From: Paenibacillus donghaensis
GTDB lineage: Bacteria; Bacillota; Bacilli; Paenibacillales; Paenibacillaceae
NCBI RefSeq assembly: GCF_002192415.1
Contig: NZ_CP021780.1
Span: 124,001 to 188,000 of the forward strand
Length of the DNA stretch: 64,000 bases
Direction of reading: 5' to 3'
The translations under genes and the position numbers were made by a program. The notes under the pieces are model-generated. The model was not told the origin of the DNA. It saw only the letters and a list, made by a program, of their open reading frames with translations, and ran no database searches. Shown here piece by piece: positions 1 through 64,000 of the stretch (position 1 is its first letter; the number at the start of each line of letters is the position of its first letter).

Positions 1-222
1 GAATCATAGGGTGGTGCCTTTTTGCATGCAATAGTAAAGTTTTGCGCCGTTAGTACATTTTGGAATACAGCCTGCTGCAATAGCCCTATCACGCTGTCAA
101 AAAAGTCCGGTTGCCGGAAAAATGGCCCTAAACCATAATAGGAATCGCAGTAAGGGTGATTGGCAGCGGCAGCAGTGCAGCGGCGGACCCCAAGCTGTAA
201 AACAGACTTGGAGGTGAACAGG

Positions 223-1191
223 GTGAAGCACGCAACAGTTCTGGAAGGGCAGGCAGGGATACAGCCGCAGATCAATCTGAACAGGCGGGCCAGCGTATGG
301 AAACGTCTGAAACGCGATAAATGGTTATATATTCTGCTGCTCCCCGGACTCCTTTATTTTCTTGTATTCAAATATGCTCCAATGTGGGGCGTGCTGCTGG
401 CATTTAAGGATTATCAGCCTTTTATCGGATTCTGGAAAAGTGAATGGGTAGGCGTGGAGCATTTCCGCGTGTTCTTCCAGAACCCGGACTTCTTTATGCT
501 GCTGCGCAATACGCTGGTGCTGACGCTGTACAATTTGCTGTTCTTTTTCCCGGCGCCAATTATTCTGGCTCTGCTGCTGAACGAGATTCACCGCTCTTTC
601 TTCAAAAAAACGGTCCAAACGATGATTTACGTGCCGCACTTTATTTCCATGGTCATCGTGGCCAGTATGAGTTATGTATTCCTGACTACGGAGGGCGGCG
701 CTGTCAACGAAATGTTGTATACGCTTACGGGGAGCAAGGTTGATTTCCTCGCCAGTCCGGACTGGTTTCGGCCGCTGATCATCCTGCAGACGATCTGGAA
801 GGAGTGCGGCTGGGGCACGATTATTTTTCTGGCGGCGCTGGCCGGGGTCGACGTGGAGCAATATGAGGCAGCCGTTGTGGATGGAGCCAGCCGCTGGCGG
901 CAGATCTGGCATATTACCCTGCCTGCGATCCGCAGCACGATTATTATTCTCTTGATTCTGCGGATGGGTACAATTCTGGACAATGGCTTCGAGCAGATTT
1001 ATCTGATGATGAATGCGCTCAACCGCGAGGTAGCAGAAGTCTTCGATACGTATGTATATGCACTCGGGATCACGCAAGGGGCATTCAGCTACAGCACCGC
1101 CGTCGGGCTGTTCAAATCGGTGATCGGTGTGACGATGGTGCTGGGAACGAACTGGCTGGCCAAAAAATTCGGACAATCCGGACTGTATTGA
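223..1191 (+). CDS. Sugar ABC transporter permease, YteP/LplB-like
   Basis: Integral membrane permease of a carbohydrate ABC importer, one of two subunits forming the channel. I place the start at GTG 223, because GGAGG at 210-214 lies 8 bases upstream; the frame is open from 160. The protein (about 322 aa) has a first membrane segment near residues 30-50, further hydrophobic segments, and the EAA loop (YEAAVVDGASRWRQIWHITLP) near residue 215-235 that contacts the ATPase. It is followed at once by a second permease and then a binding protein. No ATPase gene is nearby, as is usual for systems sharing an MsmX-type ATPase. The downstream pectin genes suggest rhamnogalacturonan oligosaccharides as substrate, by analogy with B. 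subtilis YteP-YtcP-YtcQ; this is inference from context. Confidence 0.9.
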   Translation: MKHATVLEGQAGIQPQINLNRRASVWKRLKRDKWLYILLLPGLLYFLVFKYAPMWGVLLAFKDYQPFIGFWKSEWVGVEHFRVFFQNPDFFMLLRNTLVLTLYNLLFFFPAPIILALLLNEIHRSFFKKTVQTMIYVPHFISMVIVASMSYVFLTTEGGAVNEMLYTLTGSKVDFLASPDWFRPLIILQTIWKECGWGTIIFLAALAGVDVEQYEAAVVDGASRWRQIWHITLPAIRSTIIILLILRMGTILDNGFEQIYLMMNALNREVAEVFDTYVYALGITQGAFSYSTAVGLFKSVIGVTMVLGTNWLAKKFGQSGLY

Positions 1192-1208
1192 GAGGAGCGC
1201 TGCCAGCT

Positions 1209-2093
1209 GTGGCTAAACGATATAAAAGCGCGGGTGAAACCGCATTTGACCTGTTCAACTATCTGTTTCTGGGACTGATTGGCCTTGCCGCCATTCTGCC
1301 CTTCCTATTCGTCGTCTCCGGCTCCTTCGCAACCGAAGCGGAGATCACCAAACGGGCGGTGTTTCTGATTCCGTCGACGATTTCATTCGATTCGTATAAG
1401 TTCATTTTCTCCACGGATACGATTATGCGCAGTATTGGCGTTTCGATTTATGTTACGGTAATCGGAACGATTGTGAATTTGTTTTTTACCGTGACGATGG
1501 CCTATCCAATGTCCAAAAGAAATCTGATGGGGCGCAATCTGATTCTGAATCTGGTCATCTTTACTATGCTGTTCGGAGGCGGAATGATTCCAACCTATCT
1601 GATTATCCGCGAGTTGCATTTGCTGGATACGCTGAATGCGTTGATTTTTCCGGCTGCGATCAGTGCCTTTAACCTGATTATTGTCAAAAACTTCTTCCAG
1701 GAGCTGCCAGTGGAAATCGAAGAGGCTGCCCGCATCGACGGTTGTGCCGAGCTGGGTATGCTGTGGCGGATTGTGCTGCCGCTGTCGAAGCCGGTGCTGG
1801 CTACGTTTACGCTGTTCTATGCAGTGGGCCACTGGAACAATTTCTTCTCGGCCCTGCTGTATATTAATGATCCGAGCAAATGGCCGCTGCAGGTGATGTT
1901 GCGTCAGATCGTCATGCTGTCGCAATCCGCCGCCGGTGATCTCAGCTCCATGGACCCCAGCTTCGTGCAGCCGCCGGAGCAGTCGATCAAGATGGCCGTA
2001 ATTGTGGTGGGAACCCTGCCGATTATGTGCGTCTATCCGTTCCTGCAGAAGCATTTTGCCAAGGGAGTGATGCTCGGCTCCATTAAAGGCTGA
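1209..2093 (+). CDS. Sugar ABC transporter permease, YtcP-like
   Basis: Second permease of the importer (about 294 aa). GTG 1209 is the likely start, with GAGGAG about 10 bases upstream; an in-frame TTG at 1188 overlaps the end of the previous gene but lacks a ribosome binding site. Six hydrophobic segments are visible and the EAA loop (EIEEAARIDGCAELGMLWRI) lies in the second half. The C-terminal tail ending in KGVMLGSIKG is typical of this permease branch. It is translationally close to the first permease and separated from the binding protein by a duplicated 55-base repeat. Confidence 0.9.
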   Translation: MAKRYKSAGETAFDLFNYLFLGLIGLAAILPFLFVVSGSFATEAEITKRAVFLIPSTISFDSYKFIFSTDTIMRSIGVSIYVTVIGTIVNLFFTVTMAYPMSKRNLMGRNLILNLVIFTMLFGGGMIPTYLIIRELHLLDTLNALIFPAAISAFNLIIVKNFFQELPVEIEEAARIDGCAELGMLWRIVLPLSKPVLATFTLFYAVGHWNNFFSALLYINDPSKWPLQVMLRQIVMLSQSAAGDLSSMDPSFVQPPEQSIKMAVIVVGTLPIMCVYPFLQKHFAKGVMLGSIKG

Positions 2094-2106
2094 CCACCGG
2101 GAATTC

Positions 2107-2226
2107 CTTACGAAGCAAGTTTTGAACGAAGTGATTCATAGTAGCATACGCTCACAAAACTTAGGCCTATGCTTACGAAGCAAGTTTTGAACGAAGTGAT
2201 TCATAGTAGTATACGCTCACAAAACT
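2107..2226 (+). repeat. Direct 55-bp duplication upstream of binding-protein gene
   Basis: Two nearly identical 55-base copies (2107-2161 and 2172-2226, one C/T difference seen) sit between the second permease and the binding protein. Each copy holds AAGTTTTG and CAAAACTT as an inverted pair, so it can fold as a stem-loop. The second copy ends about 15 bases before the ATG of the binding protein. It may tune relative expression within the operon; that is inference. Confidence 0.75.
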
Positions 2227-2241
2227 TTTAGGAGGTTTACA

Positions 2242-3819
2242 ATGATCACACAAAGCAAAGGAAAGCGCTGGATGATACTAGGGGTAGCTGTTATGATGAT
2301 GGTAAGTATTACCTCAGGCTGTGGCGGCAATGAAGCTGCATCGTCGCCGGAACCGGGCAATAGCAACTCAGCAGCAGGGGGCAACGCGGAAGCTGCGCAA
2401 CAGCTGACGCTGATGCTGCCTATTTTCAAAACCAATTATCCCAAGGACGGCAGCCCGGTGGCTGCGGAGCTGGAGAAGCTGACGAATACCAAAATCCACT
2501 TTGAGTGGGTGCCGAATGCGTCCTATGCCGATAAATTCAACATTACGCTGGCTTCGGGCAAGCTGCCCTCGATTATTTATGTAGGGGATGTTAAGGCCTC
2601 CAGTTTTGTAAGCGCAGCCAAGTCGGGGGCGTTCTGGGAGGTAGGGGCGTATCTGAAGGATTATCCGAACCTGAGCCAGGCGAATCCGGTTATTCTGAAG
2701 AACTCGGCTATCGAAGGCAAGAATTACGGGCTGTATCGGGGCCGCTCTTTGGGCCGCAACGGGATGGTCTACCGCAAGGATTGGCTGGATAAGGTAGGGC
2801 TGCAGGAGCCGAAGACGGTCGATGATTTCTACAATATGCTGACTGCGTTCAAAGAAAAGGACCCTGACGGCAACGGTAAAGCCGATAGCTACGGTATGGT
2901 GCTGGTGAAATGGACCGGCCAATGGGCCAGCGGCTTCGACATCATGAAACTATGGTTCGGATCTCCCAATAAATGGGGTGTGGTGGATGGCAAGCTGGTT
3001 CCAGAGCATGAATACCCGGAATATGTAGAAGCGCTGAAATTTATGAAGAAGCTCTACGACGAGAAGCTGATCAACTCCGACTTCGCGGTCATGGACAGTG
3101 CCAAGTGGACCGATCCCATCGTCAACAATAAGGCCGGAGTCATTATTGATGTAGTGGATGGCGGTGCCCGGATCGACAACCAGATTCATGCCGCTCTTGA
3201 AAAAGAAGGCAAAAACAACCCGGATACGCATTACATGGACGTAAACGGAGGGGTGACAGGGCCTGACGGCCAGCTGCATACCCTGCCAACCTCAGGTTAT
3301 GCCGGCGTGCTGGCCATTCCGAAATCAAGTGTAAAGACCGAAGCTGAGCTGAAACGTGTGCTTGGGTTCCTAGATCAGATTAACAATCCCGATATTCAGA
3401 CACTACTGACCTTTGGTCTGGAGGGCAGCCATTACAAGGTGGTAGACGGCAATATCGAACGTTCGGAGGACACGGTGCTGTTGGAATCAGAGGTGGAAGG
3501 TCTGAACCAGATGTTGGCTTTTATTCCCGAGGATAAAAGTAATAAAGTCAAGGAAACACCGCTGCGGTTGAAGCAGCTGGAGGTGCAGAAAGCCAACGAA
3601 GCCAGTATAGTGATCAATCCGGTGGAATCCTTCATCTCCTCAGTGTATTCCCAGAAGGGGTCACAGCTGGATAATGTGATCAACGATGCACGGATTAAAT
3701 TTATCGTGGGCCATATTGACGAAGCAGAGCTGATGGACGCATTCAAAGTATGGACCAAAACCGGCGGGGATGAGCTGGTCAAGGAAATGAACGAATTGTA
3801 CGCCAAAGCAAACCAATAG
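2242..3819 (+). CDS. Extracellular solute-binding lipoprotein, YtcQ/LplA-like
   Basis: Substrate-capturing lipoprotein of the sugar importer (525 aa). The N-terminus has a basic region, a hydrophobic stretch and a lipobox-like ITSGC with Cys near residue 27, followed by a low-complexity Ser/Gly/Asn linker. The body resembles the large family 1 solute-binding proteins of Paenibacillus, which are longer than typical maltose-type proteins. TTAGGAGG lies upstream of ATG 2242. The gene follows the two permeases and precedes the regulator, the usual order in such loci. Oligogalacturonide or rhamnogalacturonan fragments are the likely ligand, from context only. Confidence 0.9.
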   Translation: MITQSKGKRWMILGVAVMMMVSITSGCGGNEAASSPEPGNSNSAAGGNAEAAQQLTLMLPIFKTNYPKDGSPVAAELEKLTNTKIHFEWVPNASYADKFNITLASGKLPSIIYVGDVKASSFVSAAKSGAFWEVGAYLKDYPNLSQANPVILKNSAIEGKNYGLYRGRSLGRNGMVYRKDWLDKVGLQEPKTVDDFYNMLTAFKEKDPDGNGKADSYGMVLVKWTGQWASGFDIMKLWFGSPNKWGVVDGKLVPEHEYPEYVEALKFMKKLYDEKLINSDFAVMDSAKWTDPIVNNKAGVIIDVVDGGARIDNQIHAALEKEGKNNPDTHYMDVNGGVTGPDGQLHTLPTSGYAGVLAIPKSSVKTEAELKRVLGFLDQINNPDIQTLLTFGLEGSHYKVVDGNIERSEDTVLLESEVEGLNQMLAFIPEDKSNKVKETPLRLKQLEVQKANEASIVINPVESFISSVYSQKGSQLDNVINDARIKFIVGHIDEAELMDAFKVWTKTGGDELVKEMNELYAKANQ

Positions 3820-3922
3820 ATCTCTTGCGGCTAGCTGTTATCCAGCCGAAGGAGCGTCTGAGAAGCAAAACGAATAAAGGTTCGGTTGCTATTCCAAACT
3901 ATCAGATTCGGCTGGTGAGAGC

Positions 3923-6285
3923 ATGGAGCAAGGAAAGCGGTCGGGATGGAGACGTTATATGCGCGGCTGGTCAGGTTGGAAAGGCAGATATTACCGCCGG
4001 AATCTGATCATAGTGCTGATCGTCTCCGCTATCCCGGGTTTTGTGATCGGAGCACTGGTGTACTGGATGGCCGGCGGGCGGCTGGAAAGCGAGCTGCTGC
4101 AGCTGCATAACCGCCAGATTGAGCAAAGGGCGGACAATATTGATGATCAGATGACCAATCTGGAGCTGATGCTGGCCCACTGGGCGTTCGATCCGAAATT
4201 CGATTACAGTCTGGATGCCCTGGACTTGACTGTTCATTATGAACGGGCCTGGGATATTACGAAGACGCTGCTAGTGATGCAGGGCTCAAGCACGATGACC
4301 AAACGGATGGAGCTGTATCTGTCGGGAAAGACTCCGGTGTTGTTCAACCCCGAATACGGCAGACTTGGCTCAGATGCGGTGTCGGACCAGTATGATAAGC
4401 TGCTGCTCACTACGCAGAGCACTTACTGGACCCAGTGGGCCTTCAATCCGGCCCAGCCGCAGCAGAAGGAATTGACGCTGGTCCATCATATTCCCGGCGG
4501 AAGCCAGGCGCCATTTGGGGCACTGCTGCTGCGGATGGACACGGAGAAGGTGGCTGCGATGCTGCGGACGATGACCCCCTATAGCAGCGGGGAGACCTTC
4601 CTCGTGCAGACCACCGGTGATTTATTCGTATCCGCCGAGGGCAGCACGCGAAGTTCACCGTTCGTCAGCGCTCTGTATCGTGCGATCCAGAGCCGGCACA
4701 CGGGCGAGAAGCCGTCGTTTCTCTTCAATTGGGAAGATACAACTTATGCCGTAACCTATGGAGGCTTCTCGCGGATCGCCGCGGACTGGCGTTTCGTCTC
4801 AGCGTCGCCGATTACAAGCATCACCTCACCGGTGGTGTTTATCTCAAGGCTGATCTTCGCCGTAAGCTCATGTGCCCTGCTGCTGGCGGCACTGCTGTCC
4901 TGGTTCGCCAGCCGCAAAATCTATTCGCCGGTGGGCCGTCTGTTTCAGGCGCTTCTGCCCGAACAGGCGGCTGCAGCCGGCCGTGAGGATGAGTTCACTC
5001 TGATAGAGCGCCACTGGCAGAACCTGCACTGGGAGAGTGATGCGCTGCAGTACCGGCTGGCCGAGCAACTGCCGCATGTGAAGGAGAGCTTTCTGCACCA
5101 GCTGTTTCAGGGGTATCTATACGTCTATTCCGAGCCGGATCTGCAGAGCCGGATGGAGCGCTTCAAATGGGAGGTGCGGGATCATCATTTCATTGTGCTG
5201 TACGTGCAGCTTACCGGAATCTCCAGTCTGGAGGGCAAGTTCCGCAACGGGGACGAGAGTCTGGTCTCCTTCGCGGCGGCCAATATTGTTGGGGAGCTGT
5301 CTGCCGAATATTTCGAGCAGGCTGATGCGATTAACTTCCATGATTTGACCTTAGGCCTGTTGCTGCTGGTGCCGAAGGACCGTCCGGCGCTGCCGGAGGT
5401 GCATGCTTTCAGTGAACAATTGACAGCGACGATCAACAAGATGCTGAAGATGAGGGTGACGGTGGCATTCAGTGCCCCGGTCGCTGGAATTACGGCGATT
5501 CCGCTGGCGTATGAAGCCGCCAAGCAGGCGGCCAGCTACCGCCAATTCGCCGGAGAGAATCAGATCATCGATCTGGAGCTGCTGGACCGCGACGGGTTGG
5601 ACACCCCCGAAACCCAATATTCATTCACCCTGGAGCGCAGTCTGATTCAAGCGCTACGCACGGGGAGGAGGAGGAGGCCTACCGGCTGCTGGAGCAGTTT
5701 CTGGATACGCTCTGCGCCGGCGGTGCCAAGGTGATGGATGTGCAGCAGGGCATGCTTCAATTGCTTGGCAGCATTCAGCATGCTGTGATGGACTCCGGTA
5801 TCCATCCGAACCGGCTGTTCCGCGGCAATAATCTGTACGCGGCGCTCTCACAGATTCATGAGCCGAAGCTGATCCTGGCCTGGTTCCGCGAGAAGGTCGT
5901 GGCTCCATTCTTGAAGGAGCTGGCCGAACGTTCCAATGCCGGGATCAAACGTACGATCGAGCTGGCCATGATCTATATTCATGAGCATTATACAGACAGC
6001 AATATCTCGCTTGACAGCTGCGCCGGCCATACTGGAACAAGCCCATTTCTGCTTAGCAAGTCGTTTAAGCGGGTGACCGGGACCAACTTCATCGATTATC
6101 TGACCGGGCTGCGGCTGGCCAAAGCCAAGGAGCTGCTGCGCGATACGGGCATGCGGATTAATGATGTCGCCAGCCAGGTCGGCTATCAGAACAGCTATTT
6201 CAACCGCATCTTCAAGAAGCAGGAGGGCATAACCCCTACGCGTTACCGCGAGCTTAGCCAGAGCGGCGATACCCTTGAAGGGTGA
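3923..6285 (+). pseudogene. YesS-like membrane AraC-family regulator, single frameshift
   Basis: Transcriptional regulator with an extracellular sensor domain. A first membrane segment (residues about 28-48) and a second (about 300-320) bracket a large outer domain; the C-terminus is an AraC-type double HTH (TSPFLLSKSFKRVTG, then NDVASQVGYQNSYFNRIF). The reading frame breaks at the GGGG run at 5662-5665: 3923-5734 is in one frame and the rest, ending at 6285, in another. Adding one G restores a continuous 787-residue protein, the length of YesS-type regulators (YesS is about 760 aa). In B. subtilis YesS activates the rhamnogalacturonan genes, which fits the neighbours. The shift may be a sequencing error or a real inactivation. 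Confidence 0.88.
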
Positions 6286-6446
6286 GTTGTTTGCAGACAT
6301 TAATTTAGTTGCGAAAACGGTTACTACTTAGGACCCCCTTTTTTTTCATGTGTTACTCGTCCGAGCCTGTCATACAACACGACATGGAGGCTAAGCATAA
6401 CAAATGAAGGCCGTCGCCAGTAACCGGCGCTTAACTTTCAGACTAC

Positions 6447-6518
6447 TAACGGACTCAGGAGCCCCTATGTGCTGTAAAAAGGCTGTTTTGCAGGTTTAAC
6501 GGACTCAGGAGCCCCTAT
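6447..6518. repeat. Pair of 22-bp direct repeats
   Basis: TAACGGACTCAGGAGCCCC plus TAT occurs at 6447-6468 and again at 6497-6518, inside the left arm of the MITE-like element. No coding function is seen. Confidence 0.6.
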
Positions 6519-6734
6519 TCAAGCCAAAACCCACTAGTTAGGGCCTGTTTTGCCGACATAGCGACTATGCGGTCCGTTAGACTCCAAACCAGCACAGGAA
6601 TGAGGAAATAGTTATAATGAACGAAACCGACATCCCAAGTTTGTTTATTCGTAGGTTACATTTGGAAAAACTGAAAGCAAATAGATCTCAGTATCCAATG
6701 CAGAGCTATTAAACAAAAAAGGAGTCGGTTTACT

Positions 6735-7877
6735 ATGAGTATAACCACAAAGTATGTAGGTCTAGACGTATCCAAGTCCAAGATCGCAGTCGCCCTTGCT
6801 GACGAAGGCGAACGAGGGGAAGCTCGGTATTGGGGAATGCTGGAACATTCAAAAAGTGCGGTCAGCAAGCTCATGAAACACTTGCAACAGAACGGAGAAG
6901 TTCAATTGAATGTCTGCTATGAGGCAGGTCCTACCGGGTATGTCTTGTATCGCTGGTTACTAGAGATGGGCATTGCCTGCACGGTGGTCGCCCCTTCTCT
7001 CATTCCCAAGCGTCCCGGAGATCGCATCAAGACCGACAAACGGGATGCCAAACGACTCGCGCAACTCTTTCGCGCAGGTGAACTGACCGCGGTATACACG
7101 CCAACCCCTGAAGATGAAGCGCTGCGAGATCTTGTTCGAGCCCGGGAAGATGCCAAAGAAGATCTGACGCGTCATATGCAGCGACTTGGGAAATTTTTGT
7201 TACGGTATCAAATTAGCAATCCGAAAAAATCAAAAACCGGCACCTTTGCCCATGAAGAATGGTTGGATACGTTGCGGTTCTCAAACGAATGTCAACGCGT
7301 GACCTTCCAGGAGTATCGGCAATCCATCTGGGAAACGAAAGAACGAATCTTGAGATACGAACAAGAAATCGAACAACAGGCAGAAAAAGGAAGTCATTCC
7401 CAGCGTCCGCTTATCCAGGCGTTTCAGGCCTTGCGTGGAGTGGCTCTCGTGACGGCGGTGACACTAAGCACAGAGATCATCAGCATTTCCCGATTTGCAA
7501 GCGCAGCAGACTTCATGAGTTACTGCGGACTCGTCACCAGTGAGAATTCCTCGGGCGATACGCGTAGACAAGGTCGAATCACGAAGGCGGGCAATGCCCA
7601 TCTGCGAAGGGTATTGGTGGAAGCCGCCTGGCATTATCGGCATACGCCCGGTGTCCGCAGAAAGTTAAGAGAACGACTGACGGGGTTGCCTGCAGAAGTA
7701 CAAAGCTTGGCCTGGAGCGCGCAGACCCGGCTGCACAAGAAATATAACGCGCTGTTGTGGAGAGGCAAGACCAAGGGATGTATTGCGGTGGCTGTGGCCC
7801 GGGAATTGGCAGGTTTTGTGTGGGCCATCGCCCAGGAAGTGCAGCGGCAGTCCGTAGAGATCCAAGAAGCAGGATAA
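6735..7877 (+). CDS. IS110/IS1111 family transposase
   Basis: RuvC-like DEDD recombinase of 380 aa that moves its element with an RNA guide in characterised relatives. The N-terminal domain begins YVGLDVSKSKIAVAL with the first catalytic Asp; DKRDAKRLAQL near residue 100 carries further acidic residues. The C-terminal transposase_20 domain shows LRGVALVTAVTLSTEI and a Ser-containing GLVTSENSSGD near residue 275, the likely nucleophile region. AAAGGAG precedes ATG 6735. Length and domain order are complete, so the enzyme could be active. Confidence 0.93.
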   Translation: MSITTKYVGLDVSKSKIAVALADEGERGEARYWGMLEHSKSAVSKLMKHLQQNGEVQLNVCYEAGPTGYVLYRWLLEMGIACTVVAPSLIPKRPGDRIKTDKRDAKRLAQLFRAGELTAVYTPTPEDEALRDLVRAREDAKEDLTRHMQRLGKFLLRYQISNPKKSKTGTFAHEEWLDTLRFSNECQRVTFQEYRQSIWETKERILRYEQEIEQQAEKGSHSQRPLIQAFQALRGVALVTAVTLSTEIISISRFASAADFMSYCGLVTSENSSGDTRRQGRITKAGNAHLRRVLVEAAWHYRHTPGVRRKLRERLTGLPAEVQSLAWSAQTRLHKKYNALLWRGKTKGCIAVAVARELAGFVWAIAQEVQRQSVEIQEAG

Positions 7878-8386
7878 GGCAACCTCCCAAGAAGGCTGCT
7901 TGCACCATTCAGGAGATATCCAATACAGGAAAGGGGGTGATCGGGGAGCGATCATCTTTTACCTCAGAGGCAAAATCAGCAAGGGAAGAGAAAACCCGCG
8001 AGAGCTCCTTGAGCGCGATCTGAGCAAGCGGGGTCGTATGCTCGTCAATAGTTAGCGGTAAAGCTCTTCAGTCGGATGTAGAATGTGTGTGAACCCACGG
8101 ATAACAGATTGCCAACCAGCGAATAGCTTTTGTCTCTGAGCTAAGAAATGATCGCCCCTTCCGTCCCCCTAGGGGAAATGCAGGGAGGTTCTCCCCCTGC
8201 ACCCCGGATACACGCCGTAGGCGTGTCCAGCAAGCAAGCTTGCCGGACGACTGGAAAGTATGGTAAAGATAGAGCCGCCTGTAAAGAAGAACACTTGACA
8301 GGCTCTTGTTGGACTCGTAAAACCAACCAAACAAGAGCCTTTATTTAAATCCGCCCTGGTTCACCATGCAGGCGGGTGACTTGACA
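7878..8386 (+). ncRNA. Candidate bridge RNA region of the IS1111-type element
   Basis: Non-coding right-end region between the transposase stop and the subterminal repeat. In IS1111-group elements the bridge RNA that pairs with donor and target DNA is encoded on this side. Several stems are visible, including ACACGCC...GGCGTGT near 8210-8230 and a long-range pairing of GATCGGGGAGCGATCAT (about 7940) with AATGATCGCCCC (about 8146). The RNA ends and guide loops cannot be fixed by eye. Confidence 0.4.
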
Positions 8387-8653
8387 GGTTTCGTTCATAA
8401 CAGGAGCTATACGGTCCGCTAGGACGTGGGTTACCAGAAGGCAGTTTCGCATCTATTTGCTCTGAACATTTCAGGAAACATCCTAAATTCTCGCTGGAAC
8501 CTAAGTAGTAACCACCTTGGCTATTATTTCGCAAGCAAGCTTGTTTAAACACTATCAGAGCCCGGCGCGTCTCGCGTCTGTTATAAGAAAATCCAACCTT
8601 GCAGCAGTTATATTACATGGATACAGAAGATGATTAAAAAGGAGATGGTTGTT

Positions 8654-11545
8654 ATGTCCTCAGCCCTAACGGTCAGCTTGCGCTGGCTGCAGAAACCGCA
8701 GCTTGCTGCGGGAGTGACCTGGGGGATTCCCTGGGTCAAGGGGGAGTTGGGCAGCAGAGAGTTGGACCAACTGGAGCTGCTGGTCCCCGGGCAGGAGATA
8801 CCTCAGCCTATGCAGAGCAGACCCGCAGCCTATTGGCCGGATGGCAGTATCAAATGGTCCACGCATACGGCAGTCTGTGAAGCTGCAGCCCCGCTGAATT
8901 ATCGAGTCGCCAGAAATGGTGGGCGGGTGGTACGTTCGGAGTGTGAGCAGCAACTTCAGGAGCAAGAACAAGAAAAGGGGCAGGAGCAACAACGGCAAGG
9001 GCAGCAACGGCAAGAGCAGAACGAGCAGCAAGGGCAGCAAGAGCAGCGACAGCAACAACTAGAGCATGGACAGAAACAACTAGAGCATGGACTGCAACAT
9101 AAGGAGCAAGAGAAAGAGCAAAAGCATCAGCAACGCCTGCCCGACGGGCAAATAGCTGTAGAAGAGACGGCAGACGCGTTCATTGTGAATACAGGCGTCA
9201 TCGTATGCACAGTAAACAAGCAGGGCAGCGGTCTGATCCGCAGCATTGTCCGCACCTCTCCGTCTTCTACACCGGAAAGTACGGAAATCTGCAGCAGAGG
9301 CGAACTGGTCTGCATCCGCGAGCAGCGCGTAGAGGGAGCAGAGGCGGTGGTCGTGCGGCAGGAGCCGTTCACAGGCCATACGATGAAGGCGGTGCTGGAG
9401 CAGGACGGACCGCTGCAGGCCGTGGTGAAGCTGGAGGGGCTGCACCGCTTGGATGCGAGCGGGCGCGAAGGGCAGCGCCGCATTGGGAAGCGTGAAGAGC
9501 AATACCGTACTATCGAGCAGCAAGAGCAACACCTCCCCAGCGAGGACCAGCCGCAATGGCTTCCTTATACGTTGCGGCTCTATTTCCATGCCGGGCTGGA
9601 TTCGATCCGGCTCGTGCATACGTTTCATTATGACGGAGATCCGCAGCAGGATTTCATCCGCGGGCTGGGGATTGTTTTTGAGGTGCCGCAGCGCGGTCCT
9701 GCATACAACCGCCATGTGCGCTTCGCCGGAGATAGCGGAATCTTCAGCGAGTCGCCGAAGACGCTGCATACGCGACGGACCCAGGGCAAATACCGTGAAT
9801 GGTTCAAAGATCAGGTGGAAGGCCGCACGGTTGAGTTCGACCCGGAAGAGGATGCGTATTTCCTCGGACTGCTCGAAGATTCGGCGACCTGGAACAGCTT
9901 CAAGCTGGTGCAGGATTCGTCCGAGCACTACGCCATTCATAAGCGTACGGAAGCGGGCTGTACCTGGATTAAAGCGGCGGAGGGACGGCGTGCCGGAGGC
10001 CTGGGATATGTCGGTTCAGCAGGCGGCGGGCTGGCCGTGGGTATGCCGAATTTCTGGCGCAAGCACCCGTCGGGCCTGGAGGTGGACTTCATGGCTGCGG
10101 AAGCGGCGCTGTTCACCGCCTGGTTCTGGTCGCCGGACGCGGCTGTCATGGACCTGCGCCATTACGATACCCGCACCCATGTGGAGTCCTCCTACGAAGG
10201 TGCGGAGGAGCTGCGGGCCACGCCTTACGGCATCGCCAATACCAGCGAGCTGATGATATGGTGCACCGCGCAGACCCCGGGAACGGAGCTGCTGCTCGCC
10301 ATGCAGGAACAAGCAGAGCAGCCTGCCCGGCTGGTATGTGAGCCGGAATATTACCATCTGGCGGGTGCTTTTGGCATCTGGAGCCTGCCGGACCGCAGCC
10401 ATCCAGCCGCAGCTGCACTGGAAGATAAACTCGACGGCATTATCACCTTCTACCAGCAGGAGGTGGAACAGCGGAAGTGGTACGGCTACTGGGATTACGG
10501 CGATTTCATGCACAGCTATGATCCGGTCCGCCATGTCTGGAATTATGACCTCGGCGGCTGTGCCTGGCAGAACGGTGAGCTGGTTCCGCAGATGTGGCTG
10601 TGGCTGACCTTCCTGCGCACCGGCCGCAGCGATGTGTTCGCGATGGCGGAAGCCATGACCCGGCATACCAGCGAGGTCGACGCCTACCATTTCGGTGAAT
10701 ATGCCGGGCTGGGCTCCAGGCACAATGTAGTGCACTGGGGTTGTGGCTGCAAGGAAGCCCGTATCGCGATGGCCGGTCTGCACCGCTACTATTATTATCT
10801 AACCGGGGACGAGCGGATCGGCGACATTATGGATGCTGCCAAGGATGCCGATTATGCCACTGCTACCCTTGATCCGATGCGCGCTTATTTTCCGCCGGAT
10901 GAATTCCCTACGCATGTGCGGGTGGGACCGGACTGGGCGGCGTTCAGCTCCAATTGGCTGACCCGCTGGGAACGGATGCAGGATACCGCCTACCGCGACA
11001 AAATCATCACAGGCATCAACTGCATCAAAGCGGCGAAGCTGCGGCTGTTGTCGGGGCCCACGTATGGCTATGACCCGCAGACCGGCATTCTTACGGGGAT
11101 GGGGGATGACAACTGGGGCCGCCATCTGGCGATCAGCATGGGCGGGCCGCAGGTGTGGTTCGAGCTGGCCGAGATGCTGGAGGACCCGGAATGGAACGAT
11201 ATGCTGGCCGAGTTCGGTGTATTCTATAATCTGCCGCAGGAGGAGAAGGATCTGCTGAGCGGCGGATTGATTACCGGCAAGCTGCGGTTTGAGCATCCTG
11301 TGCTCAGTGTGGGCATCGCTGCTTACGGGGCTTATTACCTCAAGGATCAGGCCACCGCAGAACGCTGCTGGTCGATTCTGCTTGATAATCCGTTTGCGCT
11401 GGTGAACCTGCAGCAGGAAGCCTCCAGGGTCACGTATGTGGCGGAGCTGGATGAGATCGACTGGATCAACACTAATGAAGCATCCCAGTGGTCGCTGAAT
11501 ACGATCATCGCGCTGCAGCTGATCCCAGAGGCTTTGCCCCGATAG
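8654..11545 (+). CDS. PL26/YetA-like exo-rhamnogalacturonan lyase
   Basis: Probable intracellular exo-acting lyase that trims rhamnogalacturonan oligomers (963 aa). I recognise the YetA/PcRGLX layout: an N-terminal beta domain, then an (alpha/alpha) barrel with motifs such as HNVVHWGCGCKEARIAM and YWDYGDFMHSYD. AAAAAGGAG lies 9 bases before ATG 8654, favouring it over ATG 8630. No signal peptide is present. Residues about 98-160 are a Gln/Glu/Lys-rich low-complexity insert absent from the expected domain, followed by a smaller Gln/Glu-rich loop near residue 280-300. B. subtilis yetA lies near yes/lpl pectin genes, matching the context here. The enzyme class is inferred from family resemblance. 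Confidence 0.82.
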   Translation: MSSALTVSLRWLQKPQLAAGVTWGIPWVKGELGSRELDQLELLVPGQEIPQPMQSRPAAYWPDGSIKWSTHTAVCEAAAPLNYRVARNGGRVVRSECEQQLQEQEQEKGQEQQRQGQQRQEQNEQQGQQEQRQQQLEHGQKQLEHGLQHKEQEKEQKHQQRLPDGQIAVEETADAFIVNTGVIVCTVNKQGSGLIRSIVRTSPSSTPESTEICSRGELVCIREQRVEGAEAVVVRQEPFTGHTMKAVLEQDGPLQAVVKLEGLHRLDASGREGQRRIGKREEQYRTIEQQEQHLPSEDQPQWLPYTLRLYFHAGLDSIRLVHTFHYDGDPQQDFIRGLGIVFEVPQRGPAYNRHVRFAGDSGIFSESPKTLHTRRTQGKYREWFKDQVEGRTVEFDPEEDAYFLGLLEDSATWNSFKLVQDSSEHYAIHKRTEAGCTWIKAAEGRRAGGLGYVGSAGGGLAVGMPNFWRKHPSGLEVDFMAAEAALFTAWFWSPDAAVMDLRHYDTRTHVESSYEGAEELRATPYGIANTSELMIWCTAQTPGTELLLAMQEQAEQPARLVCEPEYYHLAGAFGIWSLPDRSHPAAAALEDKLDGIITFYQQEVEQRKWYGYWDYGDFMHSYDPVRHVWNYDLGGCAWQNGELVPQMWLWLTFLRTGRSDVFAMAEAMTRHTSEVDAYHFGEYAGLGSRHNVVHWGCGCKEARIAMAGLHRYYYYLTGDERIGDIMDAAKDADYATATLDPMRAYFPPDEFPTHVRVGPDWAAFSSNWLTRWERMQDTAYRDKIITGINCIKAAKLRLLSGPTYGYDPQTGILTGMGDDNWGRHLAISMGGPQVWFELAEMLEDPEWNDMLAEFGVFYNLPQEEKDLLSGGLITGKLRFEHPVLSVGIAAYGAYYLKDQATAERCWSILLDNPFALVNLQQEASRVTYVAELDEIDWINTNEASQWSLNTIIALQLIPEALPR

Positions 11546-11556
11546 GAGGTGGTCTT

Positions 11557-12252
11557 ATGAATGAACCAGCCAGAGAACAACTGATCCCCCAAGGCTTGCG
11601 GAAGCTCTACCAGAATCCGCTGGCTTCTCCAGAAGATGTGGCCGGATTCCGGCTGGAGGGGGAAGGCGCGCTTACGTTCCCAATGAAGCGGCTGAGGCTG
11701 GAGAGCACACGGAGCGCCGAAGAAGGGCAGAAGGCCAATCTGGTGCTTTGGTGCCCCGAGACATTCCCCGGCGACCTTGCGGTCTCCTGGGAGTTCCGCC
11801 CGCTGAAGGAGCCGGGGCTGGCCATTTTGTTCTTCGCCGCGCAGGGCGCAGGCGGCAAGGATCTGTTCGATCCCTCGCTTCCGCGCCGCACCGGCGAATA
11901 TGAGCAGTACCATCACGGGTCGATGGACGCTTTTCACATCTCTTATTTCCGCCGGATGTGGACCGAAGAGCGTCAATTCCACACCTGTAATCTGCGCAAA
12001 AGCTATGGCTTTCATCTGGTCGCCCAAGGAGCGGACCCGCTGCCCGATGTTCCCGATATGAACGGACCATACCGGATGCTGGTGCTGAAGCAAGGCGCGC
12101 GTGTTACCTTCGCCATCAATGGACTGGTGTTGTTCACCTGGGAAGACGACGGCAGCAGTTATGGCCCGCTGCTGGCAGGGGGCCGGATCGGCTTCCGCCA
12201 GATGGCGCCGCTGATTGCCGAATATGGGGATTTGGTTGTATATGGAGAGTAG
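11557..12252 (+). CDS. YesU-like DUF1961 family protein
   Basis: A 231-residue protein of the DUF1961 family, with a jelly-roll-like beta-rich sequence and no signal peptide. AGGAGGTGG precedes ATG 11557, 11 bases after the lyase stop, so both are probably one transcript. The B. subtilis homologue YesU is encoded within the rhamnogalacturonan yes cluster; its reaction is unproven, although the fold suggests carbohydrate binding or a lyase/hydrolase accessory role. The sequence FHISYFRRMWTEERQFHTCN near the middle looks like a conserved core. Family assignment is fairly secure, activity is not. Confidence 0.8.
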   Translation: MNEPAREQLIPQGLRKLYQNPLASPEDVAGFRLEGEGALTFPMKRLRLESTRSAEEGQKANLVLWCPETFPGDLAVSWEFRPLKEPGLAILFFAAQGAGGKDLFDPSLPRRTGEYEQYHHGSMDAFHISYFRRMWTEERQFHTCNLRKSYGFHLVAQGADPLPDVPDMNGPYRMLVLKQGARVTFAINGLVLFTWEDDGSSYGPLLAGGRIGFRQMAPLIAEYGDLVVYGE

Positions 12253-12298
12253 GGCAGCAGGCGGCAGCCGGTTGTCGGAAGAAGGAGCGAGATCACAT

Positions 12299-13099
12299 AT
12301 GCCTAATATTTATTATTGTTTCCCGCAAGGCAAGCACAAGGTGCTGACCATGAGCTATGACGACGGCAGAAGAGCAGACGAACGGCTGGTACAGCTATTT
12401 AACCGCAATGGAATCCGCGGGACCTTTCATCTGAATTCCGGTCTGCTTGGTGAAGGCGACCGGATTGCAGCTGAGGAGGTTGCTGACCTTTACGCAGGCC
12501 ATGAGGTGTCGGCACATACCAGCCATCACCCTACATTGGCCCGCTGCCCACTGGAGCAGATTGTCGATGAGATTATGGAGGACCGCAAAGGGCTGGAACG
12601 TCTGCTTAAGGTTCCGGTGCGCGGCATGTCCTATCCGAATGGTTCGTTCAACACGGCGATCAAGCAGCTGCTGCCTTCGTTGGGCATTGAATATGCCAGA
12701 GCGGTGCAGACCACCGGCAGCTTCGCCATACCGGAAGACTATCTGGAATGGCGGGGCACCTGCCATCATAATGACCGCCTGCTGGAGCATGCAGAGACGT
12801 TCAAGGGGCTGCATAAGCGGCAGTACCTGTATATGATGTACGTCTGGGGTCACAGCTATGAATTCGATAACGATAATAACTGGGACCTGATGGAACGTTT
12901 CTGTGAGCAGCTGGGTGGTCAGGATGACATCTGGTATGCGACCAATATCGAAATTTATAACTACATGAAGGCTTGCGAGCGGCTGGTGTTCTCGGCGGCG
13001 CGGGATTTCGTCTATAATCCGGGTGCGGCCACGCTCTGGATGGAGGTTGGCGGCAGCGCGGTGGAGATTCCCGGTGGCGTTACCGTGGAATTGTCCTAA
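12299..13099 (+). CDS. Polysaccharide deacetylase (NodB fold)
   Basis: Carbohydrate esterase 4-type enzyme of 266 aa, likely removing acetyl groups from pectin oligomers. Motif 1 is MSYDDGRR near residue 15 (catalytic Asp and metal Asp), motif 2 is SAHTSHH near residue 68 (two metal-binding His), and SYPNGSF resembles motif 3. There is no signal sequence, so it would act in the cytoplasm. GAAGGAG precedes ATG 12299; the longer frame from 12215 overlaps the previous gene and lacks a site. Pectin rhamnogalacturonan is often acetylated, which explains its place here; the actual substrate is inferred. Confidence 0.88.
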   Translation: MPNIYYCFPQGKHKVLTMSYDDGRRADERLVQLFNRNGIRGTFHLNSGLLGEGDRIAAEEVADLYAGHEVSAHTSHHPTLARCPLEQIVDEIMEDRKGLERLLKVPVRGMSYPNGSFNTAIKQLLPSLGIEYARAVQTTGSFAIPEDYLEWRGTCHHNDRLLEHAETFKGLHKRQYLYMMYVWGHSYEFDNDNNWDLMERFCEQLGGQDDIWYATNIEIYNYMKACERLVFSAARDFVYNPGAATLWMEVGGSAVEIPGGVTVELS

Positions 13100-13147
13100 G
13101 CAGGTCTGTAGACATTAGTCAGTAGACAGGAGGCATAATTTAAGCTT

Positions 13148-14419
13148 ATGCATAATCAAAATCAACTGAGATCACCTTTCCCTTTGGCAGCGATCGATAT
13201 TTCCGCCGCCGGTCCACGCTGCAAAATGCTGCTGGGCGACCTGAACGGAGACGGCCGGGCAGAGCTGCTGCTGGTGCAGCCGGATAACCGCCAGGATGTG
13301 CGGTATATTCCTCATCAGGTGCAGTGTCTCACCGCTTTTGATCTGGACGGCAGGCTGTTATGGCAGACCGGAACTCCTGATCCAGGAGCGGGCAGCCAAG
13401 GCTCGGATTATCCGGCCCAGCTCTGTGACATCGACGGCGATGGCAGGCTGGAGGTGCTGTGTGTCATGGATGGGCGCTTCCAGATTCTCGACGGTGCGAC
13501 GGGCAGTCTGAAGGCTGTGCACGATCTGCCTGCTCCCCATGCCCATGACTGCATCATTATTGCCAATCTGAGCGGCGGCAGCCAGGCGAGGGATATCATT
13601 CTCAAAGACCGTTATCATCAGCTATGGGCGATGGACCAGGATTTCAAGCTGCTGTGGACGCATAAAGGCAATGTGGGGCATTTCCCCTGGGTGCATGATC
13701 TGAATGGCGATCATCATGACGAGGTGATGGCCGGGTATGATCTGCTGGATCACAACGGGAAGCTGCAATGGAGCTGCCGTGATCTGGAGGATCATGCGGA
13801 CTGCATCTGGGCCGGAGACGTGAACGGCGACGGGCTGCCGGAGCTGGTAATCGGCGGCAGCGTGACCGTGATGTATGACCGGGATGGCCAGGAGCTGTGG
13901 CGTTATGCAGGCTCAATCGAGTCGCAGCACCTGGCGCTGGGCCGGTTCAGGCCAGACCTTCCGGGTCTGCAGGTCGCGGGGCTGGACCGGATGGTCCGCG
14001 AGGATGACGGCAAAGGGCTGAAGGGCAAGGACGCCTTGTTCCTGCTGGACAATGAAGGCCGGGAGCTGTGGAAGGAGGAACGCACCACTTCCGGCTGGCT
14101 GACCATAGTGGAGACGTTCAGCCACTGGACGCCGGACGCGCCGGATTACATCCTCGCTTACCGCCGGGGCGGGGGTGTTCTTCCGGCACTCTATGACGGC
14201 CATATGCAGATTGTGGCCCAATTTCCTGAGGAAGGTTACGTTGTCCACGCCGATCTGCTCGGCTGCGGCACAGAGCAGGCGGTGATCTATACCGATGAGA
14301 CAGCTACGATATACGCCAGCGAACCGCTGGAACTGGCCGCTAGATCAGGTGGCCCGTTGCCCCAGTCTAAAAGGTTGTACAGCTCCACGCTGTATCCGGG
14401 CGGCGAGATCACAGTGTGA
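13148..14419 (+). CDS. FG-GAP-type beta-propeller protein, PL11 lyase-like
   Basis: A 423-residue protein made of repeated beta-propeller blades with calcium-binding motifs: DLNGDGRAE, DIDGDGRLE, DLNGDHHDE and DVNGDGLPE. These resemble blades of family 11 rhamnogalacturonan lyases (YesW/YesX), but the protein is shorter than those enzymes (about 600 aa) and has no signal peptide. It may be a divergent intracellular lyase or a binding protein. GGAGG lies about 14 bases before ATG 13148. Its stop overlaps the start region of the GH105 gene, so translation is probably coupled. Confidence 0.75.
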   Translation: MHNQNQLRSPFPLAAIDISAAGPRCKMLLGDLNGDGRAELLLVQPDNRQDVRYIPHQVQCLTAFDLDGRLLWQTGTPDPGAGSQGSDYPAQLCDIDGDGRLEVLCVMDGRFQILDGATGSLKAVHDLPAPHAHDCIIIANLSGGSQARDIILKDRYHQLWAMDQDFKLLWTHKGNVGHFPWVHDLNGDHHDEVMAGYDLLDHNGKLQWSCRDLEDHADCIWAGDVNGDGLPELVIGGSVTVMYDRDGQELWRYAGSIESQHLALGRFRPDLPGLQVAGLDRMVREDDGKGLKGKDALFLLDNEGRELWKEERTTSGWLTIVETFSHWTPDAPDYILAYRRGGGVLPALYDGHMQIVAQFPEEGYVVHADLLGCGTEQAVIYTDETATIYASEPLELAARSGGPLPQSKRLYSSTLYPGGEITV

Positions 14420-14436
14420 GGGAGGAAGTGAGCAGA

Positions 14437-16764
14437 ATGGCTCTGATTCCCGAGTATTTCCCTGAGCATGACAGCATCGCACGTTATGCGGGCGGTGATT
14501 CCGCGAATGTGCTGGCTGCGGTTGCCGGCCGTTATATCGGCGCGAATCCGCCGCAGCCCCCGGTCTACCGGGTCCATTCGCGCAGCGGATTCCGGCGGCG
14601 GAGCGATTGCCGCTATGAGATGAATCTGGGCGAGCGGTTCCCGGAGCTTGAGCCGGGGCAATTCGTCTATGGCTGGTCCAAGCTGTGGAGCGAGCAGGAG
14701 ACGGAGGCTCCGCTGGCAGCGAGCTGCTACGGCCCGCTCAAGTTGTTCATCAACGGCCGCCAGGCCTTCGCCTCCAACTTGAACGATGATGTGTTCCCGG
14801 AACGCAGAACCTCGTTCCGGGCCACGCTGGACAAGGGGTGGAACCACCTTGTCCTGGAGTTCGCCGCCACCGCCACCGGCTGCGGCGGCGTGGTTGGCAC
14901 AGGCAGCGTGAAGGGATCGCCGCTGCATGTGCTTGTGCCCGCCCCCGCGAGGCAGAGCGGCGGGGAGGGCTGGATCTACAGCGGGCCGCAAGCCGCCCGC
15001 TGGCCGGTCTCGGCGCTGCCGGGCCGCCGGGACGGCGAGGCAGCGGGCACAGGCGCGCCGGAGCCTGGCGCGGCGCGGGTTGCCGCAGGCGGACTCGCCG
15101 GCTACGGCGCGGACGCCCGGGGCGCAGCGGCGGAAGCGGAGCTGGCGGCGCGCTGCGCGTGGTATCCCGCGGGGCAGTGGACGCCCCGCGAAATGGCGGA
15201 CGGCAACCTCTCCCGGATCTTCGGGAGGGTGCCGGGAGCCAAAGCTCTGGCCTGGTGCAAGCTGGATGTGCGCAGCACGCAGGGCGCGGTCCTGCACGGC
15301 AGCTATCGCGGAGCAGCACCAGCCACTGTCTACGTGGACGGGCAACTGGCCGCTACGCTGCAGCCGGGAAGCGGAGTCACCCAGCTTCCGCTTCAGCTGG
15401 GGTACGGCATCCATGAGCTGATCGTCGAAGCGGTCTGCGGCGATGGCGACGGCGGCTGGGGCTTCGAGCTGGAGGTGCTGCCCGGCAGCCCGCCGGCTGC
15501 GCTGATCCAGCCGTATCCGGTGGAAGGCATGACCGGGACATGGCTGTATCTTGGACCGTTCAGTGCAGCGGGTGCGCCAACAATTGCCGAGCTGGCGGCT
15601 ATGGATCGCTTGTTCGGCAGCGGGGCCGAACAGACCTTCTGGCGGGTCGATCAGCCGGACAGCTGGGTGCGGCCTTATCTGGAGAGCGGGATGTACGGCC
15701 GCTGGAATTATCCGCTTGGGGTAACGCTCTACGGACTGCTGAGAACAGGCGCGGAGCTGTCCGCTCCCCATTATAGCGAATATGCCCAGCGGCATATCGG
15801 GCAGTGCACCGCCCTGCATGAATACGCGCTCTGGGACCGCGATCAATATGGTGCGCCGGGCATCAACCACCAGCTGGCGATGATGGATTCGCTGGACGAC
15901 TGCGGCTCCTTCGGAGCGGCCATGCTGGAGGCCCATAAGCTGTCGCCCCTGCGGGGAGCCGAGCAAGCTGCTGCCGATATCGCCGCCTACATTACCGAAG
16001 TACAGGACCGCCTGCCGGACGGAGCCTTGTACCGGGTCAGAGGTACGGTCGATTTCATGCAGGACACGATGTGGTGCGATGATCTGTACATGAGCACGCC
16101 GTTTCTGGCCAAATATGCTCAGCTGAGCGGAGATTCCGCTTATCAGGAGGATGCGGTTTCGCAGTTTCTTCTATATAAAAAGCGGCTGTTCCAGCCGGAG
16201 CCTGGCATCATGCATCATGTCTATGATTATAAGTTTGACCGCCCGAACGGTGTGCCTTGGGGCCGGGGCAACGGCTGGGTGATCTTCTCGCTGGCTGAGC
16301 TGCTGTCCGTCCTGCCGGAATCGCATGCCCGGCGTCCGCAGCTGCTGGAGTTTCTGCGTCAGCTCAGCAAAGGGTATCTCCGGCTGCAGGATGAGCAGGG
16401 ATTGTGGCATCAGGTGCTGACTGATCCTGAATCCTATGCCGAGGCATCCTGCACCTCGATGTTTATTTACGCTTTTGCCCGAAGCGTGCGCAGCGGCTGG
16501 CTCCCTGAGCCAGAAGCCTATATCGCCTCCGCCATTCAGGGTTGGGATGCCTTGTCCCGCTACTGTATCGACAAACAAGGCAATGTCTATGGCGTCTGCC
16601 GCGGCTCCGGGTATTCCTTCAATCCACTGTATTATAAGGAGGAGCTGAGTTGGCAGCTGAACGATACCCACGGCATCGGCATTGTGCTGCTGGCAGGCAT
16701 TGAGCTGCGCCGGATGCTTGCAGCGCTTGGGGCAGAGCAGACCGAGCCGATGCGAGTCATCTGA
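14437..16764 (+). CDS. GH105 unsaturated rhamnogalacturonyl hydrolase with long N-terminal region
   Basis: The C-terminal half (about residues 400-760) is a GH105 (alpha/six-hairpin) enzyme that removes the unsaturated galacturonyl residue left by lyases. MWCDDLYMSTPFLAKYAQ carries the likely catalytic Asp, and GRGNGWVIFSLAELL and ASCTSMFIYAFARSV are family signatures. The N-terminal 390 residues hold two beta-rich modules (LFINGRQAFASNL, VYVDGQLAATL) joined by an Ala/Gly-rich, very GC-rich linker near residues 165-240. Single-domain relatives such as YteR are about 370 aa, so this is an extended version. ATG 14437 has GGAGG 11 bases upstream; GTG 14416 and 14428 are alternatives. No signal peptide is seen. 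Confidence 0.88.
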   Translation: MALIPEYFPEHDSIARYAGGDSANVLAAVAGRYIGANPPQPPVYRVHSRSGFRRRSDCRYEMNLGERFPELEPGQFVYGWSKLWSEQETEAPLAASCYGPLKLFINGRQAFASNLNDDVFPERRTSFRATLDKGWNHLVLEFAATATGCGGVVGTGSVKGSPLHVLVPAPARQSGGEGWIYSGPQAARWPVSALPGRRDGEAAGTGAPEPGAARVAAGGLAGYGADARGAAAEAELAARCAWYPAGQWTPREMADGNLSRIFGRVPGAKALAWCKLDVRSTQGAVLHGSYRGAAPATVYVDGQLAATLQPGSGVTQLPLQLGYGIHELIVEAVCGDGDGGWGFELEVLPGSPPAALIQPYPVEGMTGTWLYLGPFSAAGAPTIAELAAMDRLFGSGAEQTFWRVDQPDSWVRPYLESGMYGRWNYPLGVTLYGLLRTGAELSAPHYSEYAQRHIGQCTALHEYALWDRDQYGAPGINHQLAMMDSLDDCGSFGAAMLEAHKLSPLRGAEQAAADIAAYITEVQDRLPDGALYRVRGTVDFMQDTMWCDDLYMSTPFLAKYAQLSGDSAYQEDAVSQFLLYKKRLFQPEPGIMHHVYDYKFDRPNGVPWGRGNGWVIFSLAELLSVLPESHARRPQLLEFLRQLSKGYLRLQDEQGLWHQVLTDPESYAEASCTSMFIYAFARSVRSGWLPEPEAYIASAIQGWDALSRYCIDKQGNVYGVCRGSGYSFNPLYYKEELSWQLNDTHGIGIVLLAGIELRRMLAALGAEQTEPMRVI

Positions 16765-16801
16765 GCTGTTTTTGAGTCTTAGACATCTTCTTTTCCAACG
16801 T

Positions 16802-16845
16802 AAAAAGGTCACAAGCTGCCAATCCCGGCACTTGTGACCTTTTTA
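16802..16845. terminator. Terminator after the pectin operon
   Basis: AAAAAGGTCACAAG and CTTGTGACCTTTTT form a 14-bp stem with a 16-base loop. It can act in both directions, but the minus-strand SLH gene ends about 200 bases further on. Confidence 0.85.
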
Positions 16846-16859
16846 TTATTCTATTTTAC

Positions 16860-17021
16860 TATTATTACTTAAGCCTCTTGCCTCTGATATAGGTTTTAGC
16901 TTTCTAAGGAGTCCGCGTAGGTGGCTATAGGGAAATTCCCTATAACTACCTTGAATCCCCATTCTGAGACCAACTAGCGGTAGGAAATCCCTCTAATTTG
17001 TCGCTGGACCTAAGTAGTAAC
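16860..17021. repeat. MITE-like repeat copy
   Basis: It ends in CCTAAGTAGTAAC (17009-17021) and begins with a degenerate ATTATTACTTAAG. Its interior, CGTAGGTGGCTATAGGG (about 16914), matches in reverse the interior of the copy at 18509-18726, and it contains a GGGAAATTCCC palindrome. Non-coding. Confidence 0.55.
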
Positions 17022-17055
17022 ATTTTGTTATTCTACTTGCTCCTTCAACGCTGAA

Positions 17056-18033
17056 TTATTCCGTGCTGACAGAGGAGTTCAGCCAGCTGGAGCCGGTTAC
17101 AGGCACCGCTGTAGCGGTATAGCCTTCGGGGAGATAAGTTACTACCGTGCCTTTGGAGATGACCTGAGGGTACATTTTGTCAGGGTCCGGATCGGTGATC
17201 TTGAAATAGATTACAGCTGTTGTGGCACCTGTGAATTCAATGCGCTCCACGGCCACGCCGTACCCCGGATGGGGCAGATTGTTGACGGTAACCGTAGCTT
17301 TGTTGACGCCTTCAGCCACTTTTTCCAGTGCAACGTCTGTATCGGCGTTATTGACCGGCATCGGTTCGGGTTCGGAAGGTTCGATCACACGTGCGGCGAA
17401 ATCGGCGGCATCATGGATCATAACAGCGGCTTCGGAGCGGGTAATGGTATCCATCGGACGGAACTTCCCGTTGTCCAGTGTGATAATCCGCGTGTTCAGC
17501 AGAATCTGCATGCTGTTCATCACTTCGTTCGAGAGCTTGCCGCCATCAGCGACCTCTACATACATTCTGGTAACAGGGAAATCCCCTTTGCTCTGCAGGG
17601 CCTGAGTCAGCAGGTGGGCGAATTGTGCCCGCGTCATCTCAGCATTCGGATCTACATTCTGCGCCAGGGACAGGCCGTTCTGCTTGGCAATCAGGAAGGA
17701 GGAAGCATACCACGAGTTGTCGCTAACCTTGTCAAAAAAAGTGCTGGCCGTAGCCGAACTGCTGCCAATGCTTGGCTGCGGGGACAGCTCCAGTCCTTTG
17801 ACGAGGAATTGTATACCCTGAGCCATAGTGACTTTGGCTTTCGGAGCGAATTTGTCGCTGGTTACTCCACTGATTACGCCGGCGTCATACAGAGCGTTGA
17901 TCTTAGCTTCCGCAGGATCGCCTTTCAGGTCGGAGAATGCAAATGCCGATGCTCCAAACGATAAGCTGGCTGCCAGAATTCCGCACGCTATAGTCATTTT
18001 TTTAGCGCTCATTGTAAGATTTGTCTTCTTCAT
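17056..18033 (-). CDS. S-layer homology (SLH) domain protein
   Basis: Secreted cell-wall protein of 325 aa. A signal peptide (basic start, then GILAASLSFGASAFA) ends near residue 31. SLH-type repeats follow: FSDLKGDPAEAKINALYDAGVI, a second around NSWYASSFLIAKQNGL with MTRAQFAHLL, and a third near ITRSEAAVMI. These bind pyruvylated secondary wall polymer in related proteins. The C-terminal 100 residues form a beta-rich domain ending in a cleaved-looking acidic tail. GAGGTG precedes the start on the minus strand. It stands alone, convergent with the pectin operon. Its ligand is unknown. Confidence 0.88.
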   Translation of the reverse strand: MKKTNLTMSAKKMTIACGILAASLSFGASAFAFSDLKGDPAEAKINALYDAGVISGVTSDKFAPKAKVTMAQGIQFLVKGLELSPQPSIGSSSATASTFFDKVSDNSWYASSFLIAKQNGLSLAQNVDPNAEMTRAQFAHLLTQALQSKGDFPVTRMYVEVADGGKLSNEVMNSMQILLNTRIITLDNGKFRPMDTITRSEAAVMIHDAADFAARVIEPSEPEPMPVNNADTDVALEKVAEGVNKATVTVNNLPHPGYGVAVERIEFTGATTAVIYFKITDPDPDKMYPQVISKGTVVTYLPEGYTATAVPVTGSSWLNSSVSTE

Positions 18034-18508
18034 TGTGCATCACCTCTATCTTCATAGATGGTAGTTTGCCAAGAAATGTTGCAGCTAATCACACATTTGC
18101 GAAAATATCTTGGCTTGCGGATACGCTTACCCCCGCAGCAGTGATTCCGCCCCATCCACATAAATCTCCGTGCCGCATTACGCGGATGCCGTATCCTGCC
18201 AGTTCCAGTGCGGCCATCTTCATAAAAACGACTTGACTCGCCTTGGAAGAAGCCTAAACTGACGCGCCAATGCCCTGCCGGAGCTCCTCCGGTCGGGATA
18301 CATCACAGCCGCCACAACCGCACTCCCCGATCGATTCAATCTGTCTGGCGTTTCGTTTCGTTGGCCTCGTCCAGGTTCCGATTTAGCAAATAGACCTTCC
18401 TGAAATAACGTCACCAGTAACTACATACCCGCGCGGCCTTGCATAAATCAATTCAAAGGCAGGGGTGGAACGGCCCCGAAGGATCGCTTAGTATGAAGAG
18501 TAGTGGAT
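18034..18508. other. Non-coding stretch with no recognisable gene
   Basis: About 475 bases upstream of the SLH gene. Short frames are present but lack ribosome binding sites and known motifs. The promoter of the SLH gene should lie at its left edge. Confidence 0.5.
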
Positions 18509-18726
18509 GGTTACTACTATGGGGTATAGGGAGTTTCTACCGCTAATTACGTGCTATCCGCTTCATAATGCCCTCGAAAGACAATTTAATGGTAACTTTT
18601 CCCTATATGTCATGAAAACCAAACACTAGCTGGGAGTTAATGGTAGATTTTCCCCATAGCCACCTACGTGTTTGGACTTAGACGCTCAAATCTATATGGG
18701 AAAAACCCGGGTCCTAAGTAGTAACC
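18509..18726. repeat. MITE-like element, 218 bp, inverted ends
   Basis: GGTTACTACT (18509-18518) and AGTAGTAACC (18717-18726) are perfect inverted ends. The right end extends to CCTAAGTAGTAACC as in the copy split by the IS at 6319-8513. The interior TTTTCCCCATAGCCACC matches the 16860-17021 copy in reverse. No coding capacity is seen. Confidence 0.6.
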
Positions 18727-18984
18727 GAAACTGCAACTAATTACAGCCGAGGAATCGTCCATCAGGAGGCGAATACGTGCGAATTTGCAACTAATTTCGA
18801 GTAAATCACGCCTATTACGCTCAGAAGCCCAAATTAGAATGCGTTTTCGCATTTATTTCCTCCACAAAGGAAAATAACCGCCAATTAGATGTGTTTGCGC
18901 AACTAAATCAAGGGTTCAAACTTAGAATACGGCCAAGGAGCAGAGTCTTCGATGTCCGCATCATACCGAAGCCTAAGTAGTAAC
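18727..18984. repeat. Intergenic repeat, inverted partner of 21445-21692
   Basis: This stretch carries GCAACTAATTTCGAGTAAAT, TTTCGCATTTATTTCCTCC and related blocks. The same blocks recur in reverse order and opposite strand at 21445-21692, on the far side of the GTPase gene. Both copies end next to a CTAAGTAGTAAC-type motif (18972-18984 here). Confidence 0.65.
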
Positions 18985-19030
18985 AGTGGAAGTAACCATT
19001 TCAAAATCAAGCCGATTAAGGAGAAGATAG

Positions 19031-21010
19031 ATGACTCAGCAGCAGGGGATCGAACGGATGAATGTGGGTATTTTTGCTCATGTGGATGCAGGGAAAACGA
19101 CCACAACCGAGCATATTCTGTATGAAAGCGGACGCATCCGCGCCCTGGGCAGTGTGGATAGCGGCACAGCCTTGACCGATTCGATGGAGGTGGAGCGGCA
19201 ACGGGGGATTTCGGTGCGGGCGGCGCTGGCTTCTTTTGGCTGGAAAGGGGTGCAGATCAACCTGGTAGATACGCCGGGGCATGTCGATTTCCTGTCCGAG
19301 GTGCAGCGCTCCCTGCGCGTGATGGATTGTGCGGTGCTGATTCTCTCGGCGGTGGAGGGCGTGCAGGCACAGAGCGAGATGATCTGGAGTGCGCTGCGCA
19401 AGCTGGGGATTCCAACACTGATTCTGGTGAACAAAATGGACCGGATCGGCGCCGCCCCCGCCGCCGTACTGGCGGATGCGCGGAATTACCTGTCGGCGGA
19501 TATCATCCCTGTACAGCATCCTGTAGGGGAAGAACAGGCTTATAGAGGAGCAGAGGATCTGTGGTCGGACGGCGCGGATGTCGCTGCGCAGACCGAACTG
19601 CTGGAAGCCCTAGCCGAGCGCGACGAGGCGCTGCTGGAGTTTTATATGTCAGGGAATCCGCTGCAGTTGCCGGACTGGAAGAGGCAGCTGCAGCAGAAGG
19701 CGGCCCGGGGCGAGCTGTTTCCGCTGGTCTACAGCGTTGCTGCCAAAGGGCTGGGTATCACCGCGCTGCTGGATGCCATGCTGGATTATCTGCCCCGGGC
19801 GGGTGGGGATGCGGCACAGCCAGTGTCCGGTATTGTCTACAATATCCAGCGCGACCCGAGCATGGGCCGCATGGCTTTCGTGCGGCTGTATGAGGGAGCC
19901 ATCCGCAATCGGGACACGGTACTGAACCATACCAGCGGGGCACAAGGCAAGGTGACACAGATCCGCAAGGTGGAGGGTGGCCGCACCGAGGATGCCGGAA
20001 CGCTGGAGGCGGGAGACATCGCCGTGTTGTATGGCCTGCCGGGCGTGCGGATCGGCGATGTGCTCGGTCATCCCGGCGCGGTGCCGCAGGAGGCCAAGCT
20101 TGCCGTGCCGCTGCTGACGGTGCGAGTCTTCTGGCCGGCGGATACCGACAGCCATAGGGTGATCACTGCCTTGCAGGAGCTGTCTGACGAAGATCCGCTG
20201 CTGGATACACAGTGGCTGCCGGAGGAACGCGAGCTGCACATCAAGGTGATGGGGCCGATCCAGCTGGAGATTCTGGGCAGCGTGCTGGAGGAGCGTTACG
20301 GCCTGCAGATCACTTTCGGCGCGCCGTCCGTGATCTATAAGGAAACCCCGAGCCGCGTAGGTGAAGGATTCGTGGCTTATACGATGCCGAAGCCGTGTTG
20401 GGCGATCCTGCGTTTCTTGATCGAGCCGGGGCCTCCCGGCAGCGGTCTGGTCTATGATTCGCAGGTGCGAAGCTCGGACCTGCTGCCGCAGTACCAGAAC
20501 GAGACGGCCCGCCGGGTGCCGGAGGCGCTCCAGCAGGGGCTGCGCGGCTGGGAGGTCACCGACCTGAAGGTGACGCTGACCGAGGGGCAGCATCATGTAT
20601 GGCATACCCATCCGCTCGATTTCGCCGTGGCCACACCGATGGCGATCATGGACGGGCTGGCACATACCGGCACCACGCTGCTGGAGCCGATCCTACAGGT
20701 GCGCATCGTCGTGCCCGAGGAGAACGGCGGCCGTGTGATGAACGACCTGGTGCAGATGCGCGGCACCTTCGACCCGCCCGTGCTGCAGGGCGGGCGGATG
20801 GTTATCGAGGGCCGGCTGCCGCTGGCCACCTCGCTCGATTACCCCACAAGCCTCAGCTCCTATACGAAGGGGCGGAGCACGTTCACTTCTTTTTTTGCCG
20901 GCTACGAGCCTTGCCCACCCGACGTCATCGCCGAACGCACCCGCCGGGGCGTGAACCCGCTCGATCAGGCCAAATACATCCTCAGTGTGCGCAATGCGCT
21001 GCAGGCGTGA
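19031..21010 (+). CDS. EF-G-like GTPase of the Tet(M) ribosomal-protection family
   Basis: Translational GTPase of 659 aa. G1 is AHVDAGKTTTTE, G3 DTPGHVDF and G4 NKMDRIG; domains II-V follow in EF-G order, ending with a domain IV/V segment and a helical C-terminus. Length is near Tet(M) (639 aa) and shorter than EF-G (about 690 aa). Chromosomal relatives in Paenibacillus are common and not always linked to tetracycline resistance, so the phenotype is uncertain. AAGGAGA lies 6 bases before ATG 19031. The gene stands alone and is flanked by inverted copies of an intergenic repeat. Confidence 0.87.
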   Translation: MTQQQGIERMNVGIFAHVDAGKTTTTEHILYESGRIRALGSVDSGTALTDSMEVERQRGISVRAALASFGWKGVQINLVDTPGHVDFLSEVQRSLRVMDCAVLILSAVEGVQAQSEMIWSALRKLGIPTLILVNKMDRIGAAPAAVLADARNYLSADIIPVQHPVGEEQAYRGAEDLWSDGADVAAQTELLEALAERDEALLEFYMSGNPLQLPDWKRQLQQKAARGELFPLVYSVAAKGLGITALLDAMLDYLPRAGGDAAQPVSGIVYNIQRDPSMGRMAFVRLYEGAIRNRDTVLNHTSGAQGKVTQIRKVEGGRTEDAGTLEAGDIAVLYGLPGVRIGDVLGHPGAVPQEAKLAVPLLTVRVFWPADTDSHRVITALQELSDEDPLLDTQWLPEERELHIKVMGPIQLEILGSVLEERYGLQITFGAPSVIYKETPSRVGEGFVAYTMPKPCWAILRFLIEPGPPGSGLVYDSQVRSSDLLPQYQNETARRVPEALQQGLRGWEVTDLKVTLTEGQHHVWHTHPLDFAVATPMAIMDGLAHTGTTLLEPILQVRIVVPEENGGRVMNDLVQMRGTFDPPVLQGGRMVIEGRLPLATSLDYPTSLSSYTKGRSTFTSFFAGYEPCPPDVIAERTRRGVNPLDQAKYILSVRNALQA

Positions 21011-21085
21011 GTAGCAGAGAGGACTCAGGACGGACAGTTAACACCTGAAACGTGCGGCTTAATTCCTGAAGGATGCTGCTGACAA

Positions 21086-21129
21086 GTGCGAACCAGAAGC
21101 GCACCTGAAATCCCTTGGAGATCCGTGCC
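21086..21129 (+). promoter_or_regulatory. CRISPR leader hairpin, copy 1
   Basis: GTGCGAACC...GTGCC version of the conserved leader stem-loop, here somewhat degraded. It lies about 125 bases before the first relic repeat, and the sequence between matches the leader at 29634-29757. Confidence 0.6.
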
Positions 21130-21253
21130 CTATATGCGACAAGGGTTCATCGCATATTGCACGTTAAAGTACAGACAAGTTACAATGAGTTTCATGAGGT
21201 TCGCACTTTCGGCACCTCCAACCCTTGTCCTGTAAGGGTTGGCAAGGGTACCT

Positions 21254-21350
21254 GTCGCTCCCTGTGCGGGAACGTGGATTGAAACAGCCAACCATTTATA
21301 AATCAGTTTAGCGCCTCTAGTCGCTCCCTGTGCGGGAGCCGTGGATTGAG
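21254..21350 (+). CRISPR. Relic CRISPR array, two repeats, one spacer
   Basis: Repeat 1 is 21254-21285 (GTCGCTCCCTGTGCGGG ... GATTGAAAC, 32 bases). The spacer is 21286-21319 (34 bases). Repeat 2 starts at 21320, has an extra base in the stem and loses its 3-prime end. The repeat is of type I-C kind. No cas genes are nearby. Confidence 0.8.
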
Positions 21351-21444
21351 CAGGATTTTTTGTTCAAAACCAGCTTACTTCCTGGGTCTTGGTATGAAGA
21401 GAAACATCGAAAACTCGCTCTGTGGTGGCGTTATAAGTATGAAT

Positions 21445-21692
21445 CATTAATTAGTTGTGAAACTGCATCTAAATGACGGTTTTTTCCTATTTTGGAGGAA
21501 ATAGATGCGAAAAGGCACCTAATTTGGGCGTTTGAGCGTAAGAGGCTTGATTTACTCGAAATTAGTTGCAGATTCGCACTTAAACACCTGTTGGCTCACG
21601 ATCTGGCTGAAATTAGTTGCACTTTCGCATCTAATTGCTTCGAATGTTTCATGACAGTATTTTAACTCCTCGGATGGGACTTAAGTAGCAAC
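21445..21692. repeat. Intergenic repeat, inverted partner of 18727-18984
   Basis: It contains GGAGGAAATAGATGCGAAAA, ATTTACTCGAAATTAGTTGC and iterated TTAGTTGCA motifs, ending with CTTAAGTAGCAAC at 21680-21692. Homologous blocks lie inverted upstream of the EF-G-like gene. Confidence 0.65.
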
Positions 21693-21710
21693 TAAACTCG
21701 CAATAGGCTT

Positions 21711-21737
21711 GACACTCCCTGTGCAGTAGATTGAAAC
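21711..21737 (+). CRISPR. Single degenerate CRISPR repeat
   Basis: GACACTCCCTGTGCAGTAGA followed by TTGAAAC keeps the 3-prime half of the type I-C-like repeat, with a shortened stem. It is probably the far end of the relic array, now separated from it by the intergenic repeat. Confidence 0.5.
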
Positions 21738-21822
21738 TATTTAAAGCGAGCGAAGGATAGATTAGAATGAGGTTGTAATAGTAAGGTGCATTTATAAATA
21801 GTAGATAGGAAGGTAGATTGCT

Positions 21823-22383
21823 ATGTCGAAACCACAACTGCCGTTGCCTGAATTGAAGGAATACCTAAAAGGAACTCCCCAGCCGGAGCTAATCTCCATC
21901 ATTATGGACTGCTATAAACTTAACGATGATGTGAAAAAGTATTTTCAGCTGAAATTGCGACCGGAGGAAGCATTGAATCAGCTTTTTGAAGAGGCGAAGC
22001 GGAAGATCGCCCATGAGTTCTATCCAGAACGTGGCATGCCTAAAATGAGACTGGCACAAGCCAAAAAAGCAATCACTGAATTTAGCAAGCTTACCGATGA
22101 TTTTTCCAAGCAGATTGATCTGATGCTCTTTTACGTCGAACAGGGTGTGCAGTTCACCACAGATTATGGCGATATCGACGAAAGATTCTATAATAGTATG
22201 GAGTCCGTGTACTCTCAGCTCATCGGCAAGCTTATTGATTATGATGACATAGAGCTGTACCAAGTATTCCAAAAAAGACTAAAAGCTGCAGTCGACAATA
22301 CTTATAATTATGGTTGGGGTTTCCACGATGGCCTAATAAGTGAATATGGAGAGATCCTGGATCATTATGGGGAAGTGGAGTGA
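21823..22383 (+). CDS. DUF6155 family protein
   Basis: Hypothetical cytoplasmic protein of 186 aa, mostly helical and charged. The start MSKPQLPLPELKEYLKGTP and the core KYFQLKLRPEEALNQLFEEA resemble DUF6155 proteins, whose function is unknown to me. GGAAGG lies 10 bases before ATG 21823. It sits between a relic CRISPR array and a long array and has no obvious operon partner. Confidence 0.7.
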   Translation: MSKPQLPLPELKEYLKGTPQPELISIIMDCYKLNDDVKKYFQLKLRPEEALNQLFEEAKRKIAHEFYPERGMPKMRLAQAKKAITEFSKLTDDFSKQIDLMLFYVEQGVQFTTDYGDIDERFYNSMESVYSQLIGKLIDYDDIELYQVFQKRLKAAVDNTYNYGWGFHDGLISEYGEILDHYGEVE

Positions 22384-22508
22384 ACAAAGGTAAAGATTTA
22401 GAGATCAGTAGAAAACAGTTGAAGGTAATTGAGTTCAGATAGAAAAGTAACGTTTAGTTGGGTATAATTTGGTAACCGATATATTTCTAATGCCCTTTGC
22501 AATTTTCT

Positions 22509-22553
22509 GGTGCGAATGTATAGCTCACATGAAATCCCCGGGAGATTCGCACC
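22509..22553 (+). promoter_or_regulatory. CRISPR leader hairpin, copy 2
   Basis: GGTGCGAAT at the left and ATTCGCACC at the right form a 9-bp stem around a loop holding CACATGAAATCCCCGGGAG. It lies 126 bases before the first repeat of the array at 22679. Copies are found before every array in the window. Confidence 0.65.
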
Positions 22554-22678
22554 GAATTTATTACAGTATTTGGATTCAATGAGCCTGCTGAATGAGCATG
22601 TTGATATGATTTTGGAGAATGAAGTGATATTTCAGGCCTAAAATAGGATTTAACACCATTTTTTGGCCGGGAATCGCT

Positions 22679-23551
22679 GTCGCTCCCCGTATGGGAGTGT
22701 GGATTGAAATTCGTGCCGTGGCTACGTCAGTCAGTCGGAAATGTGGTCGCTCCCCGTATGGGAGTGTGGATTGAAATGGAGAGTACAAAAGCAATTCGAC
22801 CAAGACCGTGTGTCGCTCCCCGTATGGGAGTGTGGATTGAAATAATCATTATGGCTAACGTTAAATATACAGATTTTGTCGCTCCCCGTATGGGAGTGTG
22901 GATTGAAATCTCACAGGGGGGTTGATCGTTTTCAACCCGGATGGTCGCTCCCCGTATGGGAGTGTGGATTGAAATGTCCTGTCAAGCAGCAGCTCCTTGA
23001 TATAGTCGTCGTCGCTCCCCGTATGGGAGTGTGGATTGAAATACATAAGGGTTACCGCTGCCGTCAAACTTAAGGTGTCGCTCCCCGTATGGGAGTGTGG
23101 ATTGAAATATAGTTGGGCTGGTGGGCGGCAAATGTCCCGAACTGGTCGCTCCCCGTATGGGAGTGTGGATTGAAATGAAGGAGAATATGCAGTTGTTGAA
23201 TTTGACGGACAGTCGCTCCCCGTGCGGGAGCGTGGATTGAAACCCGTTGTTCGGCGTGGATTACACTTGGCAGTTGTGTCGCTCCCCGTGCGGGAGCGTG
23301 GATTGAAATTGCTATCGTGTCAACAATGGTCGGGATATCAAGCAGTCGCTCCCCCTACGGGAGTGTGGATTGAAATCGTTTTTGGCAATAAGAAAATAAG
23401 CCCCCCTGCCCTGTCACTCCCCGTACGGGAGTGTGGTTTGGTAGAAAATCACTTTCGCTCCCCATGCGGGAGCGTGGATTGAAATCAGGCCGACAGTTTC
23501 GGACGGATGGGCCAGTTTTGTCGCTCCCCCTGTGGGAGCATGGATTGAAAC
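22679..23551 (+). CRISPR. CRISPR array, type I-C-like repeat, 14 repeats
   Basis: Repeats of 32 bases start at 22679, 22746, 22812, 22878, 22944, 23011, 23077, 23145, 23212, 23278, 23345, 23413, about 23453 and 23520. Spacers are about 34-36 bases. The first eight read CTCCCCGTATGGGAGTG in the stem; from the ninth the stem is CGTGCGGGAGCG, and the last four are increasingly altered. That polarity, with the AT-rich leader at 22510-22678 on the left, implies transcription to the right and ageing toward the right. No cas genes are in the window. Confidence 0.95.
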
Positions 23552-23612
23552 AGACAGGGTGTAACTTTCAAGTATTGTTATATAGTATTTTAGGCGAGAG
23601 GACCAAGATAAT

Positions 23613-23661
23613 AAAAAGCACCGAATTTCCGCTTAGTCAGCAGAAATTCAGTGCTTTTTTT
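23613..23661. terminator. Bidirectional terminator
   Basis: AAAAAGCACCGAATTTC and GAAATTCAGTGCTTTTT form a long stem with flanking A and T tracts. It separates the array from the convergent XRE gene. Confidence 0.85.
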
Positions 23662-23673
23662 CACAATCTCAGT

Positions 23674-23907
23674 TTATTCCTTGCGGCGTACATCGAACAA
23701 ATCGTTAGGACTGACTTCAAAGTAGAGACATAACTTCATTATCAGTTCCGCTGAAATTCTCTTCTTTTCCATATTGGTGTTATGCATTAATTCCATGATC
23801 GTTGATCTTCTGTGCCCAATCTCTTTGGACAATTTTAATACAGATATACCACGCTCTTTTAATATTGTGTCCAAGTTGCAGTAAAGAGTGTAATCGTTAA
23901 ATTCCAT
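23674..23907 (-). CDS. XRE/Cro family HTH regulator
   Basis: Small DNA-binding protein of 77 aa starting at ATG 23907, where GGAGG lies 7 bases upstream on the minus strand. The HTH is LDTILKERGISVLKLSKEIG followed by RRSTIMELMH, and LCLYFEVSPNDLFDVRRKE is the usual tail of single-domain Xre repressors. It is divergent from a 50-codon gene, with an 18-bp inverted repeat between them that is a likely operator, so self-regulation is plausible. The palindrome starts within a copy of the TTAGTTGCA-type motif found in nearby repeats. Confidence 0.85.
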   Translation of the reverse strand: MEFNDYTLYCNLDTILKERGISVLKLSKEIGHRRSTIMELMHNTNMEKKRISAELIMKLCLYFEVSPNDLFDVRRKE

Positions 23908-23933
23908 GGTGCTCCTCCGGAAATTAGAATTAG

Positions 23934-23994
23934 TTGCACTTTTAAAGTTCATATAGTATATTGTTGATGTAGATGTTGAACTTTAAACGTGCAA
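23934..23994. promoter_or_regulatory. Inverted repeat, likely operator between divergent genes
   Basis: TTGCACTTTTAAAGTTCA (23934-23951) and TGAACTTTAAACGTGCAA (23977-23994) match in 17 of 18 positions as an inverted repeat. The 25-base centre ATATAGTATATTG... is AT-rich and could hold the -10 boxes. Confidence 0.6.
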
Positions 23995-24064
23995 TTTAGA
24001 TGTGAGAATTTTGTTGGTACGCTCTTACAAATATCCTAGAGAGCAAACAAACGGAGGAAGCCAT

Positions 24065-24217
24065 ATGTCCAAACGTCGCCCTCGCAAACTTAATACTCAA
24101 GCTATTCTTGATATCACAAAAAAGAATTTGGTCTGGCCGGAATTAGACGAATCACAGGATGCAATACATTACTATCATCTCACTGATGCGCTCGGACGTA
24201 AATGGCAAACCACTTAA
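24065..24217 (+). CDS. Small hypothetical protein, 50 aa
   Basis: Begins at ATG 24065 with CGGAGGA about 7 bases upstream. The N-terminus is very basic (MSKRRPRKLNTQ) and the C-terminal half acidic-aromatic (DAIHYYHLTDALGRKWQTT). No family is recognised. It is divergent from the XRE gene across a strong palindrome and ends before a terminator at 24322, so a two-gene cassette is plausible. Confidence 0.55.
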   Translation: MSKRRPRKLNTQAILDITKKNLVWPELDESQDAIHYYHLTDALGRKWQTT

Positions 24218-24321
24218 TTGAAGCTATAGAAAAAGCAGAGAGGGCGCAAGGGATAACAAAGGTGCTTGAATGAGATATCTATCGTACCAGCACACCTTTC
24301 CTCATAAAAAGAATTACATAG

Positions 24322-24356
24322 TAAAAACGACCGAGCCATGGCTTGGTCGTTTTTGC
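24322..24356. terminator. Terminator after small gene
   Basis: AAAAACGACCGAGCC and GGCTTGGTCGTTTTT form a stem with a very short loop and a T-tract. Confidence 0.8.
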
Positions 24357-24359
24357 TTG

Positions 24360-24794
24360 CCCTAATATATAGCCGAAGTATTGATTTGAGTGTAATGCTA
24401 TAACAAATAAAGTGGCAATTTTTTCGTCTCCGTAACTGGTATGGAGTGTTTTTTTGGAACAGACGCTCGACGAAAAGTGGAACTTGCTGTTGATTCCGGA
24501 TTCAAGGCTTGCAGCATGAGCAGTTCGATGCTTATCATAGACATTTTGAGCGAGTTTAGCGGTTGAATATAACTTTCGTTTTGGATGACCGTCCCTGATA
24601 TTTTATCACATCCTTGATCATCGGCGATATCTGGGCAACATTGCTCCAAAAGTATCTATCAATAGAAATTTTGAGAAGGAAACTGTTGTTAGTGGAAGGG
24701 TACTATTTGCCTGATACGAAATGGAGTACAATAGATGGTGTAGCTTGTTGCAATTGAGAAAAAGAATTTTGGCTTGAACGAGCTTTAACTAAGT
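24360..24794. other. Non-coding or decayed stretch
   Basis: No supportable gene. A minus-strand frame at 24398-24649 lacks a ribosome binding site and a recognisable domain. Plus-strand fragments are broken by stops and look like decayed coding DNA of unknown origin. Confidence 0.4.
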
Positions 24795-24839
24795 GGTGCG
24801 AATGTATAGCGCACATGAAATCCCCGGGTCCTTCGCACC
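24795..24839 (+). promoter_or_regulatory. CRISPR leader hairpin, copy 3
   Basis: GGTGCGAAT ... CTTCGCACC stem with the loop core CACATGAAATCCCCGGG, 116 bases before the first repeat of the 25-repeat array. Confidence 0.65.
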
Positions 24840-24954
24840 AGATTTATTACATTATTTGTATGATTGTTGGATATGTTAGCCTATGTATTTAAGAATTAAG
24901 TGATTTTCCGACTCATTAAAAGGGTTTTTATCCTATTTTTAGTCGAAAATCGCA

Positions 24955-26576
24955 GTCGCTCCCTATGCGGGAGCGTGGATTGAAATCGTATGCTTCCAAT
25001 GATTTTGATAGCCGCGAAGGCCGTCGCTCCCTATGCGGGAGCGTGGATTGAAATCCCGATCGCTTCATCATCCAACATGATGCCATAGTCGCTCCCTATG
25101 CGGGAGCGTGGATTGAAATTCTTCCTGGATGCCGTTGCGCGTGTACTTGGAGTCGCTCCCTATGCGGGAGCGTGGATTGAAATAATAATGTAAAGCGAAT
25201 TTGAACGATAAAATGTTCGTCGCTCCCTATGCGGGAGCGTGGATTGAAATTTTGAGTTATGGATGAATTAAAGGCTAAACTCCGTCGCTCCCTATGCGGG
25301 AGCGTGGATTGAAATCAATAAACTCCATCGTTCTTACGTTGTTTGCTCCTGTCGCTCCCTATGCGGGAGCGTGGATTGAAATTATCCGAACCCGCTGCTA
25401 CCCGGTGGGAACATGCGTCGCTCCCTATGCGGGAGCGTGGATTGAAATGTAAAGACTGAGCACGAAAAAATCAAGCTCTTGCGTCGCTCCCTATGCGGGA
25501 GCGTGGATTGAAATGGAAGTACGATGTTCGGCACACCAACAACTACGGGGTCGCTCCCTATGCGGGAGCGTGGATTGAAATTTGTCTAGGTTATTGATAT
25601 CGTCCAAGGCCAGCACGTCGCTCCCTATGCGGGAGCGTGGATTGAAATCTCCTTGTGAGCCGGCTCCAGATATTCCGCATCTACGTCGCTCCCTATGCGG
25701 GAGCGTGGATTGAAATGGTAATAGCATTTATGCATCAGATATTGTGCAGAACGTCGCTCCCTATGCGGGAGCGTGGATTGAAATTTAAGTGCTAAGAGTA
25801 AAGAGTCCTTTTCAAGTGTCGCTCCCTATGCGGGAGCGTGGATTGAAATTGCGATATCCGCACGCAATGACTCTTCGTGGTACGTCGCTCCCTATGCGGG
25901 AGCGTGGATTGAAATATGATGATCTTTACCATTGTGAGTGGTTTGTTGAAGTCGCTCCCTATGCGGGAGCGTGGATTGAAATAACTTAATGGTGTGCCCG
26001 GCATGTGCTGGCTGGTCGCTCCCTATGCGGGAGCGTGGATTGAAATATAGGTTCCAGAATCGTTAACTTTAAAGATGGAGTCGCTCCCTATGCGGGAGCG
26101 TGGATTGAAATGAGGATGGTAGGATTGCAATAAGCTTAGATAGAGATTGTCGCTCCCTATGCGGGAGCGTGGATTTGAATATTACCGTTTGCATCCAATA
26201 ATGGAAGATATACGTCGCTCCCTATGCGGGAGCGTGGATTGAAATACCTGAATGACCTCATTACTAATTACAAACTCAGGTCGCTCCCTATGCGGGAGCG
26301 TGGATTGAAATAAATCTGCGTGTGTCTTGCCGCCTCCCGTCCCCTGTCGCTCCCTATGCGGGAGCGTGGATTGAAATCGGAATCATGGTCAGCAAGCATG
26401 ATGCAAATTAAGTCGCTCCCTATGCGGGAGCGTGGATTGAAATATCCAGCATGACGCCGTATGAAATGATGTACGCCAGTCGCTCCCTATGCGGGAGCGT
26501 GGATTGAAATACCAAATGAATTAGATAAGAATTGACCAGTCTCAGTCGCTCCCTACACGGGAGCGTGGAATGAAAT
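24955..26576 (+). CRISPR. CRISPR array, type I-C-like repeat, 25 repeats
   Basis: Repeats of 32 bases (GTCGCTCCCTATGCGGGAGC ... GATTGAAAT) start at 24955, 25023, 25088, 25152, 25219, 25284, 25351, 25417, 25483, 25550, 25617, 25685, 25753, 25818, 25884, 25951, 26015, 26080, 26149, 26214, 26280, 26346, 26412, 26479 and 26545. The 24 spacers are mostly 32-37 bases. Nearly all repeats are identical; the one at 26149 has GGATTTGAAT and the last is altered in loop and tail, marking the old end. The leader is on the left. This is the best preserved array. No cas genes are in the window. Confidence 0.97.
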
Positions 26577-26660
26577 ACCTGCTATGTCTCGCATCCGCTG
26601 TTCACGGAACAGTCAGCAGCCACGCTAGATTCCACTCTCTCACGCAGAATCGCCGAACGC

Positions 26661-26701
26661 AAAAAAGCACAGTGCACCCAAGGGGCAACTGTGCTTTTTT
26701 C
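26661..26701. terminator. Bidirectional terminator
   Basis: AAAAAAGCACAGTGC and GCAACTGTGCTTTTTT form a stem between the end of the array and the convergent Fic gene. Confidence 0.85.
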
Positions 26702-26724
26702 AACCTCCACCTAATCCCCTAATA

Positions 26725-27879
26725 CTAATCCACAATACAAACAGAATATTCCCCGCGCCCGTCGGCTGGCTGGATGACACCTAGCTCTTTGAGCTTGGCA
26801 ATGTTTTTGGCTATGCTGGAGGGCGAGGCATCGAGGGTGTTGTCGAACAGCTCTCTGTGAAAAATCTCCCCATCCTTCATCGTGCTGATCAGCTCGAACA
26901 TCGTTCTGGCATGGCCTTTGCCCAACAGCTCGCGAATATGTTTGATCCTGTCGTACCGCTGCAACTCCTTCAGAACTTTAGTGAGCGACGCATTCACACA
27001 CTCCAGGTAGAACACGATAAAGGGCTTCAAATCTCCTTGCGTCGCCGCCATCAGCGTATCGTAATAATCCTCAATATTCTTGTCGAAGAACTCTTCCACA
27101 CTAAAAGCATCCTTAATTGTAGCCAGATCCTTGTGGATCAATCCAACCAATGTAGAAAACGCGCGGGCCGTCCTTCCGTTCCCATCCGGAAAAGGATGAA
27201 CATAACCGATCAAATGATGAGTAATGCCGGAGATGATCAGCGGGTGTATTTTTTTGTCCGAATTAGAGACGGTAGTTTCATAAGGATTAGGGTAGCCAGT
27301 GACACTGGTGTACAGCCAGTTGAAATACGCCAGCATCAGACGCGGAACCTCGGTAAAAGCTGGAGGCTGGTAGCTCACATGACCATCCCCATCATGCAGC
27401 GCCACGGGAATGGTTCGGTAGCCGTCCGGGTAGCCGGTCAAATCATTCATCAGCAGCTGTTGGATTTTCTTAAGCACGGGTTCATCCATATCCGAGAAAT
27501 CATGCTTAGGGTCTAAACTATAAATGTACCCGTAGGCTTCAAAAACGTTTTTGACCTCAATCTGCGCCTTCTGCTTAATGGTGAGCGGATTTTTTTTGTA
27601 ATCCTGAAATACCTGCTCTACCTCTTTGTATTCCAGTTTGTTTTGTTCAATCTTGGTGGTGAAATGTGCGGTTCGCACGAGCGAGTTGCGCAGAATGGTG
27701 GGCTTTAGGGGGTGGCTTTTGAGACCCAGTCTTGCGAGTGCACCTATGTTTCTCTCGGCCTCAAGAATGAGCTGGTAGATTTCATAATCGAAAGGATTTA
27801 GATTCGGTTGAAAAACCAGTCTGTTCTCCACAGTGTCGAAATGTTTGTAGCAGAATGAATAAGTCAAAGAGTACACCAC
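26725..27879 (-). CDS. Fic family protein
   Basis: Fic-domain enzyme of 384 aa, expected to transfer AMP or a related group to a target protein. The signature HPFPDGNGRTAR near residue 240 is complete, with catalytic His. An N-terminal segment TTKIEQNKLEYKEV near residue 75 aligns with the inhibitory (S/T)xxxE(G/N) helix, but Gln replaces Gly/Asn. A C-terminal winged-helix region (SSIAKNIAKLKELGVIQ) follows, typical of class II Fic proteins that regulate themselves. The start is GTG 27879 after AAAGGTG. It lies alone among CRISPR arrays. Targets are unknown. Confidence 0.9.
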   Translation of the reverse strand: MVYSLTYSFCYKHFDTVENRLVFQPNLNPFDYEIYQLILEAERNIGALARLGLKSHPLKPTILRNSLVRTAHFTTKIEQNKLEYKEVEQVFQDYKKNPLTIKQKAQIEVKNVFEAYGYIYSLDPKHDFSDMDEPVLKKIQQLLMNDLTGYPDGYRTIPVALHDGDGHVSYQPPAFTEVPRLMLAYFNWLYTSVTGYPNPYETTVSNSDKKIHPLIISGITHHLIGYVHPFPDGNGRTARAFSTLVGLIHKDLATIKDAFSVEEFFDKNIEDYYDTLMAATQGDLKPFIVFYLECVNASLTKVLKELQRYDRIKHIRELLGKGHARTMFELISTMKDGEIFHRELFDNTLDASPSSIAKNIAKLKELGVIQPADGRGEYSVCIVD

Positions 27880-28089
27880 CTTTTACATGAATAAATACTG
27901 ATAAATCAATGTTTCATAGATAATATTAGTATATGTCGTTACACTTATTATGTACATATTATATGATAGTTAAACGAATAAGCAAAAGTGAGAGGCAGAA
28001 GCGTGTATGGATTTCATTGGGAGGTTCGTATCGCTTGAAGCAGAAGGGTTTGGGTTTGATGTGGAGAATGTAATAGAGGAGCAATTACA

Positions 28090-28126
28090 GGTGCGAATGT
28101 GAAGCGCACATGAAATCCTGGGGAAG
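28090..28126 (+). promoter_or_regulatory. CRISPR leader hairpin fragment, copy 4
   Basis: GGTGCGAATGTGAAGCGCAC and ATGAAATCC match the left arm and loop of the leader element. The right arm is missing and a small membrane-protein gene starts 17 bases later, so this is a truncated copy. Confidence 0.55.
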
Positions 28127-28142
28127 GAGTTGTTATTGAATA

Positions 28143-28412
28143 ATGTCAACGTTCTTAATCACTCTTATTATTAGTGGATTCTTTGGAATTTTTGCTCTTT
28201 CTGCCCTTGGTTTGGTTGTTCTGATTTCTAAAAAATCTAAGCATCCCGTGAAAAGTATGTTAACCATGTTTTTAGGGATTGTGTTCTTAAGTTGGTTCGT
28301 TCTTGGGATTAATACATACATGACTCACGGTTCCTTGAAGAACTTTATCTTCTTTACCGTAATTACGATTGTGATTATATCTGCTATGAAATTTAGATTG
28401 AAACGTATTTAA
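28143..28412 (+). CDS. Small membrane protein, 89 aa
   Basis: Three hydrophobic segments (residues about 3-27, 38-56 and 66-80) joined by short basic loops, ending KFRLKRI. GGAAGGAG lies upstream of ATG 28143 at a somewhat long distance. No family is recognised. Its upstream region is a truncated CRISPR leader element, suggesting insertion or rearrangement. Confidence 0.6.
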   Translation: MSTFLITLIISGFFGIFALSALGLVVLISKKSKHPVKSMLTMFLGIVFLSWFVLGINTYMTHGSLKNFIFFTVITIVIISAMKFRLKRI

Positions 28413-28518
28413 AAGAATATACGTGTAACAGCCAACACAGCTGAAGGCAAGGGAGTCCAAATAGAAAAACATGTTTAATTGGACAGGCGATATATAGCTA
28501 ATACCCTTGCAATTTACA

Positions 28519-28560
28519 GGTGCGAATGTATAGCTCACATGAAATCGCCGGGAGATTCGT
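28519..28560 (+). promoter_or_regulatory. CRISPR leader hairpin, copy 5
   Basis: GGTGCGAAT on the left and GGGAGATTCG on the right, with the right arm cut short. The following sequence to 28637 matches the leader of the 22679 array. Confidence 0.6.
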
Positions 28561-28637
28561 TGATTTGGTTTTGGAGAATGAAGTGATATTTTAGACCTAG
28601 AATAGGGTTTAACTCCTTTTTTTGGGTGAAAATCGCT

Positions 28638-28666
28638 GTCGCTCCCCGTGTGGGAGCGTGGATTGA
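28638..28666 (+). CRISPR. Solitary CRISPR repeat with a leader
   Basis: GTCGCTCCCCGTGTGGGAGC and GTGGATTGA: a single repeat lacking its last three bases, directly behind a leader copy. It is a collapsed or nascent array with no spacer. Confidence 0.75.
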
Positions 28667-28777
28667 TGCCTAAGGAGGGACCGTTGTATAAAAGTTTCAG
28701 CGATCAGCCTGAGTCTGGCTTTAGATACAAACCGACATGTTATAATAATGGTAATTATTTAACTGGAGGTGTCCAAG

Positions 28778-29035
28778 ATGCGATGGGATGAAGTTAAGGA
28801 ACGATTTCCCAATGAATGGGTTGTTCTTGAGGCAACCAGAGCCTATTCCCGAGAAGGCCAACGTTTTATTGAAGAGATGGCTGTGATAGATTCCTATGAG
28901 GACTCGAGCGAGGCTTTAAAACGGTACAGTGAATTGCACCGGAAGGACCCGCACCGTGAATATTGTTTTTTTCATACCTCTCGTCCAGTGGTCGTGGCAC
29001 GCGAGCGATATGTAGGAATTAGAGGGCCAAGATGA
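28778..29035 (+). CDS. Small hypothetical protein paired with retropepsin-like gene
   Basis: Cytoplasmic protein of about 85 aa beginning MRWDEVKERFPNEWVVLEA; GGAGG lies about 10 bases before ATG 28778, and GTG 28769 is an alternative. A TATAAT -10-like box is at 28741-28746. The family is not named with confidence, but such proteins occur next to retropepsin-like genes. The stop overlaps the next start by 4 bases (ATGA), so the two are co-translated and may work together. Confidence 0.75.
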   Translation: MRWDEVKERFPNEWVVLEATRAYSREGQRFIEEMAVIDSYEDSSEALKRYSELHRKDPHREYCFFHTSRPVVVARERYVGIRGPR

Positions 29036-29418
29036 ACATTACAGAAAAGTATGGGCTTCCTTTTGTGAGCATGAGAGTAGTGTTTAGGGGAAGAGAGTTA
29101 CAATTGGAGAAGGTGCTGCTTGACACTGGTTCTGCTAGCACTCTTTTGAATGCGGATGTGGTACAAGCAATAGGCATGGTCCCTGAAGAAAATGATACTG
29201 TTGATATGATACGGGGCGTAGGTGGTGTAGAATATGTGTACACTAAGTGTCTGGACTCTATTATAGTGGGTGAATCAATGTTAAAGGAGTTTCAAGTCGA
29301 AATCGGAAACATGGATTATGGCATGGATATCGATGCTATTCTTGGCTTTAACTTCTTGAAACAAGCAAAGACTGTGATTGACGTCAAAGCAATGGAATTG
29401 AAAACGGGAGCTTGCTAA
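29032..29418 (+). CDS. Retropepsin-like aspartic protease
   Basis: Single-domain aspartyl protease of 128 aa. LLDTGSASTLLN near residue 30 is the catalytic DTG(S) motif, followed by a flap-like VDMIRGVGGVEYVY and the DAILGFNFLK segment typical of bacterial retropepsin homologues. One active-site Asp per chain implies a homodimer. It has no signal or membrane segment. It overlaps the upstream small gene by 4 bases. Substrate unknown; in other bacteria such pairs are scattered accessory genes. Confidence 0.82.
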   Translation: MNITEKYGLPFVSMRVVFRGRELQLEKVLLDTGSASTLLNADVVQAIGMVPEENDTVDMIRGVGGVEYVYTKCLDSIIVGESMLKEFQVEIGNMDYGMDIDAILGFNFLKQAKTVIDVKAMELKTGAC

Positions 29419-29589
29419 AGGACTGTTTCTTACAATTGCAGCGGGGTTGAGCTCGAACCTTTCTCTAGCAGCCAGTTTGTTTTTTTGTGCTTGATATAGA
29501 AGAATATGAATATGTTGCGGAGAATGCATAAATAGAAGAGGAACCAACGGCGCGAATGTGGTCACACAATCAAGTAGATGGGCTAAAAA

Positions 29590-29633
29590 GTGCGAACCTC
29601 AAGCGCACATGAAATCCCCGGGAGGTTCGCACC
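29590..29633 (+). promoter_or_regulatory. CRISPR leader hairpin, copy 6
   Basis: GTGCGAACC and GGTTCGCAC pair around a loop with CACATGAAATCCCCGGGA. A further GAGGTTCGCAC follows near 29700 and could pair alternatively. It lies 125 bases before the first repeat of the interrupted array. Confidence 0.65.
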
Positions 29634-29757
29634 CTATATGTTACAAGGGTTCATGGCATATTGCGCGTTAAAGTAAAGACAAGTTACAATGAGATTCGTG
29701 AGGTTCGCACTTTTGGCTCTTCCAGCCCTTGTCCTGTAAGGGTTGTTTTGGGTACCT

Positions 29758-30456
<699 letters not shown>

Positions 30457-30472
30457 ACTACAGTTGTGGAAA

Positions 30473-30554
30473 GAAAATAAAGTAATGGACTGGAAAATAA
30501 AGTGTTAGACTCGGAAAATAAAGTTGTAGACTGAGAAAATAAAGTATTAGACTG
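30473..30554. repeat. Left end repeats (TnsB-site-like), four abutting copies
   Basis: Copies start at 30473, 30493, 30514 and 30535; consensus GAAAATAAAGTNNTAGACTG. The spacing of 20, 21 and 21 bases places them on the same helix face about two turns apart. Confidence 0.85.
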
Positions 30555-30682
30555 TTGCTCCTCATTAAGCTAACGGGCAGGATAGTTTAATAACATATCG
30601 AATGTTGAAGCTTGGAAAGGAATACGACGTGAGGTATTTGCTAAACTGAGTGAGGTAGAAGTACTTAAAAAGGAGGTACCAG

Positions 30683-31615
30683 ATGGAAACTAATCAAACT
30701 ATTCGACTGGCAATCGAAGAATCTATACAGTTTCTTGAATTTGCACCGCATTTTACGATGGCTCACGGCGAGTGCACTCGTCGAAAATGGGATGGAGTTT
30801 GGTGGCATATGGCTGCTCTTTATGAAATGGGAGAGGTGAAACGGATCCCCCAGTCCGCTATTGAAAGAGCTAAACATCTACTCAAAACCCAGGTCTGGCC
30901 AACTTTTATTATATCCGCCAATGACCATCCAACAAGTGAAAGTGATAAGATGAAGATGGATTGCTGCCATTGTGAACTTGCCGTGTACTATATGATTCTA
31001 ATGGCGTATGGTTGTGATTTGGACAAGGAACTACCTTGGATTCGTGAATGGCTCTTAAAGCATCAGCTACCTGATGGTGGACTGAACTGCGATCCTGAAG
31101 CTTATACTCATTCTAAAAAAAGCTCTATTGTTTCAACATTGCCTCCGCTTGAAGCTATCTTATGGCATACTGACCGTGAATTTACTGAACAGGAAGCTGT
31201 TTTCTTAGACGAAGGTGCACGTTATTTAATTGAACATCGTCTTGTATGTTCTAAACAAAATGGGGACGTCATCGATATGGAATGGCTGAAGCCTTGCTTT
31301 CCAAGGTTTTTTGAATATGATATTTTGCGCGGCATGTCATTCTTGGCAGAATGGTCCCGGCGTAGGAACAAACTGCTACCGGTCTGGCTGTTTAGAGAAG
31401 GATTGGAACGCTTGAATACATCTATGATAGCAGAAGGCTTACAAGTCGGTAGACAAGTGTTTGATCCCCAAGGCCCGTGGGGTGGACAAACCTTTTCCTT
31501 GTTAGAAGCAACGGCTGGTATTGGTGTCGTTTCGCCTTATCTAACCAGACAATTGGATCGAGTGTTCGAACGAATGGGCCCGGAATATACCTCAAGACTT
31601 CCTTTAGATAATTGA
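30683..31615 (+). CDS. Prenyltransferase/terpene-cyclase-like alpha/alpha-toroid protein
   Basis: Cytoplasmic protein of 310 aa, cargo of the Tn7-like element. AAAGGAGG lies about 8 bases before ATG 30683. The repeating helical pattern with WLLKHQLPDGGLNC and STLPPLEAILWH resembles (alpha/alpha) toroid proteins of the prenyltransferase/squalene-cyclase superfamily. KMDCCHCELAVYYM near residue 94 could bind metal. The DxDD motif of class II cyclases is not evident, so catalysis is uncertain. It is the only complete protein gene of the element besides the intron protein. Confidence 0.65.
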   Translation: METNQTIRLAIEESIQFLEFAPHFTMAHGECTRRKWDGVWWHMAALYEMGEVKRIPQSAIERAKHLLKTQVWPTFIISANDHPTSESDKMKMDCCHCELAVYYMILMAYGCDLDKELPWIREWLLKHQLPDGGLNCDPEAYTHSKKSSIVSTLPPLEAILWHTDREFTEQEAVFLDEGARYLIEHRLVCSKQNGDVIDMEWLKPCFPRFFEYDILRGMSFLAEWSRRRNKLLPVWLFREGLERLNTSMIAEGLQVGRQVFDPQGPWGGQTFSLLEATAGIGVVSPYLTRQLDRVFERMGPEYTSRLPLDN

Positions 31616-31727
31616 TCTGGTCGAAAGGGTAAGGACCAGGTCGAAGAATGCTTAAAAATTTCAAATATTTAAATGACTTGTCTAATTAAGCTCCCATGGA
31701 AGAACGGAATTACTTCCCTCATCTGTG

Positions 31728-34417
31728 GTGCGTCGCTTGCGCTGCATGCATGGCTAACGGGAAAGTATGACAAGTTCTGTATAAGCACTACATAGTGCGA
31801 AAAACAGGGGATTCAAAGTCTCATAGAATCCTAACTTTACAACCGAGGATGGGAATGACGGAACCATGTATCCCGAAACCATCCCACCAATACTCCTGCA
31901 TGCGTCATGACTGACAGGTTATGGGGTTTGAAGTACAGGTAGATTCGGCAGAACAAAGGCTAGAGCCATTCGAATAGAAAAGGTATGCTGACGGATATGC
32001 CGCGTGGCTGAAAAGCTGGATATGGTGAGAATGTTCATAGAAAAGAACTGACGAACTTCCGAATGTACAGGTCTATAGTTAGAGCATAAGGAAACTTATG
32101 TACCATCCTACGATGGGGTGAGTGGCGTAAAGTAAAAATTTTCCCTATGAAATACGCTATGCCAAACTAAGGAGGCATCCTGCTCACAGGCCCAGAGGAA
32201 GCACCTAAGTCCAGAACAAAAAAAAAAAAAAAGGCTAGGTTGTAAGGGACTTGGAAAGCAAGGCACGTCGCAACAAGGGCTGTTACCCAAGACGGTTGCA
32301 ATAAGGCACGGGCCGAAATGCATTAAGCTTTGTGAGGGCAGGGGCACGACTGATGAATCTCCTGTAATGGGAGTGGAAGAACAGCCCCAAGTCTAACAGA
32401 TAAGAACGATCATTTTCCAAACGTGAATTGCGCCGGTCGGGTAAGAATGTGGGAACATCACCTCAAAAGGATTGATGCCACAGTGCAAGCTTTGCGAAAT
32501 TGGGAGTACTACGGCATGACGGAACCTTTCACAGATTTGCACGAAAGAGCTGGCAATCATGAATCTTTCTCGCATCTCTACGATCTAATCACATCTAGAG
32601 AAAATATTCGGCTGGCTTATCGAACAATGAAATCGAATAAAGGATCAAAGACGCCAGGAACAGATGGAAAAACCATCACAGACATTGAAAAATCGTCCGA
32701 AGATGAACTAGTAAGTGAAATCCAAAACAATCTAAAATGGTATCGCCCTAAGAAAGTCAGACGGGAATTTATAGAAAAAGACAACGGAAAATGGCGACCG
32801 CTCGGCATTCCTTGTATACTGGATCGAATCATTCAGCAATGCTTCAAGCAAGTGCTTGAACCCATAGCTGAGGCTCATTTCTACAAACATAGTTATGGTT
32901 TCAGACCACTACGGTCTACACACCACGCGATGGCAAGAATACAATTTCTTGTGAATCGGGCACAAATGCACTATGTGGTAGATATCGACATCATGGGGTT
33001 CTTCGACAATGTGAATCACACGTTGCTATTGAAGCAGCTATGGAACATGGGGATTCAGGATAGAAAGGTGTTAGCGTGCATCTCCAAGATGCTGAAAGCA
33101 GAAATCGATGGATAAGGTATACCTACAAAGGGTGTACCTCAAGGGGGTCTGTTGTCGACATTACTTTCAAATGTCGTCCTCAATGACTTGGATCATTGGG
33201 TGGCTGGTCAATGGGAATTCTTCCCCCTGACTCAACCTCACAAGACAAGAAGTGGTGAATTGTATACGAAAAATCGCACTTCCCTCAAAGAAGGATATAT
33301 GGTGCGTTACGCCGATGACTTCAAAATCATCTGTCGAGACTACAAGACTGCCTACAAGTGGTATCATGCTGTCGTTTCCTATTTAAAATATCGTCTGAAA
33401 CTGGAAGTTTCGCCAGAGAAATCGCAAATTGTAAATTTACGAAAGCGAGAATCTGAATTTCTAGGATTCACGATCCGAGCGAATGTAAAGGGTGAAAAGA
33501 GAGTAGCGCATACAGGCATTAGAAATAACAAAAAGCAGAAGATCAAGATGGAAGCCAAAAAGCGCATTCAGAAGTTGAGATCGTCTCCAATTGCCCTAAA
33601 TGCAGCACTCTTTAATAGCTTTGTTTTGGGAATCCACAACTACTTCAGTCGGGCAACCCATGTCAGTGTTGAGTTCTCACGTCTTGCCTATGACCTGCGA
33701 GCCTTCATGTATAATCGTCTGAAACAAATCGGGAAATACGAACATCCTACTAACCCGCCACCAACATACAACAAATTCTACAGCAGGGGTTACAGAACGT
33801 TCAAAGTAGCAGGTGTATACTTATATCCTCTTGCCAACGTGAAAACAAAGAACACGATGAACTTCAGTCAAAGTCTTTCACTTTATACAACGGCAGGAAG
33901 AGAACAAATATACAAAAAGCTTCGTCCGGATATACGTCAAGAAATACTTTCTTTGATGGAATCCAGCATCCCGAGCCAGAGTGTGGAGTATATGGATAAT
34001 CGTATAAGTCGGTACAGTATGAAGATGGGGAAATGCGAAATCACAGGGATGTATCTTTTCGCATCAGACGTCTACTGTCACCACTATATGCCATTATATC
34101 TCGGTGGAAGCGACAAATTCAACAATCTGCGCATTCTCCACAAAGAGGTATATGAGCTTATCCACCATACTCACAAAGAGACGATCGAAGTACTCATAAA
34201 TAGACGGGGTATCACTGACTTGATGAAAATCAAAATCAATCAGTACCGTAATAAATACGGACTAGAACCAGTCTAACCTTCCCAAATCTATGAGTAACGA
34301 GGAACTTATGATCTAGTACATTTTGTTAGAGGGAACGCGGAGTGCGGGGAAACTCGCACGCTCCGTGTGGAGCAGGGGAAAAGCTGGAGATCGTATCAAA
34401 GGCTTACCTATTGCTAC
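31728..34417 (+). mobile_element. Group II intron with HNH-type intron protein
   Basis: The 5-prime end is GTGCG at 31728. Near the 3-prime end, a domain V-like hairpin (GCGGAGTGCGGGGAAACTCG, from about 34336) is followed by a domain VI-like stem (AGCAGGGG pairing CCTATTGCT) with a candidate branch A at 34410 and a terminal AC at 34417. The 2.7-kb length fits an intron whose protein has an endonuclease domain. It lies inside the Tn7-like element, downstream of the toroid gene. Ends are good to a few bases. Confidence 0.75.
32423..34276 (+). pseudogene. Group II intron reverse transcriptase/maturase, in-frame stop
   Basis: The intron-encoded protein reads through RT motifs (KWRPLGIPCILDRIIQQ, SYGFRPLRSTHHAM, DIDIMGFFDNV), then meets TAA at 33113-33115. 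The same frame continues immediately with GIPTKGVPQGGLLSTLLSNV and the catalytic YADD (VRYADDFKIIC), maturase domain X and a C-terminal HNH domain (CEITG ... CHHYMPLYLGGSDKFNNLRI). A single-base change would explain the stop. As written, the RT is cut before its active site, so the intron is probably not self-mobile. Confidence 0.88.
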
Positions 34418-34440
34418 CGTTAGTTCAATAAAACTGTGGC

Positions 34441-34584
34441 AGTCTAGGACTTTATTTTCTCGTCCCGGGCTGCCGCTGTCTTTTTTTGTTGGGGTCAGTC
34501 TAATACTTATTTTATAGAATCTGTTGGTTTTTAAAATTAAAAAACCGATTGGAGCAGCATATCTAGTCTAATACTTTATTTTCT
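34441..34584. repeat. Right end repeats (TnsB-site-like), three dispersed copies
   Basis: Inverted copies of the left-end repeat at 34441-34460, 34497-34516 and 34565-34584 (AGTCTAATACTTTATTTTCT type), spaced 56 and 68 bases apart. Confidence 0.8.
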
Positions 34585-34624
34585 TCTGACAACAGTAAAC
34601 ATCTGGTTTGATACACTAGAGAAG

Positions 34625-34918
34625 GTCGCTCCCCGTGCGGGAGCGTGGATTGAAACACGCCATTATCGTTACTCTTGCAGTTAAGTTGTAGTCGCTCCCC
34701 GTACGGAAGCGTGGATTGAAACAAATGTGTTGTCCGCTCTTTGGCCGTACTTGATGGTCGCTCCCCGTGAGGGAGCATGGATTGAAACAATGCCAAGGAT
34801 ATCTCAAAGGTATTGGGCAAGGGTCGCTCCCGCATGGGGAGCGTGGATTGAACCACGCAAGAATACATGGCTGGACAGATGAAGGTGGCGCTCCCCCATA
34901 CGGGAGCCCGGATTCCAT
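34625..34918 (+). CRISPR. CRISPR array, distal part, 5 repeats decaying
   Basis: Continuation of the array beyond the Tn7-like element. Repeats start at 34625, 34691, 34757, 34823 and about 34887; they lose stem symmetry step by step (CGTACGGAAGC, CGTGAGGGAGCATGG, CGCATGGGGAGC, CCATACGGGAGCCCGG). Removing the element and one ACAGT copy joins 30457-30464 to 34597-34624 as one 36-base spacer. Confidence 0.93.
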
Positions 34919-34970
34919 CTCACATCAACTCTGCATAAAGAATACCCCTGCCCGCATACCCGCCCCACCC

Positions 34971-35011
34971 AAAAAGCCCACCACCCACAAAACGTGGCTA
35001 ATGGGCTTTTT
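34971..35011. terminator. Terminator for the VanZ gene
   Basis: AAAAAGCCCACCACCCA and TGGCTAATGGGCTTTTT form a stem; it lies just past the minus-strand VanZ stop and can also serve the array side. Confidence 0.8.
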
Positions 35012-35035
35012 ACTACGCTATCTCATATCCATAAC

Positions 35036-35692
35036 CTACCAACCAAACCACCACATAAACCCCGCAGACAGGATTCCTCTCACAACAAACATTCCGAACC
35101 AAACCACCCCGATATACACATACGCCTCATACTCCATAAGCCAGTGAGAGGGCGCACTGCGTTGATCTTTCCGGCGGCAAGCCTGCACGAAATTCGGGAA
35201 GCTTCTATGTAATCCTCTGAATAAGCCATAGCCTGCAATTGCGCCTAAAGTGTTCATCATCAGATCGTCGATATCTGCTGCACGGTAGCTGAAGAGCTGA
35301 ATGCACTCGATGGCCAGGGAGAATAGGAAACCGACCAGCAATGTGCGGCTAAACGACGCAAAACGGCTCCATAACAACGGCAGCAGCACACCGAACGGGA
35401 TAAAGAGTAGGAAATTCTGGAGGTATTGAATAGCATTGCCGGTGATTGCTGCGAAAGGGATTGCATTGATGGAACCGTGCAACTTCAAGGAACTGATAGA
35501 GGGAATCCCGGTCACGGACAGCATGGCGATCAGAAAAAAGCAGAACATATACACTCCGGTGATATGCCACTTCGCAGCAGTATCGTTGTGCCGGGTGCTG
35601 ATCCGGGCAAGGCTCCATTGGGTCAGAACCAGCAGCGGCAAATAAGTGATAAAGCTAACCAGCGTCTCTGTGAAAATAATGATGATAAACAT
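35036..35692 (-). CDS. VanZ family membrane protein
   Basis: Integral membrane protein of 218 aa with five or so hydrophobic segments. The VanZ core is visible: NFLLFIPFGVLLPLLW followed by ECIQLFSYRAADIDDLMMNT, where the acidic residues are conserved. VanZ proteins are linked to low-level teicoplanin or lipoglycopeptide tolerance, but most members have no proven role. AGGAGGATC lies before the ATG on the minus strand. It is divergent from the serine hydrolase gene. Confidence 0.9.
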   Translation of the reverse strand: MFIIIIFTETLVSFITYLPLLVLTQWSLARISTRHNDTAAKWHITGVYMFCFFLIAMLSVTGIPSISSLKLHGSINAIPFAAITGNAIQYLQNFLLFIPFGVLLPLLWSRFASFSRTLLVGFLFSLAIECIQLFSYRAADIDDLMMNTLGAIAGYGLFRGLHRSFPNFVQACRRKDQRSAPSHWLMEYEAYVYIGVVWFGMFVVRGILSAGFMWWFGW

Positions 35693-35912
35693 GAGTGATC
35701 CTCCTGTTAGGTATAGGTCATATATTCCATATTATTCCTTTGTGTCGTCAAAAGGGTTAAAGAAATGTAAGGTTACCCTCCCCATCCTTGCCCCACTGCT
35801 CTGAAATCTTAAGGTTAACGTAAGATTGGTGTAATAGAGGTGACAGGGTAGCAGGCTATGCTGAAGTGAGGATGATTATGGTTTTGCCAAAAATAAAAAG
35901 GGAGTGGCGGGT

Positions 35913-37862
35913 TTGTTTAAATTAGGAAGGATTACAGGAATGGCGATACTGGCGGCGGGGCTTATCACAAGTGGCTGGACCCCTCAGGTAGATGCGGTGA
36001 CTGGAACGGGTGGGTCTGTAACAGCGCTTGCCGCTGTGCCGGCTGGTAGCACACTCACTGCGGATCAGATTGCGCAGCAGGTAGATACGGTGATGAACCA
36101 AGGCATAGAGCAGGGGCATATTCCGGGCGCGGCGCTTGTCGTGACGCAGGGAGATAAGGTGCTCTACAGCAAGGGGTATGGCTATGCGGATGTAGAGCGC
36201 CAGGTTCCGCTGGACCCTGCGGTTACCCAGATACGTGTGGGTTCACTTACCAAATCTCTGACGGCAACCGCTGCGATGCAGCTGGTGGAGCAGGGCAAGC
36301 TTGATCTGAAGAGCGACATTAACCAGAGCTTGACTTCATTTCAGATCCCGCTTTATGAGGAGGCTCAGCCGATCACATTGCATGAGCTGCTGACACATAC
36401 GTCGGGACTGGATCAGAGCGCCTACCATACAGTGGCGGAGACGGAGCAGGAGAGAATTTCTGCGGATGATTTTTTTCGTGAATATGTGGACAGTCAGCCT
36501 CCGGTGCGGGAGCCGGGCGTTCAATTTGATTACAATAATGTAGGATATGGCTTAGTGGGGAAGTTAATTGAGGAATCGGCGGGGGAGAGCCTGGAAGCCT
36601 ATATGCAGGAGCATCTCTTCCGTCCGCTGGAGATGGATAGTGCTGCGCTCAGCTTGGCGGAGGATAGTCCGGGAATGCCCATTTCGTATGATTATACCGA
36701 GAAAGGATATCAGAAAATCAGCTACCAGTATCTCAATATTCAAGGATCAGGGGATCTCAGCCTAACGCCGCTGGATTTCGCCCCTTATATGATTGCCCAT
36801 CTGAATGAGGGCCGCTATAAAAATCAATCGATCCTTAGCCCCTCGGCCATCCAGCAGATGCACGAGCTGCAATTCACCGCACATCCGCTGCTGGACGGGT
36901 TCGGCTACGGATTCTTTAGAGGCGAGCTGAAAAATGGGCTGCCGATGATTTACCATACGGGGGAAGTCGAAGGTTTTGTCTCCGAGATGGCGCTTATTCC
37001 TTCAGAGAAGCTGGGAATCTTTATCGTTGTGAACACGGCGAACTCTGACGTACCGCTGCATCAGCAGGCCATAGACGCGATTACTGGATTGCTGCCGGTC
37101 GGAGAGCAAGGCTCCGAGCCTGTAATTCAACAGACAGCGGGAGCGCTCGAACCCTATGAAGGCCGCTACACCTACCGGATCAGCTCACAGCAGGGCTGGG
37201 GCCGTTGGCTAAGGCTGTTTGAGAGAGCGGGGTTCGAGGTCGAGGCAATGGATGGACAGCTGAAGATCAGCGGGAATTATCCCGATGGCAGCGGCGGGGT
37301 GGAAGAGAAGCTATTTCTGCCCTTGGCCGAAGGGGTGTTCCAGGAGCAGGGTGGCCAGCGCAAGGTCTGGTTTCACAGCCAGGACGGCGAATGGCAAATG
37401 ACCGGCATCGGCGAGACAACGATGGATGCGACTTCCTTCGTGGAACGCCCGGCTGTTCTGCTGGCAGTATATGCCGGACTGGGACTGTTCTGGGTCATTG
37501 TCTTGCTGGCATGGCTCGTCCGGTATGTCATCCGTTGGGTTAGAAGCAGCACCACCACCAGTCGCCCGCCCGTCTCTCGCCTGATTCTGCTGATAGCCTC
37601 CGTTTTTGTGATCTATCTGCCAGTTCAGCTGCTCTACGGACTAACCCGCATGATCTACGGCTTCTCGGCCTCCTACCGGTTAGGGCTTTGTTCGCTGCCC
37701 TTGATCGCGCTAGCGGCAGCCATCGCCTTGCTTGTGCTGAACGGCCGGGGGCTGGCTAAGGGAAGTTTGCCGGCGATAGGCCGCTCTCTGCTGGCGCTGG
37801 TTGCCTTGATTCATACCGGATATCTGCTCTATTGGAACATGCTGTCGGTCCATTTATTCTAG
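35913..37862 (+). CDS. Secreted/membrane serine hydrolase, beta-lactamase class C family
   Basis: Penicillin-binding-protein-like serine hydrolase of about 649 aa. A signal sequence (LFKLGRITGMAILAAGLITSG) precedes the catalytic domain: SLTK near residue 115 (nucleophile Ser and Lys), YNN near residue 205, and HTGE near residue 350. The C-terminal third has a beta domain and at least three membrane segments. TTG 35913 with AAGGGAG 8 bases upstream is my choice; GTG 35904 and ATG 35940 (AGGAAGG upstream) are possible. Such proteins edit cell-wall peptides or teichoic acid D-Ala; the exact activity is unknown. Its stop overlaps the convergent kinase gene by 9 bases. Confidence 0.88.
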   Translation: MFKLGRITGMAILAAGLITSGWTPQVDAVTGTGGSVTALAAVPAGSTLTADQIAQQVDTVMNQGIEQGHIPGAALVVTQGDKVLYSKGYGYADVERQVPLDPAVTQIRVGSLTKSLTATAAMQLVEQGKLDLKSDINQSLTSFQIPLYEEAQPITLHELLTHTSGLDQSAYHTVAETEQERISADDFFREYVDSQPPVREPGVQFDYNNVGYGLVGKLIEESAGESLEAYMQEHLFRPLEMDSAALSLAEDSPGMPISYDYTEKGYQKISYQYLNIQGSGDLSLTPLDFAPYMIAHLNEGRYKNQSILSPSAIQQMHELQFTAHPLLDGFGYGFFRGELKNGLPMIYHTGEVEGFVSEMALIPSEKLGIFIVVNTANSDVPLHQQAIDAITGLLPVGEQGSEPVIQQTAGALEPYEGRYTYRISSQQGWGRWLRLFERAGFEVEAMDGQLKISGNYPDGSGGVEEKLFLPLAEGVFQEQGGQRKVWFHSQDGEWQMTGIGETTMDATSFVERPAVLLAVYAGLGLFWVIVLLAWLVRYVIRWVRSSTTTSRPPVSRLILLIASVFVIYLPVQLLYGLTRMIYGFSASYRLGLCSLPLIALAAAIALLVLNGRGLAKGSLPAIGRSLLALVALIHTGYLLYWNMLSVHLF

Positions 37863-38921
37863 GTCGCGCGGACGGTAACGCGGGAGCGTTAAGCGGAAGC
37901 AGGTGGTTCTCCCGGTGCGGTCCAGCACCAGCTCTCCGCCGTGCAGCACGGCAGTGGTGCTGGTGATCGCCAGACCGAGACCGGTGCCGCCGCCGCTGGT
38001 CCGGGAATCATCTCCGCGTACAAAAGGCTCAAATAAACTCTCCGCCAGCGAATCAGCAATGCCGATTCCGTTGTCGGCAACAGACAAAATAACGTTATAG
38101 CCCGCAGCTCTCAGCTTGACCTCCACCTGTGTGCCGGGAGGATTATGCTTCAGCGCATTGGTGAGCAGGTTCGAGACCGCTCTGCGGATGAGCTTGAAGT
38201 CACAAGGCAGCAGCAATTCTTCTTCAGGCACATCCATTATGAACGTAAACTGCTTGTCCTCGAACAGGTCGTAATATTCGGCGGCAAGCTCACGGAGAAG
38301 CTCAGCCAGATCATTCGGGGCGATCAGCAGAGGATAACCGGGACTGTTCAGACTCGAGAGGCTGGAAATATCATCTATGAGCGAATCCATCCGTTTGGTT
38401 TTCTGTTCAATCAGCTGTAGGTAACGCCGGCTCTGCTCAGGGTTGTCCGCAAGTCCCAGCTGCAGCGCCTGGGTGTAGCCCTGGATGGTGGTCAGCGGTG
38501 TTTTGAGATCATGCGAGAGATCGGCCAGCATCCGCTGCTTGCTGCTCTCCAGGCGGCGGTTGTCCGCTTCGGCCAGCTCCAGAGCTTCCGCCAAGGCGTT
38601 GAAACGCTGCTGAATGACGGAGAATTCGTAGTCCGCTTCATAATGGAGACGTTGATCGTATCGTCCATGTGTGATCTGCTGCATAGCTCCGGCAATTTGC
38701 TCCAGTGGTTTAGTAATTCTTGTGGCAGTCCAGAGACCATAGAGCCAGACGTTGATGACAAGCAGCAGCAGGAACAGCAGCAGCCCGCCGAGCGTGATTT
38801 CGACCGTAGCGGAAGTGAAGGAGACGGCGAACAGCAGCAGCACAACAGTGACCACAGCCATGGCGAACGTAAACACAAGATAAGATTGCATGAGTTTAAC
38901 AAAAAGCCTGCGCTTCTTCAC
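37854..38921 (-). CDS. Two-component sensor histidine kinase
   Basis: Membrane kinase of 355 aa with two adjacent membrane segments (residues about 11-33 and 40-62) and almost no extracellular loop, as in intramembrane-sensing kinases, then HAMP. The H-box is LADLSHDLKTPLTTIQGY; the ATPase domain shows NLLTNALKHNP, DNGIGI and GTGLGLAIT. The GTG start at 38921 overlaps the (frame-corrected) regulator stop by 4 bases. Partner of the upstream regulator; convergent with the serine hydrolase, which could be a target. Confidence 0.92.
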   Translation of the reverse strand: MKKRRLFVKLMQSYLVFTFAMAVVTVVLLLFAVSFTSATVEITLGGLLLFLLLLVINVWLYGLWTATRITKPLEQIAGAMQQITHGRYDQRLHYEADYEFSVIQQRFNALAEALELAEADNRRLESSKQRMLADLSHDLKTPLTTIQGYTQALQLGLADNPEQSRRYLQLIEQKTKRMDSLIDDISSLSSLNSPGYPLLIAPNDLAELLRELAAEYYDLFEDKQFTFIMDVPEEELLLPCDFKLIRRAVSNLLTNALKHNPPGTQVEVKLRAAGYNVILSVADNGIGIADSLAESLFEPFVRGDDSRTSGGGTGLGLAITSTTAVLHGGELVLDRTGRTTCFRLTLPRYRPRDLE

Positions 38922-39636
38922 CGGAACTCCTCCCTGCGGGCGAACTTGTAGCCGATACCGCGGATCGAGCGAATATATACCGGCTGTTTGGGATTGTCCT
39001 CGATTTGGCCCTTAGCCGGGAGAGATGGACCATAATCGTATTCGCATCTTCATAATAATCCTCGGACCAGGCATGTTCGAATAGCTGTTTTTTGGTAAAA
39101 ATCCTCCCCGGGGCCAGCATCAGCAGACTAAGCAGCTTATATTCCAGCGCCGTGAGCAGGATCATTTCGCCGTCCTTATAGACGGTGAATTCTGCCGGGT
39201 CCAGCGTAAGGGGGCCGATGCTGACCCGCTGCGGGGTCTGCGGCGCGAGCGGTGGCGCGGGTTCATTGAATTCGTAGGTCCGCCGCAGCATAGCCTGAAT
39301 GCGGGCCACCACCTCAAGCGGATTAAACGGCTTGGTAACGAAATCATCGGCGCCCAGCTGCAGGCCGAGGATTTTGTCACTGTCCTGATTTTTGGCCGAC
39401 AGTATGATCACGGGCAGCTTGTATTCCGCGCGGAGCCGCCGGAGCAGCTGCATCCCGCCCAGCCGGGGCATCATAATATCCACTACAGCCAGATCTACCT
39501 TATGCTGCTGGAGCAGTGCCCAAGCTTCTTCCCCATCCAGGGCAATGAGCGTGCGGAAGCCGTATTTTTCCAGGAAAATCTGCAGCAGCTCCACAATCTC
39601 AGCTTCATCATCTACTAGTAATACCGTTCTGTTCAC
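38918..39636 (-). pseudogene. OmpR-family response regulator, single frameshift near the C-terminus
   Basis: Receiver domain with VDDE, VVDIMMPR (phosphorylated Asp) and KPFNPLEVVARI, followed by a winged-helix domain (LTALEYKLLSLLMLAPGR). GTG 39636 is the start, with AGGAGGAG 11 bases upstream. After RLRAK the frame shifts at the short A-run at about 39004-39007 (TTT on the plus strand); one more A restores IEDNPKQPVYIRSIRGIGYK and a stop at 38918 that overlaps the kinase start (GTGA). The corrected length is 239 aa. As written, the frame runs to 38896 and lacks the recognition-wing end. Confidence 0.88.
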
Positions 39637-39722
39637 AGTCTGTTTGTCTCCTCCTGACGTCAGGTTTACAACCTGCTTCCCCATCGGTTACAATGCTCTG
39701 AACTTCTAAAGGGGGGATTCAC

Positions 39723-40385
39723 TTGCCAACGATTGGCTGTTACCATGCCCATTATACCAACATTGAGCTGATTGAGCAGGCGCTTGGCGCTGGTGGCGCG
39801 GAGCTGGTGCATTATGTAGATCCCGGGCTTGACCGGATCAAAGCGGACAGCGACTTCACTCCTGCCGTAGCGGAGCGCAAGGTGGCGCAGACGCTGGACT
39901 GGATCGCCTCCAGTCATGTGGATGCCATCCTGATTACTTGCACTTTTTTTAGTGCTGTATATAAGGAGCAGCTTCACCGGATGGCAGTGCCGGTCATCCG
40001 GATTGAAGACCCGCTATTCAGCAAGCTGGCTTCTGCAGCCGCACGCCCTATGGTGCTGGCGTTCACGAATCCCGCAACCGTGGCGGGAACGATGGAGCAG
40101 CTGCAGCGGTTCGCCGCGCAGCAGGGGATTGACCTGCAGGCCGAAGCGGCCCTGCTGGAGGATACCTTCCCTCTAATTATGCAAGGCCATAAAGAGGAGT
40201 ACAACCAGGCCGTATCCAGCGGCCTGCTCCGGCTGGCCGGAGAGCATCCCGGCAAACAGCTGGTCGCCGCCCAGCTGTCGATGGTTCCTGCTGCGCGCGA
40301 AGTGTCCGCTTCCGGCGGCAGCGAGGTATGGAATCAGCTCGACAGTCTGGCGGATTATGTGCGCCAGACTGTCGAGCTGGGATGA
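39723..40385 (+). CDS. Asp/Glu racemase superfamily-like protein
   Basis: Cytoplasmic protein of 220 aa starting at TTG 39723 after AGGGGGG. The pattern IGCYHAHYTNIELIEQAL, then DAILITCTFFSAVY with a Cys near residue 78, and RPMVLAFTNPATVAGTMEQL resembles the two-domain Asp/Glu/hydantoin racemase fold. A second canonical Cys is not obvious, so racemase activity is doubtful. It is divergent from the two-component operon. The assignment is tentative. Confidence 0.55.
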   Translation: MPTIGCYHAHYTNIELIEQALGAGGAELVHYVDPGLDRIKADSDFTPAVAERKVAQTLDWIASSHVDAILITCTFFSAVYKEQLHRMAVPVIRIEDPLFSKLASAAARPMVLAFTNPATVAGTMEQLQRFAAQQGIDLQAEAALLEDTFPLIMQGHKEEYNQAVSSGLLRLAGEHPGKQLVAAQLSMVPAAREVSASGGSEVWNQLDSLADYVRQTVELG

Positions 40386-40441
40386 GAGGCGCGCCTGAGG
40401 CGACCGTGCGGCGCCACGTCAGCGGCCGCATGCGAGCGAAA

Positions 40442-40625
40442 GAGAGGCATAAATGCCTCTGAACCGCGTCAGCGAGGCGGCATGCGGCGAAAAGAGAGGC
40501 ATAAATGCCTCTGAACCGCGCCCGTATGGCGGTATGCGGCGAAAAGAGAGGCATAAATGCCTCTGAACCGCGCCCGTATGGCGGTATGCGGCGAAAAGAG
40601 AGGCATAAATGCCTCTGAACCGCGC
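40442..40625. repeat. Tandem palindromic repeats, 52-bp unit, four copies
   Basis: Units start at 40442, 40494, 40546 and 40598. Each contains GAGAGGCATAAATGCCTCTG, a hairpin with an 8-bp stem. It lies between the convergent ends of the racemase-like and CGNR genes. Confidence 0.8.
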
Positions 40626-40646
40626 CAGCGAGCCTTCCCCTGCGTA

Positions 40647-41246
40647 TTATGGCTCGGTTGTAGCGTTTGTTGTTGTAGTGCCGGGGCTTCCGTCTGCCTC
40701 GGCTTTTTTGCGCGCGCGGAACCGGCGCACCTTCATCAGGTTGCCGCAGGCCTTGTCGTCGCAGTAGCGTTTGGAGCGGTTGCGGGTATCGTCGTAGTAG
40801 ACCCACAGGCAGTCCGGGTTATCGCAGATGCGGAACCGGGAGGACTCCTTGTCCAGCAGTGCTGCGGCAAAAGAAGCCGCAACCTCCGCCATCACCTGCT
40901 CCCAGCCGCTGCGCTGCGGCTGCAGCTGCAGTTCAGCCTCGCCAGTGGGCGCCCACGCCAGCTGGCGTACCACTGGTCCTTGGCCCATATAGGGATTAAG
41001 CAGCTCCAGCTGCTCCCGCCCGGGCCAAGTGCCTTCTACCAGCTGCTGCACCAGCCGCAGCATCAGCGCCCGAAGCGTCCGCAGCTGCTCCAGCACCTCC
41101 ACGTCCGGCATGCCGGCTGCCTCCAGCTGAATTTTTTGCAGCCAATTCGTTATCCAGTCTGCGTCCGTGAGCTTGTCCTGGTCCTTGCTGCGGTCGCCGC
41201 TCCGCCAATCCCGCCAGTAGCTGTTAATGAAATCTTCCCACGGCAT
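40647..41246 (-). CDS. CGNR zinc-finger/ABATE domain protein
   Basis: Putative transcription regulator of 199 aa. The C-terminal zinc finger has CDNPDCLWVYYDDTRNRSKR and YCDDKACGNLMKVRRFR: four Cys with the CGN motif (Leu replaces the last Arg of CGNR). The N-terminal ABATE-like helical domain is stress-sensing in other proteins. It has a Thr/Asn-rich tail. It stands alone, and its targets are unknown. Confidence 0.82.
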   Translation of the reverse strand: MPWEDFINSYWRDWRSGDRSKDQDKLTDADWITNWLQKIQLEAAGMPDVEVLEQLRTLRALMLRLVQQLVEGTWPGREQLELLNPYMGQGPVVRQLAWAPTGEAELQLQPQRSGWEQVMAEVAASFAAALLDKESSRFRICDNPDCLWVYYDDTRNRSKRYCDDKACGNLMKVRRFRARKKAEADGSPGTTTTNATTEP

Positions 41247-41408
41247 GTCCCATCCATCCTCTCCGCACCTGTTTCTTATCTGTGTATTGTAACCTTTAAA
41301 ATTAGTTTTAGCTAGTTACTTGAACACCTCGGTAGTTTATGCTACATTCTAGATAGACTAGATAGCTGTATTCTGAATAGACCTATTTCAATCATACAGG
41401 AGGTTGTT

Positions 41409-41903
41409 ATGCAGAACAAAATCAGTGAAGTGCTGCTGGAGAACTGGGATTATGCGATGGATATCGAGGATTGGTCGCCGCCGTTAAGCCATGCGCTGGA
41501 GGGAGTAAGCAGTGAGCAGGCTACTTGGAAGCCCGAAGGGGGAGCCGCCAATTCCATTTGGGAGACGGTTAACCATCTGACCTATTACAAGGTACGTTTG
41601 CTGCACAAGCTCAAAGGCTTGGCTAAGCCGCCCGAAGCGGAGAACAATGATGTTACGTTTACCGTGACAGTCCATGGTGAGGCAGAGTGGGAGAAAGCCG
41701 TGGCTGATTTAAAAAGCGTGCATGCTTCACTGCGCGAAGTAATCGAAGCGCTGGAGGAAGGCGCCTATGATTGGGGAGGCTCCGGCCATGCGCCGGGGGA
41801 AGAGGTGATGAGCCTGATTCTGCATGATGCTTATCACACCGGACAGATCGTTTTGGTCCGCAAGCTGCAGGGGTCCTGGCCTTCCAAGCGCGTTTTTGAC
41901 TAA
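41409..41903 (+). CDS. DinB family protein
   Basis: Four-helix-bundle protein of 164 aa of the DinB/YfiT superfamily. Metal-binding His positions are suggested by WETVNHLTYYK near residue 55 and HDAYHTGQIVLVRKL near residue 140. Family members include thiol transferases and DNA-damage-induced proteins; the function here is unknown. AGGAGG lies 6 bases before ATG 41409. Confidence 0.87.
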   Translation: MQNKISEVLLENWDYAMDIEDWSPPLSHALEGVSSEQATWKPEGGAANSIWETVNHLTYYKVRLLHKLKGLAKPPEAENNDVTFTVTVHGEAEWEKAVADLKSVHASLREVIEALEEGAYDWGGSGHAPGEEVMSLILHDAYHTGQIVLVRKLQGSWPSKRVFD

Positions 41904-42078
41904 CCATTAAGCTCTTGGTAATGAATGCATGGATATGAAGTTAATAATCTGATGTTGTCTAAGCCGCATCTTCGCAGTTCCTATTCCGGGGGCAGAGCGA
42001 AGTGTGGCTTTTTGTTTCAACGGGGAGGACGGCAGGTTAATGGATGCTAACTTGATCAGTCGAAGGGAGAGATGAAAT

Positions 42079-42246
42079 ATGGAACCACGTTACAAAGACC
42101 GCAGCGTTGAGGTAGAGCATACAGAGGTGCAGAAGAAGTCGGATTCCAGCCTTGTCGCCGCTACCTTCATCAAATATGCCGCTTATATCATCATTATTTT
42201 TGGAGTATTGTTCTTCCTGGTGCGTTATGTCTTCCCTATGTTCTAA
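42079..42246 (+). CDS. Small single-pass membrane protein, 55 aa
   Basis: It reads MEPRYKDRSVEVEHTEVQKK and then one strongly hydrophobic helix (AAYIIIIFGVLFFLVRYV). GAAGGGAGAG precedes ATG 42079, and a terminator at 42283-42320 follows directly. The polar head and single helix suggest a bitopic protein of unknown function, perhaps sporulation- or envelope-related. Confidence 0.65.
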   Translation: MEPRYKDRSVEVEHTEVQKKSDSSLVAATFIKYAAYIIIIFGVLFFLVRYVFPMF

Positions 42247-42282
42247 ATGATACTGCACACATAACTTGGTCAAAAGCGCGCA

Positions 42283-42320
42283 AAAACCATCCCTTGCGAA
42301 AGCAAATGCGGGATGGTTTT
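42283..42320. terminator. Terminator after small membrane protein
   Basis: AAAACCATCCC and GGGATGGTTTT form an 11-bp stem. Confidence 0.85.
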
Positions 42321-42408
42321 GTATTTGGTGAATATGCTGGCGGAAGTGGGAAGTCGCACGCTGCCGCTGCAGAGTCATGCGGAAGGTGACCGGCAAACGT
42401 CGGTCTAT

Positions 42409-42630
42409 GAGGCAAAAATGCCTCTGAATATGCTAGCGGTGGGGCAAACGCTGGACTAAGAGGCAAAAATGCCTCTGAATATGCTGGCGGTGGGACAAAC
42501 GCTGGACTAAGAGGCAAAAATGCCTCTGAATGTGCTGGCGGTGGGGCAAACGCTGGACTAAGAGGCAAAAATGCCTCTGAATGTGTTGGCGGTGGGACAA
42601 ACGTCGGACTAAGAGGCAAAAATGCCTCTA
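42409..42630. repeat. Tandem palindromic repeats, 51-bp unit, five copies
   Basis: Units start at 42409, 42460, 42511, 42562 and 42613. Each contains GAGGCAAAAATGCCTC, a variant of the hairpin in the array at 40442. The 51-base period keeps the minus strand open as a Pro/Ala/Phe-rich frame that I do not believe is a gene. Confidence 0.8.
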
Positions 42631-42679
42631 AATATGCTGGAACGCGAGCAGACGCCGGAATATTAGCTTAACACACTAA

Positions 42680-42890
42680 AAAAACTCTCCCAGCCACATC
42701 GAGCAAAAAGTAGGGGATAAATCCCATAAAAAACTCTCCACAGTCCCTATCGAGCAAAAAGTAAGGGATATATCCCATAAAAATCTCTCTACAGGCTCTA
42801 TCGAGCAAAAAGTAAGGGATAAATCCCATAAAAAACTCTCCACAGTCCCTATCACGCAAAAAATAAGGGATATATCCCTTATTCAACTCG
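42680..42890. repeat. Tandem palindromic repeats, 51-bp unit, four copies
   Basis: The mark TCGAGCAAAAAGT recurs at 42699, 42750 and 42801, with TCACGCAAAAAAT at 42852. Each unit has a palindrome of the type GGGATATATCCC. It abuts the previous array but has an unrelated unit sequence. Confidence 0.8.
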
Positions 42891-42957
42891 CCCCCACCAT
42901 CCTCATACCAAAGAGCAACCACCTCCCACAGGAAGATGGCCGCTCTACATTCGTTTG

Positions 42958-43089
42958 CTATGAATTGGTCTCATTCCGGGATTCGGCGGAATTACGGTAG
43001 AAGAACCAGCACTCGTTCAGAAGCTTGATCTGACGGCGGTCTTTTCTGAAATATGCTTTCATCATTTGATGACAGAGCCACTGCGGCAA
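42958..43089 (-). CDS. cmpA: Cortex morphogenetic protein CmpA
   Basis: Sporulation quality-control protein of 43 aa. The sequence LPQWLCHQMMKAYFRKDRRQ and IKLLNECWFFYR closely follows B. subtilis CmpA (37 aa), which delays cortex assembly and works with ClpXP. The start is TTG 43089 with AGGAGGG 6 bases upstream on the minus strand, giving the expected N-terminus. The neighbouring SprT gene matches the arrangement in other Bacillales. A longer upstream frame is not needed. Confidence 0.88.
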   Translation of the reverse strand: MPQWLCHQMMKAYFRKDRRQIKLLNECWFFYRNSAESRNETNS

Positions 43090-43154
43090 GGGTATCCCTC
43101 CTCTGGCATGCTTACGTAAGTTAGCATATGGAGAAGGATGCCCAGGGGTGCAGT

Positions 43155-43514
43155 TTACAAGACGTTTTCTTCTTCCTCTTCGTACCATTGCTCGAGCTGG
43201 GCCTGAAGGGCGCGGATCTCCGTCAGCAGCGAGATCAGCGGATAATGCTCCTCCTGAACAGCGGCAAAAGCGCCCTCCAGCAGATTGATATAATCCAGCC
43301 CCGATTGCAGCGAATGCTCCTCGCGCAGCAGCTCTAGCGCATCACACTCGGCCACGGCGAGCGGCAGATCGGGTACATTGTCGGCGGTCAGCTTGTCGAT
43401 TTCCTTATTCAGGCGCAGATTCAGCGCGCTTAGCTGGTAGGCGTATTCCTCCGGCATTTCGACGAATTGCAGTTCTTGCTTGTACTGCAGAATTACATAA
43501 CGCATTTTGGGCAT
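43155..43514 (-). CDS. Conserved hypothetical protein, 119 aa
   Basis: Starts MPKMRYVILQYKQELQFVEM at ATG 43514 after GGAGGGA. The body is helical with a Leu-rich coiled-coil pattern and a very acidic C-terminus (QWYEEEEENVL). It resembles small Paenibacillus proteins found next to sprT/cmpA, but I know no function. Divergent from the SprT gene. Confidence 0.7.
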   Translation of the reverse strand: MPKMRYVILQYKQELQFVEMPEEYAYQLSALNLRLNKEIDKLTADNVPDLPLAVAECDALELLREEHSLQSGLDYINLLEGAFAAVQEEHYPLISLLTEIRALQAQLEQWYEEEEENVL

Positions 43515-43626
43515 TTCGTTATTCTCCCTCCGGTCTTGTCTTCCTTCTTGACAGTTTAGCCTATGCACAAGTTACAATTCAAGTAGAGAGTGGAATCCCC
43601 CTGGAAAGGACTTGTGAACGACCGTT

Positions 43627-44103
43627 ATGCAAATGATGAGCAATGAAGAGCTGCAGCTGTGGATTGAACAGGTGTCCCAGGACAGCTTTGGTGTACCGTT
43701 TCGGCACAAGGCCAGCTTCAACAGCCGGTTGTCGACAACGGGAGGGCGTTATTTTACCAAAAGCCATAATATTGAGATTAATCCGCTTCAGCTTACACAG
43801 TTCGGCCGTGAAGAGACAGAGCGTATCATTAAACATGAGCTGTGCCATTACCATCTTCATCTGGCCAAGCGAGGGTATATGCACCGGGACGCCGATTTCA
43901 AGAATCTGCTGGCCCAGGTCGGTGGCAGCCGCTACTGCCAGACCCTGTCCGGGGCCAAAGCACGGCGTACGTTGCCTTACCGCTACAAGCTGGTATGTAT
44001 AGCCTGCGGCACCGAATATCCGCGCAAACGTAAGGTGGACCCCAAGAAATACCGCTGCGGCAAATGTTCCGGCAAGCTGAAGCTGCAGGCGTTGGAGGGG
44101 TAA
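43627..44103 (+). CDS. SprT-like zinc metalloprotein
   Basis: A 158-residue SprT family protein (YdcK type). The zinc/catalytic motif IIKHELCHYHLHL (HExxH-like, HELCH) is at residues about 70-82. The C-terminal zinc ribbon is CIACGTEYPRKRKVDPKKYR then CGKC. Eukaryotic relatives (Spartan) cleave DNA-protein crosslinks; the bacterial role is not settled. ATG 43627 is chosen; Met at codons 3 and 4 is possible. It lies beside cmpA as in other Bacillales. Confidence 0.9.
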   Translation: MQMMSNEELQLWIEQVSQDSFGVPFRHKASFNSRLSTTGGRYFTKSHNIEINPLQLTQFGREETERIIKHELCHYHLHLAKRGYMHRDADFKNLLAQVGGSRYCQTLSGAKARRTLPYRYKLVCIACGTEYPRKRKVDPKKYRCGKCSGKLKLQALEG

Positions 44104-44205
44104 GCGTCGCTGTGCTCAGTGCTCACGCTGCTCTTACGCTGTGCTTAGTGCTCATATTTTGCTCCCTCTAATCTACGCTGTACTCACACTATTTCTCCCC
44201 ATACC

Positions 44206-44844
44206 TCAACGCACAACAAGCCCCAACAATCCGGCAAAAGAGGCCGCCTGCTGCGCAGAAATCACACAGCCCTGCAGGTCGGCAATCTCCACATGCAGCC
44301 CGCTGAAATCGCAGGTACTGAGGTCGATGCCCTTCAGCTTGCAGCCCGAGAAGGTAGCCTGGTCCAGCTTGCACTCGGAGAAGGTGACCTTCTGCAGATC
44401 ACTCTGGTAGTAGTCGGCGCTCTCAAGGCTGCTCTGTTCGAAGCCCACCTGCTTCAGACGGGCGAACCGGAAGGTAGCCAGCTCCCCCGTACAGTCCGTT
44501 ATCCGCACGTTCTGAAACCGCCCCCGGGTGAAGTCGGTGCCGACGATTTTGCAACGGCGGAATTCGGTGCGGTGAATGATCGCGTCCGTGAAACTAACAT
44601 TGGACAGATCGCAATTCTCGAAGATCACATCGATCAGCTCAATGCCGTTTAGCTCGGATTCGCATATCGTTACGTTTCTGAACACGACGGTGTCAAAAGA
44701 AACCCGGCTCGCCTCCTGCGCTTCAATTGTGCAATTGCTGATCAGGCAGTGGCTGATTTCCTGCTTCGTGTACAGGGAATCAATCTGCTGCGGCAGCAGC
44801 GTGTCAGGCTCCGGCAGCTTGGGTGGTTCTATAGCAGGTTTCAT
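44206..44844 (-). CDS. Pentapeptide repeat protein
   Basis: A 212-residue protein with about 20 A(D/N)LXX-type pentapeptides, such as FENCDLSNVSFTDAIIHRTE and FSECKLDQATFSGCKL. These build a right-handed quadrilateral beta-helix. Some members mimic DNA and protect gyrase (Qnr), others have no known role; this one cannot be assigned. GGAGGATC precedes the ATG. It is probably co-transcribed with the Lrp gene upstream on the same strand (20 bases apart). Confidence 0.88.
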   Translation of the reverse strand: MKPAIEPPKLPEPDTLLPQQIDSLYTKQEISHCLISNCTIEAQEASRVSFDTVVFRNVTICESELNGIELIDVIFENCDLSNVSFTDAIIHRTEFRRCKIVGTDFTRGRFQNVRITDCTGELATFRFARLKQVGFEQSSLESADYYQSDLQKVTFSECKLDQATFSGCKLKGIDLSTCDFSGLHVEIADLQGCVISAQQAASFAGLLGLVVR

Positions 44845-44863
44845 CTCATCCGATCCTCCTCTT

Positions 44864-45298
44864 CTATTTCATTTGTCCGATGTCCAGATTGACCTGGTAG
44901 TTCCCATACTTCAGCAGTTTGTCCAGCAACAGATTAAGCTCCTCCTGATCTGCGCTGCGCACCCGCATCCAATAGCAGCCTTCCCCGCTGATGCGGAAGA
45001 CCTCTTGTACAGACGGCTCATTTCTCGCAAACTCCTGGAAGGCCGAGTGGACCGTATTAGATCCCAGAAACACCGTGACAAAAGCCTGAAGGTTCTGCCC
45101 CAGTGCAGCCGGACTGTAGCGAATCGTGTAGCCTTCAATTACACCGTTATCCTGCATCCTGCGGATGCGCGCGCCTACAGCCTGGCCGGTCATATGCACC
45201 AGCACGCCAAGCTCCTTATGGCTGAGCCGGGAATCTTCGATTAGATAGCTCAGAATCTGCAGATCCGTTTCATCTACCTGGATTTGGTTTTTGTTCAT
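44864..45298 (-). CDS. Lrp/AsnC family transcriptional regulator
   Basis: Regulator of 144 aa. The N-terminal HTH is DLQILSYLIEDSRLSHKELG with GQAVGARIRRMQDNGVI, followed by the ligand-binding RAM domain (QAFVTVFLGSNTV ... VQEVFRISGEGCYWMRVRS). Members sense amino acids and bind DNA as oligomers. It is divergent from the MBL-fold gene, which shares its promoter region and may be regulated by it. Confidence 0.92.
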   Translation of the reverse strand: MNKNQIQVDETDLQILSYLIEDSRLSHKELGVLVHMTGQAVGARIRRMQDNGVIEGYTIRYSPAALGQNLQAFVTVFLGSNTVHSAFQEFARNEPSVQEVFRISGEGCYWMRVRSADQEELNLLLDKLLKYGNYQVNLDIGQMK

Positions 45299-45427
45299 CG
45301 GGGCATAATTCCTTTCATGGTGAAAGCAGAACAGGGAGTTCTCTTTCTGCGGCTTGTATAAACCAGTTTCCTCTCCAGTCTATAATTGATTGTATCAGAA
45401 GATACATTCAGGGAAGAAGGGGTTAGG

Positions 45428-46174
45428 ATGAAAATACAGTTGATTCGCAACGCAGCGCTGTGGGTGGAGTATGGCGGCGTTACTTTTTTGATCGATCCGA
45501 TGTTCAGTGAGGCCGGGGCTAACCCGCCTATTATCAATACAGAGAATGAGCGGAGGAATCCGCTGGTGCCGCTCCCAGGGCTGGTAGAGCAGTGGCTGCA
45601 GCCTGATGTGGTACTGGTTACGCATCTGCATCAGGATCACTGGGACGCGGCAGCGGCAGCCAGACTGTCTGCTGAACTTCCATTGTTGTGCCAGGAGGGC
45701 AATGGAGAGGTGCTGGCTGCCCAGGGTTTCACAGACGTGACCGAAATCAGCGGCACCTATTCTTTCCGCGGAGTTACACTCACCCGCACAGGTGGACGGC
45801 ATGGGACCGGGGATATCGGTGCAGTGATGGGACGGGTTTCGGGTTTTCTTTTTCAAAAAGCAGGCGAACCTACATTATATGTGGCAGGCGACACCATCTG
45901 GTGTGATGAGGTGCAAGAGGTGCTGGATCAGTATGCACCAGAAGTAACGGTGGTTAATGCCGGCGGGGCGCGGTTTGTAACCGGAGACCCTATTACAATG
46001 GATGAAGAGGATGTAGTGAAGTTATGCGCTTATGCGCCGTACACCTCAGTGATTGCGGTCCACATGGATGCCATTAACCATTGCCTGGTGACCCGGGAGA
46101 TGCTGGCAGCACGGTTGGGACGGGAATCTCTGACCGAACGGGTGAAGCTTCCGCTGGACGGCGAATGGTGTTAA
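45428..46174 (+). CDS. MBL-fold metallo-hydrolase
   Basis: A 248-residue cytoplasmic hydrolase of the beta-lactamase-like metal-dependent type (UlaG-like branch). LVTHLHQDHWDAAA gives the HxHxDH metal motif near residue 70; GGRHGTGDIGAVMG and VAGDTIWCDEV supply later ligands (His and Asp), and AVHMDAINH the last His. ATG 45428 is the start, within GGGTTAGG. Substrate unknown. It is divergent from the Lrp regulator and upstream of cysK. Confidence 0.9.
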   Translation: MKIQLIRNAALWVEYGGVTFLIDPMFSEAGANPPIINTENERRNPLVPLPGLVEQWLQPDVVLVTHLHQDHWDAAAAARLSAELPLLCQEGNGEVLAAQGFTDVTEISGTYSFRGVTLTRTGGRHGTGDIGAVMGRVSGFLFQKAGEPTLYVAGDTIWCDEVQEVLDQYAPEVTVVNAGGARFVTGDPITMDEEDVVKLCAYAPYTSVIAVHMDAINHCLVTREMLAARLGRESLTERVKLPLDGEWC

Positions 46175-46220
46175 GCTTCATATAATATCAACGCAGTTTC
46201 GGAAAGGGTGACCGGAGTCT

Positions 46221-47147
46221 ATGGGCAAAGTTGTAAATCATATCTATGAGCTGATTGGAGATACACCGGTAATCCGGCTGAACCGGATGGTCAGCGGGCC
46301 GGCGGCTGAAGTATGGGTCAAGCTGGAATCATTTAATCCCAGCGGAAGCGTGAAGGACCGTGCGGCCTTCAACCTGATCGCAGAAGCAGAGAATCACGGA
46401 CTGCTGAAGCCGGGGGCAACGATTATCGAGCCGACAAGCGGCAATACCGGCATTGGCCTAGCGATGAATGCGGCAGCCAAGGGCTACCGGGCCATCTTCG
46501 TCATGCCGGATAATATGACCCGGGAACGGATTAATTTGCTGAAGGCTTATGGTGCGGAGGTTGTGTTAACGCCTGCGGCGCAGCGGATGCCGGGCGCGAT
46601 CACCAAAGCGCTGGAGCTGCAAGCCGGAATCGAAGGCAGCTTCGTGCCGCAGCAGTTCGAGAATCAGGCCAACCCGGATATTCACCGCCGCACGACCGCT
46701 CTTGAGATTCTGGAGCAGACCGGCGGGAAGCTGGATGCTTTTGTGGCCACGGCAGGCACGGGCGGAACGATTACCGGAACAGGAGAGACGCTGCGGGAGC
46801 ATCTGCCGCAGCTGCATGTTGTGGTGGTGGAGCCGCTTGGTTCCCCGGTGTTGTCCGGGGGTCAACCCGGCCCGCATAAGCTGGTCGGAACCAGTCCGGG
46901 GTTCATTCCGGCAATTCTGAACACAGCGGTATATGACGAGATTATTCAGGTGGCGGACGAGGATGCAATCCAGACAACACGCGATTTGGCGCTTATGGAG
47001 GGGATTCTCGCAGGACCTTCTTCGGGAGCATCCGTCTGGGCGGCATTGTCCATAGCCCGCAAGCTTGGCCCCGGCAAGCGGGTGCTGTGTATTGCTCCCG
47101 ACACTGGCGAGCGTTATATGAGCATGCCGGGGTTGTTCGTAGATTAG
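46221..47147 (+). CDS. cysK: Cysteine synthase A
   Basis: O-acetylserine sulfhydrylase of 308 aa: converts O-acetylserine and sulfide to cysteine. The PLP lysine is in NPSGSVKDRAAF (residue about 43), the substrate loop is EPTSGNTGIGLA, the phosphate-binding loop GTGGTITGTGE, and the C-terminal region GPSSGASVWAAL. Length fits CysK. GGAAAGGGTGACC lies before ATG 46221. I see no S-box or T-box leader upstream. Confidence 0.93.
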   Translation: MGKVVNHIYELIGDTPVIRLNRMVSGPAAEVWVKLESFNPSGSVKDRAAFNLIAEAENHGLLKPGATIIEPTSGNTGIGLAMNAAAKGYRAIFVMPDNMTRERINLLKAYGAEVVLTPAAQRMPGAITKALELQAGIEGSFVPQQFENQANPDIHRRTTALEILEQTGGKLDAFVATAGTGGTITGTGETLREHLPQLHVVVVEPLGSPVLSGGQPGPHKLVGTSPGFIPAILNTAVYDEIIQVADEDAIQTTRDLALMEGILAGPSSGASVWAALSIARKLGPGKRVLCIAPDTGERYMSMPGLFVD

Positions 47148-47292
47148 AGGCAGCAGACAGTAGATCCTCCCAATCCCTTGAAGGCTGGGGGGATAATGCG
47201 GCTTGAATGTAACCGATCTCACAATACTTGTGATCAGGCTTGACTAGACCTGGAAATCATGATAAATTATTTCATGTTCACATAATTATTGT

Positions 47293-47368
47293 TCCCTGAT
47301 AGCTCAGTTGGTAGAGCACTCGACTGTTAATCGAGTTGTCACAGGTTCGAGTCCTGTTCGGGGAGCCA
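47293..47368 (+). tRNA. tRNA-Asn (GTT)
   Basis: Clover-leaf of 73 bases plus encoded CCA. Acceptor TCCCTGA pairs with TCGGGGA; anticodon GTT sits in ACTGTTAAT; the T-loop is GGTTCGAGTCC. Confidence 0.97.
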
Positions 47369-47377
47369 TTATTTTTT

Positions 47378-47466
47378 GGAGAGATACCCAAGTGGCTATA
47401 AGGGGACCCTCTGCTAAGGGGTTAGACTGCGTAAGCGGTGCGAGGGTTCGAATCCCTCTCTCTCCG
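47378..47466 (+). tRNA. tRNA-Ser (GCT)
   Basis: Class II tRNA with a long variable arm. Acceptor GGAGAGA pairs with TCTCTCC; anticodon GCT in CTCTGCTAAGG; no CCA encoded. It lies nine bases after the Asn tRNA CCA end. Confidence 0.96.
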
Positions 47467-47487
47467 TTCGATTAATCTTTACAAGTG

Positions 47488-47513
47488 AAGCTCCCGTTGC
47501 CGGGGGCTTTTTT
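47488..47513 (+). terminator. Terminator of the Asn-Ser tRNA unit
   Basis: AAGCTCCCG, loop TTG, then CCGGGGGCTTTTTT. Confidence 0.85.
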
Positions 47514-47599
47514 GTGTATGCGTGTCCCGAAGCAGGGCAGGCATAATCTAGTTGGTTCAAGCTTAACGGACCGTTATAGTCACCTGCTGCCCTAAATGC

Positions 47600-47790
47600 C
47601 TGCAATTATACAGTTTTTTTCGTGCGAAAACGCTCTTCGGAACCCAAAGCCTGCAAAAGTGCAGGAATTTATACCATCAGCACTGGTTTTTAGAAGCAGC
47701 AGCCAGAAAACCTGTACTATTGCAGGAATTCAGCGAATAAGGAGAATAGTAGAGGAAATTCCTGTATTTTTACAGGAATTTGATCCGGGT
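47600..47790. repeat. Cluster of CCTG..CAGGAATT hairpins
   Basis: At least three short hairpins of related form occur: CCTGCAAAAGTGCAGGAATT, CCTGTACTATTGCAGGAATT and CCTGTATTTTTACAGGAATT. They lead into the 42-bp tandem array. Confidence 0.65.
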
Positions 47791-47800
47791 CTGAATCAGA

Positions 47801-48136
47801 TCTTGCGCATTCCGCAGGAACAGCCTGCCTTTGCCTTAAAGGTCTTGCGCATTCCGAAGGAACAGCCTGCCTTCGTCTTAAAGGTCTTGCGCATTCCGAA
47901 GGAACAGCCCGCTTTCGCCTTAAGGGTCTTGCGCATTCCGCAGGAACAGCCCGCCTTTGCCTTAAAGGTCTTGCGCATTCCGCAGGAACAGCCTACCTTC
48001 GTCTTTAAGCTCTTGCGCATTCCGCAGGAACAGCCCGCCTTTGCCTTAAAGGTCTTGCGCAATCCGCAGGAACAGCCGGCCTTTGCCTTTAAGGTCTTGC
48101 GCATTCCGCAGGAACAGCCCGCCTTTGACCTTATCA
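47801..48136. repeat. Tandem repeats, 42-bp unit, eight copies
   Basis: TCTTGCGCATTCCGCAGGAA and variants start at 47801, 47843, 47885, 47927, 47969, 48011, 48053 and 48095. Each unit has the palindrome TTCCGCAGGAA. The 42-base period leaves frames open on both strands, which explains apparent ORFs here. Confidence 0.85.
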
Positions 48137-48162
48137 CCCGGCGGACATCCCGTCAGGGATAG

Positions 48163-48685
48163 AGCGCCGTCCCCAGCAACGTCCAAGCGGTCCCGCAGGG
48201 ATAAGCGTTCCCAGCAGCCAGCATCCTAATCACCGTACCGCCAGACTTGTTCGCCAAACTTGCCGGTGTCCAGAGGGTGCAACCCTTTGGGGCCCTCCCT
48301 TGGAAGGGAGGGTTTGGGAGGGATCGATCTGCCACTTTAATTAATTGACGTACAGAAGCTGTGAAGAGACAAATGTTATATTATTTACGCGAAAATAAAG
48401 TATTCTATTGTAAAAGGAAAAAATTCAAAAACACTCCAACTCGTTTTTCCTCCGATTTTCTTCGAAATTCATCGTTTTAGGCATCGCGTAACGCTAAACT
48501 CCCATATATATTACTTATTATGTTATATTATCTAACTCTAAATAATGAATTTTTTATGTAATAATGGGTTTTATTAGTGACGTAAATATAGGGCTGTGTT
48601 AATATAAATAACATCATACAGAAAGAAAAAGAATGTAAGGTGGAGAAAGGGGAATTTTGATTATTATGGGGAAAAGGGGATGGCG
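48163..48685. other. Non-coding region upstream of the liv operon
   Basis: The first 180 bases are GC-rich with CCCTCCC...GGGAGGG inverted blocks. The last 330 are very AT-rich and should hold the liv promoter. No gene is seen. Confidence 0.5.
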
Positions 48686-49591
48686 ATGGAGTACTTCATT
48701 CAGCAGTTAATTAACGGAATTTCCGTAGGCAGCATTTATGCTCTGATCGCCCTTGGTTACACCATGGTTTATGGAATTATCAAGCTGATCAATTTTGCTC
48801 ATGGCGATGTTTTTATGGTCGGTTCGTTTATCGGACTGTTCAGTGCCAGAAATTTGGCCAACGCGGGTTTCCCGCCGGTTATCGTCCTGATCCTCTCGCT
48901 TGCCATTTCCATGACTGTCAGTGCGCTGCTTGGCATCTCGATTGAACGTTTGGCTTACAAGCCACTGCGCAAGGCATCACGTATCGCCGTACTTATTACA
49001 GCTATTGGAGTATCCTTCCTTTTGGAATACACGGGCGTGTTCTTCCTCGGCCCGCAGGCACAGGGTTTCCCCGAGATTATCAATAAGAAGCAGTACACTT
49101 TGTTTGGCAGTACAGTACAGGTCGATTCCAATCAGATCATGATTCTGGGGACTACGGTTGTGCTGATGATCGTCCTGCAGTTTATTGTCCACCGCACGAA
49201 GATCGGCAAGGCCATGCGGGCAGTTTCCTACGATATGGAAGCGGCACGGCTGATGGGCATCAATGTGGACCGGACCATTTCGGCTACCTTTGCTATCGGT
49301 TCGGCGCTTGCAGCGGCGGCTGGTGTTATTTTTGGAATGACTTACAATTCCGTTGACCCGATGATGGGCGTGCTTCCTGGACTTAAGGCTTTCGTAGCCG
49401 CAGTTCTAGGGGGGATAGGCAGTATTCCAGGCGCGCTGGTAGGCGGACTGCTGCTGGGAACCGTAGAAACGGAAGTATCCTCATTGGGTTATTCTTCATG
49501 GCGCGATGGTGTGGCCTTTGCCGTACTGATCCTAATCCTGATCTTTAAACCGTCCGGGCTGTTTGGTAAAAATGTCCGGGAGAAAGTGTAG
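48686..49591 (+). CDS. livH: Branched-chain amino acid ABC transporter permease LivH
   Basis: Inner-membrane permease of about 301 aa. The N-terminus MEYFIQQLINGISVGSIYAL is the classic LivH start, so ATG 48686 is preferred over ATG 48680; AAAAGGGGA lies upstream. The ABC2-type loop is MRAVSYDMEAARLMGINVDR, and AFVAAVLGGIGSIPGA is conserved. First gene of livHMGF-livK, which imports leucine, isoleucine and valine in homologous systems. Confidence 0.93.
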   Translation: MEYFIQQLINGISVGSIYALIALGYTMVYGIIKLINFAHGDVFMVGSFIGLFSARNLANAGFPPVIVLILSLAISMTVSALLGISIERLAYKPLRKASRIAVLITAIGVSFLLEYTGVFFLGPQAQGFPEIINKKQYTLFGSTVQVDSNQIMILGTTVVLMIVLQFIVHRTKIGKAMRAVSYDMEAARLMGINVDRTISATFAIGSALAAAAGVIFGMTYNSVDPMMGVLPGLKAFVAAVLGGIGSIPGALVGGLLLGTVETEVSSLGYSSWRDGVAFAVLILILIFKPSGLFGKNVREKV

Positions 49592-49600
49592 GGGGGCAGC

Positions 49601-50563
49601 ATGAAGATGAAGAAACTAAACAAATCGTTCTGGCTGGGCATTGTACTTGCCATGGTGCTATATGGTGTCATTCAAATTCTTCTAACAACGGGAATCTTCG
49701 ATGATGTTATGGAATCTACGCTGATTCTAATCTGTATTAACGTCATGCTGGCGGTATCTCTTAACCTGATTAACGGGATCACCGGCCAATTCTCGATCGG
49801 TCATGCCGGATTTATGTCGATTGGCGCTTATGTATCTGCGATTCTGACCTTGAACTTCGATGTGCCGTTTGTGCTGGCGCTGGTGATTGCCGGACTGGCC
49901 GCAGCATTCTTCGGAGTACTGATCGGAATTCCAACCTTGCGGCTGAACGGAGACTATCTGGCGATTGCCACACTGGGCTTTGGCGAGATTATCCGGATTG
50001 TGCTGCTGAACACGGAATATGTGGGAGGGGCATCCGGGCTCAGCGGTATTCCTACCCAGACGACCTGGACGGTTATATTTCTGTTCACCCTGATTACGAT
50101 CGTCGTGATTAACAACTTTATCCGCTCCAGCCATGGCCGCGCTTGTCTGGCGATCCGTGAGAATGAGATTGCTGCTGAGGCGATGGGAATTAACACTACC
50201 CTGTATAAGGTTATCGCTTTTGCGCTGGGTGCTTTGTTCGCAGGGATGGCGGGTGGTCTGTCTGCCCATAAATTCTATGTTATCAATCCAGGCAGCTTCA
50301 ACTTCCTGAAGTCGTTTGAAATCCTGGTAATGGTTGTGCTCGGCGGACTGGGAAGCACTGCTGGAGCCATCGTGGGCGCTATAGTGCTGACTGTGTTGTT
50401 TACCGTGCTGCAGCAATATCCTGAGCTGCGGATGATTATCTATTCGACGATTCTCATATTAATGATGATTTTCCGTCCGAAGGGACTGCTTGGCAGCGCC
50501 GGCCTGTCCTTCAAGTTTTTTGCCAAAAAGGAGGCGAAGCCAAGTGACAGTATCAGCGGCTAA
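49601..50563 (+). CDS. livM: Branched-chain amino acid ABC transporter permease LivM
   Basis: Second permease, 320 aa with multiple membrane segments. Conserved blocks are NLINGITGQFSIGHAGFMSI, CLAIRENEIAAEAMGINTTL (coupling loop) and MVVLGGLGSTAGA. GGGGGGC precedes ATG 49601. Its 3-prime end overlaps livG by 20 bases, so the two are translationally coupled. Confidence 0.94.
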   Translation: MKMKKLNKSFWLGIVLAMVLYGVIQILLTTGIFDDVMESTLILICINVMLAVSLNLINGITGQFSIGHAGFMSIGAYVSAILTLNFDVPFVLALVIAGLAAAFFGVLIGIPTLRLNGDYLAIATLGFGEIIRIVLLNTEYVGGASGLSGIPTQTTWTVIFLFTLITIVVINNFIRSSHGRACLAIRENEIAAEAMGINTTLYKVIAFALGALFAGMAGGLSAHKFYVINPGSFNFLKSFEILVMVVLGGLGSTAGAIVGAIVLTVLFTVLQQYPELRMIIYSTILILMMIFRPKGLLGSAGLSFKFFAKKEAKPSDSISG

Positions 50564-51326
50564 TGTGCTTCTAGACGTCCAGCAAGCGAGTCGTTCCTTC
50601 GGAGGTCTGAAGGCGCTCAGCGAAGTTTCGCTTCATATTAATCCAGGCGAATTGATTGGCCTGATCGGACCCAACGGTGCCGGCAAAACAACGCTGTTCA
50701 ATCTGCTGACAGGCGTATATCCGCCTTCCAGCGGCAGCATTATGCTGACCAACCAGTCCGTAGGCGGCATGAAGCCTTTCCGGATTAACCGCAAGGGTGC
50801 GGCGCGGACGTTTCAGAATATCCGCCTGTTCACTGCGATGAGCGTGCTCGACAATGTGAAGATTGCTTTTCACCAGCATGCCAAGCATTCGATGTTTACC
50901 TCTATGCTCCGCCTGCCGAAGCATTTCTCCGGTGAGCAGGAGATTACAGAGAAGGCTATGGATATTCTCAAGATTTTTAACCTGGCAGATCAATGGAATG
51001 AGTTGTCCGGCAATCTCAGCTACGGCAATCAGCGGCGTCTGGAGATTGCCCGTGCGCTGGCGGCAGGACCCAAGCTGCTGCTGCTGGATGAGCCGGCGGC
51101 AGGGATGAACCCGAACGAAACACGTGATCTGATGAATCTAATCGCCTGGATTCGTGAGGAATTTGATCTGACCATTCTCTTGATTGAGCATGATATGTCG
51201 CTTGTTATGGGGGTGTGCGACCGGATTTATGTGCTGGACCGCGGCATGCTGATTGCTGACGGCACACCTGTAGAGATTCGGAACCATCCTAAAGTCATCG
51301 AAGCATATCTGGGACAGGAGGCGTAG
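50544..51326 (+). CDS. livG: Branched-chain amino acid ABC transporter ATPase LivG
   Basis: ATPase of 260 aa. The start is GTG 50544 with AAGGAGG about 11 bases upstream, inside the end of livM. Walker A is GPNGAGKTTLFN, the LivG-type signature is NLSYGNQRRLEIARAL and Walker B LLLLDEPAAGMN; the H-loop is LIEHDMSLVM. Pairs with LivF on the cytoplasmic face. Confidence 0.95.
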   Translation: MTVSAANVLLDVQQASRSFGGLKALSEVSLHINPGELIGLIGPNGAGKTTLFNLLTGVYPPSSGSIMLTNQSVGGMKPFRINRKGAARTFQNIRLFTAMSVLDNVKIAFHQHAKHSMFTSMLRLPKHFSGEQEITEKAMDILKIFNLADQWNELSGNLSYGNQRRLEIARALAAGPKLLLLDEPAAGMNPNETRDLMNLIAWIREEFDLTILLIEHDMSLVMGVCDRIYVLDRGMLIADGTPVEIRNHPKVIEAYLGQEA

Positions 51327-51332
51327 CGGACT

Positions 51333-52034
51333 ATGCTTACAGTGCAAGGAATCAATGTATATTATGGAGCGATTCACGCCCTCAAAGACCTGAGCATCAA
51401 CGTTAAGGAAGGCGAAATTGTTACGCTGATCGGAGCCAACGGCGCAGGCAAGTCCACGCTGCTGAAGACGTTGTCCGGGCTGCTGAAGCCGAAGTCGGGC
51501 AGTATTGATTTTCTGGATAAATCGATCACGAATCAGAGTATACAATCCATCGTTAAGCAGGGGCTGATACACTGTCCCGAGGGCAGGCGTGTCTTTGCCA
51601 ATATGTCGGTGGAAGAGAATCTGGAGCTAGGGGCCTACCTCCAGGATGCCAAGAGTCTGGATGATGATCTGGAAAAAGTATATGTCACCTTCCCCCGTCT
51701 TCTGGAGCGGAAGAAACAGCTTGCCGGCACCTTGTCCGGCGGTGAGCAGCAGATGCTGGCGATGGGACGCGCCATGATGGGACACCCGAAGCTGCTGCTG
51801 CTGGATGAGCCGTCAATGGGGCTGGCCCCGCTGCTCGTGCAGGATATTTTCAGAATTATTCAGGAGGTCAACGCTGCCGGCACGACTGTGCTGCTCGTAG
51901 AACAGAATGCCCATCAGGCACTTAAGATTGCCCACCGTGCTTATGTTCTGGAAACAGGCAGAGTGGTGCTTGAGGGAGATGCCAAGGAATTGGCGGATTC
52001 GGAAGAAATCCGGATGGCTTACCTGGGTCACTAA
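51333..52034 (+). CDS. livF: Branched-chain amino acid ABC transporter ATPase LivF
   Basis: ATPase of 233 aa. Walker A is GANGAGKSTLLKTL, signature LSGGEQQMLAMGRAM, Walker B LLLLDEPSMGLAP and H-loop LLVEQNAHQAL. CPEGRRVFANMSVEENLELG is typical of LivF. ATG 51333 follows the livG stop by six bases with AGGAGGCG upstream. Confidence 0.95.
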   Translation: MLTVQGINVYYGAIHALKDLSINVKEGEIVTLIGANGAGKSTLLKTLSGLLKPKSGSIDFLDKSITNQSIQSIVKQGLIHCPEGRRVFANMSVEENLELGAYLQDAKSLDDDLEKVYVTFPRLLERKKQLAGTLSGGEQQMLAMGRAMMGHPKLLLLDEPSMGLAPLLVQDIFRIIQEVNAAGTTVLLVEQNAHQALKIAHRAYVLETGRVVLEGDAKELADSEEIRMAYLGH

Positions 52035-52077
52035 GGTCTTATCCATACGCTGCAACACAGAAATACTATATAGAACG

Positions 52078-52164
52078 TGAACTTAAGAATGTTATATTCG
52101 GAGTTGTCAGCAAGCTCTATACACCAGGATTTCTAATAACTCCACCGTTCCATTCTTAAGTTCA
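52078..52164. promoter_or_regulatory. Long inverted repeat between livF and livK
   Basis: TGAACTTAAGAATG (52078-52091) and CATTCTTAAGTTCA (52151-52164) are perfect inverted 14-mers around about 59 bases. It could cap the livHMGF mRNA, protect the livK mRNA or act as an operator. There is no T-tract directly after it. Confidence 0.6.
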
Positions 52165-52202
52165 TCTTATATAAATATATTAATCTAGGAGGCTGGAAGA
52201 GA

Positions 52203-53402
52203 ATGAAGAAAATCGGGGCCATTATTTTGACAACGGTACTGACTGCCGCCTTGGCAGCGGGCTGCGGAAACAACAAAGAGAGCAACACGGAGGGCAACGC
52301 AGCTGCTGGTGGAAATGCCGCTGGTACCATCAAAATCGGAGCGAACTTTGAGCTGTCAGGCGGCCAGGCTTCCTTCGGTGACTCAGCACTCAAAGGGGCG
52401 AAGCTTGCGGTTAAGGAGATTAACGATGCGGGCGGAGTTCTGGGGCAACAAATTGAACTGATTGAAGCGGACAATGCTTCCAAATCAGAAGAGGCAACAC
52501 GTGCAGCGCAGAAGCTGATTACTACCAATAAGGTAGTTGCCATCATCGGAGCTACAACCTCTACGAATACCCTCGGTATTGTACCGGTTGCCCAGGAGAA
52601 AAAGATCCCGCTGGTCAGCTCATCCGCCACCAACCCGAAGGTAACCGTTGACGAACGCTCCGGCGATCTGAACGAGTGGGTATTCCGCGCTTCCTTTATT
52701 GATCCGTTCCAAGGGGAAGTCATGGCTAACTTCGCTACAGATACGCTGAAGGCCAAAACTGCAGTCATCTATACCGATACTTCCAGTGACTATTCCAAAG
52801 GTCTGCAGACCTTCTTCAAAGAAACCTTCACCAAAAACGGCGGAACCATTCTGAATGAAGAGTCCTATCAGCAGAAAGACTCCGACTTCAAAGCCGTATT
52901 GACCCGCATCAAAGATGCGAATCCGGATGTAATCTACCTGCCTGGTTATTATGAAGAGGTTGGTAAAATCCTGAAGCAGGCGCGTGAAATGGGCATTACC
53001 GTTCCTTTCATGGGCGGCGATGGCTGGGATTCCCCGCAACTGGCCGAGATTGCCGGAGCAGCAGCGCTTAATAATACCTTCATGTCCAACCACTATTCTC
53101 CTGAAGACAGTTCACCGGAAGTCAAAACCTTCGTAGATGCATTTAAGGCTGCAAATGGTGATCTGGTTCCTGACGGCATGGCTGCACTTGGCTACGATGC
53201 GGTGAAGCTGGTGGTTGATGCGATTACCCGTGCGGACTCCACAGAGGCCGCGAAGTTGAAGGATGCGCTGGCCGCAACCAAGGATCTTCAGCTGGCTACC
53301 GGTAAAATTACTATGAACGAAACTCATGACCCGGTTAAAGCCGCGGTAGTGCTGAAGTTCGTTGATGGCAAACAGACCTTTGAAGCCAAGGTTAATCCTT
53401 AA
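52203..53402 (+). CDS. livK: Branched-chain amino acid-binding lipoprotein LivK
   Basis: Periplasmic-type binding protein anchored as a lipoprotein, 399 aa. Lipobox ALAAGC has Cys near residue 21, followed by a Gly/Asn/Ala linker. The ANF/Leu-binding fold begins IKIGANFELSGGQASFGDSA; ATTSTNTLGIVPVAQE and TDTSSDYSKGLQTFF are typical ligand-contact regions. AGGAGG lies upstream of ATG 52203. Separate from livF by 168 bases with a large inverted repeat, which may allow higher expression. Confidence 0.94.
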   Translation: MKKIGAIILTTVLTAALAAGCGNNKESNTEGNAAAGGNAAGTIKIGANFELSGGQASFGDSALKGAKLAVKEINDAGGVLGQQIELIEADNASKSEEATRAAQKLITTNKVVAIIGATTSTNTLGIVPVAQEKKIPLVSSSATNPKVTVDERSGDLNEWVFRASFIDPFQGEVMANFATDTLKAKTAVIYTDTSSDYSKGLQTFFKETFTKNGGTILNEESYQQKDSDFKAVLTRIKDANPDVIYLPGYYEEVGKILKQAREMGITVPFMGGDGWDSPQLAEIAGAAALNNTFMSNHYSPEDSSPEVKTFVDAFKAANGDLVPDGMAALGYDAVKLVVDAITRADSTEAAKLKDALAATKDLQLATGKITMNETHDPVKAAVVLKFVDGKQTFEAKVNP

Positions 53403-53417
53403 GACATCAATTTATAG

Positions 53418-53455
53418 TTGCGGCGCGTGCACCGATTTAGGGTGTGCGCGCCGTT
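53418..53455 (+). terminator. Terminator after livK
   Basis: CGGCGCGTGCACC and GGTGTGCGCGCCG form a GC-rich stem followed by TTTCTATT. Confidence 0.85.
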
Positions 53456-53556
53456 TCTATTAAGTCCGTGGATAGAGCTTTGAAAAAATGCTTGTCAAAA
53501 ATCGCCGAGTTTGATATACTCACTTTTGTTGTGACAAGAGCTTGTTTTGTAAACAT

Positions 53557-53628
53557 GGCCCGTTGGTCAAGGGGTTAAGACACCTCCCTTTCACGGAGGT
53601 AACATGGGTTCGAATCCCATACGGGTCA
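53557..53628 (+). tRNA. tRNA-Glu (TTC)
   Basis: 72 bases; acceptor GGCCCGT pairs with ACGGGTC; anticodon TTC in CCTTTCACGG; T-arm ATGGGTTCGAATCCCAT. CCA is not encoded. Confidence 0.97.
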
Positions 53629-53638
53629 TTATAAATAT

Positions 53639-53721
53639 GCGGTAGTGGTGGAATGGCAGACACGCTATCTTGAGGGGGTAGTGGGTGTATACCCGTGGAG
53701 GTTCGAGTCCTCTCTACCGCA
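53639..53721 (+). tRNA. tRNA-Leu (GAG)
   Basis: Class II tRNA of 83 bases; acceptor GCGGTAG pairs with CTACCGC. The anticodon stem CTATC/GGTAG encloses the loop TTGAGGG, giving anticodon GAG. CCA is not encoded. Confidence 0.93.
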
Positions 53722-53735
53722 TAATATTTGAATGA

Positions 53736-53767
53736 GCAAAAACCCTTGATAATTCAAGGGTTTTTGC
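53736..53767. terminator. Terminator of the Glu-Leu tRNA unit
   Basis: GCAAAAACCCTTGA and TCAAGGGTTTTTGC stem followed by TTTTTTT. The class C-like group II intron begins just after it. Confidence 0.88.
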
Positions 53768-54335
53768 TTTTTTTGTGCGCCCAGCATGGGCGCTATCTAT
53801 AGGGTGAAAGTCCCGAATGGTGAAGGCAGTAGTAGCCATTAGCTTAAGACAAGGGTGTCCAACGTGAGGTGGAATCTGAAGGAAGTCGGCGGCAAACCTC
53901 CGGTTCGAGGAACACGAATCTCATATCAGGCTAACGTTCATTGGATGAGACTGCATAACAAGTTAAAGTCCTTACTGCCGAAGATGAACGGAAGTAAATG
54001 AGGCGAATAGATGGAGGGAAAGATAGCGTTCTTACCTGGGGAGATCTGTGCGAAACACGAAGACAACTTTGTAACCCTGTTCGTGAGGACAGGCTGAACG
54101 CACAGAAGTCAGCAGACGTCATAGTACGCAAGCTGTTGCAATAGCTGCGGAAGGACCGAACATGAAATAGGTATTTGTACATCCAGGCGTTCAAGATGAG
54201 TAATGAAAGCAGAATATCCGAAAGGAACTGACTGAAGAAGGAAGCGGTGAATTCCGTGTGGGGCTTCGGCAGGGCAGAATTCATCTCTGGCACAAGAGGA
54301 AAGTACAAATCACGTAAAGAGAGGTATATAAAAAA

Positions 54336-55598
54336 ATGTTGGAGCAGTTACTGTCACGGGAAAATCTTCTACAAGCGTTAAAGCGTGTGGAAGCCAATAA
54401 AGGAAGCCATGGCGTAGATGGGATGTCCGTAAAATCCTTACGAGAACACATCGTACACAACTGGCAATCCTTACGGCAAGCGATAGAAGAAGGAACCTAC
54501 CAACCTAGCCCCGTGCGTCGGGTCGAAATCCCGAAACCGAATGGCGGAGGTGTCAGGAAGTTAGGAATTCCTACCGTGACCGACCGAATGCTACAGCAAG
54601 CCATCGCCCAGGTGTTAACCCCATTGTTCGATCCACAGTTTTCCGAGCACAGTTATGGATTTCGCCCCAAAAGGCGGGGACATGATGCCGTAAGGGAAGC
54701 AAGAGGATTCATGAAAGAAGGATACCGATTTGTAGTCGACCTGGACTTGGAGAAATTCTTTGATCGCGTCAACCATGACCGTCTAATGCTGAAGATTTCG
54801 GAGAAAGTGAAGGACAAGAAAGTCCTTTTACTTATTCGTAAATACCTTCAATCGGGCGTGATGGAGAACGGGTTAGTTCAACCGACACTAGAAGGAGCAC
54901 CGCAAGGGGGTCCTTTGAGTCCGTTATTATCTAACATTGTACTGGACGAGTTGGACAAGGAATTAGAGAAACGTGGACACCACTTCGTCCGCTATGCGGA
55001 TGACTGTAATATCTACGTGAAAACGCCAAGAGCAGGCGAACGAGTCAAGACATCCGTCACCCGATTCATCGAGACAAGGCTAAAACTCAAGGTGAACCAA
55101 GGAAAGAGTGCAGTAGACCGACCCTGGAAACGGAAATTTCTTGGGTTTAGTTTTAGTGTGGACAAAGAGCCGAAGGTGAGAATAGCGAAGCAGTCCTTAC
55201 AGAAAGCGAAGGTCAGAATTCGAGAGATCACGTCTCGAAAGAAACCGATGAAGATGGAAGAGCGAATCAAGGAACTAAACCAATACCTAATGGGATGGTG
55301 CGGGTACTTCTCGCTAGCGGATACACCAAGTGTTCTTCAAGACATGGATAAATGGGTACGAAGAAGGCTACGAATGTGCCTTTGGAAGCAATGGAAGAAC
55401 CCGAGAACCAAAGTCAAAAGGCTACTATCCTTAGGCATGCCTAAGAATAAAGCCTATGAATGGGGAAATACCCGAAAAGGGTATTGGCGAATAGCAGGAA
55501 GTCCAATTTTGTCACGAGCATTGAATAACCAATACTGGGAATCCAATGGACTCAAGAGCTTATTGGACAGATACAACTCACTACGGAATATTTCATGA
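54336..55598 (+). CDS. ltrA: Group II intron reverse transcriptase/maturase (outer)
   Basis: Intron-encoded protein of 420 aa. RT blocks include VEIPKPNGGGVRKLGIPTVT, SYGFRPKRRGHDAV, DLDLEKFFDRVNHD, GAPQGGPLSPLLSNI and the catalytic YADD (FVRYADDCNIY). A maturase domain X follows; there is no endonuclease domain, as in class C proteins. GAGAGG precedes ATG 54336. The stop codon touches domain V of the intron. The reading frame is complete. Confidence 0.94.
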   Translation: MLEQLLSRENLLQALKRVEANKGSHGVDGMSVKSLREHIVHNWQSLRQAIEEGTYQPSPVRRVEIPKPNGGGVRKLGIPTVTDRMLQQAIAQVLTPLFDPQFSEHSYGFRPKRRGHDAVREARGFMKEGYRFVVDLDLEKFFDRVNHDRLMLKISEKVKDKKVLLLIRKYLQSGVMENGLVQPTLEGAPQGGPLSPLLSNIVLDELDKELEKRGHHFVRYADDCNIYVKTPRAGERVKTSVTRFIETRLKLKVNQGKSAVDRPWKRKFLGFSFSVDKEPKVRIAKQSLQKAKVRIREITSRKKPMKMEERIKELNQYLMGWCGYFSLADTPSVLQDMDKWVRRRLRMCLWKQWKNPRTKVKRLLSLGMPKNKAYEWGNTRKGYWRIAGSPILSRALNNQYWESNGLKSLLDRYNSLRNIS

Positions 55599-55632
55599 AC
55601 CGCCGTATACCGAACGGTACGTACGGTGGTGG

Positions 55633-57469
55633 TGTGCTGTGAAAGTTGCGTCAGAGATGAGGAAGGCCCCTCGACGGGGATCGAGTCAGGCGAACCCGTC
55701 AAACAACCCTAAGCTGCTGCAATTAAGAGTTGTGGTAGTGAGCGTCTAGGGAAAAGGTTGCCACAAGCAATCATGTGGGATATGCAAAGATGAACGAAAG
55801 TGAACTGCCGATGAAGTATCGATAACGTAAAGCTTTGTCAAAACCTGTTGTTCACCACTAGACAGGGATAAGAGCAGAAGTAGACCTGAAGGCTGACTGC
55901 TCGGCAAACGGTATTAAGGCAGCATGAGTGCATATCAGGCTCTGATGTGAAACACAGGAACCTGCATCACGATAGTAAGTGAAAAGACACAAGTCACAGA
56001 AAGACGAGGTCGAAATAGCAAAGCGTGATGCAGGGGCGGAGGTACCCGTAATAGTAATGAAGTTGCTGTAATGGCAATGGAGCGAAGGGGTACCATCATT
56101 CAGCTCGAAGCAGAGAACAACTGTTGTAACAGGAGGATTCGATGAAAGAGGGCAAGCCATTTGACATTTCAAAGCAAGTTGTTATGACAGCATTTAAGAG
56201 AGTCAAAGCGAATAAGGGAAGCGCAGGGATTGACGGTCTGGACATAAAGGATTTTGAAAAAGACCTCAAAGGAAACTTGTATAAGATCTGGAACAGAATG
56301 AGTTCCGGAAGTTATTTCCCTCCACCGGTTAAATTGGTCGAGATTCCAAAGAAATCAGGTGGAACAAGAGGACTCGGCATTCCGACAGTCGGGGATAGAG
56401 TGGCCCAAATGGTAGTTAAAATGTATATAGAGCCGCGAGTAGAGGCTATATTCCATACAGACTCTTATGGATACCGTCCAAACAAGTCAGCTATCGATGC
56501 AATAGGTCAAGCGAGGAAAAGGTGCTGGAGAAATGATTATGTCTTAGAATTTGACATCAAAGGTCTATTTGACAATATCGATCATGAATTATTAATGCGT
56601 GCAGTGCGAAAGCACATAAGCGAATCATGGATACTGATGTATATCGAAAGATGGCTCAACGCACCGTTCATAAATTCAGAAGGTCAATGGATTGAACGCA
56701 AAAGCGGAACCCCTCAGGGTGGTGTCATCAGTCCTGTACTTGCGAATCTGTTTATGCATTACGCTTTTGACTTGTGGATGAAACGAACAAATCCAAATGC
56801 ACCGTTTGAAAGATATGCAGATGATGCCATTATCCACTGCAGAACGCAAGCAGAAGCAGAAGAGATTCTGGAAAAACTCAAGAAACGACTAGAGGAATGC
56901 AAGCTTGAATTGCATCCAACGAAAACCAAGATTGTATACTGCAAGGATAAGGACAGAGTGAAGGAGTTTCCAGTCACCGATTTTGAGTTTTTGGGATATA
57001 CCTTTCGGAGGGTGTTCATAAAAGACAGACTAGGGAGGTTGCAGTTCAACTTCCTACCATCGGTGAGTGTGAAATCAGCCAAAGCATTCAGAGACAAGAT
57101 AAAAGCGATGCGAATTCATAGCTATACCGGTAGTAAAATTGAAATGATCGCTGAAATGCTATCTCCGATGGTCAGAGGTTGGCTTAACTACTTCACGAAA
57201 TTCAATCCATCAGCAGTAAAGTATACCATTGACTGTCTAAATCGCAGATTGGTCAAATGGGCAATGTGTAAATACAAGAGGTTCAGGGGACATCGCAGTC
57301 GAGCGGAAAAATGGCTGAAAGAACTTGCAAAAAGAGAGCCCAATATGTTTCCACATTGGGCTCTCGGAATGAAACCATAACTGGCTGAATGATAAGAGCC
57401 GTATGAATCGAGAGGTTCACGTACGGTTCTGTGAGAGCCTGAAGGTGAAACTCCTTTGGGCTACTCGAC
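55633..57469 (+). mobile_element. Inner group II intron of a twintron
   Basis: Starts GTGTGCTGTGAAAG at 55633 and ends CTACTCGAC at 57469. Its domain V is 57396-57429 (GAGCCGTATG ... GTACGGTTC), with a domain VI stem GAGCCTGAAGG/CTCCTTTGGGCT after it. It interrupts the outer intron one base after domain V. Removing it joins GTACGGTGGTG to TGAGAGGTCGGGGG, the normal class C domain V-VI junction. 1,837 bases. Confidence 0.87.
56142..57380 (+). CDS. ltrA: Group II intron reverse transcriptase/maturase (inner)
   Basis: Intron-encoded protein of 412 aa belonging to a different lineage from the outer one. RT blocks are VEIPKKSGGTRGLGIPTVGD, SYGYRPNKSAIDAIGQA, FDIKGLFDNIDHELL, GTPQGGVISPVLANL and YADD (FERYADDAIIH); maturase domain X ends with MVRGWLNYFTKFNPSA. 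No HNH domain. CAGGAGG lies upstream of ATG 56142. The frame is complete, so the inner intron may be active. Confidence 0.94.
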   Translation: MKEGKPFDISKQVVMTAFKRVKANKGSAGIDGLDIKDFEKDLKGNLYKIWNRMSSGSYFPPPVKLVEIPKKSGGTRGLGIPTVGDRVAQMVVKMYIEPRVEAIFHTDSYGYRPNKSAIDAIGQARKRCWRNDYVLEFDIKGLFDNIDHELLMRAVRKHISESWILMYIERWLNAPFINSEGQWIERKSGTPQGGVISPVLANLFMHYAFDLWMKRTNPNAPFERYADDAIIHCRTQAEAEEILEKLKKRLEECKLELHPTKTKIVYCKDKDRVKEFPVTDFEFLGYTFRRVFIKDRLGRLQFNFLPSVSVKSAKAFRDKIKAMRIHSYTGSKIEMIAEMLSPMVRGWLNYFTKFNPSAVKYTIDCLNRRLVKWAMCKYKRFRGHRSRAEKWLKELAKREPNMFPHWALGMKP

Positions 57470-57769
57470 TGAGAGGTCGGGGGCTAGCCGCCCCCTCCTA
57501 CTCGATTATTCTTATTTGGTAAGCAGACACTAATGATACCAAATTGCCTTGTTGACGAAATGTTGACGGAACATATTGAAAGCGACGAGGAATTAGTTAA
57601 TGACCCTTTAACATAATCGATTCTGAATCAGTGGTTGTAAGCGAGCTGATAAACGACTGACTAGAACCTTATACAGATTCGGTCGATGATGGTTGAGTTC
57701 GCTTTCATAATCTTCTCAATAAATTATTGAACATTGATGTGAATTTCTGCGGCAGTGCGGTAGGAACAT

Positions 57770-58342
57770 TCAAAGGAATTCTATGCCAAAATCGATCAAT
57801 AGCTCTGAACCAAGTATTGTGAGCAAGACCTTAGCTCTTTTTTTATGCTTATCGATTTTTTTGATAAACCGTTCCATTCCTTTTAAGGGTCCTGATTTTA
57901 CAATAACTTTGGAGTCCTCGATGCAGACTTGGGAATACTCTATGGTGTCATTGCTTTGCATGAGATTGAGTACAATAAACATTTCTTCCATCGGTATCTC
58001 TTTAAAAAAGTAGGATTCGTCTAAAGTTTCTGCTTGCCCATCTATTAGAATGGTATCAAAAGACCTCATATTTCTATCTTTTAAATTGTTATAATTTAAA
58101 GTTTGATAGATAAGGGGGTTTTCCCTTAATTGATAATATGTAGAGAAATTCATTTTGGTTTCCACGAATATATAACCTGGGAATAAGGGCTTTACTACAT
58201 CGTATTCCTGGCCTGCTTTTTTCTGGGGAACTTTACGTTTTGGAATAACGCTATATATTTGGCTCCTGTTGAATTTTGCTTCAATCCATTTTTTTATCTG
58301 TGATTCGCTGCCTGATTTAACGTATAAAACATACCAAGACAT
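57770..58342 (-). CDS. loaP: NusG-type antiterminator, LoaP-like
   Basis: Specialised NusG paralogue of 190 aa. The NGN domain reads MSWYVLYVKSGSESQIKKWI and PLFPGYIFVETKM; the C-terminal KOW domain has KVIVKSGPLKGMERFIKKID. LoaP proteins in Bacillus promote readthrough of terminators in polyketide operons after binding a leader hairpin. Here the gene is divergent from a trans-AT PKS operon whose leader has a hairpin and T-tract, the expected target arrangement. It could be a plain NusG-like regulator, but the context favours LoaP. Confidence 0.82.
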   Translation of the reverse strand: MSWYVLYVKSGSESQIKKWIEAKFNRSQIYSVIPKRKVPQKKAGQEYDVVKPLFPGYIFVETKMNFSTYYQLRENPLIYQTLNYNNLKDRNMRSFDTILIDGQAETLDESYFFKEIPMEEMFIVLNLMQSNDTIEYSQVCIEDSKVIVKSGPLKGMERFIKKIDKHKKRAKVLLTILGSELLIDFGIEFL

Positions 58343-58634
58343 TTCTTTCGCCTCTCTCTTTGGGAGATATTAGCATTTTCTATGGATATACTAGCACTAA
58401 TAAAATAAAAATTATGTCGAAGCGAGGATTTTGTATTAAAAAAAGTATTATTATGTATAAAAAATGAATTTACTCAAAGACTTTACAAAATAGATGGAGT
58501 GTTGTAATATATGTTTAGTGCTAAGTGAATCGAACAATAACTCAAGTGTACTTAATCGACGTTTTAGGCGCGTTGAGCAAGCTTGAGGTCCATACATGTC
58601 AGGTGATGAGACAAGACCATCCGATGCTTATTGT

Positions 58635-58670
58635 ACCTCCCCGCAGGGGAGGTGCCGTAGGCATTTTTTT
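58635..58670 (+). promoter_or_regulatory. PKS leader hairpin and terminator-like T-tract
   Basis: ACCTCCCC, loop GCA, GGGGAGGT (58635-58653) form a perfect 8-bp stem. TGCC, GTA, GGCA then forms a short stem running into TTTTTTT (58664-58670). It lies about 70 bases before the first PKS-operon gene and could be the RNA target of LoaP and an attenuator. Confidence 0.55.
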
Positions 58671-58741
58671 GTTCCTTTTTATAATGCTGAAGATGAGGAG
58701 AGTTGCTGGGGATCATGTTACAAGGCTGCAAGGAAATGATG

Positions 58742-59488
58742 ATGGAGCATTTGATCTTGGGAGAAACGGCAGATGAAGATCAGGCGGTGTTGTATGTTTT
58801 TTATTTTTTCGATGAATTCCTGCTGCTCCCGGACAACTTGGCCCAATTACATCCCAAAGAATTGACCTACTATCAATCGCTCAAGTTTGCGCCGAGAATA
58901 AAGAGCTACCTGGCAGGCCGCTTTGCTGCCAAACAGGCTGCTTCGCGGTACCTGAAGGAGGATGAATTGAAGCGGATTTGCATTGAGCAGGGCGTTTTTA
59001 TGCAGCCGGTTGTTTATTTGAGGCCCGTGCAGGTCAGCATCACGCATTGTGCAAATTTCGCGGCAGCCCTTGCATTTTCCGACAGACAGCTTATGGGGAT
59101 AGATATTGAGCAGATAGCTGATGACAGGCTGGAAGCGCTGCAAAGTCAGATGACGGGCCGCGAATTATGTATCATTCAGTCGTTGCCGCATCCGTTTGTC
59201 CATATGCTCACCTTGTTCTGGTCGGCGAAAGAAGCGTTATCCAAAGTGCTGAAAACGGGGCTGACTGTCCCATTCAGCCTTTTTGCGTTGAAAGAAATTC
59301 AATTTGAGGAAGGCGTGTTCCGCAGTAGTTTTGAAAATTTTTATCAGTATGAAACATTTTCTTTCATTTGCAGTGCCTCTGTCTGTTCAATCACCTGCCC
59401 GAAAGGAACGGTTTTGAACCTCGCTGCTATTAGAAAGGGCATTGAAAGTTTATATGAATCTTACATGGAGGATGGTAGAAGCCTATGA
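58742..59488 (+). CDS. 4'-phosphopantetheinyl transferase, Sfp type
   Basis: Activates carrier proteins by adding the phosphopantetheine arm; about 248 aa. [13 protein letters not shown] carries the Mg-binding Asp, and [16 protein letters not shown] the second signature (WxxKEA). ATG 58742 has AAGGA 7 bases upstream; ATG 58715, 58736 and 58739 are alternatives, and the frame is open from 58703. The stop overlaps the next ATG (ATGA), so it is in one operon with the PKS genes and presumably serves their ACPs. Confidence 0.88.
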
Positions 59489-61857
59489 TTACTTATGTAT
59501 TTCCGGGGCAGGGTGCCCAGAAAAAAGGAATGGGCGGCAGTTTATTTGACGAGTTCCACGAATTGACGAAGCAGGCTGATGAAGTATTAGGCTATTCTAT
59601 CCGGGAGCTTTGTTTAAACGACCCGGAGGGAAAGCTGAATCAGACACAGTTTACCCAGCCCGCTTTATACACGGTCAATGCGCTGAGCTACCTCAAGAAG
59701 ATTATTGATACGGGGCAAAAGCCTGATTTTGTGGCGGGTCACAGCTTGGGTGAATATAACGCTTTGTTTGCGTCAGGAGCCTTTGATTTCAAAACAGGCC
59801 TGGAGCTGGTCAAAAAAAGAGGGGAATTAATGAGCCGGGCAACCGGCGGAGGAATGGCTGCCGTTATTGGTCTGACTGAAGAGAAGATCAGGGAAACACT
59901 CCTGATGAATAGGCTGGACGGCATAAATGTTGCCAATCTGAATGCTCCCGTCCAAATTGTCATATCCGGAACCAAGGCCGATATTGAGCAGGCCCAGACG
60001 GTCTTTGAAAAGACAAACGGGGTCGAGATGTTCGTTCCCCTGAGAACGAGCGGAGCATTTCACTCCCGCTATATGCAGGAGGCGAAGCAGGAGTTTAAGG
60101 AGTTTCTTGCGCAATATCATTTTCTGGATATGAAAATTCCCGTCATCTCCAATGTACAGGCCCGGCCTTACACTGCTTCTGCATTGCGAGAAAATATGGT
60201 GGAGCAAATCACCCAACCGGTAAAGTGGACAGAGAGCATACGCTATTTAATGGGCAAAGGTCACATGACGTTCGAGGAAATCGGCGTGGGCAAGGTGCTG
60301 ACAGGCCTTATAACGCGTATTCAGGCGGAGGCAGAGCCGCTGATTGTTAACGAAGAGGAGCGGCTGTCAAAACCAGGGGAACGGGAATCCGCTGCACAAG
60401 CGGGAGGAACGGCCAAGGAAGAAAGTGCAAAGGCCAAGTCTAGCGTAGCCGTTTTGGAGTGTGAAGCACAGGCTCCTGTGGAAAAGCAGGTCCATATGGC
60501 CGCGGTTCTGGGCGACACGGCGTTTAAACAGGATTACAACTTAACTTATGCATACATGTCAGGTGCGATGTACCGGGGGATTGCCTCGAAGGAAATGGTT
60601 ATACGGATGGGTAAAGCAGGAATGCTTGGTGTATTTGGTACAGGAGGCTTGAGCATCGCAGACGTTGAAGCGGCGGTTACCGACATTCAGAAGGAGCTGG
60701 GTCAAGGGCAAGCTTACGGCTTTAATTTTCTCTACTCGCCATCCGATTCCCGCAAAGAAGAACAGCTGGCAGAGCTTTTTATTGCACGCGGTGTCAAGGT
60801 GATTGAAGCTTCGGCTTATCTGAGCATTACTCCGGCCTTAGTCAGATATCGCGCAAAGGGTCTAAGACAGGATGAACGCGGCGTATTGTCCGCAACCAAT
60901 AAAATCATTGCCAAAGTCTCCCGCCCAGAGGTCGCGGAAGTCTTTCTGAGTCCTGCTCCGGAACGGATCGTAGCGAAATTGCTGGCAGAGCAGCTGATTA
61001 CAAATCAGGAAGCCCAGCGGCTCAGCAAAGTGCCGATGGCTGATGACCTGACCGTCGAAGCGGATTCGGGGGGGCATACGGACGGGGGAGTGGCCTACGC
61101 CTTAATGCCGGCTATGCGGAAATTACGGGATGAGATGATGGTTAAGTACCGGTATCCGAAGCGGATACGGGTGGGGGCAGCCGGCGGCATCGGAACGCTT
61201 GAAGCGGCTGCAGCAGCTTTTATTATGGGAGCTGACTATATTGTAACGGGATCGATTAACCAGTGTACGGTGGAAGCGGCTACAAGTGACACAGTGAAAG
61301 ACATGCTTCAGCAGATCAACGTCCAGGATACAGAATATGCTCCTGCAGGCGATATGTTTGAGCTGGGTGCGAAAATTCAAGTGCTCCGCAGAGGGGTGTT
61401 TTTTCCGTCAAGAGCCAATAAGCTGTACGATTTGTACAGGATGCATGCTTCCCTGGAGGACATTGATGAGAAGACGAAGCTGCAAATTCAGGATAAATAT
61501 TTTAAGCGGAGCTTTGAGCAGGTCCTTGCCGAGATAAAGGCCTACTACTCTCCGCAGGAATGGGAACAGGCTTTGAATAATCCAAAGCAGAAAATGGCCA
61601 TGTTGTTCAAATGGTATTTTACCTATTCCAGCCGTTTAGCTTTGCAGGGCAGCGAGGAATCCAAGGTGGATTACCAGGTACATTGCGGACCTGCATTGGG
61701 CGCCTTAAATCAGGAGTTAAAAGGTACGGCGCTCGAAAGCTGGAGAAACCGTCATGTGGATGAACTCGCGCTGTTATTGTTAGACGGGGCGGCACAGCGT
61801 CTAAAGGAGCAATTGAACGCCATTTTGAGTGTTGATGAACTGCGTACTGACATGTGA
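59485..61857 (+). CDS. Trans-acting acyltransferase-enoylreductase (AT-ER), PksE/BaeE type
   Basis: Bifunctional protein of 790 aa that loads malonyl units onto AT-less PKS modules and supplies a trans enoylreductase. The AT domain (residues 1-285) has [12 protein letters not shown] and [11 protein letters not shown] (Ser nucleophile) and the malonyl-type GAFHSRYM motif (His). A charged Ala/Glu-rich linker (about 290-335) leads to a PfaD-like flavin ER domain ([35 protein letters not shown]). This AT-ER fusion is a hallmark of trans-AT clusters such as bacillaene and difficidin. Confidence 0.92.
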
Positions 61858-61870
61858 AGGAGAGAGCACA

Positions 61871-64000
61871 ATGAGCGAAGAACAAGCGGTGAAACGGATT
61901 CTGATTTCAGCTACTTTTACAGCGAACCCGGTGTTAAAAACGTTGGACTCCTGGCAAAAGAAGCTTCAGCTGTCATACACTTCAGAAGTGCTTGCATACA
62001 ATCAGGTGTTTCAGGAATGGCTTCATGCCGAAAGCGCGCTGCGCAGCAATCAGGCGGGCCTGAATGTTGTTATGCTCCGGTGGGAGGACTGGCTGCCTTA
62101 TCAAGATGAAACTGCCGTTGACTATGCCTCAATGAAGCCGGAAAATGAGCAGTTTCAAAAAATGAGAGAAACTTTGGCGGCTACCGCAGCCGATGCTGTA
62201 CAAGCATTGCGTGCTTTCGCTACCGGTTCCTCCTGCCAGACCCTGCTGATGATCTGCCCGTCCTCTCAGGCTTACGAATCGCAAGCGCATTGGCGTTCCT
62301 GCTTCGCAGAGCTGGAACAGCAGCTTCAGGATCAGGCTGACCAATCGGAGCTGATCCATATCATCAGGGCGCAAGCTTATCATGACTCGTACCGGATTGA
62401 AGTCATCGATGACCCGGCCCGCAATAAACTGGGGCACATTCCTTTTGTAGACAAGTATTATGATTTTCTGGGGACATTACTGGTTCGTTATTATTATTCT
62501 CTGCAAAGTAAACCGTACAAAGTTATCGTGGCGGATTGTGACCACACATTATGGTCGGGCGTCTGCGGCGAATCGGCCTTTCAGAAGCTTGCGGTTCAAG
62601 GTGCGACATTGGAATTGCAGCATTTTCTTGTCCGGCAAAAGGAGCAGGGGATGCTGCTTTGTCTATGCAGTAAAAACAACGAAGAGGATGTTTGGCATGT
62701 GTTCGACAACCGTCGGGATTTTCCGCTGAAGCGGTTGGATCTGACGGATTCCCGCATAAATTGGCAGCTTAAATCCGATAATCTCCGGTCGCTGGCCGAG
62801 TCGCTTAATGTGGGCTTGGACAGTTTTATTTTTATTGACGACAATCCGGTTGAATGTGCAGAGGTTCAGGCCCGCTGTCCTGAGGTGCTTACCCTGCAGT
62901 GGCCTGCGGAGGAGGAGGAAAGATTAGAGCTGCTCCGGCATACCTGGGCGTTTGACCATTTTAATGTGACAGCGGAAGATGCCAGAAGAACTGTGATGAC
63001 GCAGCAAAATCTGCAGCGTAAATCATTGCTTGAGGAGTCGGCGGATTTCCAGACTTTTCTTCAAAAGCTGGATCTTAGAGTTGATATTGTTGATATGGAA
63101 AATAAACACTTGTCCCGGGTATCCCAGCTGACAAAGCGGACAAACCAGTTCAACTTCACGACGATCCGCCGCAGTCAAAAGGAGATCCAGCTGCTGCTCG
63201 ATAAAGAGGGCTATACATGCAAAGTTGTGCATGTGCGTGACCGCTTTGGCGATTACGGCCTGGTTGGTATGATTCTTTACAAGCTTGAGGAAGACAGCCT
63301 GAAGGTGGATACCTTTATCTTGAGCTGCCGCGTATTGGGACGGGGAGTAGAGCATCAGATTATGCGGACATTGGGTGAGCTGGCGCTTGAAAAGGGCCTT
63401 TCTTATGTCGATGTCCGGTATGTAGAGACCAACAAGAATAAACCGGTGAGTGATTTTATAGCTTTTGTTCTGAAAGCAATCCCGGAGCAGTCGCAAGTTA
63501 ACCAGCCGGAGTCAGGAGCAGAGTACCGGCTTGGCGCAGCGTCTTTGAAAAAAATAACATTAGATCTGCGTAAGGAGGATTCCCGTTCCTTGGATCAACC
63601 GGCATCTCCCGTTCCTCCGCTGCAAGCCACATATCCTTATATTCTGGAGGAAATCAAAGAATTGGTTGGCAGCATTCTTTCGGTTGAGGCCGGAAGCATC
63701 GATGCTAACATCGGTTTGGAAAATTACATGAACGATTCGTTTAAAGTTGTGGAATTGACGGCTGCACTGCAGAACCGCTACCCCAATGTATCGGCTACTT
63801 TTTTGTATGAGTATTCATCATTGGCTGAAATTGCCGGCGCCTTGAGCAGTGCGGAGGAACAGCCTGCGGCCGCCTCAGAAGGAACTGAAAAAGAAGATGT
63901 GCGCGTATCGGCAGATGATTTACATAATTTTAAAGATAATAGCGGGAACTCGGAACATACCGGGGATGAACCCTATGAAGTGGCCATTGTCGGAATTAAC
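61871..64000 (+). CDS. FkbH-GNAT-ACP-KS trans-AT PKS loading protein (partial)
   Basis: Open to the window end; at least 710 residues. The FkbH/HAD-like domain shows DCDHTLWSGVCGES (nucleophilic Asp) near residue 222 and FIDDNPVECAEV near 320; a GNAT-like fold follows (about 400-540, TNQFNFTTIRRSQKEI ... VLGRGVEHQIM). An ACP lies near 595-665 with MNDSFKVVELTAAL (Ser attachment site). The end EPYEVAIVGIN is the usual start of a ketosynthase. FkbH domains load glycerate- or lactate-type three-carbon starters from bisphosphoglycerate, so this is probably the first module. AGGAGAGAG precedes ATG 61871. Confidence 0.88.
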   Translation, partial: MSEEQAVKRILISATFTANPVLKTLDSWQKKLQLSYTSEVLAYNQVFQEWLHAESALRSNQAGLNVVMLRWEDWLPYQDETAVDYASMKPENEQFQKMRETLAATAADAVQALRAFATGSSCQTLLMICPSSQAYESQAHWRSCFAELEQQLQDQADQSELIHIIRAQAYHDSYRIEVIDDPARNKLGHIPFVDKYYDFLGTLLVRYYYSLQSKPYKVIVADCDHTLWSGVCGESAFQKLAVQGATLELQHFLVRQKEQGMLLCLCSKNNEEDVWHVFDNRRDFPLKRLDLTDSRINWQLKSDNLRSLAESLNVGLDSFIFIDDNPVECAEVQARCPEVLTLQWPAEEEERLELLRHTWAFDHFNVTAEDARRTVMTQQNLQRKSLLEESADFQTFLQKLDLRVDIVDMENKHLSRVSQLTKRTNQFNFTTIRRSQKEIQLLLDKEGYTCKVVHVRDRFGDYGLVGMILYKLEEDSLKVDTFILSCRVLGRGVEHQIMRTLGELALEKGLSYVDVRYVETNKNKPVSDFIAFVLKAIPEQSQVNQPESGAEYRLGAASLKKITLDLRKEDSRSLDQPASPVPPLQATYPYILEEIKELVGSILSVEAGSIDANIGLENYMNDSFKVVELTAALQNRYPNVSATFLYEYSSLAEIAGALSSAEEQPAAASEGTEKEDVRVSADDLHNFKDNSGNSEHTGDEPYEVAIVGIN

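Follow-up and report, generated by a model that had tools for sequence, protein, structure and literature searches.

In the window, i.e., the whole 64,000-nt stretch of Paenibacillus donghaensis DNA that was analysed, a CRISPR array is interrupted within a spacer by an element of 4,127 bp (30465-34591), which, read base by base, starts with TGT and ends with ACA. The features of the locus are as follows.

29758-30456, + strand: CRISPR array left of the element, 32-nt repeat GTCGCTCCCCGTGCGGGAGCGTGGATTGAAAC
30460-30464, no strand: target-site duplication, left copy, ACAGT
30465-30472, + strand: 8-bp R-end terminus, TGTGGAAA
30473-30491, + strand: R-end TnsB-like site 1
30493-30511, + strand: R-end TnsB-like site 2
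30514-30532, + strand: R-end TnsB-like site 3
30535-30553, + strand: R-end TnsB-like site 4
30565-30590, + strand: palindromic motif TTAAGCTAACGGGCAGGATAGTTTAA, within which homology to a P. algorifonticola locus begins
30683-31615, + strand: cargo gene, intact ORF for a 310-aa protein of unknown function
31754-34423, + strand: group II intron unit, of which the host genome has three near-identical copies
32423-33115, + strand: intron maturase/RT ORF, 5′ part, ending at an in-frame TAA (33113-33115)
33152-34276, + strand: intron maturase/RT ORF, 3′ part
34434-34480, − strand: hairpin resembling a terminator, at the L end; its loop holds TnsB-like site 3 (limits approximate, by eye)
34441-34459, − strand: L-end TnsB-like site 3
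34497-34515, − strand: L-end TnsB-like site 2, degenerate
34565-34583, − strand: L-end TnsB-like site 1
34584-34591, − strand: 8-bp L-end terminus, TGTCAGAA read inward
34592-34596, no strand: target-site duplication, right copy, ACAGT
34625-34918, + strand: remainder of the same CRISPR array, its repeats decaying toward the far end

The first-pass annotation had described TGT...ACA termini between identical ACAGT flanks and a 36-base spacer restored by joining them, and both descriptions hold base by base: the two ACAGT copies lie at 30460-30464 and 34592-34596, and the rejoined flanks give 8 + 28 = 36 nt with one ACAGT copy left. The repeat spacings of 65-68 in the interrupted array correspond to spacers of 33-36 nt. 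A search for a phage protospacer of the rejoined spacer returned nothing significant (best E 0.4). The end repeat GAAAATAAAGTNNTAGACT has seven matches at ≤ 3 mismatches in the whole window against 0.09 expected, six of them inside the element ends and the seventh elsewhere, at 48391 with 3 mismatches. The R-like (left) end has TnsB-like sites starting at element positions 9/29/50/71 and the L-like (right) end has them at 9/77/133, in agreement with the four abutting and three dispersed repeats annotated earlier, one of the latter (34497-34515) being degenerate.

The cargo is indeed one protein gene plus a group II intron, but the α/α-toroid fold also assigned to the protein was not confirmed. 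The 310-aa protein has no Pfam or NCBIfam match; support for the fold comes from the source name 'prenyltransferase/squalene oxidase repeat-containing' that some of its homologues bear and from weak PDB matches to geranylgeranyl-transferase beta (E 0.9-1.0), and its best PDB matches by E-value are short stretches of fucose-binding lectins (from E 4e-7). The gene is common in Bacillales, and 37 loci elsewhere (34 GTDB and 3 others, of which L058 and L148, at the least, seem to be one locus) were searched for the gene as an ancestral resident between two arrays, the case that the annotation had named against an insertion. This candidate was rejected, as no CRISPR array was found in the examined flanks of any of the 37, two flags being set aside by eye as low complexity (L150) and a 52-bp tandem repeat (L153). 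Paired Tn7-like ends surround the gene at none of the 34 GTDB loci, one of which (L141) has two stray repeats. The intron has Rfam matches at 31830-32014 and 34333-34417 and probably begins at GTGCG (31795).

Three elements bearing tns genes were delimited in other Paenibacillus species (G032, G105 and G123), each with matches to TnsA, B, C, D and E and an exact 5-bp duplication. G032 shows the Pfam domains TnsA, TniB, Mu-transpos_C, TniQ + TnsD and TnsE_C, and its R end with 5 abutting sites directly precedes tnsA. G105 has a short tnsA and a fragmented tnsB and TnsE, and thus only G032 and G123 look intact. All three have L-end sites at 9/77/132-133 and 4-5 abutting R sites; the focal spacing matches G032 and G123, each with one extra R site. 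A glmS-like gene, recognised by its C-terminus, stops 24-26 bp before the R end in all three, an arrangement like that of Tn7. A tblastn search (1e-5) that gave tns matches in G032, G105 and G123 gave none in the focal element, which sits in the CRISPR spacer rather than at the glmS 3′ end.

We consider the focal element to be a natural mini-Tn7, i.e., a cargo-only, non-autonomous element with ends as in the glmS-located, TnsABCDE-type Paenibacillus elements (probability about 0.85). At the sequence level, this reading is indicated by the end architecture, the duplication, the lack of an internal tns match and the tns-bearing relatives that share its ends, and the earlier description as Tn7-like, tns-less and cargo-only is thereby supported. 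Movement would occur in trans: a helper in the same cell may have excised the cargo-only element, with the helper's TnsAB acting on it, and may have joined it at a 5-bp stagger within a spacer of the array, at a target that may have been chosen through a TnsE-like replication-directed pathway, the spacer being hit by chance. Tn5053/Tn402-like groups likewise have TnsB-like transposases, TGT ends and 5-bp duplications, and the element might derive from such a group instead. However, TnsA, TnsD and TnsE domains occur in the relatives whose ends match, which lie beside glmS, and no helper of a Tn5053/Tn402-like group with the same ends was seen; this explanation is very improbable. A review ascribes 5-bp duplications to all Tn7 relatives (PMC11406308).

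The same ends are widespread in the genus. The layout TGT + 5 bases + repeat occurs in 65 of 100 genomes of the genus, while the reversed control gave 0 matches, and exact 5-bp duplications flank 23 of 47 left/right end pairs, compared with about 0.05 expected (47/1024, calculated by hand); the annotation had named end repeats elsewhere that lack TGT/ACA termini and 5-bp duplications as a refutation, and the repeats do occur elsewhere with both. These 23 comprise the three tns-bearing elements and 20 without a tns match, the focal one included, a ratio that is no census since the examined stretches favour short elements. The 20 are spread over 19 genomes at scattered sites, range from 0.5 to 7.3 kb and, where inspected (ORFs listed in 13 of the 20), carry mostly ordinary genes. 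The L-end spacing 9/76-78/130-133 is found in 15 of them and is missing from the other five, and abutting R sites number four in 7/20 and two or more in 14/20, with a single R site in 6/20. The engine-less form being commoner here and its cargo mostly ordinary, Tn7-type ends appear to act as a small-scale gene vehicle in a large genus.

Alternatively, a full Tn7-like element could have lost its interior in place, rather than an already tns-less element having transposed. One tns-less element (L108, in G085) does look like such an internal-deletion product, retaining inner R-end sequence that resembles tns-bearing G032. The focal R end, in contrast, runs on into TTCATTAAGCTAACGGGCAGG with a single mismatch; 12 of the 20 tns-less elements contain this sequence at ≤ 5 mismatches, and the three tns-bearing ones only at ≥ 8. 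These three adjoin glmS instead of the focal site. Deletion in place is thus unlikely for the focal element, and transposition of a natural mini-Tn7 is preferred.

Like Tn7 and the glmS-targeting Tn7-like elements (TnsABCDE), the focal element has TGT...ACA termini and a 5-bp duplication, with three separate sites at the L end and at least four contiguous ones at the R end, but it differs in lacking a tns match, in lying away from glmS and in its content of one ordinary gene and an intron within 4.1 kb, whereas Tn7 keeps its own engine on board. MITEs and mobile insertion cassettes are non-autonomous transposon derivatives, and they share with the focal element, as do TIMEs, ends without a transposase gene and the possible carriage of other genes. 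The focal ends, duplication and likely helper are of Tn7 type, unlike theirs, and the ends are asymmetric and multi-site; TIMEs are described as non-autonomous derivatives of the Tn3 family (PMC4133298). The focal type is non-autonomous in the same sense, with the ends of a known transposon, no transposase and 20 copies with duplications. No description of tns-less Tn7-like elements was found among the open-licence papers listed, which does not prove their absence from print.

The position within a spacer led the first-pass annotation to raise a targeting mechanism, i.e., that the element or its helper selects arrays through a guide RNA or the array structure. In addition to the insertion point itself, a second array of the host genome, at 6544169-6544796, has a Tn7-like end repeat on either side; however, these ends lack TGT/ACA termini with a shared duplication. 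Flanks of at least 200 bp were available for 138 distinct ends, and a CRISPR array adjoins the focal one alone. Three ends were flagged in all, and the two others (L284 and L271), examined individually, represent a tandem repeat of 51 bp and a different repeat family. Because just 1 of 138 ends adjoins an array, CRISPR-related targeting was not borne out and is regarded as very improbable. Neither a cas gene or effector nor TniQ was seen within the element, whose ORFs are the cargo gene and the maturase pieces. The resemblance to CAST is limited to Tn7-like ends with CRISPR sequence nearby, the array being here the target rather than cargo. Searches of the host genome for Cas1 and Csd1 gave no match (the same searches were positive in 9/14 and 1/14 controls, respectively), and the array looks abandoned. 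The landing of the natural mini-Tn7 in a spacer was most likely incidental, by chance. No description of a transposon inside a spacer was found among the open-licence papers listed, though absence from print is not thereby proven.

The host genome shows a single tns locus, in which tnsB is split into two pieces in different frames and a transposase-like ORF disrupts the first tniQ; a search of its surroundings gave no end repeats. TnsE had no match in the host genome, which is no proof of absence as the same search was positive in no control genome. No TniQ was seen in 8 of the 12 genomes that hold a tns-less element with an exact duplication and were covered by the TniQ search, suggesting that the helper would be past or transient.

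Target choice was examined with those ends among the matches listed that lie on main chromosomes, from 25 genomes, to which two tns loci and the window were added. The glmS-flagged ends were excluded, as was L099 of G016, which probably duplicates L098 (the flanks at the two contig ends are identical). The orientation test omits 19 of 58 rows, untyped or glmS-flagged, and the merged count drops the second ends of G102 and G121. On complete or nearly complete chromosomes, 31 of 54 non-glmS ends fall within the terminus-proximal quarter (p 6e-7), and the R end is on the origin side in 27 of 37 typed ends (p 0.008), although elements within one genome are not independent and no matched control was used. 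For elements with exact duplications, the figures were 9/15 in the terminus quarter (p 0.004) and 12/13 with the R end toward the origin (p 0.003). By local GC skew, the orientation bias was 26/36 (p 0.011; rows with skew beyond 0.02) and, for the exact-duplication elements, to which this cut-off was not applied, 9/13 (p 0.27). The terminus enrichment is clear and the orientation bias moderate, weaker by local skew. Mobile DNA generally gathers near termini, and the focal insertion does not lie close to the terminus, its position being 0.38 of the origin-to-terminus distance. Enrichment together with a preferred orientation fits a TnsE-like replication-directed pathway, whose insertions are described as biased in orientation and more frequent toward the terminus (PMC5371812); we lean slightly toward this pathway, the evidence being suggestive and not proof. 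According to the review cited above, there is no mechanistic information on TnsE-type targeting outside E. coli Tn7 (PMC11406308), for which the scattered insertions provide natural data.

More tentatively, the elements could form a genus-wide class of mini-Tn7 cassettes with conserved inner boundaries (the R-end palindrome and the L-end terminator-like hairpin holding the third TnsB site), through which host genes would be swapped and which resident or visiting TnsABCDE would spread in trans via the TnsE pathway. Should this hold, the sites of insertion would preserve a natural evolutionary record of TnsE targeting. A megablast of the element against plasmids matched six records, five over 1-3% of the element, in one end, and one with a 74% match across the group II intron.

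The first-pass annotation had described TGT...ACA termini flanked by a 5-bp duplication within a CRISPR spacer, and both features were confirmed. ACAGT lies at window positions 30460-30464 and 34592-34596, delimiting an element of 30465-34591, and removing the element together with one ACAGT restores a 36-nt spacer (8 + 28 nt) with 32-nt repeats on either side, in an array whose repeat spacings of 65-68 imply spacers of 33-36 nt. The end repeat, GAAAATAAAGTNNTAGACT, matches seven times in the window at up to 3 mismatches (0.09 expected), and six of these matches fall within the two ends of the element. The layout of sites in the ends is also as described earlier: counted inward from the left terminus, four sites of the right (R)-like end start at positions 9, 29, 50 and 71, and counted inward from the right terminus, three dispersed sites of the left (L)-like end start at positions 9, 77 and 133.

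When up to 1 mismatch is allowed, 76 of 100 relatives contain the end repeat, and TGT lies exactly 8 bp outside a mismatch-free end repeat in 65 of the 100 genus genomes searched (0 for the reversed control). The 8.54-Mb P. donghaensis genome holds 32 end repeats at up to 2 mismatches, vs. 3 for the control, and within the regions retrieved around these repeats, both termini and a duplication occur together in the focal element alone. Left and right ends were matched at loci fetched around ends and TniQ genes, and tested for an exact 5-bp duplication, which was present in 23 of 47 pairs overall (~0.05 pairs expected by chance) and 16 of 38 in the initial set. A second Tn7-like lineage (locus L126, genome G052) encodes TnsA and TnsC ~50% identical, and TnsB pieces 41-44% identical, to the P. 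donghaensis counterparts; in front of its tnsA are repeats of the same end type, including two separated by 1.17 kb.

Twenty of the 23 exact-duplication elements, from 19 genomes including P. donghaensis, gave no tns match and span 0.5-7.3 kb. Among the 13 of these 20 with ORFs listed, one has no ORF of at least 90 aa, and the others carry mostly ordinary-looking genes (acetyltransferase, FabZ, transporters, regulators, a YidC-like protein), named by eye with FabZ alone library-checked. The remaining three (genomes G032, G105 and G123), of 18.5-19.5 kb, match TnsA, B, C, D and E. Pfam assigns to the G032 element both TnsA domains, Mu-transpos_C (TnsB), TniB/AAA (TnsC), TniQ with TnsD, and a TnsE_C match of 35.6 bits (cut-off 26.7); five abutting sites form its R end, with tnsA directly after. 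The G123 ORF sizes equal those of G032, and the G105 element may be decayed, because its TnsA ORF is shorter and its TnsB and TnsE are fragmented. In all three, 24-26 bp separate the R end from the stop of a gene ending in ...NLAKSVTVE, which we take to be the C-terminus of glmS; an R end just past a glmS-like stop is the attTn7 arrangement. These tns-bearing elements are the likely helpers. Cargo resembling type I restriction-modification genes by eye (one G032 ORF Pfam-checked) lies between tnsE and the L end in all three.

L sites at 9/76-78/130-133 occur in 15 of 20 tns-less and 3 of 3 tns-bearing elements, and the tns-less R ends show four abutting sites in 7 of 20 and at least two in 14. 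The sequence TTCATTAAGCTAACGGGCAGG follows an end at up to 5 mismatches in 12 of 20 tns-less elements (up to 2 in 7), vs. at least 8 mismatches in the three tns-bearing ones, while 12 of 20 tns-less elements, and none of the three tns-bearing ones, have the hairpin arm GACTGCCGCTGTT at the third L site (up to 2 mismatches). A 1-mismatch copy of GACTGCCGCTGTT lies beside the first L site of G032, and one tns-less element (L108) retains inner sequence of the tns type. Since TTCATTAAGCTAACGGGCAGG and GACTGCCGCTGTT each occur in 12 of 20, these inner boundaries are common rather than universal.

Non-autonomous derivatives of insertion sequences are known. For Tn3, non-autonomous derivatives are described as TIMEs (PMC4133298). 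A survey of 6,549 Tn7-like transposons sought the ends around transposase genes (PMC8649781), so that a tns-less class would be missed by it. A literature search of open-licence papers returned no description of tns-less Tn7-like cassettes.

Tn7 reaches glmS through TnsD and replicating DNA through TnsE (PMC11406308), and chromosomal TnsE insertions favour the terminus with biased orientation (PMC5371812). Ends were placed using the dnaA positions of 25 genomes, leaving out glmS-flagged ends. The quarter nearest the terminus holds 32 of 56 non-glmS ends (merged count 31 of 54, p = 6e-7), and the R end faces the origin in 29 of 39 typed ends (p = 0.003; merged count 27 of 37, p = 0.008), in tests where several elements may share one genome and are hence not independent. 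Of the exact-duplication elements, 9 of 15 lie near the terminus (p = 0.004), and the common orientation is seen in 12 of the 13 that were typed (p = 0.003). Counting against this, orientation by local GC skew instead of dnaA distance gave 26 of 36 (p = 0.011) and, for exact-duplication elements, 9 of 13 (p = 0.27), and the replichore assumed for a row matched its local skew in 42 of 58 cases. Although the focal element shares the common orientation, its position is at 0.38 of the distance between origin and terminus. We put slightly better than even odds (about 0.55) on target choice through the TnsE step.

One tns locus was seen in the P. donghaensis genome (6,181,304-6,191,232), in which Pfam matches the open reading frames of tnsA, tnsC and a TnsD-like gene, tnsB is split into two pieces lying in different frames, and a transposase-like ORF interrupts the first tniQ. 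TnsE gave no match in this genome, by a search that found none in any control genome either. No TniQ was found in 8 of 12 searched genomes carrying tns-less exact-duplication elements (12 of the 19 such genomes). Helpers seem to be transient.

The hint of CRISPR targeting in the first-pass annotation was not supported, as among 138 distinct ends, each flanked by 200 bp or more, regular repeats were flagged beside three, of which only the focal one is CRISPR. Of the other two flanks, one holds a 51-bp tandem repeat and the other a different repeat family. In window 21254-34788, CRISPR arrays follow one another, and their repeats are mainly of two variants (...CCGTGCGGG... and ...CTATGCGGG...); the genome contains several arrays of this repeat type, searches of it for Cas1 and Csd1 gave no match, and the window's arrays are probably orphan. 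An abandoned array is neutral ground, and one such landing among many insertions calls for no special mechanism. A second array, within G000:C1:6542945-6548122 (L050 4946-10123) and with 10 repeats of GTCACTCCCCGTGCGGGAGTGTGGATTGAAAT, which is related to the repeat of the window's array, sits between R-like and L-like end repeats that share no duplication.

The single intact ORF of the focal element encodes 310 aa without a match in Pfam or NCBIfam searches. It has 363 homologues at E <= 0.001; among the best 120 of these, Bacillales predominate in the named ones, and some bear the source name prenyltransferase/squalene oxidase repeat-containing. A relative is encoded at 34 loci of named GTDB genomes, with paired Tn7-like ends around none of the 34. 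The closest DNA relative, from Paenibacillus algorifonticola (L137; 98.2% identity over 1,126 bp, window 30570-31695), is likewise without Tn7-like ends, and its homology stops 58 bp short of its contig end and starts after the R-end repeats as follows:

L137 6880-6910 vs. window 30565-30600: start of the cargo homology, inside the palindromic motif beside the R end

Judged from this alignment, the palindrome-internal start is a possible junction of cargo capture. A group II intron (window 31754-34423), with an in-frame TAA within its maturase ORF, lies 3' of the cargo gene and has two further near-identical copies in the genome (L172 and L173). The motif CTAAC(A/G)G precedes each of the three copies, as if it were the intron's target; given these copies and the shared motif, the intron is probably a passenger of its own. 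Elsewhere, window 53858-57469 shows several group II intron signatures, two RT ORFs and a single 3'-domain match, with two tRNAs upstream, possibly representing nested or truncated introns.
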